From Dermatophagoides farinae (lineage: Eukaryota; Arthropoda; Arachnida; Sarcoptiformes; Pyroglyphidae): DNA of 64,000 nt. Positions 1 through 64,000 of this stretch are shown one piece after another. The DNA lies in contig NC_134680.1 in assembly GCF_024713945.1 (NCBI RefSeq), positions 6,693,501-6,757,500 on the forward strand. Direction: 5' to 3'. Below the pieces are notes generated by a model that was given only the letters and a program-made list of their open reading frames with translations, was not told the origin of the DNA and searched no databases. Made by a program: the position numbers and the translations under genes. The first letter of the stretch is position 1. Each line of letters begins with the position of its first letter.

Positions 1-200
1 TGTCAATGATTGATGAATTCCAGTGTTTATTTATTTAGCCATAACATAATCAACCAACCATCACATATAATCATCTTTGTCATCGTCATCATCATTATTA
101 TTCAGGATGCAACAATCTGAATCACGAATGAAACCGAAAGCCAAAAAAAAAAACAAAATGATCATAATCAACACTTGATGAATGATGAATAAATTTTATG

Positions 201-230
201 TTATGAAATGTAAAGTTTTACATTTCATAA
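201..230. repeat. Near-perfect 30-bp palindrome upstream of gene A
   Basis: Bases 201-214 (TTATGAAATGTAAA) are the exact reverse complement of 217-230, with only two bases (215-216) between. It sits about 50 bp before the TATA match at 279, a suitable place for a dimeric transcription-factor site. It could also be a chance AT-rich palindrome or a cruciform-prone repeat. Confidence 0.75.
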
Positions 231-278
231 TCATATAATTTGTAGTGATGATAATGGTACTGATGAGTGTGTTGTGTG

Positions 279-286
279 TATAAATA
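279..286 (+). promoter_or_regulatory. Candidate TATA box of gene A
   Basis: TATAAATA is a strong TATA-box match on the plus strand, 174 nt before the ATG at 460. A transcription start about 30 nt downstream (near 310) would leave a leader of about 150 nt with no intron needed. This is inferred from sequence only; in such AT-rich DNA a chance match is possible. Confidence 0.4.
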
Positions 287-459
287 CTGTAAAAGGGTTT
301 GGTTTATTTCATTTCATTTTATTTTTTGTTTGGTTGTTGAATTGGAAAAAAAATCCCAGTGGAAAAAAAAACATCAGTTGATGTGTGTCTGTCTGCGAGT
401 GTGTGTGTGTGTGCGTGTGATTTTTTTTTTCGTTCAAAAAAAAAAAAAACAATTCAATC

Positions 460-3400
460 ATGATGATAATCAATCGATCAAATTTCAAATGGATCATATT
501 ATTGTTCATTTTTTTATGGATTTCATCCATACATTGTTCAATCATTTCAGATCAACAACGATCATCTGATGAAGATTTTAATGAAGAATCAAATGTTGAT
601 GATGATGATGATAGTGATCATCTTTATTCCACCATCAATTGTAAAGTAAATGAAAAACAGAACAAAAAAAATTTCCACTACTACTCGCCATTTGATTATT
701 CTAATTCATTCTATTGTTTTTCAATCAATCGATGGATCAATAAATTTAGGTTGGTGATAAATACAATTATGTAATGGCAACACAAAGTAGCCTTTTTGCC
801 AATGAAGATGATGGTGATCATCGACAACAAATTCAAATAAAAACCGGTTTAGAATTGAAATGTTTACAAAAAATCAATTGGTTAAATCGTACTGATGGCC
901 ACTTGAAACCGGGACAAATATTTGAAGTTATGATCAGTAAAATGCAACCAATTCGTATAAAAAATCAACAAAATAATTCCCAAAATAGTGGGCAAACATC
1001 ACTGCAGATGGCGTCATTGTTTCAAACATTGAAAAATTTAGATAAAATGATGATGACCGATAATAAAAATGAAACAAAAATACCAAATTTAAAGATTGGT
1101 GCTGTAAATGGATTTTTCAGTGAATTCAGTAAAAATTTCGCCGATTGGTTCATGGATTTATTGAGGAAATTATTTGGCTTTATGCAATCATTAATGTCAA
1201 AAAAACGTCAAAAACAACAAACACCAGTACCAGTAAAAAATATTTTCAAATGTGATGCTGATGATAATGTTGATGCAAAAAAACCAACAACCACTACTAG
1301 TACTACTACCACCACCACCACATCATCAAGTCGACATCGTAAACGACAAAATCCAATGGTTCATAGATCAAATAATGATGATGAACCAGTGAATTTGGAA
1401 CAATTTACAGAAAATTATAGCGAAATGTATGGTAGACCATTTCGTTTTATACAATTATCGGATGGATCCATACAAAACATACGATTATCCGACGAGGATC
1501 AGGATCCAAATGTTAGACAATTTAAAAAGTTTATTGCACGTTCATTCGCCACACAGCTAGATGAACGTAAAAAACGTACCGTTGAAGAAAGTGATTTAGG
1601 TTTACATTATTGTAATTATCAAATGGAATTTGATAATGAAGAAATGTCCGGCGGCAATAACAGTGAACCACAAAACTATTTGAATCGGTCATCCGTAGAA
1701 CAACAACGGCAGCGACTTTCAAAACGATCATCATCGTCATCATTCCGAGATGATCATGAATCTGAACATATTGTTTCAGTGATAAGACAATTTAAAACAG
1801 ATGATATTATCATTAAACGAAGACAACAGCAGCAGCAACAAGGACCAGGATTTCGTTCAGAAGATTTGAAATCATCAGAATCGATTATGAAAAATCTGGA
1901 TTTTAATGTACAAGAAGTACAACTTATTCGTGGCAATATGGTTGTTGCATCAGGTAAGTCGGAAATTTTTTTTTTCACTTCGGAAATGTTTCTGGAAATT
2001 TTTTTCTCTTAGGTGGATATTTTCAAGGTTTTATACCGACATCATCATCAACGACAGAATGGACGATGAAAAATAATGATCGTACAAAACGTTCAACACA
2101 AAAAACAATCGATGAACATGTTATTGATAGATTTTTACGTGAACATCTGGATTTAAATATGCAATATTCAATGGTGGTTAGTAATGTTTGGAGAATATTC
2201 TGATTTTTGTTTCTGTTTCATTCGTGATTCTTAACCCAAAGAAAAAAAAAGAAAAGACATTAATTTTGATTTATTTTTGTTTCATTCATTCATTCCTCTT
2301 TTTTTTTTTTTTTTTTTTGCTTACGATTGCTAAAAATGTGTGTTTATGTGTCTTGTGACATTATTCGTGTGTTTCATTGTCGTTGTTGTTTGTGATTCCG
2401 GATTTTTATTCGGTCTGATGTGGACGTTTTTCTTTCTGAAATTAATGAACCACACACACATAAACACACATGGCGTGGGTGATGTGATAACCAACAAATT
2501 TCTCCCCGCACATCAAATGTACATTCTAACCTGGCCCTGGATTCTTCTTATCACATTGTGTGTGTGTGTCTATGTTGTTGTTTTCATCACATATGTTTTC
2601 CATTCATCATCATCATCATCAACATCATTTTATTGTGTCTGGATTCTAGAAACTAAATACTGATGATGATACCAAACAACAACGGAAACAAAGAAATCGT
2701 CGTTCAATAAATGGAATGGCGACAGAATCAGGTAAGAAAATATTAAACACAGAAAACAGACCAGATTTTTATTCATTTTTTTTTGTCCTTCTAAAACAGA
2801 AACAGCAGATGATCCATCATTATCCACAACAATAATTAATTATGGTGACAAAATTGTCAAACACTTTGGTTTGTTTGTTTAACAATGATTGCATTACCAG
2901 TGTGTTGCAGATTGATAATTGTTTCTCTATTTCTTTCTCTAGAACGACAACAACAACAACAACAACAACAACGATCAAAACGTGAAACTAATGATCAACA
3001 GCCACAGACGCAGCCAAATCAATCAAATTCCAATGAAAATAATGTCATTTGTCGTCAATATCAACCTGAATCATCATCAAATTGGATGAAATGGAAAAAA
3101 ATACAAGAATTGATTAAATCGAATGATGAAGATAATGAAATTGATAGCGGTAAAGTTATTATCAATGATAATGAAAATGAAAATGATGTACAAGCAAATC
3201 ATCATCAAGAATGCTATGAACATAAAACATTTGGATCTGATTATATTGGTGCACATTTTAATCGTAGTATCATAACAAAAACATTGGAAAATGATGAAAA
3301 AGAAATTGAAACCAGATTTTATACTGCTGCACGTTTGTTTAATTTTGATTTTATGTCCGGTAGAATGGATATACGTAGAAAAAAAGATACAGCCAACAAT

Positions 3401-4322
3401 AATGATGCTGTACAATTGACATTGAATCTAATGGGTGCAGAATATGAAAATCTAAACATTTGTGATATACGTAATAAACATTTCAGCCATTCGGGATTAT
3501 TACCACTGTATTTGGATAAGATTTGGTTCAACACCAAAATCGAACTGGCAATGCGTTATAAATTAACATTGAAATTAGATTTACCATTTTTGAATTGTGA
3601 AAATCAACCAACAAACACGGAAATTTTAAAACGTGCTATGGCCGATAAATTACAATTGAAACAAATTTCTCGTATGGAATATTCATTGATTACTAAAGCT
3701 AATTTTATGGTCATTAATACTGAAATGGCATTGAATGGTTTGTATTTTTCATTTATTATATGGTCACAAATAGCCACATTATTAGAATTCTTGATTTATT
3801 TCGCTCTTTTCTTTTTCAAATAGTCGATTTTGATGTGAATTCATTGGTCGATTTTGCTGACGATTGTTTAGGAGCCAAAACGGATGCCAGACCATTGAAT
3901 GTTAATGTCAAATTTATCTATGAGGTAATTTCGGTTTCTTTTTTTTCAACAACAAAAACTGGAAACAAAAGAAAAAAAATGAAACACAGTTTTTCACTTC
4001 AGTTTTCTTTTGAAGAAGATTTTTTTAACTTATTTTGTTCTTGTCATTTTTTTATTTTATTTCATTTTTTTCGGATTTTTTTTCCTGTCTGTACGACGAA
4101 ACGAAACGAAACGAAAAACCGAAAAAAATATGTTATTATAACGAACTGAACTGTGTGTGTGTGTGTGTAATGTACAAGTTCTTTAATCCTATCTGTGATA
4201 AATGGATGATGGATAGTTGGAAACCGAAACCATTGTCTTGGAAATTGGGCAAGGATTATCGCCAATCATGGTCACCAAATAATTGTACTGCTGCTGCTGA
4301 TGCTGATGCTGTTCGTGTTTGA
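460..4322 (+). CDS. Gene A: secreted vitellogenin/LLTP N-domain-like protein (8 exons, 914 aa)
   Basis: Exons 460-645, 750-1953, 2013-2176, 2650-2731, 2800-2868, 2943-3737, 3824-3924 and 4179-4322 join in frame. Residues 1-26 form a signal peptide (hydrophobic core ending SIHC). Exon 2 opens with VGDKYNYVM, like the first strand of the lipoprotein N-terminal domain of vitellogenins and apolipophorins. The family pattern follows: FRFIQLSDGSIQNIRL near residue 294 and VEESDLGLHYCNY near 340. An amphipathic helix-rich insert lies near 180-215. At least five basic, furin-like sites are visible (RHRKR near 257, RKKR, RTKR, RNRR, RSKR), so the chain may be cut several times. The last exons (FFNPICDKW) align with gene B. 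The superhelical region seen in gene B seems missing. A secreted lipid-binding or lipoprotein-related role is inferred. The family call is moderate; the exon model is good. Confidence 0.62.
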
Positions 4323-4584
4323 AAAATGATAAAGAAGATAATAGCAACAACAACCATCTCTCTTTCTGGTGGTTTGAATTTGTTATTTTTTAAGCCAAAA
4401 AAAAAATGTTGCCAGAAAAATTTGACAACAACAATTTTAAACAGATCAAGACCTAAAACAACAACAACAACAACAATTGACTGGAGCTTTTTTCTCAGCT
4501 ACACACTTGATTTGGATCAATTTTTCATTTTTTTTTTTTTTCTTCTTGAACAAAAAAAAATTCAAACGAAAAAAAAACAGACAA

Positions 4585-4590
4585 AATAAA
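4585..4590 (+). promoter_or_regulatory. Candidate polyadenylation signal of gene A
   Basis: AATAAA lies about 265 nt after the gene A stop codon and is the first canonical signal downstream on the plus strand. A second one occurs near 4720. In AT-rich DNA the motif alone is weak evidence. Confidence 0.4.
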
Positions 4591-7500
4591 CTTTGACTTT
4601 TTTTTATTAAGCACTGGAAAAAAATTGATAAAATTTTGAATTACATGAGAAAACTTCTGGGAAAGTATTATTCCGGAAAAATTTTTCTTCATAAACCCAT
4701 TCGGTTTTTTGTTCCACGAGAAATAAATTCTATATGACACTTGAATAATGTGTGATTTGTTTCAATTATAAATCCATAGACTTTTAGTAATTATAACAAA
4801 AAAAAAACGAAAGAAAATTTACTTTTTTTCCACCACCACCACCACCACCACCACCATCATCATCATCATCGTTATTATTTGCATAAATTCTGCATTTAAT
4901 TTTCTCGCTTTACTCTAAGATAATAAAACAGTCACTTTAAGAAGAAGAAAAAAACCGTTTAATGTGGCCTAGAACAACAACAACAACAACAACAACAATG
5001 AAAACAACAAAGTTATTTCCATTCCATTTCATATCAAAACTGAAAGAAATGGTAAAATAAAAGAAATTAGAATAAAGAGACTGATTTTTTACAGGAACGC
5101 ACGAGTAGAAAAAGTGAATGAGAGTGAAAACAATGAAGAAAAAAAAATAAAAATAAAAAAACTTTTCGCGTTAATGGTGTCATTTGTTATTATGTGCGTA
5201 GATTTTTTTCACTCTCTCAAGAATAAAAAAAAACTAAAATACGACGACGACGACGACTGAATGAATTGAATCGAATCAAATCGACTGAAATGTGAAATGA
5301 AAGGAACAAAAAAAAAAGTGAAAGAAGAATTCAAATCACTGGCTAGGCCTTGTCGGTCGGTCGGTTAGTTTTTTTTTGTTTTGTTTTGTTTTGTTTGGTT
5401 TGGTTCCACATCATTCAGTGTGTGTTTGTCGTTTATTTTTATTTTTTTTGGGTAAATCCTTTCTATCTCTGTGTATGTTTGTGTCGTATGAATATTATAA
5501 ACTCATTTGAAAAAAAAGAGAGATAGACTTTGGCAAATTATCATTATCGTGTGTGTGTGTGTATGAATGTCGGCATTTTTTTTCGTTTGTTTTTCGGGTC
5601 CCGGGTGTACGAGAATGTCACACACATTTCTCGGTATACCGACAGAACATTTGTGAATATTCACAATTACGATAATTCTCATTGTTTTAATCCGAAAAAC
5701 GAATGGGAAAAAACAAAAATGAAAGACAAATTTTTTCCACTGTCGTTCTCCAAAAAAAAAATTAAATTGACTGAAACTTTCGAAAAAGTTTTCATTTCAA
5801 TTGTATTCACATGGCGATAATTTTGGTAACCAGGAAAAAAACAAAATCCAAAAGAAGAAAAATTTGTCGTCGATCAAAAGAGAAATATTCAATATTTTCG
5901 TATTCAAAACACGAAAATCAAAGAAAAAGAAAAAGAAAACAAAACAAAAAACACCCCGACATCACACATCTATCCACTTAGCATATTTCTCTGTTTTTTT
6001 TTTGCCACAGAAATTGACTAAATACGTGTCTGAGGTTGCTGCTGTTACTGCTTTTGCAATTCAATCGAATCGAATCGATTCTTGAACAAACCAAAAATCA
6101 AAAATGATGATGAGATGCTTGCAAAAGACTTGAAAAATTCCTGAGGATCCAAATATTTTTCAATTCGTTTGAACAGCACACACGTACCAACAAACAAACA
6201 AACAAACATTGACCAAAAAGTGTTGAAGAAAAACAGAAGAATTTTTCCTACACTACAAAATGATAATTTAAATGTGATTAACTCTTCAGAATTAACAGGC
6301 ACACACACACATGTGCACTTTAAAAACTGACGGCATAAAATAAAATAAAGGAAATCAAATTTAGAACTGAAATTCTTTTATTTCATGGAATAAAATTTCA
6401 GCTTTATGAAATGAAAAGAAGAAAAAAAAATCGATAAATTAAATTCATCGTGTATGAGTAAGCAGATGATGATGTTCGAAATGATTATGAAATAATAATT
6501 TCGTGAAAATGAATATGAAATTTGTGATGGCAAGAAAAAATAAAGAATGGAAAATGAGTTCGACAAAAATATACTTTTGGGAAAAAAATGTGATCCATCA
6601 TCATCGCCGTAGTAGAAGTGAATCGTAATCATCATAATCTTTTTGGTGTGAAAAAGAAAGAATATTCTATGGAAACGTATACACACAGAGAAAATCAACA
6701 AAAAAAGGATTCACCATTTTCATCATCATCATCATCTTAAAGGCGACAATTTCCAGAATTTTTTTTTCGCTTGGTGCTACTACTGCAAATCATTATCACC
6801 AACAACACACTATGAGAAATAGATTAGATGAGAGAAACAAACACAGCAAAAAAAACGAAGAATCATATCATATCTAGATCAAAGGCAGAGAAAAATATCT
6901 AATGCAATGATGGTGATGAAACTTTTTTCTGGTCTCATTTTTTTTTTGGACCAAACAAAGAAAAAAGAAACCACAACAACATGACAATGGAAAAATGAAT
7001 TGACCAACACAACACCACACTAGCAACGCTTGAAAACAAGAGAAAAGCAATTAAACATTAATATTTATAAGAATATAAAAAAGAAAAATATACTGATCAT
7101 CATCATCATGAATTTTGCAACAACAAAAAAAACGAGATGATGGTGATACGACCAGAATTCCAGAATTACGGAGATAGAGAAAGAAAAAAGGAGAAACCTG
7201 TGAAAAAAAAGACAAGAGAAAAATGTCCTTCCACCAGTATATATGTGTGTATCATGGTAAAATGATGAAAATATGAATTACAAATGATTGTGTTTGTTTT
7301 TTTTTGTTTTTATTTTCGAAATGGAAAAAAATTGGCATTTTTTTCATTTGTTTATTTGAATATATGAGTGAAATGGTTAGAAAAAACATTATGAATAAAT
7401 TATTCATCACATACATATGATAATGATAAATAAATAGAGCAGAGGGCGTGTCAATAGTGGTTGGCATGTTTTCGCAAAGTTTTCGTTTATCGATTAGAAG

Positions 7501-10500
7501 GTGGTATTTTGTGTGTGTGTGTGTGTATAAACTGGATTTGACACTGAATTTAGCTGAGTTTTTTTTATTGGTTCGATTTAGAATGAAATTGATTTCTATT
7601 TTTTTTCGATTTTCAATCATCAATTGCAAAAAACAATTTTAACCGTGAATGGATGAGAAATAAAGGGATTTCAACAACAAAAAGAAGTGGTGAAATGGGA
7701 GAACAAAAATCAATTAAAATGATAATCACACACACACAGGCGTTCATTTTGATTGAATAAATCACTCATCACTTTTGTATATTCAATTTGGTTTGGATGT
7801 AAAAAAAATCGAAAAGAATGAAAAACCACTTGAAGATTTTGATGATTGAAATGTTGTTTATCACCAAATAGGACAAAGAATGGAAAATTGTTTTTCTGGC
7901 TCGTATGTTTTTGTTTATTTCTTCGCGTGTGTGTGTGTGTTTGATAAGTTTGATAAAATTGATTTAAATTAAATAGCGCCACTTGTATATAATACAAAAC
8001 AGCAGCTAAACACAAATAGTGTTGAAAAGTATTCATGGAATCGATATTCAAATTACAAGAAAAGAATTGAAGAATCTCTTCAACATGATGATGAGAATGA
8101 TGATGAGAAAATGAGATGAGAATCTTATTATTATTATATCTCGATATTAGAATTGAGAAAAGAATCGATAGAAACACACACACACACACGGATTTCTGTT
8201 AAATTGATTGGTGTGTGTGTGTGTATGGAAAATGTCAGTCAGTCACTTAGTTGTCGATTATTGTGTGTGTGTGTATAATAATGATTACTGGTATGTCAGA
8301 ATTTTGATCCGATTGGATTGAAAATTAGATCCAGATGAAATTATCTCAATTTTTTTTTGTTTGACTGGCTGACATGTTATGTGCGTGCATATACCGATTG
8401 CATTTTCTTTTCTTTTTTTCTTTCGTGCATGATAAAATCAGATAAAAATGGTGATGTAAATGGATTGTCTAAAGATTTGAAATTTTTTCAAAAATGCAAA
8501 AAAAAATCTTTTAAAATTCACAAAAAAAGTAGGCTTAGCAACAACAACGACAATATCAAATGGCCAAGATTTTATTTTATGACGAAGAGAAAAAAACAAT
8601 GAAATTACATAAACAACGCTGGATTGTTTCCAAGAATATTCAGTTTTTTGTAAGTATTCACAGAAGTAATAAATGTAATGGAAACTATTTGTGTGTGTGT
8701 GTGGGTAATAAAATTATTGATAATAATCATATATGTTATGTTGACAAAAAAAATCGATATCGATTCTTATTATTTGTTTTGATGTCCATTTTTTTCGTCA
8801 TCGTTGTCGTTGTTGATTTTCATCTTTGATTCGATTTTATTTTTTTTGCCATTGCAATAATGATAATAATAAGAAATGAAAATAATAAGAATCCATTTAT
8901 ATTCGATAAAACAAGCAAGAATATCATCATAATGTTTGTTGGAAATGAAACGAAAATTACATTTTTCGGTAGTCAAAAAAAAAAAATGTTCCTGGAATCA
9001 AAAAAAAAGTCAGGCATTCACATTTTTTTTTATTGTTATTGTTCTCTCCATCACGAAAAATTCCTTTATTATCGTTTTAGTTTACTTATGTTTTGTTATG
9101 CGGAAAATATAATAAAATATACAGATCAGAAATGATCAAAATATCAGATCGATTGATATTCATCGTCGTCGTCGATATAATAAAAATAATTTTGAAAAAT
9201 TTTCATTATACCATTTCAATGATTATCTATGTACATGACCATTGTGTTCAATGATAAAAATATGTATGGATGTTGTTGTGGTGCAATATATATCGTTGTT
9301 GTAATGATCATTGCTGTTGATTTTTTTTTCATTTATTTATTCAGGTTTTTTTTCATGTTTTCGCATGTGTACGAATATTTTGATGATAAATGTTCGACAA
9401 CAAAAAGCTATAGTTTTTTTTTATTGTCGTCGTCGTCGTTTATTGTTGTTGTTGTTGTTGTTGTCGTCTTATTCACTATTCACGATGACGGAGACGACAA
9501 TAAAGAATAATTCTTAAATATCAAAAAAAAACTACCGTATGATGATGATGATAATCAACAACAACGACAAACAACAAAGATGATGATGAAAATAACATAT
9601 GAAAAAAAATGTGGAATGAAATGAATGACAAAATTATTATCGTCATATATTGGTTGGTTCATATTCGTTGATGATGATGATGAAAAAAAAATGAAAATAA
9701 TGAGAAAATGCATTACAGTAAAGCTCATATTTCAGGGGCCATGATAATCTTCATCATCATGATCATCATCGTTGTATGTTTCTGGGATTTGCCCTTGCAT
9801 TTTTTTCTGTCCATTTGATTTTGGCCATTTGTTTTTTCCATATATTCATTCTGCAATTTTTTTTTCTGATCCTTGACTTTTTTATTTCATTGGTAATATG
9901 AAAAAAAACTCGGTCCATGTTGTCGCTGATGTTGGTTGGTTGGTTGGCCTAGTTCTGGAAAGATTTTTTTTTTTTTGCTTCTTTGCAATCGATTCAGATG
10001 GATCAGGAATGAGATAAAAAAAATTGACAATGGATATTGATGATGTTTTCGTTGATTCTTGTTGTTTGATGTAAATTAACATTACATATTTTTTTACATA
10101 CAAATAATGGTATAGTTTAAAAAAAATATCAAAGTTTTTTTTTCTTTCTAAAAAAAATCTATGGATCGATAATCAAAATAATGATCATCATGTGAGTATC
10201 AAGATCATTTTTTTTACGGAAAAAAAAAGTTTATCATCTCACAACCAATGACAAAAGAGAAAAGGAAAACATTGTGTAAATCGGATTGAACAACAACAAC
10301 AAGATGATGATGATCCATATCACAACAACAACAACAACAACAATGAAAACGAAAAATTGTAAAGAAAAAAATCCCAAATCGACCATCATCATCATCATCA
10401 ATAATGGTGATCAACTAAAACGAAAAAACAATCACGATGAAAGAATCAAATGAATGAAATCATATGGCCAATGTTTATTCAAGTTTTTTTTTCTTCATTC

Positions 10501-11373
10501 CGTGTGTGTGTGTGTGTGTTGTTGTTGTTTGCAGAATAAATAGTGAAGAAAATGAAACCGAATAATAAAATAGTGCTTATATAACGATGAATGGAGAAAA
10601 AAAGTTTTTCCATTCATTTGAAAATTGAAATTTCATTCATTTACACACACACACACAAAGTGGAAATAGAGAATGCAAATACTTCTTTTATGCATATTTT
10701 ATTTCGGGTCATGATATTGTGTGTTTGTGTGTAACATGTTGTTGTTGTTGTTGTTAACACTTTTTGTTGGCAAATTCTGCATATATATACAGAACCTGTA
10801 TAGAATTTTTCTTTTTTTTTCGTTCTCATTTTTGTCGGTCCCAGAAAAACATCACAAAATTCTGATCTTTCTTTTGATGTGTTTGTGTGTGTGTGTGTTT
10901 GTGTGTGCAGAAAATGAAATTCTTCACAACAACAATGAAACCCAAAAATAAACACCATTTCTTCATATTCCAGAATTATTTGAAAGTAGTAAAATTTTTT
11001 CTTATTCTGATACTTTTATTGACATGAAACCTGGAACAAGGAATGTGTGTGTGTGTGTGCATGTGTGTATGCTGAATTTTTTTTTTATTTTCAAACTTTA
11101 AACTTCAAAGGAAATCCACAAGAATATGTTTCTGAAATGTTAAAGTTTAACGAAGAAAAAAAAAATACCGTAACATGATAAATAGTGAATGTGTGAAAAA
11201 CAATGGAATAATTCGTCTGGCGATAATTATCACCAAGAATTTCTATGGTATCTTTTGTTGTTGTTTTTTGATTTTCAGCCAAAAAAATCAAAATTCTAGC
11301 CTAGAATATTACACATCATTATCATGTAAATTACTTGTTTTTCGGTTTTTATTTGTCACATTAAAAAAAATCC

Positions 11374-11418
11374 AAATGGCCGAATCACGGCCATTTATCC
11401 TCGGTTGCGAAACGAGGA
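11374..11418. repeat. Two adjacent perfect hairpins
   Basis: AAATGGCCG (11374-11382) pairs with CGGCCATTT (11388-11396) around a 5-nt loop. Immediately after, TCCTCG (11398-11403) pairs with CGAGGA (11413-11418) around a 9-nt loop. The stems are GC-rich compared with the surroundings. No gene or tRNA structure explains them. Confidence 0.65.
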
Positions 11419-12509
11419 AAAAAAATTAGAATCAAAAAAAAATCCGGATGTCCGTCAGTAGGTATACACACACACACGGGATTCAATGAGAATGAAAACG
11501 AAAAACTGAAAAAAAATTATCAAAACCATTAAAATTGCAAAAATAAAAACGGAAATTACAATTCATAGAATGCAAAATTTTTGTGTGAAAAAAAAATTTT
11601 TTTTTTCCAAATGACAAACAAAACACATACACATATGCACACAGGAATTCTAACCAACACCAATCAAGACAATGATTAACAAAAGCAAACAAATTGGCCA
11701 AAAACAAAGCAGAAAATAAAAACAGAATCTAGTTAACACAAACAATCGACCAGAAAAAAAAGAATCTTTGGTATGCAAGTCATATGTTGATGATGATGAT
11801 GATGACTATGCATAAAAATGATTGTCACCAAAACCATTGTCATCACCAACACCAGAAAAAACAGGAATAATAAAAAAAAAAATTGTCAAAAACTCGTTGA
11901 GGCCCACACACACAAACAAAATATTATTATCATTTCATGACATTCACGTGACGTGTGGTTTTGTGCTTGTCTTTGATTATTTGTGTTTCATGTTTCATGA
12001 AAGAGAGAGAAACAGAGAGAGAGAGAGAAAAAAAAAGGATTGAGAATCTAGCCATCATAATCATGTAACATCAACAAATGAATGAATAATAATTGCCATA
12101 GACATGAAAAACGACGATGATGAATTTTCATTTTTTCATTACCAGATTCTGTATATGAAAAAAAAATTCCAAAACACAAGAACCAAAGATATTTTTCTTT
12201 GTTTTCTAATTAAACAAATTAATAATGAGAATGCTTTTGTTGCTGCTGTTGTTAATAATGGTGTGGAATTTGATATTTCCAATTTCCATAGCAGAATTTT
12301 TTTCTGGTTTGATTTTGTCACTTGGACAAATTATTATTATGATGGGATCCAAAGAAAGAGAAAAAAAATAGTGAAAAAAACTCAAGAATTTCAAAATACA
12401 TGGCCAACTTCCAACAACAGGGAAAAAAATAATCTCATGAGAGATTTGTGATGCGCATGAGCGACGAAAAAAAAACATGAAACGCGACGATTCTCTGGTT
12501 TCAGTGGCA

Positions 12510-12518
12510 TATAAAAAG
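12510..12518 (+). promoter_or_regulatory. Candidate TATA box upstream of gene B
   Basis: TATAAAAAG is a consensus TATA box in a locally less repetitive, GC-richer stretch (about 12440-12600). It is 1.44 kb before the gene B signal-peptide ATG, so a 5' UTR intron would be needed to skip the upstream ATGs. The assignment to gene B is a guess from position and strand. Confidence 0.25.
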
Positions 12519-13959
12519 AATGGAAAATATTTGCAATAGATTGCATTCGTAATTCGGCATTCGAATCGAACTGAGCTACCATCATATCGAACTAAACGAA
12601 ACAAACCAATCAACTAACTAACTCGAAGAAGAAAAACGGCGGGATTTCTGGATTACCGCATGATATATGAAACGAAAGCAAAAAAAAAACGGAAAACAAA
12701 ATGCAAACAATTCTTTTTTTTGCTTTCTGATTTGATTTGATCGTTTTCATTTTTTTTTTCTTCTTCTCATTCATTCCATCGTTGCTTTGTTTTGTTTTCC
12801 GGTTGATCATTGAACCAAAATTCCGGAATTTTTTTCTGTGTGAATCATAATCAGAAATTCGTTTTTTTTTTTGTTGTTAAAAAAAATTGAACATTCAACA
12901 ATCAAAAACACTTACGGCAACGCTACGAAAATCTGAATCCATTTGATTTATTCTGTTCTTTTCTGCTGTTCCAGAATCTCAAAATTTCTTTTTCTTTTCT
13001 TTACACACTTTGAATTTTCATCATCATCATCATCATCATCAGTATTTTTCTTGCCTTCTCATCATTCAAATTCAGATTTATTCTGTTTCGTTGTCATCCA
13101 CCAATTCATTCATTCATTCATGAATCAACAATGACAAAAAAAACAAGAATTTATTAGGGCAGATAACATCTTGTTGGTGTTTCTATATATCTAGTCTAGT
13201 CTGGCTGCTGTTTTGTGCTGCCAATGATTGCATCATCATCATCATAGAATTTATTTCTTGGGGGAAATGAAGATTGTTGTATACAACAAGCACAAGAACA
13301 ATAAAAAAAAGTGAGAATGAATGTGATTCAATTATATTTGATCAACCAATAGAGTGTTGGTGCGTGTTTGTTTTTGTTTGTTTGTTTTCAAGTGTTGTGT
13401 GTTCAAACAATGTAATTTCTCTCGTTTTTCTACTCTTTTGTTTTGTTTTTGAATCAAATTTTATCAAAAAAAAGGATTGAAAATCAACGAAAAACAATTT
13501 CATTTGGTGTTTTTTTTTATTCATTTTGAATAAATAAATTTCAGTCAGTCAACATTGTTGTTGTTTGATTGATCTAATCTAATTTACACCAAGAAAAATA
13601 AAAAATATTTTTGAATATAATAAACTGATGCACAGAACAAACAGAATGAAATGATGATTTTTGAAACAATAAAAAACATTTTGCAACAACAACAGCAACT
13701 TGAAAATCGATTCCACCATTTTCATGGCATAATCATGTACAACAACAACGAAAACAACAACGACAACAAAAACATTGTCAACGAAATTCACACAAAACAT
13801 AGATGGCCACTAGATAATGATGATGATGATTTGAAAATGATAAAATGTGACCAAAGTTTTTTCAATAATAATAATAATAGCCGTAGTAGTAGTAGCAGTG
13901 GTAAAATCATAAAGACTAGTAATTTTTGCAATCATCAAAACAACAGAACCAAAAACAAA

Positions 13960-16900
13960 ATGACCATCATGAATTTATGTTATCAGATAATGATAATACT
14001 AATTATTCTGTATACTATTTGTCCATTAAATATTGTTTTATCTGCGGCTATTACAACAACAACAACTACGACAATGTTGACAACAACAACAACAACAAAA
14101 ATGTCGTCCAATTCTACTACTATTAATGATAATGACAACAACTTGGTCATTGTCAGTGGTGGTAGTAGTAGTAGTAGTAATGGTGACCGAAAAAATAATT
14201 TGAAAACAGAAATAAATTATCAAAACGAAAAACAACAACGAGCCTTATTTAATGAAAATTTGATTGAAAATCATACTGAAATAGCGTCGACAACAAAAAC
14301 GTTAGAAACTACTGATTTCAATGAAACTACTACCACCACCACCAGCCAAATTGATAATAATTTATTATCATCATCATTATCGATTAATCAAACAAATAGC
14401 AGCAAAAATGATAATTTTGAATATTTTTTATTAGAAAATAATAATAATTTTACTGTAAAAAATTGTTGTGATGAAAATGTTAAAAAATCCAATACAACAA
14501 AGATGGTGGTGAATTCCGATGAACAAAATATTAATAAATTCAATAAACAGAATCATGATGATCAATCAGCCATTATTAATATGACTTCGACGACGACGAC
14601 AACAACAATGATGATGACAACATCTGTTCCATCGTCATCAACGACAATAACAAAAACGTTGTTGTTGAAAGCAGATGCCAATAATAAATTGAATATTTCA
14701 AAAGCAGTACAAGTAGCAGATTTCCACAACAACAATTATACGGCGACCCATGATGATGATCCAATTCCATCATCATCATCATCAATGATAATGGATCAAA
14801 AATCAAATATTCTCGAATCATCATCATTGATGATGAATCAAAGTTTCATCGATGACAAAAAAGTTTCATCATCAACAATGGAGATGAATAAAAATCATAA
14901 GAAAACGACAATGTCGACGACGACGACGACGGAAACTAATAACATTGACCTTGGCAGTATCAGCGACGACGATGATGATGATGATAATCATCGTTTTGCC
15001 TGTGAGGTAGGCCATGAGTACAAAAAAAAACAATTTTATTTTTTTGGTTTCCCGTTTTCCCGAAAAAAAAGTTATCGTTGCCAAAAAAAAAAAATCAAAA
15101 ATTGATATTGAAACTAAACCAGAACTAAAAAAACCAATGAATGTGCAAAAAAAAAAGAACCGAGCCAATCGCGGTTATTTGGCTACGATATGGACCATTA
15201 GACACAGACACACGGGATAACAATTTTTATTTTTCACCCTGTCTCTCCATTCTAAACATCATCATGATAATGATGATGATCACTGGGAATTTTTGGGAGT
15301 TGTGAAAAGATAAAGAGAAAAAAAAAGTAAAAAACGTCTTTATCATCGTTTTTTTCGGGTTAAAAGTGTGTGTTTGGTTAAAAATTACTGAATGAAAATA
15401 ATGAAAATGTTGGTGTTGTCATCATTACAACCATCACAGTTGTCGTTCAAAGTATGTAATTAAGCAATTCACAAAACGAATTGAAACATTTTTATTATCG
15501 ATTATCAATGATTTGATTTGTTCCACTGATTGATTAATATAATTACTATAATTTGTCAATCAATAATTTTGACAAACAAAACAGAATAACCATATTGATT
15601 AGAATTTATTATTCGTGAAATGAAAAATAATTCAATTAAAACAAAGAATAATGATGGTGATGGTGATAATAATCGAATGGATGATTATCGATTATCAACA
15701 ATGCCATAATTGTAGTGGCTGTTACAGAATCTCTGTATAATAATTATTAATCAGAAAGAAAAATTAAATCGAAATACTGCTACCATGGTTAATGAGTGGA
15801 AAAAAATAACGAGGAAAAAAAACAAAACTTTCAGGAAAAAGTTTCAATGTACAGAAATTTTATTTTTTTCACTGAAAAAAATAACGATAATGATGATGAT
15901 GGAATTTTTATCTATCACACACACACACTGATAATAATTTATTCGGTCGTCTAATTATTTATTCGTATATGATAATCAAATTAAATGTATAAAAATTATA
16001 ATAATGGTGATCATCATAATCATCATCAATGACCAGAAAAGAAAAAAATTATTCATATGATTCGTGTGTGTGTGTGCGTGGAAACGAGAATTCACCAGAA
16101 AAACAACAATGTATACAAATATATGATCAATCAACAAATGATGGGAAATTTTCCATAAATTCTTTCAATGAAAAAAAAAGTTTTCAAGAACCCACTACAT
16201 ACACACACACACACACACATTAAATATGAGATAAGCAGCAGCAATAATAATCATCGTTAGTTATAGTTAGTAAGAAATGAGAAAGAATAAAAGTTTTATT
16301 TTCATTTTTTTCTTCTCATTTCATTTAGATTTCATAGAGAAAGTTTATATTATAGTAAATTAACAGAAAAAAAATGGATGATGATGATGATGAGAATTCA
16401 AGATCCAAAACAACAATAAATGAATGAGAAAATGAAACCGGACACTAGCCATGAACGAAACATTAACGAAATAATGATTTTTACCCACTATGGTAGTAGT
16501 GAGTGGGTTCCAGGAATCATTAAAAATACCGTTTTCCCATATATTCATTCATTTTTTTTCACTTTTGATTGGAGTTGCTGTTGCTGTTGGTGTGTGTTGT
16601 GGTGGTGGTAATAATGTTTACCTGAGAATCATGAAATTCACTTGTTCATAATGATAATGATGACACTGACCAAACGGTAAATGATGATGTGGGAATGTAT
16701 AGTGTTGGTGGCGGTGGTGGACAAGACAAAAATTATAATTGTTTCGATCATTGTTGGTAGGTGGCTCGAAAAAAAATGAAATAAAAAAATATTACAATCA
16801 ACGTGAATATGAAATTTGCAACCACACAAAAAATGGAGAGAAATGTCAAAAATTATTTTGTGGAAATGACAAAAAGAATCCTGATGGTGGTGGTGGCAGT

Positions 16901-19900
16901 CTCCCCTATTTTCAGACAGAACCTGTGCCCATTATAATTCTTTGTGTAATAATAATAATGATGATGATGATGGTGTCACACATTTTTAGCAAGAATGACA
17001 TTCAATGTAACACACACCATACACAGAATATTTATTTCAAGATGTCAAATGTTTTATTTTTTTGACATTTTTCCATTTTTGCTTACGTTGTCGCAGTTGC
17101 TGCTGATGCTGATTATATTTTGATTCTTCGATTTTTTTTTCAGGCATTTTTTCTGTTGTTATTTCTACTTTGACAAAAATCTTAATTGTAAAAATCAAAG
17201 AAAATGTTTCAGTTTCATTTTGGACAATTCTCGAGAGTATTTTGAAATTCTATCGCAAAGAGAAGAGAAGTGAAAAAAAATTTTCCATTTTATTTCAGAT
17301 TAGCTTTTTTTTGTTCTTCACCATTCTACGATTAATTGATAAATGATGAGATTCAATTTCCGGAAAATTTTCCCCGAACAACAACAAAAGAAATGGAAAT
17401 TTTTTTTTTGAAAGCAAACAAAAATAATGAAAAAAAAATCTAATAAATGAATGATGAACGATGATGATGGAGAGGATGTCGTCATCGTCGTGGTTGTCAA
17501 CGGATTTTTTTTTTGTCAAAAAAAATAGAATATCATTACCATTTCTGTGTGTGTGTGTGGAATATATGCAGAAAACATTCATCGTCGTGCCAAACAAACA
17601 TCGATCGATTGGTCAATGATACCGATGGCCGATGACAAATGGTTTTGAATTTTTTTTTCTTTTTTCCATTCCAAGTTTCAGAATCCAAACCAAACCAAAA
17701 GAAAAGAAAAAAGAAAAATTTTTTGTTGTTGTTTTCTTGTTATACACAATGATTCAATAAATAAATGGACAAAATAATATTGATTATTACCTGAAAATAT
17801 CCATATCAAAAATGTATGTATGAATAAATCTATGTATGAAAGGTTCGTGTTGTTATTATCATCGTTTTTCGTAGTTGTCATACAAACTTTAGGGACCAAT
17901 CTATCAAACAGTGGAAAAAAAACTGATCTATCCGATGGGATTCACAGCAACACTGTGTGTGTGTGTGCATGCAATATAAGTGTTTGTTGTTTAGTTTTTC
18001 GATTCTTTTCGAGAGAAAATTCCCGAAAATGAAGTGAATGAATTTTTGATCAAAAAAAAAAACTTTTTAAAACACACTTTAAAACAAACTCGAAATTTTC
18101 ATTTCTCATGTCATTATTATCATGTTATGGGCATTTTGTTTTCATAAAAAAAAATTATCGGCAACAATGGACAATGGATATATAAAAATCAATATTTTTT
18201 TCCCCGGTCATAATGTTCTCGGTCAATGTTTTTTTTTTCGTTCACACAAACAAAACAAAAGTTGACATTTTTTTCAACACAAAATTGTCCTATCGGTGTG
18301 TGTGTGTGTTATGTGTGTGGTTTGATCTTTTCGATCCACACGATTCAATCAATATTTTTTTCATTCACTTGTAAACAAAAGTGGTTCGTTTGCATTGTTT
18401 GTTTGAACACAATGTTTTTTCATTTTGGCCGTAATCGTTGTCGATATATAATCATCATATCAATTTTTTTTTGCACTTTTTCCGGACATTTTGGCGTCAA
18501 AAAAATTTCAATTTTTTCCCTCTATTCTTTACACTGGATTTTCAGTGTACATTTTTTTTTTTGATCTTTTAGAAAATTGTTACACAAACAAAAAAAAGAG
18601 AGAGAGTGAAAAATAAAATATATAAACTTGTCACATGATAAACTCTCTCTCTCTCTCTCACTCACTCTCTTTATGTATTGTTCATCATCTCGACAAAGTT
18701 TGTTTTATTTCTATTTTTAATGTTCCGGTGGTGATTCCATTTTGTTTGTTTGTTTGTTTTTTTTACCAGTGACCAGCACAACAAAACACAACACTAGGGC
18801 TAAAATGTGTGTATGTTTGTGATATAAAAATCGGTATCGATCGATGAAAACTGCAAAAAGAAAAAGACAAAACAAAAAAAAAATTATTGTCACGATCGTA
18901 CGGTTGTACGAGAAAAAAGTTTCTTGACAACAAACAACAACAAAAAATAGGAGAAATTTTTCCTTTTTCAAGTTTTTTTTTCGTGGGTGTATTTTTTTCG
19001 AGTTTTGAATTTAAAATGAGCCCCTGTTATGATCCATAAAAAAACAACGATGGATCCAAGTGGACCGAAAAGATTAGATTTCAACAACAACAACAACAAA
19101 ATTACATAAATTTTATTTCAGACAACTTTATAAACGAGAAAAAATTTTTTTTTTTTTTTTGTCCGAATAAATCTGACTAGCGCAAGTAAAACATCCAACA
19201 TATAATCTACGTAGAACAATTGACTACGGTCGGCCATAATTATAGGGACAAAATGGAAATTTTTTTTTTTTTTTTTGTTCCAGTTTACACATCAATTTAG
19301 CAGTGAAAAAAAAAGACAGAAAAAAACAACAACAACAACAACAACAAAAAGAAATTTACTTTAATGAATTAACTTTTTTTCCACTCATTCAATAAATGAA
19401 CAAAAACATCGACATCATCCTCAGTCATTTTCATTATCATTATTACCCGTACAACGGATATTATATGATTATCGAGTGGAAAACAAAACAAAAAAAAATT
19501 CTTGGCACGAATTTTTTTTTTTTTGGTTGTTAAAAAGTTTGCTGTTTTGGAACATAATTATCATCATCATCATTCTTGTAATTGACTTATCTCAATATAT
19601 ATACAAATTACCCTAATTAATGTTGTTGGACCAATTCTGGATCGCTGCTTGATTCTAATTCTAATTTTTTTTTATTCTGTTTTCATTGATTTTTTTTATA
19701 CTAGCATGGAACGATAAGAAAATATTCAATCCGAACACAGATTGAATGGAAATCATCATCATTAATAAACAGCATTGATCCACAACCAAAACAACAACCG
19801 GAACAACAACAACAGCAGCGCCAGTATATAAGATCAACAATTGTTATGAAATGTTTGAATCGATTACAATGGAATCAGCAGCCAATGAATAATCATCTGA

Positions 19901-22900
19901 ATGGACAGAAATTTCTTGCAATCATCAGTGATTTTCATCTTGATCCATCGTATTCATCCATATATGATGATAATGAAAATATTATCGATGACATTGACAA
20001 TGATGATGATGATTGGATTTCGATTAAAAAAATCAACAACAATAATCATCATCGTCGTGATTATCGTAAAACAAAACGATCAAAACGTAGCCTTTATCGT
20101 TATATCAGGAATTTATGGCAAGATTTTCGCCGTATTCTTACACAGGATGAAGATTATTATGATGATAATGATAATGGTAAACAGCCAAAAATTAAAACAA
20201 CAAAAACATCACGTGATACATCATTCGATGATGATATGATCTTATCGATGGAAAATGAAATGGAAGCCACCACAACGAATAGAAAGTGCCATTATAATAA
20301 TGATAAATATTGGGAAGATAATACTGCTGCTGCTGCTGCTGCTGTTGTCGGTGGTTTATCGTCCACAACGGTGAAAAATAAATATTTTCTTTATAAATTT
20401 GGGAAAAATTCTGCTTCTGCTGCCACAATTTCCGATGATAATGAACAAGGATGTATTGATTGCAGTACTAGTAGTAGTAGTAGTATAAGGGGCAGCAGCA
20501 GCATAAATCCATTTTCGAAAATTTCTTTACCATTCTGGTTCATACAACTAACGAATGGATCAATTGTAGAGATACGGTTTTTGAAACAAGATACAAATTT
20601 GTACATAAAAAATTGGAAAAAATATCTACTTAGTTTGCTGCAGAATAATATGACTGCCACCACAGGAACCAATGTGATGGAAACAAATCGGTTCGGTCCA
20701 CATCATCAACAAGTTTATTATTACCGTAAATCAAACATATCGAAGAATGCCAAAATAGTCAAAATGGAAAAACATATCAAAAATTTCACTGATATTAACA
20801 AAAATGAGCTTGATGATGATGATGATGATAATGATTCACCACCGATCACCATGATTGATTCCGATCAAACAATTCTATTTGATCGTCACCAATCGGCCAT
20901 CATCGATTCAGCTGGAAATTATACAATAAAATTTAATCATCAAAATGAACTTTGGCCATATATGGATGGTCAATTGTATTATAATCTAAAGGTAAATGTA
21001 TGAGTGTGTGTGTACGATCAATTCGGCTCAATAATTATCGATTTGATTTGATTTAATTTGAATTAATTTGAAACTAGATGATACCATTCATACATGGTAA
21101 ACATGATGATACGGTTAAATTGCTGAATGAACATTTTCTAGAAAACACCAAACAAGAGACACTTGTTGCCCAGCAAAATGAACGTAAGTTTCGAATTTTT
21201 TTTTTGTTTAGATTTTGGATTTTTTTTCGTACAAATCAACCCGTTACAGATGAATCAATTTTGATGGAAAAATACACAAAATTATTATGGAAAATGCGTA
21301 GTAAATTGGGTAAAAATGAATATCGTTATTACACCACTTTATATGAAGCAGCTACAAGCCGAATGAATAGCCAAGGTAAGAGATTTTCATTTTTAAATTA
21401 CTAAATTGACAAATCAATCAATCAATCGATCGATCGATTAATGTATCAAATACAGAACATGATTTATTACTTACATTGATTACATTGGAACAACAATTGA
21501 ATCATACGATTCGTTCATATGATTCTATTATCGGCGATATACGTCGTATTGGTACGGCACATAATATACAATTAATTTGTGGCGTGAATCTCGGACAAAT
21601 TGTTTCGAATGAAAATTGTCAAGCATTCATCATGTTGTTGTTGAAATGTTCATCGAAAACAGCACAACGTGACCTGTTATATGCATTACAAAATTCAAAT
21701 CAACCCGTTGCTGTAAATCAAAATTCATCAGCAATCCAAAATGGTCAACAACTACCACAGAGAAAAATTGGTCAATTTGTAACAAGATTATTGCCAAATA
21801 CAAATCGACCATCACGTTGGTTTATCGAAAATCTTTTACATGAATTATATCGTCATCAACAACAAATGGCCACACCTGTTTCAGTATCACTTTTACAATC
21901 GTTAACATTGTTAGCCCGAAATGAACAGCTAATTAAATTGAATGAAATGCTCAGTGTTTTCATCCTGAAACGTATCGATGAAATTCTGATGATTTCAAAT
22001 GGATCAATGAATGTTCCACAGCAGCAGCAGCTTTATATTGTCGATCTAGTGAAAATGTTGGGCAATCTGAATAATTATACGGCCATTGAATCCGTCCATA
22101 GAAAATTAATGATGAATCATTCATCATCACCCTCGTCAACGACAATGACATTTACAACTATAGGTATAATACATGCATATCGTGAATCAATCAACAGGTT
22201 ACAAGTGCAAAAATATCTGATGGAAATGTTTGAAAATTCACATTCTCATGGATCATCATCATCATCATCATGTCAGATACGACAAGAAATTGTTCAATTA
22301 TTAATTAATAATGTAGACAGAATTTTCTACAACGAACAACAACAAAGACCAGAGAAAAAACGTTGGCCAAAATATGATTTCAATCAGCTGGATGAAATTC
22401 TTGCTCAAAATTTACGGTAAGTGAAAAAGTGTTACTGTTACCGAATCGATTCCCCAATTAATTCATTTGAATTCTAGAAATTCCAGTAATAACTGTGTAC
22501 ATCATTTAATAGTAGAATATTTTCAAAGAAAAACGAATAAAAAATCACACCAATATATTCGTGAATATGAATCAAAACAAAATTATGATTCAGCCAGTTT
22601 TGATTTTTGTATTAGCGAATCGAATGATGTTAAATGTGATTATGTACAAAAAATTGGCAATGATATGATCGATATGATTGTCAAAAAATCAATTTCAACA
22701 CCTAAACCTTTATCGGCTAATCAATCATTGTCAATTATTTATACAAAATATTCAATCGATATAAATCTATCATCATCATCATCATCATCATCACCATCAA
22801 CGTCGAGTAATACACGTTTAACATTAGGACATTTGAATGTTTATCAAACCGCATTCGCTCATCAACAGCAATTACGAATGGAATTTGATAATGTTTACAA

Positions 22901-25313
22901 TGCAGAAACAATGTTATTAGGTTATTGGAACATTACAGAATTGACGAATCGAACAAAACACGTAGATATCATACAAATTAAGTTGAACATTCCGACAATA
23001 ATATTGTGGTCAAAACGTTATCCTCATCAATTAGTTTATACAAAAATGATGAATGTTAATATATTGATTACATTGAAGAAATTGATCGATCCAAACACCA
23101 TTAATCATCATCGTAATCAACAACAACAACCAGATCAACATTTAAATCACGCTAAAAAACAATTGAAAATTAATTTCGATATTAAAACCAATGTTGAATT
23201 AATGGCAACGAGTTTGGCATGGAAAAATAGCATCGAATTAGAAAGTAAGTGAAAAAAAATGATGATGAATCGAATCGAAATGAAATGACACCAACCGTTG
23301 GTGATATTTGATTGATATAGGTCGATTTCAATATGAAAGCATACAGCCAATTTCGACAGATCAATTCAATAATGATCATGGTGGTGGAAATAGCCGTAGT
23401 CATAATCATAATCATAATGGTTTTGTCATTGAATCTGATAATAATAATCAATCGTCAGCCAACGTCCATCCATTTACAGAGGAGTTATTCATAGAGAATT
23501 CCTTACAATATCTTGGATCTGAATGGTTTCATCATGAAATTGAATTATTTCGTGAATTCAATAAGGTATGTAGAGGGTGCTGGTTGTGTTTTTCTCATTT
23601 CAAAACATTAACAGAATTAAAGAAGATTTTCTCTTCTTTTCGGGAAAAAGCCATTCAAAAATTTACGAAAATTTTTTTTTCAATTTTTCCCAAGAATTTT
23701 TTTCCGCTTTTTTTTTTGAACAAAATAAATATTGAATGAACCAAACAAACAAACAACAATAGTGTGAATAAAAGCATTGAAAAGAAAAAAAAGAATAAAG
23801 AATTTTATTCAAATGGAAAGCGTGAAAATTCTGAATAACAAAATATTCTGTTGTGCTATGATTATTATTATTATTATTACTGATGATGATGATGATGATG
23901 ATGGTGTTTCTAGAGTGAATATTTTCTTTTCATTTTCTCAAGTTGTCAGGACAACATTGCCCAAACAAATACAGGAATCCTTTTGAACAGAATAGAAAAA
24001 TTTATTAATGTTTTGGTGATGGAATCTACAAGAATATTTTTCCAATTGAAAGATGAGTGCACTACCATTATCATATCAATATCGATTGATGTGGCTGCTG
24101 TTAATATTATCATTTTTGCATCCAATTTTCATTTCGATATTGGAATAACACTCAAAACCTAAGAATTTGATGGCTTTCTCTCTCGGCTATTAATAATTTT
24201 TTTTTTCATTTTGACGAATTACAACAACACAACGACAGAAATGAGTGTTAATAATCAACAGAATGAAAAAAAAGCCACAGAAAAGAACCAATTTTTTTTT
24301 TGTTGCCAATCCAAAACGACAACACAATTCATAGTTTTAGTTGTTTTGGATTCATTTTTCCATTCATTCAATCGAATTATTGCAATTGCAAAAATTCTTT
24401 TGTTTGTTGATCGTCGATTGGTTGGTTGTTAGTCATTTCTAATATTTTTGTTCTCTCTTCTATTAATATTATATGACAAACGAATCACAAAAATGAATAA
24501 ATATAGATGGATAGATCGATAGATTTAATAAGATTTTTTTTTCGCTTTGCCGAAAAAGTGTATCAACAAGAACAGCAACGAAAATAATCATATCTTTATG
24601 TATCACGATACAATATTAAAAATGACAGAATGACGGAATTTTCCCTCAACAAATAAATAGTAGCTTGTTGTTTGTACAGAATTTACCGAAAAATCACTTA
24701 TACAACGACATTACAGAGATGTGTGTATGAACATTCTTGTTTCCCAGTCAAAATAATAAAGGAAAATAAAACGAAAAAAAAAATTCAGAATTGGAATTTT
24801 TTTTTTGTTTTGAAAGCAACAAAAACACAAAAACAGTAAAAGCACACAAATAAACCATCATCAGAGATCGAGTGCAATCAATCCTGATTCAAATCGAAAA
24901 TGAAAACGAATCGATAATACTTAGATACACAATATGGATGAATGTGGCAATCTAATTTTGTATCGAATTTTGTTTTCTCGGATTTTTCATTTGACTTTTT
25001 TTCCATTTTCCATTCTCACTTCTCATTCAATCGCTGTTTCTGTGTAAATTGTTTGTGTACAAAATGGCTTTACGTGATGATGAATCGAGCGAAAAATTGT
25101 TTCAAAAAATAATCCAAATTTTTCTTGTTTCGTTTTCACTTTTCCTCATCATTTTTATAGAGATTTGATCCACAATGTAATACATGGATAGATGAATCAT
25201 CATCCACATCATATGGATCATATCGGCAGACAATTTCATTTTGGAATTCAACATTAGTACAACGGAATCTATTGTCATTATCATTGTATGAAGGACAACC
25301 AGATATGGACTAA
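13960..25313 (+). CDS. Gene B: secreted LLTP-like protein with mucin-like extension (8 exons, 1563 aa)
   Basis: Exons 13960-15006, 19705-20991, 21078-21183, 21250-21375, 21456-22416, 22478-23244, 23321-23565 and 25161-25313 join in frame. Residues 1-29 are a signal peptide ending NIVLSA. The same frame is open up to an ATG at 13651, which would give a signal anchor about 100 residues in; I prefer 13960. Residues 30-345 are a Thr/Ser/Asn-rich, mucin-like stretch with many N-x-S/T sites. The lipoprotein-N-like part follows: IVMKCLNRLQW aligns with LELKCLQKINW of gene A, and FWFIQLTNGSIVEIRF near residue 627 with FRFIQLSDGSIQNIRL. RSKRS is a likely furin site. Exons 3-5 (residues 779-1175) are helix-rich and fit the LLTP superhelix. 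The C-terminal exons align with gene A (RFDPQCNTW). A lipid-transport or lipoprotein-related secreted role is inferred. Confidence 0.6.
15007..19704 (+). other. Large first intron of gene B
   Basis: The intron runs from a GTAGGC donor after Cys-Glu (residues 348-349) to a TACTAG acceptor before His-Gly-Thr, phase 0. At 4.7 kb it is about 45 times longer than the intron at the same place in gene A (646-749). It contains microsatellites, A/T runs and CT tracts (about 18643-18669), and no exon I can support. Some locally less repetitive patches occur at 16430-16620 and 16860-16940. Confidence 0.55.
23566..25160 (+). other. Last intron of gene B (1.6 kb)
   Basis: GTATGT donor after a phase-0 Lys codon and a TTTTTATAG acceptor before Arg-Phe-Asp-Pro. 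The matching intron in gene A (3925-4178) has the same phase and place but is 254 nt. The content is AT-rich filler with an ATT/GAT repeat near 23862-23901. Nothing else is recognised. Confidence 0.6.
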
Positions 25314-28300
25314 TCAATCAACCATTATGGTATATTTGTATGGCCCCATGTTCATTTGTTAATCATCATCATCATCATTGCTTATTGTAAATAAGAATTT
25401 TGTTGTTGTTACAGCTGCTGTATTGTTTTTTGTTTTTTTTTTTTTTTTGCTTGAAAATCAAATGTTTGCCCCATTCCTGAACCATAAAAAAAACTTGAAA
25501 TCAAAATCGAACAAAATTTGAACAAAAAAATAATAATTAAAAAAAAGTAAAATTCGAAAAAAAATCAATCAATCAATCGATGAAAGTGATCCAAACACAC
25601 GATAATCAAGGATTTTCAGTAATGTTTGTTGCATCACCATCATCATCAAATTGATTTTGTTCACAAACGCAAAAAAAATAAATTTCGTAATTGATTAAAT
25701 ATTGAGAGATAGTGAATGAATGAATGACAGGCCCACCAACAAAAAAAAAAAAATGAATAACATCCACACACGGAAAAATATTTTGCAACAGCTTCTGCCA
25801 TTACCTTCTTACGGTTCACACAATCAATCAATTATCATCATCAATGGATCGACGACGACGACGACGATGATGATGATGATGATGATAAAGAAACGAAAAC
25901 GAAAGAAGAAAAAAAACGATACACGATACAAAAAAAAAACATTTCAGAAACTTTTCTTCATAATAAAAGAAGAAAATGACAAGAAAAATATTCTCGTTTT
26001 TCGTTTTTTTTTTGTTGTTTCGCATCCAAGAAAAAAAAAATGAATAACTAACGTATCTTTTTACGTTTTTCATTTTCTTCACCATCATCTAATATATAAT
26101 AATATCTGGATTGGGTTCCACACACACACAAAAAAATGAATGAATGGATGGCTGAAAAATGATCCAAGGGTTCCAGCACACACACACACAACCCAAACAA
26201 TAACCAAGTAAAATTGTAACGACCGTCGACCCATATATTGGCTTACATCAACACTACCGTCACTATTGAAATAGAATACAAAACAATGAAAATACACTGA
26301 AATTCTGTAACTCTGAATTTAGAAGAGTGGATGTTAAAGTAAGTATTGAGAGAAAGAAAGACCACACACACACACACACATACACATAACTAAGAAAGAA
26401 AAAAAAACCAGGAAAAATCTATTTCACTATTAAATATCGAATGCCAATTCGAATAAAGAGAAAGACGAAGAAAAAACGATAATTAATGATTTTCAAACAC
26501 CCCGTACACACACACACACACACACATGACCTATACCGCATCTTTTTTTGGCAGAATCAATACACAACGATTAATATGAGATGATGAGGAGAAAGAAAGA
26601 AAGAAAAAAAATCTCACGAAAGAAATCTTTTGGAAACAAAAAGAAAAAAAAAGAAAAGAAAAAATTTTCGATAATAATAAATGACATTAAAGTTTTATAT
26701 TTTCTTTATGTGTTTGTTTGTTGTTGGTGCATTGGTGGGTGTGTCTTGGGTAATTTAAGTTTATTTTTCCTCTTGCTGTTGTTGTTGTTGATGATGACCA
26801 TTATAAAGCAAAATTGAAATTGAAAATGGAAAACAAAAAAAAAAATTTTTTCCATTGAACAATCAATGAAAACAACAGCTTGAGAATTACAAAAACAAAA
26901 AAAAAATTTCGGATTCGATTGATGAGGAATTGGTTGTATTTTTGTTGAAAAAAAATTTTTTTTTCCAATGATTTCTGGTAAAAGAAAAACCTAATCACTA
27001 TGCTCTGGGTTATTGGATTTTGTTTTTCTGTAAACAGAAAAATTGAAAGAAACTTTTTTCTGTTTGTTTGTTTGTTTTAGGAGAAATTTTTTTTTTCTTT
27101 GACGAAATTCATCATTAATCTATTTTTTGATTTTAATTTCGTTCATTATCGACGAGAAGAAGAAAGAAAAAAAAGATTAACTTTTTCCCATTCATTCATT
27201 TAGATAACATCCAAACACAAACACAACACATCCAAACAACAAACATTCATCCATCAAACGAACGAATGGATGAATGAATGAAAAATTCGATAACTCGACA
27301 ATTGAAAGTAAATCACGAAGAGCTCTACCACACACACACACAGACAGAAAGTAAGCCAGTGAATTCTCCATTCCATTGCATGAAATTCAAGTGTTTGTGG
27401 CGGTGGCGGTGGTGGTGTATGATAATCTTTCATTAATGATATGAATGCACGTACTCCACACACACATTATCATTACTAAACACATCAAGTTATTATTTTC
27501 AAGCATCATCATCATGCTTTTTATCAGTAACAGCAGCCAGAAAAAAAATGTCAACAACAACGAGAAAATGAATGAATCAAGTATCATCATCATCATCAAT
27601 AATTCTTGTTGTTTGTGAAAAACAAACAAAATCCAAAAAAAAAATTTTTTTTTTAGAAAAAAGTTTCCCAGAGCAAAAAAAAAATGAATACATTGATGAA
27701 TGATGATCATGAGAATCTCTGTATGTTTGCCAGTGTGTTATAATCACTATTGTAATATATCCGCTTATCCATCATCATCGTAATCGTTGTTTTCACAGAA
27801 TAATAATTCACATTTGTTAATCTCATCATCATTATAAACCTAACTCGATGATTTCCATTTTCATGATCATTCTGGTTCATTCTTCAAAAAAAATTACTGG
27901 ACTAAACTGGAAATGACAACAAATGTCAATGACAATGTTTTCAACAAGAACAAACAAAAAAAATTGGACAAAAATTGCAATTTAATCGATAGATTCAAAT
28001 TCCAATCAATGCTGTATGGTTTTTATTGCCAAACACACAACAAACATCGACATCTTGATGATGATGATGATGATTATGACAGTATTCAAGTGGATCGGTA
28101 TATACATAGAAAATGTAACATTCTCAATTCTCTGCCATTCTCCACTAGTTGTCAACTTTTTTTTTGGTTTCATTCAGGTTTTTTTTTTGGTTTCGCTGTC
28201 AAATGTGAGATGGATACATTTTTTTCTCGTTTATTTCATTATTAATAACCAGAAAAAAATCCAGTGAAAATAAATTGAATGAGTGAATGGAACAACAACA

Positions 28301-31300
28301 CTGATGCCATCATCATCATCATCATCAGTGTGGTAAACGGTTTTCATTTTTTTTTTTTTGATTTTTATTTTGTCAAAATGAATTTACACACAAAACTCAT
28401 TTTCATTTCATTCATTTTTTTTTGGATCGGTCCATTTCTAAATGAAATGAATATATATATTCGATTGAGGTTTCAGCAGCCCGAAAACAAAACTCAGATA
28501 TTTATATTCAGATTCATTACATAAATATATATGGTACAAACACAGTAGTTATTTGGAAAGTTGACATTTTTTTCAACTTCTTCTTCAAAAAAATCTCATT
28601 CCCGCCTTTTCATGCCCATCCATCGGTAGTATCATTTTGAATACCATCAACATGAACCACATCATCATCATGTTCGATAATGTTTTTGTCATCATCATCA
28701 TCATCATCTTGTATGCAATGTGAAATGTTCAATATCTAATAAGAGAGAGAATTATACAAAAAAAAAATAGCAATAATAATGCTCTCTAATATACAAAGTA
28801 AAAATGCATGTAATATTACACACGTATTAAGTTTGAAAATCACCAGAATGATGATGATGATAGTAAATTCTATAATTCTAATGACAAAGAATAAATATAT
28901 GTGAAATGCGATTATAAATAAACGACATATATATTTTATATGTATGAAGAACGCCCCCATACAACACACCCATGACAAAAAAAATATTATTGCCTGATGA
29001 ATAGTAGTGGTGGTGGTGATGATGATTATGATGTTAATGAAACACAAATAAGCTTTTTGTGAAAGAAAAAACAATAAAATGAATCTTTGCAATAAGGGGA
29101 TGAGTAAAAAAAAACTAAGCCAAAATAGTGGCATTTCACCCACTTTTGTTCCATCATTGATGATGATGATGATGATAATGTCGTCGTTTATGTTTCCGAG
29201 CAAAAAAAAAACGACGACAACCAAAATATTATCTTTACAAACTCTATGTGTGTGTGTGTGTATGTTTCATCAATAAATGTTTCATTTGATAACATTCATT
29301 TCCACATGTGAAGACACTGAAACAAGAAATCTTTGTCGAATGAAATGAGTGAGAAAAAAAAACACTAAGCTAAGTTAATGCTAAACGATGATGACGATGA
29401 TAATAATAACTGTAAATAACTGTTACATTACATCAAATCACCATGATGATGATGATGATGATAATAATGGCTAATATAGTGGCACAAACACACACACACA
29501 CAAAGTCAATGATGATGATGAAACCAAATGAATTTTACTCAAATGATGATGATGCTATACTGAATGATAATTAAGATTCTGAATGAATAAAATATCTATG
29601 ATGATGATGAAACTTTATAGCAGTAGTAGTGTGAGCAAAATAAAAAAAAAACGACGACGACAACAACGGATAATAATCATCGTCACAGAATTTCTAAATC
29701 TGCTATGAGTTTTGGACTAAATGAATTTTGTATTCAATGAGATGAATCAAATGAACGGAATAACCGGGGGATCATTCGTCCAAAAACAGAATGAATTTCA
29801 TTTCGCAGACAATTTAATCAAACATTTTTGTTTGCCTGGTTATTTCGAATTTTCATTTTCACGAGAAAAAAAAACAATATAAAAAACAACAAACATAATT
29901 GAATTGCCACTTACGTTATACACATATCATCAATGAAAATGTTATAAAATACATACAGACATAATATGGTTCATCATATAGAATAATAATGAACGACTAC
30001 GATGACGACGACGACAAGAATCATAAATGAAATAGAATCAGAAAGAAATCAATGATCAAAAAAGAAACAAAAAACGAAATCAAAGCTGATTGAAATGGAA
30101 AACAAACAAAGAAACGAAACAAAACGAAAAAAAATTATACATTTTTTTCCACCCACAACCACCCCGGCGCCCGTTCAAATATACAATTCTACAATGGGCA
30201 TCATGAGGCAAATAATAGCCAACCAAAGATCGAAAATCTTTATCCGTATCGAGAATAATAATAATAACACACATTTGTTTTATGTTTATGCTGGCCATTT
30301 TGAAACAACAACAACAACAAAAGTACAAAGAATGAAATGAATATTCTTATATATTCTGATCTGATGGCCAAATGTTACGACAACATCGACATTATTATAA
30401 TACAAAGTAAAGAAAATAAAAACAAATAATAACACAAAATCGAACAATCGATCGATTGAATCGATTGGATTGATGATTGAACCAAATGTGTGCAAACGAT
30501 CAATCGATTGTTACGGCAATTCAAACAATTTATACTATAGTATCGTTTTTTTTTTGAAATTGAATAGTTCAAACAACAACAACAACGACAACAGCAGTTA
30601 GAATGAAAAAAAAATTGGAAAAGAAAACAAAATTATATCCATAAAACACTATATATAGACATAAATATGAGGTAGATTAGGTGGATATAGTCGATTAACT
30701 ATATATTTTAGAAAAGTTTTTTTTCCGAAAAAAAATGATGAGATTATGAAATCCATCGATTTATTATCATCATTATCGATAAAAAAAAATCTATAAATTA
30801 AAAACATACAGAGACAATCTTATGAAATGAAGCTGAAATTGAGACAGCAACAACAAAATGATAATAAAAACTGGGAGAAAAAGAATCGGCAATGAAAATG
30901 TCATGCTAACTGAAAAAGGGTAAGACAAAGAATCTTAAAATCTTCTTCTTATTATTATTACATGACGACGACGACAAAAAAAAACGATTCACTTAGTTAT
31001 ACACATAATCTTCACATAGAAATGATCGTCATCATAGATGGATGCAGCAAATAAAAAATGAAAAGGATTTGAAATATCAAAATGAAATGAATGACGCGAA
31101 AAAAAACAGTGAGCGAATTTTCAGTGGAACAAAAAATTGTCATATTAATTAGTGTGTGTGTGCTATTTTCGTACCAGAAAAAAAATTAAGCTTAAAGGCA
31201 GTAAATAATGTGTTAAATAAGAAAGTTTCCAGAAAAAATTTTCAATTTTGGCAACTGGAACTATGATGATCATTATTAACACACGTACTACGGGTGTTTT

Positions 31301-32427
31301 TTTTCCCATTTTCATTCAATACTCTGTTACTTTCAATGTTTGATCTTTGTGCATCATCAAAAAAAAAAATCAGAAAAAAAGGAATCATCAATGGATCAGT
31401 TCAAGTTTATGAAACAAGTAAATATAACCCGCTTAGAGATGATGATGATGATGATTTGAAAATGAAAAAAAAGCCGATTTAACAGAATTTTTTCCAAACG
31501 AGAAAATCCGATTGTAATTTTGATCAGAAAAAAAAGCAAAAGCAAGAAAAAAAGTATTAATTTTTCAATTTAGATGACCGAAAAAAATGTCCGTAATAAA
31601 TAAAAGAATGAATTACCGTTACAATATTGATTTCACATTATGGCTGATGGTTAGAATTATACACGCTCTTATCAATCGATTTCCACACATACACACAAAG
31701 TGTTAATCGTATTATTTCGGTAAAAATTTTCTCTTTTTTTTATCTCGGTAATTAATTGAAATTAAAATCATCATGATCATACCGGGAAAAAAACCGAATC
31801 GAAAATCAAAAAAATTCCGTACTCATACCGGAATGTGTGTGTGTGAAAAATAAATGGCCAACATTGAATTACAACAACAATTGATGTGATTTTCACACAA
31901 TGGAAAAATGGAATTGAATGAATGGAATTAATCATTTTCGATTTCAAACAATTTTTTTTTGTTACCCGAAAAAAAACATTCATTCTCATTTGTTCACATT
32001 GATGTCCACCATTCTTTTATTTTCGGGTTTTGTCTGTGTGTGTGTATGAGTGAGAAAAACTTTTTTTTCCACATTATAAGCATTATATACGAATAGAATA
32101 GAATCAAATCAAATCGAAAATGAATCGGTAAAATGTTTTCCGCTATTTATGTGTGTCTTTGTGAGTGTAATACCACACACACACACACACACAATTATAC
32201 AATTTTCATTTCATTCAGTGTAATAATAATTGCAATTTGAAATTGTGAACGAAAAAAAAAGAAAAAAATTCTCCCATTTTTCATCTCAATGTTTCTGTAT
32301 CGTATTACACACAATTGGGTGTCGCTATAACTTGGTCTCTGTGTGAATGAATGAATGAATGAATAAAGTGAAATGAAATAAATTGACAAAAAAAACAAAA
32401 ACAAAAAAAGTGACTACCACTATCCTT

Positions 32428-32469
32428 GCTCATAATGAGCATTTGATTTTGGATCGAATCAAATGCTCA
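32428..32469. repeat. 13-bp perfect inverted repeat with a third half-copy
   Basis: TGAGCATTTGATT (32436-32448) is the exact reverse complement of 32457-32469, with an 8-nt loop. The left arm also overlaps a second palindrome, TGCTCAT-A-ATGAGCA (32428-32442), so the core ATGAGCA appears three times. Function unknown. Confidence 0.65.
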
Positions 32470-35400
32470 TTCACAATTGTGAAAATGAGAAAAAAAAAGA
32501 ATTCACTCTTGATTCACACTGATTCTGGTTTTTGTTTCCAAATGAAATGAAAATTTACTAATATATACAAATGACAGAAAGGGGGTTAATGGCGGCAGCA
32601 GTAGTAGTGGTAATGATTGAAGGAAAAAAAAGAGTTGTCAGAAATTCTGGCACCATTCAAGTGTAATAATAATTTTTACAAATTATTCAATGGAAAAATG
32701 GTAAAAAAACCCAAGTGTTAAGTAGTCAAATTATAATGATGATGATGATGTAGTGGTAGTGACTATTGTGGTGGTGAAATCAAATTGCAAAATTATTCAA
32801 AATCACAGCTTTTTTCGGCTTAAATGGAAAAAACAAAACAAAAACCAATTACAATCGATTTGTTGTTGTTGTTGTTGTTTTTTGAAAATTTACAAATGGT
32901 CTGTGTGTTTGTGAAAGAAAAAATCTTGAATTCAGGAGGAATTAAAAGTGTTAAAAGTCTGAATGGTTAGCTTAATGCTTACACACACACAAACTAACTC
33001 AAAACTTTTTTCGATAAATAAAAAACATCCAAAACAGAGAAAATTGCCAGAAATAAAACTTGAAAATGAATCAAGAAAAAAAATCGTAATCAAAATAATG
33101 ATGATGAAAAGAAAAAGAAAAAAGAAGAAAATTTCAATCATGAAAAAAAATCAAAAAATCAAAAAAATTCATTCGACCGAAAGCGACTAAATACACACAC
33201 ACAGTGTGTGTTTGCTGTAGTATATTGAAAGAAGAAAATAAAACCGGTCGTTCTTAAAGTTCTTGAATCTTTTGATTCTCAAGATTCTTTCTTGATAATA
33301 TTGATTTAAAAGCAATTGAAAGAGTGTAATTATTAACCAACAGGGAGAGGGAGAGAGAGAGAGTTAATAAATGATCAAAGAATAGGGAATTGTAGCACAC
33401 ACAGAATTTTTCTTTTGAATCAAATTCTATTTCTATTTCAAACCAATGAACGAAAAAAAGTTTCTAAATTGAAACTTTGAAAATCATGAAGTGAACCAAG
33501 TGAATAGAAAAATAAACAAACAGTTTAGTTTTAACTAGTTTTCCATCTTCATTCTTTGGTTTTTTTCCCATTTTGATTGGAAACTTGATTGGAAAGGAAA
33601 ATGGTAGAATTTGGAATCTTAATTTTAAATTTTTTTTCCTTGTTTTGTTTTTATTTTGTCGATGATTGCTTGCTTGCGGGGGTTGGATGGCTCGATAAAT
33701 AGATTGATCTAGAAAGAAATCCAATAAGAATTTTTCAAGTTTTCGTTTTTATTTCGGCCAAAAAAAACGAAACGAAACGAATGTCAACGACATAAATGTC
33801 TCCATTATCGATCTGGAATGAATGTAGAACAAAAAATAAATTAACCTGTCATCACTCTGTCTCTTTGGAATCAATTTCAATTTTCAATTTTTCAATTTCT
33901 GATTTTTCATTGTCGACAACGAACGCCCAAATATTTCACAAAGTTTCGATTTTGAAAATCGAAATTTTTTCCACTTCTGTTTGTGAATGACAATTTATCA
34001 TTTCAAGATTTTTACGGGTTTTCTCTGAATGGTCAAGAAATAAAATGACACAATGCGACCAGCAAACCACGAAATGTTTTTCTGTTTCGCAAAACAATCG
34101 AAAGAATTTTTTTTCCTCGGATTGAATTCAATCCAATCAATCACACAATGACCAAAAACGAGAAAGAAAGGAAAATTTCATCATCCTGAGAAAAATAATG
34201 AAATCCAAACCAAAAGTTCACGAATTTCATCATCAATCAAACAAAAAACTCAATGATTCAAATTCGATACAATGAATCATTTCTTATTCCTTGAAATTGG
34301 ATTGGAATTTTTTTTTTTGGATGGCAAAAAAAATTATTAACCATTCGACCATTGTGTGGCCACCAGATGTGAATAGATTGAAATCATCAAGAAAGAGAAC
34401 GAATAAATTTTCAATATTTCAAGAAAAAAAAATCGATCAAAATAAAAATGAAATGATCGATATTTGATATCGGTGTGTGTGTGTATATAAGATTTTACGA
34501 TGATGGCAATCATTAATCGAGAAAAAAAAGCAAAGCAAATCAAAAATCGAAACAAACAAAAACAATCAAGATGTAATCAACATTTTCTTAACTATTTTTT
34601 GCAACTTAAACACACCCACATCCATCACAGATGGTGAATCGATCATCAATGATAATCGATTGTCAATAGATGACAACGCCCACACTTATAGTGGGAATCA
34701 TTATAGAGAGATGATGATCAACATATTCATTCATCATTTTTTTTTTCATTTTACATTTTCTTATTATTCTTAACCATCTGAATACCATTCGATAGAAAAA
34801 TTGATTGACCATCAATATAATGATCATTATGCAACATGCAATAGAGAAAATCATTGAACAGGAAACAGAAAAATTTTTTTTTTTGCAAGATTTGTTTATT
34901 TGTTTGAAACAGGAATATAGTTGAAAACGAAATTCCAACATAATTTTTTTCCCCGTAAAGAAATTCCTGATGAAAAATGGTTCCAATTTTCGGGAATATT
35001 CAATGCACGAAAAACCCATAATAATCACACCAGGCAAAATGCAGAGAAAAAAAAATCAGTGATCTCGATATTATTGAAATGAGAGAAAAAAAAAGTCATC
35101 ATTATCATTGAAATATCAGCAAAAAAAAAATTTGAATGAGAAAATCCAAAAATAATGAAAAAATGAAATGAAATTCTCGAATTATATATGGCCACAGATT
35201 TTCTAGGCAAAAAAAAAAAATACAAAATCCAAATTGAATTCTATTCACAATCTGAATATTTTTGTTTGTTTTTTGTTTTGTTTTTTGTTTTTTTTATGTT
35301 GATATAGTTTCTATGGTGGTTGCAAGATATAATCTGTCAATCGAAATGATGATGATGATGATGATGGTAACGTAACAACGACAACGAAAAAAAAACTTGA

Positions 35401-37278
35401 TTCAGATGAATTGGTGGAAAGAAAAAAAAAGATGGAATTTCGAATCATTGAATCGTGTAAAAAAAATTGTTTGAAAAAAATTGCGAAATCAGCAAAAAAT
35501 ATAGAAAAATTTGTGTATGTGTGAGAAGAAAAATCTCAAATCTCAACAGCAAACAAACAAACACAGAATTCAAGAGAATGACAATCGAGAAAAAAAAACC
35601 GAATCAGATTCGATTCGGATTCAGAATCTATGCATCAACACACACACACAGGCACACACTGGATAAAAAACCATCAACCGGATCGTCATATTTGAATTTC
35701 GAGAAATTTTCAAAGAAATTTTTCTGGAAATTGAAATGCATGACAATGAAATTATTGTGAAACAGTAAAGATATGACAAAAAAAACAAAGAAAATCACAC
35801 CTACTTTTTTTAATGGATCACGTCATCATCGCCATCGAATTTTGTTCAAGCGAATCCAAATCCACCAGAAATGATTGAATCAGGTGTTTTCATTATCGAT
35901 AATCGATGATTGTCGAAGTTTATGTTCTGAATTGTTTGTTGAGTTTGTTTTTTCGATAAGAAATGTTTGGAACTCACATTTGAAACAAAGAAACAAGAAA
36001 TCATATGGAAAAACCCGAAAAATCCACATCACATGAACATTGGCCCGATTTATTCATAAAGTTCGTTACAACAACAACAACAAAAAAGACAATGCATTAT
36101 CGATCTGATCCATTTGGGAAAAAAAGATCCATCCTTAGCCTATTTATAGATCACAATGATGATGATGATGATGACAGGCACAAAAAAAAACTAGAAAATT
36201 TTTTTGATCAAAATGTAAAAAGTTTTTTTTTATTCCAGAAAAAAAACTTTGATTTTTATCGAGTGTATAACATCGATTATTAACATTGATTTTCCAAAAA
36301 AAATCGATTCTATCTATCGAGAAAAAAATGGAAAATTCAAACAAAAAAAAAAAGTTTTCTGTACAGCCAATTTAATTCGTGCATAGAGAATAATGATGTT
36401 TTTTCATTCCACTCAGAATATCTCATCATCATCATCATCTTGATTGTGAATTTGAATGCAATTTTGTTGCAGTTTTTTTTTCTCTCGCTCTCTCTCTCCA
36501 GAATTTTCTTTTTTGATTTGATGCAAATGAATGAATTAGGAAAAGTGGATGAAAAAACCTGGTATACACACACACACACACACACAGTTTATATATTCAT
36601 ATGCAAATCAAGATGATGATTTTCTTCAATGGATTCTCGAAAAAAAAATATTTATATTTTATTATTCAAGAATCGATGATGATCATTTTGAATTTCATTT
36701 CATTTCATTATTGATGATGAAATTCGAACGGTAATAGTGAAATGGAATGAAGTTCAAAGAAAAAAAATAAAGGTATTCACCACCCACCGATCGACGACCA
36801 ATATATTCCAATGATGATGATGGTGAAATTTACAGAATTTCATTTGTGTATTGAAATGAATCTCACCAAAATAAAAAAAAGTAGCAATCTCGTCGTTTAT
36901 TATTGGTGATGGTCCGAAACTTGAATGAATTTTTTTTTTGTGGGAAGAAAAATTGGATTGGATTTTTTTTTTCTAAAGAGGCGGATTGGTTGAAAAGGAA
37001 TACAAAGCAATAATTTCGATAAATGGAATATATTTGAATAAAATGAAAAATGAAAGCTTTTTGAAAAGGTGAATTTGATGCCAGCAAAAAAAGCGTGAAA
37101 ATACGATTATTGGAAAATTTATGGAATTTTCCTTTTCCAGAACCTGAAAATCAATGATTTTGAAAAGACCTGGAATACATTGAATATAAATGATCAATGG
37201 GTGATGATGAAAACGGAATTGAATAAATTTATTCGATTCTAACCAAAAAAAAAGAAAAGAAATTTTCATTGAAAATAA

Positions 37279-37312
37279 AATTCGTTGAATTTTATTTATT
37301 TTCCAACGAATT
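37279..37312 (-). promoter_or_regulatory. Polyadenylation signals in a hairpin loop, activin-like gene 3' end
   Basis: AATTCGTTG (37279-37287) pairs perfectly with CAACGAATT (37304-37312). On the minus strand the 16-nt loop carries two overlapping AATAAA motifs (37291-37300). It lies about 270 nt after the stop codon of the activin-like gene, a normal place for its 3' end. The pairing is seen; the role is inferred. Confidence 0.45.
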
Positions 37313-37570
37313 CCTCACACACACACACAATGAATTCTTGAATGGAAAAAAAGAGTTTATAATAATAATTTTTGCAAACGGAAATTCAAAATCATTTCGT
37401 CTATTTGTTTGTGTGTGTGTTTGAAAAAAATAAATAAATACGATGTGTTTAGTGAGTGTGTTTGAAAAAAAAGCAGGAATTTGATTTGGATTTTTTTTTT
37501 TTTTTTGAAAAGATCTGGTGGGTGTGATCGAATATTTAGGCTTTTCCAATATCCTCGGGATTCACCAGAT

Positions 37571-38784
37571 TCAGGCACAATCACATGATTTGACAACCAT
37601 ATTTGGTAAATTTTTCTGATAGATATTATAATCATTATCGACATAGATTAATGAAATCTGTGTTTGAGATGAAAATGAAAAGAAAGGAAAATAATGAGAT
37701 GAAAGCAAATGATGTGATGTTTTTTGTTGTTTTGTTAAATACAAAAATAACAACGATGATAATGGTTTGAAAAGACACTTACCGATGACATTTCTCTTGG
37801 TGAACAGCATAGTTTTATTATCGGATATTTTCCTGTTTCGTTTTTTTTTTCATCATTATTTATTCATCATTGTTTTTTGGTTAGTCGATTGGTGAGTGTT
37901 TGTGACATTTTTTTTGTTGTTGTTCATTTGCATATTGATGTTGTTTCAAGGGCCAAATGGTAATAATGTTTGTATGTGAGTGTGTGCATTTGAACAGCAG
38001 CAAACAGGCATCCAAAGAATGAAAACAAAAATAAAACAGAAATTTTAGTCAAACGGTCAAGTAGAAAAAAATGGATCAAACGATCCAAACAAACAACAAA
38101 AAAAAACATAAACATGAAATAAACGAAATTACATTGGGAATAAAATGTAAAAACACACACACACACAAAAGGTGTCTTAGATCTTTTGGTAAATAATTCA
38201 TGTGATTTTCATCATCATTCAGTGTTTATCAACCTGAATCAACTAAACCAAGAAGAATAAAAAAAAATTCTCTACTGGATTTGTAACCAGAAAAATAACG
38301 TTACTACTACTACTGGAATTGTCTAAACAAAAAACAAAAAAAAAAAATAACAAAATAACGGTGACAACAAACAAACATGAAACACAAAGTTATATAATCG
38401 ACTACCCATTACCGTTATATTTCGACCATTTTGACGAAAAAAAATCTTACCACACACACACACACACGTTTATTGTTGTTGCTGTTGTTGTGAACAAAAT
38501 AATGATGATGATGATGAAAATGAAAATGAAAATAAAATGAAATATATTGTGTGTGTGTGTGTGTGTAATATGGGCCAACAAACAACAACAGTAATAATAA
38601 AAACATGAAAGAAAGTAAAGAAAAAAAAAGATCGACAGAATGATGAGATTTTCATGTAATGGACATTTTTCTGTTTGGTTGTTGTCATCATTTTCTTTTG
38701 TGTTCTATTTCTACATTTTTTTTCTCTCTCTCTTGGTTTATTGTTGTCGTTGTTGTTGTTGTAGATAATCATCTTTCTATCCCA

Positions 38785-38824
<40 letters not shown>

Positions 38825-41800
38825 AGGGTGGTGCTATTCTGTTCCTGGTTTGCAAACAACAAAATGATGATGATGATGATTCAAGTAGATTTGGAAAGGA
38901 TTTTGTAGCATTTTTTTTTTGGAAAAAGATTTCATTTCATTTCACAACAAAACGGATATGAACTAAGCAAAAAAAATTTTTTGTTTCTGATGGTCTTTTT
39001 TCATTTGTTTGTTTGTTTGTTTGTATCAAACAAACATTTGTTGGTGGATAAACGAGCAAAAAAAAATTTGTAAACTTGAGACAAATGTCAAATGTTTTTT
39101 TTGAATAAACAGAAAACTGACAATTACTGTGTTTGTTTGTTTTTTTTTTTTTTTTTTGGCGCATACACACACACACATACAAGGAAAACAAAAATCTTCA
39201 TGATTCTTAATCAATCGCCATACTACCTGCACATGAATTCTATTTTTTGTGTGTGTGTGCGTGTGTGTGTGTGAGGTTAGTAAACAGAATTTAGAATTTG
39301 TCAAAATAAAAAAAACAAAATGAATCTATATTACCAATAACGGTTGTATGATGATAACGAGCATGGCTTACATCACATTGTCCTTTTTTAATTTTAGAAA
39401 TGTTGCCAGTCAGGATTTTTTTTTTTGTTCGATGATACAATTTCCAATTGCCAATCGAAGGAGAAAAATGTCGATTAATTTCATGATGTATGTATCGATT
39501 ATTGGTGAATTATCGATTTCAAAAAAAAAATAAAGAGAAGAAAAAAAACATATTGGAAAAACAAATTGAAAGAATTGAATAATAAATATGAATAGAAATT
39601 CAATATAAGTGAAATAGAATTGATTGAATCGGAATCGATTATTATTATGATTATTGATTCATCATCATTATTTATCATCATGTGTATGAATGAAAAATGA
39701 TCCATTCGAATTGACGATTGATAATTGATTCGGTTTTTTATTTCTTGATTACAATATCAATATCACTAACAATAACAATATATGATATGGCTCAATTATT
39801 ATTCACACACACACACACAAACAAACAAACAATCAATATCAATTTTATCGGATATTATTTTTCACATTTCCCCCAATACTGAAATCAAAAAAAAAAAAAA
39901 TGAAAAACGAAAATGAAAGCAAATACACCATGATCGATTTTTTTTCGTTTGTTTATCCGTATCAAGAAAAAATAACGTTCAATTTCTAATTGTGGCTAAT
40001 AACAAACAGAGAAAGCTCAAAGCAACCAACAAAAAAAAACTAAACTAAATTATTTATTGATTAATTAAGATGATTTTTCATTTTTATCACGAGATATAAA
40101 AATATTTACTTAGATAAAATGACTAAAATAGCTAAAAAGACTGCTGCTGAGCCAAAAAGAAGCCCTTTTCTTTCTTTTGGTTCAACAGTATTTCGTGGAT
40201 CGATCCAAATTGAGCTTCTTTGTAGAGTGTTTGTGGGAAATTAGATGCCTTTTTTTTCTCTCTCTCTCTCTATCTCTCTGTCTCATAGATCATCATTCAT
40301 CAGACAGCCAACCACCACAACCACACACACAACATAAACTCTCAATATTCTTGGATTCTGGTTCGTTGCACTTGGAACAAACACACACACACACAAAAAC
40401 TGACAAGAGAAAAAAAAGAGAAATAAAACTTGAGGGATTTATATATTGTGCTCACTCAGTGGCACACACACACACACAAACGACTTATCGATGATGATGA
40501 TGATGATGACTTATGACTGAAGACTTTTCATTCGGGGGCCAAGAAAAATATGTCAACTCTAATTAAGAATCGACATAGTAATAATTTTAGAAAAATCATT
40601 CTACTAAGTCAAAAAAGAAAGAATTTTCACTTTATCACATCACACACACACACACAATAATGATTCTTAAGTGAGACATTCAGAAAATGAAACAATAATT
40701 ATTATGACATTATTAAAGCCAAAAAAAAAGGAAAAAAACCACAAATTATGATCCAAAGATGTGATCCATTTCATCACCATGATCATAATAAGCTATTTCT
40801 ACATCAACATGTTTTTTTTTTCGTCTCTCTCTCTCAATAAGCTTATTGATTCTTTTCATTTATTCAATTAAATGAGAACATCGATGTGTGCGTGTGTGTG
40901 TGTGTGGAATTAGTCCGATACCGCAACACACACACACACAGAATGTCACCGTTGAAAGAAAGAATAAAGAAAATTAAGCCCTAATCAACCTACACATCAT
41001 CAAACAATAGACGAAAAATTTTTTTTTTTCGTTCCATTATTCATTATTAGAAACAGAATGACATTGTTTCTCGGTAAACGACGTTGTTGATGATGGAGAA
41101 GAAAAAATTGAAATTGAAAAAAAAATTAATTTCCGTTGACATTTACAGAGAGAAAAAAACAACACAACACACACACACATAAACTCAGGAAAATCAATCA
41201 AAAATAATTTTCTTCTATTTTCAAATGAGAATCAAGAAAGAAATTTTTAATTAAAATCATTCTATTCTGAGGAATGAAAGAATTTAGAATTTTTCATTCA
41301 ATGTTCATTTTACCGTTATGAATTCCGGTTAATATCATCATCATCATCATCATTGAATCCATTGATTCAATGATCAAAATTGGCTCACAAACAAACTTGC
41401 ACATTATATACAAGTATATTATTTTCTGTCTTTCGGGTTATTCTGGGATTTTTTTTTTTTTTTGGTTCATTCCAATAATAATAATAACACACCAGATGAG
41501 AGAAAATGAAAAAAAACCGAACGGAAATTGAAAAATAAATTAACTAGAGCCACCAACAACAAAAGATTTTTTCCATACTGAAATAATGATTGTGTGTGAA
41601 ACAACGAGAAAGACATAAATGATTATATAAAACGAAACACACCACCACACCACAATTATAGTAGAAATGGTGTGTGTTAACGATGGGCTTATTATTATTA
41701 CTTCTATGGCACCGTTTGTTAACCCCCACACGGACGATTGAATGATGTTTTAATCGATAATAAAAAAAAGATGTGTGCGTGTGCCCTAAAGTCTTCGTCA

Positions 41801-42316
41801 TGTCAAACAACAGAATTTAAACAAAAAAAATTTTTCCAATATTTTTTCCCATCAATTTTTAGCCCGTCATCATCATCATCATCATCATCATAAGCGGTGA
41901 TGAGGTAGTATTTTTGGAACTAAAAAGATTTATCGAAACCAGAGACACTGACACAAACACACCTGCCTTTGACACAATAGCTATTAATGTAGTGTTTTAC
42001 CTTTATTATACAAAATATGGTAATAATTATGTGGACATTTTATCATTCAAATCAAATATAATTTTGTCCGTATAATAATTTCCTTTCATATATGATGACA
42101 TAAGGTTTTTTCTTTTTCTGTTTTTTTTTTCATTTGTTCAAAAAACACCAAAGTCAATCAAAAAAAAAAAAAAAAAAAATGAAAAAAAAACAGCAAGAAA
42201 AACAGGGAAAAGAAGAAGTAGGGGTTTGAAACAAACACAGACACACGAACAAGAGAATAGAACGAAATGGATGTATGGAACATCATCATGATAATCAACG
42301 GGAAAAAAGAATATGA

Positions 42317-42347
<31 letters not shown>

Positions 42348-44871
42348 GGCGTATACCTAAATTTTCCATTTTTTTTCACCCACTATATTCTTGGGTCCCG
42401 TGTGAATTCCCGTGATGTTCCAAATGTTTTGGAAAAATGAAAGAAAAAAAATGGAAAAACATCACCATCATCATCATCAACGACATACCTTTACAATAGT
42501 TGGCATTATATCCGGGTGGCTGTAATATCCAATTGTTCCATCCTACAAAAACGATGATGACGAGAGAAAAAAAGTGTCAATTTAAATGTGCACGGTATTT
42601 ATATACATGTGTGTGTGTGTGTATGTGACGGTTATCGTATATCATTCACATGGGATGAGAATCGATGATGATGATGATGATGATTTCCAGAGAATATACA
42701 CACACACACAAGCACAGAGAGAGAAATTTCCAAGTTTTTTGACATTGTAAAATTATTTCATGATGTGAAAAAAATAGACAAAGTTTCAAAAAAAAACGTG
42801 GAAAATGAATGAATGAACGATGAAGATGCAAATTTATAGTGAGAGAAAGAATAAAGTCAAATGAGAAGATGACAGTTGACATTGACAGAAATATTGTAGA
42901 AACATCAAAGATCGGAATTGAGGCAAAGTTTTTTTTCCGTGTCGTTTTGTTTTATTTTTGTTCCAATTGAAACGAGGTGTTGTTTTTGTTGTTGTTGACG
43001 TAGATGATGATGAAAAAAATTCATTTAAAATTCATAAGATTTGGCGATAATGGTGACAATGATGACATCCATGGAATTAAAAAAAAAAGAAAAAATGTTA
43101 GATATCAAATCATCATCGATATAAATGAAAAACTTTCTGAGCAAAAAAAATTTTCAGGAAATTAACACAAAACAACATACCGATTGTAGTAAAATTCACA
43201 TAGAAGGGTTGACGACAACAGAATGATACTTTATCTGTACAATCTACGCTACGTTTCGCACGTAATAACTATATATATTCCATTGCCAAATAAATGTGTC
43301 AAAATCAATCATCATTTCCAAAAGATTCATCGTCGTAAGAATCGTGTTGTTGTTGTTGTAAAGATTTTCAGAGGCCAAGAAAAAACGATAATGATAAATG
43401 ATGACATACAAGAAAACAGAAAAAAATGTGTCAAACAAACAAAAAAGCAAAAATTAACACAATACCTTATTATTGTTAACATTGGTCATTGCAATCTTGA
43501 TAAATGAGCTTTGTATTTCGAAATTTTCATTATAAATTCGTATCATGTCTAATGGCGACGAAGATGATGATGACAATCGACCATTACTAACATTTTGGCC
43601 ACCATCAAGACGACGATTATCACCATTATCATTCTCATCATTTTGGCTATTATTTAACAATAATAAATTGGTCACATCATATTCGTATGTCATTGTCGAT
43701 GATTGTTCTTCATTTTGTTGTTCAGTTGTTGTTTCAGCCATTAATCGTGATGTTGGCGATGCAATAGTAATCAAATCAAAATTATCATCAACATTTTTAT
43801 TGGCAGAAGAATGTAAAACAGCATTTCGTTTCAATTCGATTAAGCCGGATACAGATGATATTGATAAATCTAACAACGGTGATGACAATGATTGATCAGA
43901 AATTTTATATTTAACTAGAATAATGATTGATTTTATCATTAAATTATCATTCGATGATTGTTGAATTATCGATTGTAAATCAAATATTGGTGATTTTAAT
44001 TGATAATAATGATAATGTTTAGGCAATATGTAAACAATCTGTAAATCTTGATCATCCAAATCTTTTGAATTTGCTTGATTTTTTTTCATTTCTTCATCGT
44101 GTTCAGTATAGTCAGCATTTCGTTTTGCCGATGTTGATAATTGGCCAACGATTCGCGCATCTTTTTGATTTGATTTCCAAGTGCAAAAAACATCAAAGAG
44201 AGAAAAATGAAGAAAATTAATTTTTGGTTCATAGAATGAAAATGATACATACACATATTAATCAGATCAATATCTGGTTGATTTGGTAATTTTGGCGGCT
44301 CTTTCAAACCGAGTTTATTCAGAATTTGTTCTTTAATGAATTCGATACGTTGCCGATATTCTTCATTCGAATCTTGATACATATAATCACCATTGTTTTG
44401 ACAGCTAAAACATTGACGATTTCGATTCAAATCGGGCAGAATTGTCGTTGTAGATGGATACGTATTGATCATCATCATACTTTGATTGTTGTAAGGGGAT
44501 AATGAATCATCTATTAAGGCAGCACTTGTGATAACAGGTGAATGGGGAATTTCCCTGGTAATAATTGGTGTTGGATTGACAGATTTCTGCGATATATTTG
44601 CTGATGAATCTGATTGTCGCCAAAATAATAATGATTTTGTAAATGATGGAAGAAAATTTGCAATTGAATATTCACCATCATTATTATATTGACTATTATT
44701 ATTATTATGATTCCATTGATTACAATCGATAATTATTGGACCAGATGTCAATAAAAATAATATGGATAATAATGAAAATTGTTGAAATAAATTCTTTGTT
44801 CCATTACGATGGCGATGACGATGATGATTGATATGGCCACTATGAATGGCCCAATAAATAGTAATAAGCAT
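37571..44871 (-). CDS. Activin/inhibin-beta-like TGF-beta precursor (7 exons, 546 aa)
   Basis: Minus-strand exons 44871-44253, 44160-43466, 43268-43181, 42542-42489, 39382-39335, 37832-37783 and 37657-37571 join in frame. The precursor has a hydrophobic signal (LLSILFLL), a prodomain with CFSC (154-157) and RIEFIKEQILNKLGL, typical of the activin/myostatin branch, then RAKR (441-444). The mature 102 residues start SVDC and carry nine cysteines in activin order: VDC, FCC, NYC, GQC, LCC, SC, DC. WNNWILQPPGYNANYC matches the family core and VVKSCDCA the end. It is a secreted dimeric ligand for activin-type receptors feeding Smad2/3 signalling (family knowledge). Which arthropod ligand it matches (activin-beta, dawdle or myoglianin) is not settled; the CxxC prodomain and N-terminal extra Cys favour activin. 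The start is uncertain: the frame is open to 44997 through a CA repeat. Confidence 0.88.
37833..39334 (-). other. Intron 5 of the activin-like gene (1.5 kb)
   Basis: Donor GTAATA and acceptor AACAG in minus-strand sense, phase 1. Content: CA/GT microsatellites facing each other (38453-38467 and 38548-38566), a long CT tract (38785-38825) and A/T runs. No other gene seen. Confidence 0.6.
38785..38825. repeat. CT/AG microsatellite
   Basis: A dinucleotide CT tract with one short interruption. On the minus strand it reads AG, and in-frame translation gives only Arg-Glu repeats, so the open frame over it is not a gene. Confidence 0.9.
39383..42488 (-). other. Intron 4 of the activin-like gene (3.1 kb)
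   Basis: Strong GTATGT donor after the NYCK exon; the acceptor AAAAAAG precedes the 48-nt exon beginning with Gly-Gln-Cys. Filled with microsatellites (including CA at 42321-42347) and A/T runs. I scanned it on the minus strand for other pieces of the mature domain and kept only the 39335-39382 exon. Confidence 0.6.
42321..42347. repeat. CA microsatellite
   Basis: An uninterrupted CA tract of 27 nt, one of the longest of several dozen in the window. It lies in intron 4 of the activin-like gene. Minus-strand frames over it give only Cys-Val repeats. Confidence 0.9.
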
Positions 44872-45367
44872 AATAATGAAAAAAAAAATCAAAAATGTTG
44901 ATAGCAACAGGTATGGTAACAGCAATTGGTACACCCACACACACACACAGACGAAAAATAAGCAAATAATAAAACCACAGAAAAAGCTTTTGAGCAACTG
45001 TTTTCAATTATTCACATTCTTCAAAGAGGACGGCGACGACAAATTCATTCAAATCAATTTTGATGATGATGATGATGATAAATGTGGACTAAATTTCTAT
45101 TTTTTCTTTTCTCTTTTTTTTCAAACACACAGGATGCTATCCATTTTTTTTGTTGGCTGTTTCGCTGAATATTTCAATGTCAAGATGTTTTATTTATTTT
45201 TTTGATGATGTTTTCTATTTCTACACGCATTCACACACACACACACACAATCGAATTGGGTTTTTTTTTATTGCTTTCGATCAATCGCTTGGTTGGTTAA
45301 AATGATGAAAACACCACTTTTGGTTTTGAAATCTGGACAATAAATTGGTGACAAATTCAAATTCAGC

Positions 45368-45398
<31 letters not shown>

Positions 45399-48311
45399 AG
45401 CAAATCAATGTTTATAAACTTTGGTGCTTTTTTTCATTTCAAATCATCATCATCAACAATTTATCTTACCATGATCATCAAATGCACGAAAAAAAAATCC
45501 ATGGACCATTCCTCTTTGGGGCATCTTTTTTTTCTCTATAATTGCTTGGCTAAGCAGAAAAAAAAACACTAGAAGCGAATGAAAAAGAGAGAGAAAAAAA
45601 ACCTTATTGAAATGTGTCAGAAAAATCAAACTTAAAGATTAATATATTGAATCAGAACAACACAGTGTTAAGATTGTTGTTTTTGTTGGCGATGATCATG
45701 AAAAAAAAATTATCTCATTTTTTTCATACGAATCAAGTAGAACAAAAGTTACAATGTAATACATTAAAGATTGTAACAGATTTTTTTTCATTTTTTTTAA
45801 AAAAAAAGATTCAAAATGAATTTTTTTCAATGTCAAACGATAAAAATTTTTCCGGTGAAAAAAAATGATGAAAACCTACCACATCATTCCATTCTATTCA
45901 TTTGGTCGGTAAATCATTTACGATTATCGATTGGAGCCATAATACCGAAATTGGATCCAAGTACGTTGGATGGCAAGCTTCAAATTTCACTTTCACTAAT
46001 TTTTTTTTCTCATACTTGTGGTGCTATCGATAATGATAATAATTATGAATATATATGAATGATAATTATATCGGTTGATAATCGATTTTTTTCCCATATT
46101 AATCAATCAATCGAATCATTAAAAATAGAAATCAATATGATTATGATAATGATGAATGAATGAATGAATGAAAACACCTACCGCCATTTATAAAAAAAAA
46201 AATTTGAAAAAAATTATCGTTCAAAAGGAAAAAAAATGATGGCGATTCGATGATACGTACCAAATCGAAATGTTAATTAAATTTTTTTTCCAAATCGGAT
46301 ACATTGTAATAAATCAGAAAATGTACAGAAATAAGAAAATCGAGAATTTTTTTTTTTGTTTTTTTTTTGAAAATAAACTGAAACTTCCGGAAAATTTTTC
46401 TACTTTCCGGATAAATCATTGAATGATCATTTATTGTGATGATGGATGGTGTTGTCATCATCATCATCATCATCACAATCATTGTTCGAATTGAATTTCA
46501 AAGAAAAACGGAAAAATTTTCAAGAGAACAAAAAAATCCTGATTGTGATGATGATGATATAAAAATCTGTATGTGCTCGGAATTTGAAGTTTGAATTTTT
46601 CAAAAAAAAAATTCACTTTTTTTCGCTTGACAATCTCTCGAATTAAGAATTAGGTTGAGAAAGACAAAAAAAAAAATTTTTTTTTTTTGTTAGTTGAGAA
46701 AGTTGCTGGAAGGAGGACATGTCTGCCTATCTGGATCTGGTCTGGCCCTACATTAACTTACGGAAAATATTTTTTGACAAAAAGAACAGAGGAATGTAGA
46801 ATTTTTTTTTTCACTGAAAACAACAAATTGAATTAAACAATCATCATGGAGAGAGACAAAAACTTAGAAGAAAAATTCATGGTGCATGTGTTACACAAAA
46901 TATTGACAAATCAATTGTCAATGAATTGTAAATCAAAATCGATAAATAAGGAAAAAAAAATTCTTGTGAAAAATGTCGTGTTTTAAATCGAATCGAACCA
47001 AGTGAAAGAGGATCATCATCATCATCATCATAATTTTTCTTGCATGATTATCATCAAATTTCGTTTTTTTTTGTCATTTTTTTCTTTGTAAAGGACAAAA
47101 ATCGTCGCCAGCAAAAAAAAAATCAATGATGACAAACAAAACAAAAATAAAAAAGAAAAATTATTGATCGATCGATCAATCAAAAAAAAAAAACAAAAAC
47201 TCACGTACGTTTGTTTCGTTGTCGCTGTCGTCGTCGACTGATAATAGACTGGTAATCGAATTCGTTTTTTTTTCTCCTTCATTTTCAAATTTCCATGCAT
47301 TAATCTCTTTGATTAATTACAAAATCATCATCAGGAAGACAGAAAATTCAAACGAAGAAAAAAAATCCAGATTCATACAATCGGAACTTGCAAAAACAAA
47401 CGAAACATCTTTTTTTTTCTTTCACACCAATTGTGTTGATGATGAAAAATTTTTTTTTTCGGTTCGATTTTGATCGATCGAGTGCAACACACACACACAC
47501 ACGGAAAGAAACGGTATTACTGGAATGATGAATCGATGATTGTCAATTCATGTTGTTGTTGTTGAACAACAACAAAAAATGTTTCGATGGTCGATGTATT
47601 GGGACTAGGAAGAGAAAAAGAAAGAAAGACTTTCTTTTGACATTTGAACAATTTTACTTACTTTTAATTCGATAATCAACTGTGTGTGTGTCTTTTCGAT
47701 CTTTGTCCATTGATAAGTGGACAAAATGAAAACGAAAACTTTTCATTTTCCAATTAAAAAAAAAAATTGTCCCTAATCCACAAATGGATTCGATTCGAAG
47801 ATGATGTGATGGTTATAATTCAAAATCTTATCAGTTTGTTCATCTGATTGTGTATGTCAAAACACAAACGAATCAACAAATTTGACAATCGCGATTGTGC
47901 GTGTAAGAATATAATCGATTGTTTTTGAATTTGAATGATTAATATTTCGTTGGATCGATTCTCTCATTAACACAACAAGATGTTTCTTTTTGTATTTTCT
48001 TTTTTTTCTGGATCAAAAAAAAAAATGGAATGAATGGCCATACGGAAATGTAATTTCCAGGTTGTCACAACTTTTTTTCCGTCAACTTTCTTTTGTTGTT
48101 GTTCATACATCGCCAACAATAACATCATATTGAGAAAATCGAATCATTCAACTGTGAAAAAAATAGAACATATTCTTAAAATCATTTCATTTCAATTTCT
48201 TTTATTGATCACTTTTGTAAATTCTTTTCTTTTTCTTTGTTACAAATGAAAATAATCACACAATACAACAACAACAAAAGGTGAGAATCAAATGAAAAAA
48301 AAAATGATTCT
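44872..48311. other. Upstream region of the activin-like gene
   Basis: No coding gene supported. It probably holds the promoter and possible 5' UTR exons of the activin-like gene. On the minus strand three donor-like sites (GGTAGGT at 45880 and 46182, GGTACGT at 46261) follow locally non-repetitive sequence. A 26-nt poly-A run is at 45368-45393. A GC-richer island lies at about 46695-46765. The rest is microsatellite and A/T filler. Confidence 0.45.
45368..45393. repeat. 26-nt poly-A tract
   Basis: The longest homopolymer in the window. No retroposed sequence is recognisable on its 5' side, so it is more likely a simple repeat than a retrocopy tail. Confidence 0.9.
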
Positions 48312-49069
48312 ATGAATGGCCACCAAAAGTTCCACCATTATTATCATTATTTCTTTGTCGATGAATCCGTCGAATTGATCGAGGAATTTTTACGGATAGT
48401 GGTCGATGTAGATCTTTGTTGTGGTTGCTGCTGTTGTTGCGATGTTATCTGCATTAATGAAACTGGATTTGAATTGAGCCTTGATATTGATGATGATGAA
48501 AATGGTGATAAATCTACTGTACGATTATCGTCAATATTTACGGAAGATGTTGCCACCGTAGGTACAAAACGATCATCATTCACAATTCTTAAATATTTTC
48601 TTGTTTCAACAGAACAATTATCAGGTACAATTTGATCATTATTATAGGTAGAATTTCGATTAGTATTAATATTAAGCATTTCAATTCTAGATGATGATGA
48701 TAAAAGTTGTTGTAGTGGAGACAAAAATAGATCTAATAAATTATTATTTACTCTTGATGAACTTAATCATAATGGGATTGTAACTACGAATCCTACCCGA
48801 GTTGAATTAAATGGTAATGATGAATTGGATGATAATTCAAATAAAGTCGTGAGAGATAATGAAAAAAAAAAAAAAAAGAAAAAAATGAGAGTGTCGCTAT
48901 GACGACAGTTTGAGATATCGAATTTATCGAGTAAATGGATTTTATTGTAAACTCTGAAATCACGATGTATGTTCGTGTCGAGTGCGTGTTCAATTGTGTT
49001 GCTCGGACTCGGAATTTGCAGTTGGAAACATGCTATTTCTCTCACCACCATTCTCGGTCGAAATAGGAA
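48312..49069. pseudogene. Unresolved coding-like island, open on both strands
   Basis: On the minus strand one frame runs from an ATG at 49051 to a stop at 48347, broken by a single TGA at 48767-48769. Beyond that stop it is Ser/Asn/Gln-rich like real proteins of this genome. On the plus strand two frames (48312-48624 and from 48691) join through a 66-nt GT-AG intron, phase 1, giving a run containing KSCCSGDKN and LLFTLDELNHNG. Both readings look coding and I cannot choose. A poly-A/T run near 48862-48887 and the nested LINE next door make a decayed gene or an old mobile element plausible. No family is recognised. Confidence 0.25.
49055..49069. repeat. Target-site duplication, left copy
   Basis: CGGTCGAAATAGGAA, identical to 49642-49656. 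The two copies exactly bracket the LINE fragment, as expected for target-primed insertion. This copy touches the AAT-repeat tail of the element. Confidence 0.8.
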
Positions 49070-49641
49070 TAATAATAATAATAATAATTTTATTTTATTA
49101 CGGGCGCTATTCCAATCGGAATAATTCGCAAAAATATTAAAATTAAAAATCAAAATTATAATTAAAGATAGCATAAAAATTGCCTAAAATAAAATAAAAG
49201 AAAAAAGGGGAGGAATTATGTGTGTTGTTGTTTGAGTGAATTGTATATGTAAAAGTATAATTTTGTGAAGTTTTTGTATGTTTCTTTGTTTTGAGTAAAG
49301 TCATGTAATGTGTGAATGTTCTCTAGGTTTAATTCCATTTTTTTAATGGTGTAGTGTGGACAGTGAATGAGTAGATGAATTGTGTCCTGTGTTGTGTTTG
49401 AACAAGTACAAGTGTTTGTGTTGGAGCGTTGTATTCTGTGTAGGTAATGTTGAAAGTGTCCATGACCTGTGAAAAATTGTTTAGTGTAGAAATTAGGTTT
49501 TATAAATTTTGGAATTTTTGGGTTTGTAAAGAATTTTTGAAAGGTGTCGTTGGTTTTTGTGTATGTGTGTGTGATTGCGTCTTTTTTTATGTTCGATATG
49601 TATTGTATTGGTCTAATGTTGTGTTGTGTAAGAATTCTAGC
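49070..49641 (-). mobile_element. 5'-truncated non-LTR retrotransposon (LINE), 3' end only
   Basis: The minus strand encodes the C-terminal tail of a LINE reverse-transcriptase polyprotein, stop at 49216-49218. The segment TGHGHFQHYLHRI, then C-x-C, then T-x-x-H-x-x-x-x-CPHY, is the conserved end of R1/Jockey/I-type elements (TGHG then a CCHC-like cluster). The reverse-transcriptase domain itself is absent, so the copy is dead on arrival. A 3' UTR of about 146 nt ends in an (ATT)n tail next to the left target-site duplication. The 15-bp direct repeats have no mismatch, which suggests a fairly recent insertion. Clade assignment is from the motif pattern only. Confidence 0.82.
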
Positions 49642-49656
49642 CGGTCGAAATAGGAA
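49642..49656. repeat. Target-site duplication, right copy
   Basis: Identical to 49055-49069; marks the truncated 5' end of the LINE. The first element base after it (minus strand) begins GCTAGAATTC. Confidence 0.8.
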
Positions 49657-49750
49657 AAGGTGGCAATAGGCAGGATCATGCGCAGCCAGTTGACTGCTAC
49701 AAGAGATTGAATAAAATTTTTGAATCAAAATTTCAAAAATTTTTCGCCAC

Positions 49751-52700
49751 TCATTGATTATTATCATCATTATTATTACTGGATGAAGCGTTGACAACAA
49801 ATGGATATGAACCATCATTGGATTCAGTATGATGGTCTTCTTCTTCTTGATCTTCCGGTTCAAGCTGTTGATGTGATTGATCAACAATTTGTTCTTGTTC
49901 ATTATTTTGTTCAATTTGGTCATTATCATCATCATCATCATCATCATCAATTTGTATGACATTCGATGATGATGATTGTCCAGCTTCTTCTTGCATTTCA
50001 TCTTCTTCATCATTACCACCAGAATTTGGATTATCTAATGATTGCTGGTGTGATGATTCCTGTTGTTGTTGTTGAATAGTAACCATTTGATTACCGGAAT
50101 CTACCATATTACTGTTGGTGTCGGTATTATTATCATTACGTTTCTTTTTAGCAATCTTTAGGCCAATATCTGGATGATCATCATTAGATGATGATTGAAA
50201 TCTTCGTTTATGAAGATTATTCATTGATGATGTTGATGGTATGTTTGTTGTTGCTGGAAAAAATGTTGATGTTGATGATTGAATTGACTCCATAGAATTA
50301 TCATCCATCATTGATGTTGTATGTGACGATATCTGTGCTGATTGTAAACGATTATTATCCAAATCATGATCTTCATTATGGCTACCAGAACTAGATGTTG
50401 GTTGATGACGATTTATTAGATTCAATATCTTTGTTGTCGATGTCATCGTTGTCGTTGATGATGATGATGATGAAGATGTACTTGGTTGTTGTTGTCGATG
50501 TAAATTATGATTGGATGATGCTGATACAATTGTCGAGCTAACCGATTGACCAGTGTTATTGTGACTACTACCAGCAATCGATGGTTGATCACCAGTAACT
50601 ACATTACTGGATGGATCCATAATTTTCGATTTATCCGATAAAATTGATCGTAGAAAATTAATTTCTTTATCACGTTCATTTAATAATTTATCCATATTTG
50701 ATAAACGATTTTTTGCTTGTTGTCCAATTGATCGTGCTTTTTGCCTAGATTGTTCAGCTTGTTGTTGAAGTTGATTGATTTCTTGTTCTAATTGTTCAAT
50801 TTTTTCACGTAATTTTTCATTTTCACTTTGAAGATTTTGAATACGTGTTTCTAATTCATTCTTATTATCCGTATCGAGCTGTTGTTGTTGTTGTTGCTGA
50901 TTATCTTTAGAACCAGATTGTTGTAGCTGCTGTTGTTTTTGATATTGTTCACATTGTGATTTATATTTACGTGCCAGATTTTTCAATTGATGATTCATAG
51001 TCTGTAAAGAGGATAGCTCATTTCGAATTGATTCAATTTGTTTTTCTGATTCATCATGTTGTTTGCTAGATTTTTCTTGCATTGTAGCCAATTCTTTACG
51101 TAATGATTCCAATTCCAGTGTTTGTTGTTGATATTTTGCCCGAATTTCAATAGATTCTTGTTCACTTTTTTGATGTTTAACATTCAATTCTGAAAGTTTT
51201 GTTTCCAATTCATGGGCATAAGATTCAGCTTGCTGTAATCGAGATTGTAATGTTGCAATCATTCCAGCATCGGCAACCTATGAAAAAAACACACATTTTG
51301 AAAAATTACTATTATATTGACCACTATTAACACATACCTTTTCACGTGAATCTTCCTGATGTAAACGTTCAATTTCAATTGATAATTGTTGACATTTTCG
51401 TGATAATTCATCATTATCATTACGAATTTTTTGTAAATATTCTTGAAACTCATTTTCTTGCATAGTAGATTTTCTGGTTTTCTGTTCACATTCTTGTTGC
51501 TTCATTAATAATTGTTTCATTTGTTCATATTCATGTTTTTCACGTTGGACAGATTGTTCAAGATTAATGATTGTCATACGCATTGAATCCATTTCATTTT
51601 GGTGGCGTTCATCGTGCAAATCAAATGTTTTCAATTTATCCAACAGGGATTTATTCTGTCCAGTTAGATTTTCAATCACATTTTTTAACGTTGAGACATC
51701 AGGATCATTGTTCTGCAACGAACGAATCGATTGGCCTAGATCATGATTAAGTTTTTCATTTGCTTGGATTAATTCCAATTTTTCCGAGTGTAATTGTTCC
51801 ACATTTGATCGTAACGCTTTTAATCTTTCATCATAACGTTTTGATTCGGTTGATTTTTCTCTTTTCAATTCGATCAATTTTATTTGTTCATTTTTATGTT
51901 GTTTTTGCCATTCATCTGCTTGCTGTTTCAATCGTTTGGTTTTTTCTCGTAGCGATTCCAATTCCATTTGTGACAAACGTAATTCCTGTTGATATTTATC
52001 ACTTTTATTCAATGATAATTCTTTTTGTAATTCTTCATTGGTTTTTGTAATGATTTCAATTTTCTTTTCCAATATTTCAATCGATAAATTTTTTGCCATT
52101 AATACCGTTGTTTGTAAATCTTGCAATTCCTGTTGATAACGTTCAATTTCTTTTGTCATTTTGGACTGTTGTTGGTTGATTTTCATTTTCGATTCCGTTT
52201 CTACAAGATTTATTTCGGCTAAAAGTCGAGATTTCTCAGCATTCACTACGGCAAATTCAGATTCGATTCGTAACTTTTCTTGTAATAATTCTTGATTTTC
52301 GTGATTAGATGTCAATCGTTTTTGTTTCAATTCATTCAATTCTTTTGTCAATACTTCAAATCTTTCAGCCATTTCATTATCTTGTTGTTGATGTTGTGAT
52401 AGAAACCGATTTTCCAATTCTAAATTACGATTTATCTCATTTCGTAGATTCGTTTCCAATTGTGAAACGTTTTCAATGAAAATCAATTTTTCATTATTCC
52501 ATTGTTCACGTTGTTTTTCAAATGATTCACTAAGATTTTCATGATCCATTTTCATTCTTCCGATTGAATGCAATAATTCATCATCAATTAAACATTTGTT
52601 CTCGGTGAGCGATTCAATAATAATTGCCAAACGGTCTGTACGTCCAGTGTCATTATATAATGACGATAAACGTTCCACAAAGTATCGTTGTCGTTGTTTC

Positions 52701-54654
52701 AATGATTCCAATTCAGATTTACAACTATTCAATTCAATTTCCATTCGTAGCGAACGTTGACGATAATCCGCTGCTTGTTCGGACAGTATATGCCAATTTT
52801 TTTCAGCCATATCTTTCGATTGTTGTAATGTTTCATTCATTTTTCGTAATTCATTATTTGATTGTTCCAATTGTTTCAAACGTTGCGATTGTGATTTTGA
52901 TTGTTTTTCCATTGAAACAAGCTTTTCTGATTGCAATTTTCGTTGTCTTTCCAATTCATCGTTAATCGATTTCAATGTTTTCAATTCGGCATCACATTCA
53001 GTGAGTTTTGCATTCGATTGTTCTATAGACGTACGTAATGATTCATTCGCTGCTTGTAAATCGTTGATTATTCGTTGTGATTGAATTTTCTCATCACGTG
53101 ATTCAGTTTTCATATTGGCCATCAAGCTTTTGAGTACTTCATATTCACTATGTAGTAAGTCATTCCGAACTTGCCATTGTTGTTTCTCCATTTCCAACAT
53201 CTCTAATCGTTGTGTCAATAGATCGATACGATTTTCATTTTCAATTATATTCTGTTTTTCATTTATAAAATTCAATTTTTGCTTTTCAAATTCAGTTTGT
53301 AGTTGATGAAATTCCTGAAATTTATTCTGCAATTCCATTACATATTTCAAGGCCAACATTCCGGTAGAATCATCATTGCCATCACCAGGGACAGTGTTTT
53401 GATCATTAATTTGATTTGTTTCATGTTTAACAAGGACATCGATTTTTTTGGAAAGATTCTGAAAATTATCATGAAACATTTTTGCACCATTGTGTAGGGA
53501 GAGAGCGGAATTTTTATAGAACTTCAAGGAGATGGCCAATTCTTTATTTTCAATCTCAATTTTCAGCATTTTATCTTCCATTCGTTTCACGCGTTGTATT
53601 TCTTTCATCAATGTCGCAGTAGATTGTTCCATATCGTCTAATTGCTTGGACAATGATTGAACACGTTCTTCAAGTACAGATTTCTCAATCACAAGATTCT
53701 TATTCATAGTTTCTGTCTGTAAAAATTGTGAATAAAGTTGACTTATTGAACGATTACGATCAAATATGTGGCTAAACATTGAGATGTTTGGATAGAATTT
53801 TTCCAAATATTTTTCCAACATTTCTGTTTTGGATTTTTCAAAAACCGCGTTCAACTGTTCAATTTCCAATCGTAAATTATCACATTCATTGATTTTAATT
53901 TGATATTTTTCTTCAAATTCATTGTGTATTTTTTGATAATTTTCTTCATTGGTTTGTAGTTTGTTGGTTAATCCAGCAATTTGCTGCTTGGATTCATTCA
54001 ATTGAATTTCCAATGTTTGACATTTGGATCGTGAATCTTCAAGTTCCAGGCGTGTCTTATCATTGGTTTGATTTTGAATTTTCAATTCATTTTTCAATGA
54101 TTCAACAATTGTTTCATGTTTTTCACGTTGTTCACTTGTAAATTTTTGCAAATCATTCATATAATTAGTTTTTGATTCGATTATTTTTTCAAGAATTTCA
54201 TTTTTATCACGTAAACAAGGCAGCTCATTTTCGCATTGAAATAATTTCGATTTTGATTCAATCATTTCAATGAAAACATCTTGATCATTCGAAATTGCTC
54301 GATTCGAATTGGTATTCTCGATGATCTTATCAATCATATTGATTATCTGATCATTCGCGTTTGGTTCATTATGCAATAAATTTTTAAGACTCAAAAGTTG
54401 ATCATGACAATTGGTTCGAATGTTTGATAATTCCATTTTTATTTCATTGTTTTCTAAATAATAAATTAATAAGTTAATAAATTTCACAGTCCGATAAACA
54501 TACCTTTTGTAAGATTTTGATTATGAAAATTGAGATCATTTAACGTTACATTTTTCTTGTCAACCACACCGATTAGACGACTAATTTCCGATTCTAGTGA
54601 TTGAAAACGATCGGAAATAATGGTCACTTGGGACGGATTTTTTTCTTTGTCCAT
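49751..54654 (-). CDS. TPR: Nucleoprotein TPR / Megator-like coiled-coil protein (3 exons, 1597 aa)
   Basis: Minus-strand exons 54654-54504, 54453-51338 and 51277-49751 join in frame. Residues from about 20 to 1290 are almost continuous coiled coil (heptads of Leu/Ile with Gln, Glu, Lys), then an acidic Ser/Asp/Gln-rich tail. The segment at about 273-294 (NISMFSHIF, then SISQLYSQFL) and the following run of ELEK-like helices match the conserved N-terminal block of TPR/Mlp, and LKNLARKYKSQ matches its later IGRRYKTQ-like motif. TPR forms the nuclear-pore basket and takes part in mRNA export, chromatin exclusion and the spindle checkpoint (family knowledge). It is shorter than fly or human TPR (about 2350 aa) and nearer the yeast Mlp length. 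The start ATG has NFU1 only 284 bp upstream. Another long coiled-coil protein is the main alternative. Confidence 0.72.
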
Positions 54655-54869
54655 GATGAGATCAGTAACAAAAAAAACTTTTTAATCAAATTGTCAAATG
54701 GAAAATCGAAATTGAGCAATAAAAGTGTCTCATCGATGGAATCAATCGATGCACACTTTGGTTCTTTTTCGGAAAGTTTTTTTTCGTGTGGTATAATAAA
54801 GAATTTCCGGGGAATTTTTTTTTTTGCAAAATTTTTATGAATTTTTTTCTACAAAAAATTCTGTCGTTT

Positions 54870-54875
54870 TTTATT
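54870..54875 (-). promoter_or_regulatory. Candidate polyadenylation signal of NFU1
   Basis: AATAAA on the minus strand, 64 nt after the NFU1 stop and about 215 nt before the TPR start. The NFU1 3' end and the TPR promoter must share this 284-bp gap. Confidence 0.5.
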
Positions 54876-54938
54876 CACTTCTAATTTTTTAAAACAAAAT
54901 TTACATTGAATGAAATTAACAACAACATAATCAATCAA

Positions 54939-55964
54939 TCAATCAGGCGACAATTTTGTTTCGAATTTTTCAAATTCTTCCTGATTAATACGTTCAGTTT
55001 CATCCATAACCTGTTCAACAGACATGACTTCAGGAATATAGAATTGTAACATATTCTGGATGCCATTTTTCAATGTCACTACCGATGATGGACATGATGT
55101 ACAAGCACCTTGAAGTTTTAGTCGAACGATACCGTTTTCAAAACCCTGAAATTGAAATTTGAAAAAAAATTATCATTCAGATTCAATCCACACACATACC
55201 ATGAATTTAATATCACCACCATCTTCCTGCACTGTTGGCCTGATTCGTGTATCAATCAATTCCAAAATCATTGCAACGGTTTCATCATTATCGGTCGATG
55301 TCGTCGTTATAGGTTGTTGTTGTTGATTCAAATCTTTTTCCACACCTTCCCTTAAAATCGGTAAATTTGTAGAGAAAAAATCCATAATAGCAGCAAAAAT
55401 TTCTGGTTTCATTATTTTCCATTCATTATCATCATCAATTTTAGTGACGGTTATATAATCCGTGCCGAAAAACACAGATCCAACCCCATCGATTTTGAAT
55501 ATAGCTTCAGCTAATGGTGAACGTTTCAAAGCTGAAATTGGTGTAGGAAAATCTATAGTCGTACCACTTTCAAGAATCTGTCGACCAGGAAAGAATTTCA
55601 AACTATTCGGATTCGGCGTCTCTTCTACCTGTATGAACATTGATCTTTCTGTATATGAGAGATATATATTTGATTTTAGAATTGTCGAATTCAAATTTAG
55701 CTGATACTCACTTTGGACTAGATTTATCGTTGATCTTGAAACGCACTTTGAATTAGCAATCATCAATGTATGATGCGAACGATTGGACGGCATTTGAATC
55801 AATGGCCATCGTCGAGAATCGAATTGTTGACATGGTTTAATGATGGATGATTGTTCAACTATTTTTAAACCACTATGACAATTGATGAAACGATTGAATT
55901 GTCGTGATAACATTGTCATTAATTGTTGATGATCATAACCAAAAAAAAACAAATTTGTTTTCAT
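54939..55964 (-). CDS. NFU1: NFU1 iron-sulfur cluster scaffold, mitochondrial (3 exons, 302 aa)
   Basis: Minus-strand exons 55964-55712, 55648-55200 and 55145-54939 join in frame; both introns are short (63 and 54 nt). An Arg-rich, acid-poor N-terminus beginning MLSRQFNRF fits a mitochondrial targeting peptide. The Nfu N-terminal domain starts [19 protein letters not shown] near residue 88 and continues through [18 protein letters not shown]. The C-terminal NifU-like domain has [12 protein letters not shown] and the cluster-binding CxxC in GACTSCPSS (Cys249, Cys252). NFU1 receives or carries a 4Fe-4S cluster and delivers it to lipoyl synthase and respiratory proteins (family knowledge). The first ATG at 55964 is used; in-frame ATGs at 55919 and 55913 would put the targeting peptide at the very N-terminus and may be the true start. 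Confidence 0.93.
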
Positions 55965-56287
55965 CGAATCAAATAAAATGAGATCACGTGTTTGTCTGGA
56001 TGAGCTGTTCACAAACGACGATTCCGAATATTTTTTCAAATTTTTTTATTTCATCAATTTTCAATCATAACAAAAAAATTATAATTTAAAAAGAAAAAAA
56101 ACTGATTGATTGTATATAATGCACACGATAATAGAAAGACAAATCTGAATTCAACGGTGATTAGAATTAAAACGATAACAAAACAAAACAGCAAAAAAAT
56201 TGATCAGATTCCAAATCAATCATTATAAACATCAAATCAAAGAAAACATATAACAAACAAGAATTTCGCTATATCACAATTCTTCAT

Positions 56288-59200
56288 TCATCCATTAATC
56301 TCTAATGCATGTTCAGCAATGCGTATGGATAACTGTTCAATATCATCGAATGTAACATCAGTTGATGATGATGATTCAAACATTCGTTGTCTTTGTTGTT
56401 CGATTCCAAATTGATATTTTAGTCGATCCAAATCATCGAAATCATTATGAGTGAATAAATTTCCATAACGATTCTTGTTATTCTCGTTGGTAAATAGAAA
56501 ATTACTATTCCAATCGGTATTATATTCCATCACTGCAACGTCATCATTGTTATCATCGTAATCATCATTTTTGCCATTAGAATTGAATAACTGATTACAC
56601 AAGAAGGAAAAAAATTGATTAAATTAATTGAAAATCAAAATAAAGGGAAAAATATGACTAAATTACATTCGAATATTTTGTCATCATTGTTGGTGATGAT
56701 AATCGTTTTAAACTAGTATATTGATGACCTTTGCAATCATAATAATCGTCTTGATTGTTGAAAAACTTTTTTGAAAATGAAATTTCATCATCATTATATT
56801 GATAATGATCATGGTGACCTATCGATGATGATTGATCCATCATATTAGCGGCTGTCGTTTTCCCCATCATCATTGGATCATTTGTAAGAGGAACATTATT
56901 AATATTATTATTTATCACAGAAAAATTTGTCAACGATGATGATAGATCATTGGACTGTTGATTACAGAATAATGATGGTCCACCACTATTTTCATTACCA
57001 TTACCATCATTGATCATTTGAATTATTGGCGATAATGGCGATTCAGATGTTGTCGATGATGAAGATGAAGATGATTCACCTTGACTTCCATCATAATTAT
57101 GGTTCATCAATAACATTGGTTTCATTACTGGATCCTGATCCTGATGATGATAATGATGATGGCCATTGGCTATCGAGTAGTTGGCCTTATAGGTGAAAAA
57201 ATTTTGACTATTATTATTATTCAATTGGTTATAATGATAATTTTGCTGCTGTTCATGATTAATGAATTTTGTTTGTTGTTGCTGTTGTAAATTACGTTTC
57301 GTACAACCAATTGCTGTTGCACTGGCTATTTGATGATTCGAGGAATGATGATGACGGTTATTTGAATTTTGATTATTATAATTTCGGTTATTTGTTTTTG
57401 ATTGCTGATGTCGTCGTTGTTGTTCAATTTCTCCATGATACTGATTTGAAATGGAAAAAAAATTTAAATTTGGATCCCAAACCATTAAACCACTTTACCT
57501 TGTTATTATTTTGATGATGATTATGACGGCTTATCCATGTCGATATTGATGGTTTATGCATCGATGAACCAATAGCGTCAAGCGGCTGTTGATGGCGTTG
57601 ATTTTTCTGATTGCTGTTGTCAGATAAATGATGATTCAATGATGAAATGGATTGCGATTGACAACTGTGAAAAAAAAGATAGGAAAAAAATGAAATAATT
57701 TGATTCGATGACCACATCAAAGATCACAATCAAACAAACATCAATTTATGAAAAGCAAAAGAAAAATTTCAACTTGATTACAATAGCTAAAATGATAATC
57801 AATGAACAAGTTATGTTATCTTTTTCATTGTTTGTTAATCGGTTATTTTATGTTTCTAAAAATAAAAAAAATGAAAACATTTTTCCAAATGAATGAATGA
57901 ATGAATGAATGTTTCGAATATCAAACATTATATATGAATGACCATCATCAGCAACTACAAAAAAAACATCTGGTCATCAAATCAAATCAAATTCAATCTT
58001 GTTCTTTTTCTTCTTCTTCTTCAGATAACAATAAACCCAAGAAAAAAGATTATCTAAAAATGATGACTAAATGGATTTTCATACAAATCCATCGAACAAA
58101 CAACCATTCATTTCATTCTTGTTTTCATCATCATCATCATCAGTAAATCTCTTGTTCAAAAAAAAAGTTCTAATTTTAGATCCTTATGAAAATATACAAA
58201 TACCTTGAATGTTGATTATGATTTCGATATGGTTCACCATCATCATTTATCGATAATAATGAATCTTTTCGCTGTCGTCCATCACTATCGATGTTATTGC
58301 AATCAATTGTTGTTGTTGTTGCTGTTGTTTGCGGATCTTCTGTTGTTGATGAGTGGTCATATTTCAAATGAAAAATTGAACTCAAATATTCCAATTGTTT
58401 TGAATGATTAAAAAGAATTTTTTCATATTTTATGAATGCCTAAGATGAACAAATTGAAATTTTCAATTATCCAAAAAAAAAATCCAACCAATCAATTACC
58501 TCATGTAAAAGACATTTGTCCAATATTCTTTTAATCATCGTATATAATTCTTCCTCTTGATAATCAAAATGTTCTTCTTGATCATCATCTAGTGATTGAC
58601 ATTGATTGACTATCGATCCATTTATTTTTGTTGATGATTCATCCGGATTTACATCGCTATTATTAACTGAAGATGACGTAATTTTTGGAACAAAATTAAC
58701 ATCATCATCATCATCATCGGTGCTACTACCACTTCCATCAACATCGTCATCATGAAATTGCATTTGTATCATTCGTATACGTTTTTTATCATCAACGATG
58801 ACCATCGTTTGTTGTTCTCGTTGTTGTTTATCATCCACCATTTTCATTGTATTTTCAACAATTGTCATCATCATCATCGTATTTTTTGTGTCATCATCAT
58901 TGTATCCTAAATTGGATTGTGTTTGTTATTTGTTTAATGACATGATTATATAATGGCAACAAGAAAACAAAATAATGGAATAATGGAAAAATCAAGGTAA
59001 GTAGGTCATACTTGATACATTTTTTTTTTTTTTTTTTGACTTACCATAAAGTTCTTGTGTTGATTGTTGTTGATGATGATTAGAATTTCGTGAACATTTT
59101 TTCATTTTTTTCTTCAGATATTTCTGACATTTTATCATTAATACATTAAGTACTGTGTGTGTGTTTGTGTATGGATTGAAAGGATTAGTTGATTGAAAAA

Positions 59201-61108
59201 ATTTGAAAATTTCAAATTATTTACCATGACCAATTAATCGTACAATTATTGATGGTAAATCACCATTCTGTGTGATCGTTGATGATGATAAAGTTTGTCG
59301 ATTATTATTATTATTATTATTAACATCAACTGTTAAAAGTGATATTGATTCATCCGGTTGTTCATCGTTATCATCATTAGTCGATTGTTGTCGTTCGTCG
59401 CCACTTCCACTACCAGCACAACAAATTGGTGTCGAAAGAAATGCACGTATTTGGAATAGAATCTGACTAATTATTTTCAATGATGATTTTGATTCCCAAT
59501 GGCCATTATCGGTGGACAATTGTCTTTCCGATTCTAATAATACAGCTGATCTTGCCCGTAATTTCTGGATGCTAAGAAATAGCTTTTGTCTTGCACCTTT
59601 GGTTATATTACGTTGTTCTAAATCATGTTCAGTTATATTCATCATATCATCATATGACATATGGGCAAATATTGATGCATATTTATGTAGACGTAATACT
59701 GGGTGGGTGTGAGACAAAAGAGAAAAAGTTTTTTTTTAGATAAAGTAAAATGAACAAACACAAAAACAAACATTATTATTATTATCAAGAAAGAAGTGGG
59801 AGAGCACACAGAATATTTCTTATTCTGGGAATTTTTTTTTCATACGTAACATGATTCTTCTTTTCTTTTCGGCAAACAAAACGAAAAAAAAAGAATTTTG
59901 ATTATTATCATTATTTTAAAGTTGATTAAAATTTCAACTTTTTTTCAATTTTCCTTTTCAAGAATTTTCTCCATATACGAAATCGGAATCGGAATTAATA
60001 ATAAATTCCTGTGATATTTGAATCCAATTTCAGAAAAAAAACAAATATCATGTTACGATATTCATATGAATGGTCTATTTTTTTCTTGTTTTTCGTGTTT
60101 GGATGATGAAAATATATTTTTTTTTTCAACGAGTTCATTAGGTTTTCGAGGTGTGTGTGTCAGTGTAAAGTCAATTTATTGTTTATTGTATTTATGGCTT
60201 CTGTTTGTCGTTTGTTTCATCATCATCATTGGTGTACTATGGACATTTGTTGTCGTGAATATTTAAAAATAACAGGCTTATAAATATTCACGCACACACA
60301 CACTCAATATTTATAAACGGTTAAACTGAATTTCGTTTTTTTTTTCGTTTGAAAATAAATGAATACACCTGTGTGCTGTTGTTGATGTGTGTTTTTTTTT
60401 CAACAAATAAATAATAAAAATGGGTGAATGATACTTTTACTCTAGACAACCCTAATGATGATGACGATGTCTTGAAAAGTCATGTCATTAGTCAATGAAA
60501 TGACATGACATGATGGAATATAATTAAAATATTGTGTTGTTGTTGTTGTGTCGCCAAAATTTTTAGCAATAAGAAAAACGAAACAAAAAAAAATCGTGAT
60601 TACCATCGTTAATGTTGTTTAAATAGACATATAATAATGTAAATAAAAACAAGAAAAAACAATTGTTTGAATGTGTGTGGGAAGTGGCAGATCATCACTA
60701 CTTTCATAATAATAATAATAATTTTTGGTCACATTGAAAATATCAATTGATCATGATTGACACACACACACACACGCAGATCCTAGTGGCCAGTTTTGAA
60801 GTTTTGAATTGACCACAATTGATAATTCAATTTATTCCAATAATAATGATAATTTAGCTGTCAATTATTTTTGTTCTTTTTTCCAGTAATATAATAATGA
60901 TTTGGCTAAAAATAAAAAACAAACACAAGCCCAATTGACGTTTTATTTTCATTCTCTTTTTATCTTATCAATATTATGTGAATGAAATTGAGTCAATCCA
61001 AAAAAAAGAAAAAAATTAATTAGTTGAATCACGAGGGAAATTTTCTGGAAAATAATTCAGAAGTTTTTCATAATTTTTTTTTCGTAAAAATTTCTCCATA
61101 TAGTGAAC

Positions 61109-61140
<32 letters not shown>

Positions 61141-63837
61141 AATTCGTAAAGTTCAAAACTCTTCAAGTTCAATTTTTTTTCTTTCTCTCACATTCTATGA
61201 CTGTTGTGTACGTTTTGTTTTTTTTCCATTTTCAAGGGCCCAATTTTTATTTTATTTAGTCACATCAATTTTTTTTTGTGGATCAAAAATAAACAGTTCC
61301 AACAACGGCAGAGAGAGCGAGAAAGTGTTTTTTTCTCCATCAAGTTGTTAAAGGTCAATGCTACACCGAATAACTAAGGGCCCATTATTCATTATTCAAG
61401 TTTCATGAATGAATCCGTTCGTTTCGTTTTTTTTCGATTCAACAAGTTTTTTCCCTATTGTTGTTGTTGAATGATTATAAAATTAAGGAAACCAACCACG
61501 CACACACACACACATCTTAACAAGTTGGGAAAAAAGATTCAAAATATTAAAAGTTTAAAAGATGAGAAAGCAAAAAAAAACTTTTTAGATTTATCTGCAG
61601 TGCTTCATAATAAAATGAAAAGTTTCCAGAAAAAATTTTCCAGAAATTTTTTTTTGAGTAAAAATAACCCAGAGATAGCACTAGCTTGGCATTTTTCATT
61701 GTGAGTAAAAATTTAAGCCAATGTGAGTGATAATCAGAGCAAATCTCTTAATGCTCCATTGATAAAATCCGGACAGCACCACCTTATATAATAACCGGAT
61801 CTTGTCAATGTCAAGACACATTAAAAAAAACAAAATTTTACTCGTTTTGTAATTTTAAAGATTGAACTTGTCCACTTTAAGTATGTGTTAAGTTTTTTTC
61901 TGACAGTTTTTTTTTTGATCACAAAATAAAATTAAACACAAAACTTTGTGAAAAAAATGAAGGTCAAAAAACTTTTTCTTTTTCTTTTCATTTTGCTTGT
62001 TTGTTTGTTTGTTTGTTGACCTGTATTTTCAATGTCAAGACCAAATAAATGAATTGAATAAATTAAAAATTGAATGTCTGACAGTAGAAAACGTTGTACG
62101 TATATATAATTTATTTTTTTTTTTTCATCTTTGTCGTCGTTGTTGATTTACAACGAGCTGAAAAATTATCTGGAAACTATAGTGAATAAGAGAAAATAAA
62201 AATGCTACTCAATTGCTGATCATAAGCGCTCGTGCTCAACTTTGTATTATTATATCACAGCGATAATTGAGATTTGAACCTTTTTTTGTCAGACCAAGTT
62301 CAAGTTCAAATCTAGCTGTGTGTTCCATAAAAAAAAAATATTGTGACTATGCGGCATAGCATCAAATATTTGTAAATTGTTTTGTTTTCCGCCAAATCCA
62401 TATCGGATATGGCCATCATTTTATTGCGAATTGTCATTGGAATTTTTTTCATTTCGTTTTGTTTTTTCCTTTTCAGAGGAAAAAAATGAGGAAAACCGAA
62501 AAATTTAAAATAAATGAAAATTTAGTCTATTAAAAATTCAAGTAAAAAAAACAAGGAAACAGATTGACTTTTCGTCGATTGTGATGGACAAATGATCTAT
62601 GATGCTTGAAAAACATCCACAACAGTGTTTCGTTCAATTGATTGATTCGATCAATCAATCAATCACTCAATCTCTAAATCATTCGTGCAGCGACAAAATG
62701 ACCATATATTGTTATTATGTTTGGCCTTTTTTGTTGTTTTTGATTGCGGCCATTTCTCTCTTTATTTATCTCACTTTCTGTCATTTTTGATTTGAAAAAA
62801 AGAGATGGAAAAAAATTTTGAGGTAAAAATCATCACCCATCAATTGTTTTAACCTTCAAAATCATATCCAACAACAAAAAAAAAAATTTAGATCAATTGA
62901 ATTGTGTAATTTTTGAGATATGTTGTTGCTTCAGCTGCACTTGAAAATCGATTGATTGGCAGTAATTTAAAAAAAACTTACATTTAAGCCATGCAGGTAC
63001 ATATTTCATACCAGGATGGCTGAATTCATTTCCATTGTTACATTCTATTTCTGTTTTGTTGTTCGACACTGTCGTTGTAGTTGTGTCCGAATGTTTGTTT
63101 TGGTTTTGAAATTGTCCATAATAATCATTAGCCAATAATGATTGCCAATTGATACTTTTCTCCAGGCTTATAAATGCTTTACGATCTAATAATGTATCAA
63201 TTTTACTACCACTTTCATTAGTGGAAGTGTTATTTCCGCCGGTTGTTTTTATCATCTGATTATTCACCATTTTCTGTTGTTGTTGTTGATTTAATTTTGT
63301 TGAAATTATTCCGACTAGTTCGGAATTTCTTTCCAGATAAATTTCATCATTACCACCTGGTTTCATTGTACGACGTTGTTGTGCACTAAATATATGATGA
63401 TTATTATTATTGATAATCGATCGATTTGTTGATGATAATCGAAGAATTGACTTTGATTGCTGATTTTGTTGTTGTTTTATTGGTGATATTGTTGGTTTTG
63501 ATTGTCGAATTCCATGAATTGATGATGATGAGTTATAACTGTGTGGATTCTTTTGTGGTTTTAATTTTTTCTTCTGTTGTTGTTGTTGTAGATTATTGTT
63601 GGTAATAAAACCAATAGAATTCGATGATGGGATTGATCGATAAAAGTGATGATGATGTTGATGATTCGGTTGATGAGTAAAATTTCTTTGCAACGAAAAC
63701 ACTGATGATGATGATGATTGTGAAGATGTTGAAGATGTCGAAAATGTTTGTGATTGTTTTTTCTGATAATGATGATGATGATAATTAAAATATATTGATG
63801 GTGATGATGACATGACATTAATGATTGAATTGGCCAT
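56288..63837 (-). CDS. smg: Smaug (SAMD4-like) SAM-domain RNA-binding translational repressor (8 exons, 1107 aa)
   Basis: Minus-strand exons 63837-62982, 59698-59225, 59152-59045, 58906-58500, 58439-58204, 57664-57499, 57440-56667 and 56590-56288 join in frame. The family signature GMKYVPAWLK crosses the first junction into LRLHKYASIFAHMSYDDMM, ITKGARQKL and SIQKLRAR (SAM, about residues 276-340). The RNA-contacting Lys-Gly-Ala-Arg-x-Lys stretch is kept. After it come helices matching the PHAT region (LLESERQL, then IRAFLSTPI), and IKRILDKCLLHEAF at about 604-617 matches its last part, here split by an Asp/Ser-rich insert. Smaug binds stem-loops with a CUGGC-type loop and recruits deadenylation or repression factors (family knowledge). 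The rest is low-complexity His/Asn/Gln/Ser. The N-terminal Smaug similarity regions are not visible; an in-frame stop sits right before the ATG. Confidence 0.88.
60254..60292. repeat. 12-bp perfect inverted repeat in Smaug intron 1
   Basis: CGTGAATATTTA (60254-60265) and TAAATATTCACG (60281-60292) pair perfectly around a 15-nt loop. Too short for a typical miRNA precursor stem unless extended; the flanks do not extend it clearly. Confidence 0.7.
60479..60509. repeat. 11-bp perfect inverted repeat in Smaug intron 1
   Basis: GTCATGTCATT (60479-60489) and AATGACATGAC (60499-60509) pair around a 9-nt loop. Tandem CATGTCA/TGACATG cores could also be read as repeated transcription-factor half-sites. 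Confidence 0.7.
62270..62313. repeat. Inverted repeat with tRNA T-loop-like arms
   Basis: AGATTTGAAC (62270-62279) and GTTCAAATCT (62304-62313) pair perfectly around a 24-nt loop; GTTCAA is also repeated in tandem before the right arm. The arms resemble the B-box (GTTCAAATC) of a tRNA in both directions, but no cloverleaf can be folded on either strand. Confidence 0.6.
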
Positions 63838-64000
63838 TTAATAAATGAATGACACACACACACACACAGAGCTACATTTGAAAAATTGATCCAGAATCAA
63901 ATTTATCAAAAAAAAAAAAAATTGGGAAATTTAATTTTTTCCACGATGACACTTTACTTTGATGATGACAAAATTTAGATTTGCAAGTATTTTTCTTTTC
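63838..64000. other. Upstream flank of Smaug
   Basis: A CA microsatellite at about 63851-63868 and A/T runs lie just upstream of the Smaug ATG. An in-frame stop precedes the ATG directly, so no coding extension is possible without splicing. Promoter or earlier exons would be beyond the window end. Confidence 0.5.

Follow-up and report, generated by a model that had tools for sequence, protein, structure and literature searches.

On the minus strand of one region of the Dermatophagoides farinae genome, a TGF-beta ligand domain appeared to be distributed over five very short exons. This raised the questions whether these pieces belong to one intact gene, whether each of them is placed correctly, and which kind of ligand they would encode. 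We analysed the whole stretch of 64,000 nucleotides in which they lie (C4:6693501-6757500, hereafter the window) together with the genome, which was searched as 22 contigs with 62,435,336 bases. Judged from the sequence, the locus is very likely an intact protein-coding gene of D. farinae whose product is a secreted, activin-like member of the nine-cysteine branch of TGF-beta ligands, i.e. a gene of known kind with an unusual layout.

Gene model and test of the exon borders

Splicing of the five ligand exons (88, 54, 48, 50 and 87 nt, with start phases 0, 1, 1, 1 and 0) yielded LLRAKR followed by 102 residues, nine of them cysteines, and a stop codon. The introns within the ligand part measured 638, 3106, 1502 and 125 nt in the order from exon A to exon E. 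With two further exons for the prodomain the full model comprised seven coding exons and 1641 nt, encoding a precursor of 546 aa in an intact reading frame, and all six introns were of the GT-AG type. The features of the model are as follows (percentiles refer to the 48 introns used for training the splice-site model).

44253-44871, minus strand: coding exon 1 (619 nt), with start codon, hydrophobic leader and early prodomain including the cysteine pair RQCFSC; it starts at the first ATG of the open frame
43466-44160, minus strand: coding exon 2 (695 nt), remainder of the prodomain; similarity to PF00688 spans the joint between exons 1 and 2
43181-43268, minus strand: ligand exon A (88 nt), with the furin site LLRAKR, cysteines 1-3 and the start of finger 1; from the spliced profile alignment
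42489-42542, minus strand: ligand exon B (54 nt), with GWNNWILQPPGYNANYCKG and cysteine 4; from the spliced profile alignment and a genome-wide half-domain match
39383-42488, minus strand: intron B/C (3106 nt), donor gtatgt at the 88th and acceptor at the 25th percentile
39335-39382, minus strand: ligand exon C (48 nt), with QC of CxGxC, a short pre-helix loop and the start of the heel helix; the weakest-supported exon
37833-39334, minus strand: intron C/D (1502 nt), donor gtaata at the 17th and acceptor at the 2nd percentile
37783-37832, minus strand: ligand exon D (50 nt), with the end of the heel helix and CC; from the spliced profile alignment
37571-37657, minus strand: ligand exon E (87 nt including the stop codon), with finger 2 and CDCA before the stop; from the spliced profile alignment and a genome-wide half-domain match

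By the standards of this genus, two of the introns (3106 and 1502 nt) are long and the exons of 48-54 nt are short, since the medians given for D. pteronyssinus in the available text of one study are 71 bp for introns and 253 bp for exons (PMC7591027).

The exon borders were tested with a profile built from the ligand domains of four D. farinae paralogues and of human activins A and B, from which the window sequence was excluded. This profile was aligned to the DNA with GT-AG introns permitted in every phase, each at the same fixed penalty, and it returned the identical five exons with identical borders. The real window scored 196.5, compared with a mean of 58.8 (SD 5.0, maximum 71.2) when both strands of 48 dinucleotide-shuffled versions of the window were searched. 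The minus strand scored 53.9 once all five exons were masked, and the plus strand scored 48.0. The first-pass annotation had proposed the same five exon lengths and phases within 37571-43268 and introns of up to 3.1 kb, and both the splicing and the profile alignment reproduced this structure, the longest intron measuring 3106 nt.

Masking of single exons lowered the score by 30.2 (A), 69.7 (B), 0.7 (C), 29.1 (D) and 63.8 (E). No substitute appeared for A or E, and the substitutes returned on masking of B, C or D were multi-piece chains resembling those from shuffled DNA. Mutually exclusive duplicates of the ligand exons were rejected as a candidate on this basis, since none of the five maskings brought a convincing further copy to light. 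The same result bears on alternative splicing as an explanation of the layout. Exon B (54 nt) and exon C (48 nt) are each bounded by phase 1 on both sides, so that either can drop out of the transcript in frame; the resulting proteins would lack a portion of the cystine knot and could be inactive or blocking products. Given that no convincing second copy of any ligand exon was found, we regard this explanation as very unlikely.

Support for exon C and for the splice sites

Among the five ligand exons, exon C is the one whose homology alone was not above chance, masking costing only 0.7 of 196.5. When exon C and its flanking introns (about 4.65 kb, from B to D) were shuffled 200 times, the real score was reached 68 times at an intron penalty of 9, 29 times at 14 and 37 times at 18. 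These values, together with the donor gtaata at the 17th percentile, would fit a correct gene with a wrong exon C, i.e. a true middle exon that is differently bounded or is situated elsewhere between B and D. Exon B, however, ends with CKG, so that the next exon must provide x-C in phase, and in the stretch from B to D just two acceptors were found that complete CxGxC with the glycine in frame. Besides that of exon C, there was a single one, and it led to exons of just 12, 18 or 27 nt with CVCV-type residues. When exon C had to complete CxGxC and finish at a donor in phase 1, equally good results came from 47 of 2000 shuffles; with the CxGxC constraint and splice-site scores combined, exon C was matched by 37 of 10000 shuffles, and by 2 of 10000 after codon scores were added, figures that are somewhat flattering since the constraint was picked after exon C was known. 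On balance we consider a misplaced exon C improbable.

The splice-site model used here was crude and self-trained on 48 introns, drawn from 20 further stretches of 10 kb each and from the window outside the gene. Because of this, and because the constraint was set post hoc, we grade exon C, as read from the DNA, as likely but not proven. A chain of three pieces (41966-41949, 40523-40476 and 38322-38305) could replace exon C within 0.7 in score. It was treated as a chance result because it encodes low-complexity residues and shuffled DNA often scores as high.

Splice-site scores of the gene were low in several places. All six acceptors were at or under the 25th percentile of the 48 self-found introns under this crude model, and intron 1 (between exons 1 and 2) and intron 5 (between C and D) had low scores at both sites. 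The donor of exon 1 was weak (4th percentile) and the acceptor of exon 2 scored under all 48 training introns; nevertheless, when splice and codon scores were combined, this pair ranked first among 65 frame-keeping pairs. The encoded prodomain showed similarity to the propeptide family PF00688 at residues 173-276 with 20.4 bits (E 4.3e-4), which does not reach the curated cut-off of 25.8. By eye, a hydrophobic stretch was recognised at residues 28-48 of the precursor.

Family placement, heel region and candidate signalling partners

The spliced protein matched the Pfam family TGF_beta (PF00019) with 92.9 bits (cut-off 27), and its best relatives among solved structures were activin B (1.2e-26), then activin A. 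The earlier description as a 102-residue activin-like ligand is thereby supported. Characteristic marks of TGF-beta ligands were present as CKGQC, CC and CDCA before the stop, where the second cysteine of CxGxC depends on exon C, and a furin-type RAKR site precedes the ligand in exon A. The ligand contains nine cysteines, compared with seven in the BMP-type ligands examined. In a tree of ten ligands the window gene fell within the nine-cysteine group (support 99/98), with its position inside the group not settled and without placement in a named subfamily.

Resemblance to activin (inhibin beta A and B) extends over the nine cysteines, the patterns GWNxWI...GYxxNYCxGxC and NMxVxxCxC, and an early cysteine pair in the prodomain, located at residues 154 and 157 in the mite gene. 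In the available text of one study such an early pair is described for Activin, Dawdle, the inhibin betas and myostatin/GDF11, and a late pair (CxxC, in beta8) for Activin, Dawdle, Maverick and inhibin beta A and B, though not for every member (PMC7017013). The late pair was absent from the prodomain of the window gene, where cysteines were found at residues 50, 154 and 157 only, whereas a D. farinae paralogue (L003) has one (IDCAGC, by eye). As this second pair is missing, we use the term activin-like and refrain from assigning the gene to the activin subfamily in the strict sense. The division of the ligand domain into five exons is a further difference from activin.

Another deviation concerns the heel region. 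From CxGxC to CC the window ligand has 21 residues, the shortest distance among the ten ligands compared, the other nine having 24-35. Activin has 34-35 residues at this place and the D. farinae paralogues have 24-31. The shortfalls sit within exons C and D around the heel helix. A missing exon between C and D is unlikely as their cause: the sequence across the joint, HTTVI-GKY, is in register with HSTVINHY of activin A and the shortfalls lie on either side of it, so that no exon need be missing. A related shortening has been engineered in the mini-monomer mmTGF-beta2, in which the heel helix was replaced by a loop and which is described in the available text as a soluble monomer (PMC11865472). 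Both proteins share a shortened heel helix region, but the mite ligand retains HTTVIGKY and the CC motif. Since the mite ligand still has the CC motif and some of the helix, we do not predict monomer behaviour for it.

The trimmed heel region may alter the preference for receptors or partners. A broader proposal, that an activin-like ligand with a trimmed heel, a five-exon domain and two exons that can be skipped in frame has changed its choice of receptor or partner, possibly tuned by splicing, is speculative and in our view improbable. If the trim is real and shared, it would represent a natural test of the role of the heel helix.

The short heel region could also be a sign of decay, with the domain of a duplicated activin-like ligand breaking up. 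The long introns of the gene and its end branch, which was the longest in the tree (0.99), would agree with such a history. However, all nine ligand cysteines, CxGxC, CC, CxC and RAKR are retained, and no stop codon or frameshift was found in the 546 codons of the model. We therefore consider a decaying gene extremely unlikely and prefer an intact ligand gene.

For such an intact gene, a pathway can be proposed in line with the activin subfamily, whose members bind a receptor of the Baboon/ALK4 type and activate Smad2/3. A precursor of 546 residues would be read from the seven coding exons and cleaved at RAKR; the released ligand would pair through the CC motif as a disulphide-linked dimer and might signal via a Baboon-type receptor to Smad2/3. 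Candidate partners were found in the genome. Frames for a type I receptor, one ending with ADNK and the other starting with DNGTW, were located (L040), with an apparent intron inside the loop, and three receptor GS motifs were found. One Smad has the C-terminal end SSMS (L047), another ends with SSVS (L043), and a co-Smad-like gene was also detected (L046). We take the ADNK/DNGTW loop to mark the receptor as Baboon-type and the SSMS end to mark a Smad of the Smad2/3 type.

Exon layout and the other ligand genes of the genome

An intron-blind scan of the genome with PF00019 recovered four other ligand domains and missed the window gene. According to their best solved relatives the four were of the activin type (C9:2896451), the GDF8/11 type (C9:2864209), the BMP2 type (C1:5522326) and the BMP6/7 type (C3:1791670). 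The activin-type and GDF8/11-type genes lie about 32 kb apart on the same contig and on opposite strands. All four are likewise TGF-beta ligand domains, but each is contained in a single open frame of 116-460 codons, compared with five exons in the window gene.

Two half-domain queries derived from L003 gave five matches each in the genome, namely the four paralogues and one exon of the window gene (exon B at 8.5e-5 and exon E at 0.0026). A further split ligand gene could have escaped, because these queries skipped the other exons of the window gene and only the best candidates were scored. The complete 102-residue query returned ten genome-wide matches, consisting of the four paralogues, five pieces of the window gene and one weak match with two stop codons. 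Beyond the mite genome, six stretches matched in the viral contig set (viral_contigs) and none of them was confirmed. In the genome contig set (genome_contigs) one of 36 was confirmed, a stretch of 25 residues with 52% identity to ligand residues 72-96 on a Companilactobacillus contig (L019 5001-5075), which is probably a chance match.

That the ligand domain lies in one or two exons in most animals, as the first-pass annotation had assumed, proved roughly correct, with a qualification. It agrees with the four single-frame paralogues and with a lamprey paper, whose available text places TGF-beta ligand domains in the final two exons (PMC8931421), but not with sea bream TGF-beta6. The mature peptide of the latter is encoded by the last 11 residues of exon 5 and by exons 6 (154 bp) and 7 (156 bp), and a further intron is said to split the last exon in trout TGF-beta, which would make four pieces, both according to the available text of the same paper (PMC2881917). 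Introns thus cut the mature peptide in the sea bream as well as in the mite gene, into three pieces in the former and five in the latter. The border between exons 6 and 7 of sea bream TGF-beta6 presumably falls about 4 nt from the C/D border of the mite gene, in another phase, when placed by way of a TGF-beta2 sequence, and this proximity could well be due to chance.

The five pieces of the mite domain exceed those of any gene in our comparison set, which consisted of the four D. farinae paralogues and the vertebrate TGF-beta genes named above. Most simply, the introns in the ligand domain are extra introns of a single gene that either arose in mites or were inherited from an ancestor, and the splitting of the domain probably has no function of its own. 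The locus illustrates how far exon structure can diverge in a deeply conserved signalling domain while sister genes in the same genome stay single-exon, and an exon chain missed by an intron-blind family search can now be named. If the intron positions are common to other mites, they would provide a marker for tracing activin-like ligands in chelicerates.

A literature search by title and start of abstract yielded no paper on activin-like ligand genes of mites, which does not prove their absence from the literature. The main text of a D. pteronyssinus transcriptome paper contained none of the terms activin, TGF, inhibin, myoglianin and gbb. The first-pass annotation had further supposed that automatic gene finders would probably drop the 48-54 nt exons and that database entries for the gene may be absent or truncated. 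The intron-blind PF00019 scan did pass over it; for D. farinae, however, RNA-seq data and 41,602 Iso-Seq transcripts are described in the available text of one study (PMC8487952), and a transcript-based annotation may well include the window gene.

The window contains further coding sequences besides the ligand gene. No RNA families at the gathering threshold and no tRNAs were found in it. Next to each other at 49751-54520 (minus strand) lie two long frames of 508 and 1080 residues; they look coiled-coil-like and, by eye, resembled nucleoprotein TPR, with no Pfam match above cut-off. The end of a frame at 49216-50034 (minus strand) resembled, also by eye, the tail of a non-LTR retrotransposon protein, with no Pfam match at E 0.01. 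On the plus strand, two stretches with long frames (750-3823 and 19705-23252) appeared to be tandem relatives by eye (FRFIQLSDGSI and FWFIQLTNGSI) and are perhaps vitellogenin-like, with no Pfam match above cut-off. At 55173-56045 (minus strand), an Nfu_N domain (PF08712, 101.2 bits) identifies a frame as an NFU1-type iron-sulphur scaffold gene. The window also encodes a group 2 allergen, which agreed with Der f 2 at 119 of 120 residues, more closely than with Der p 2.
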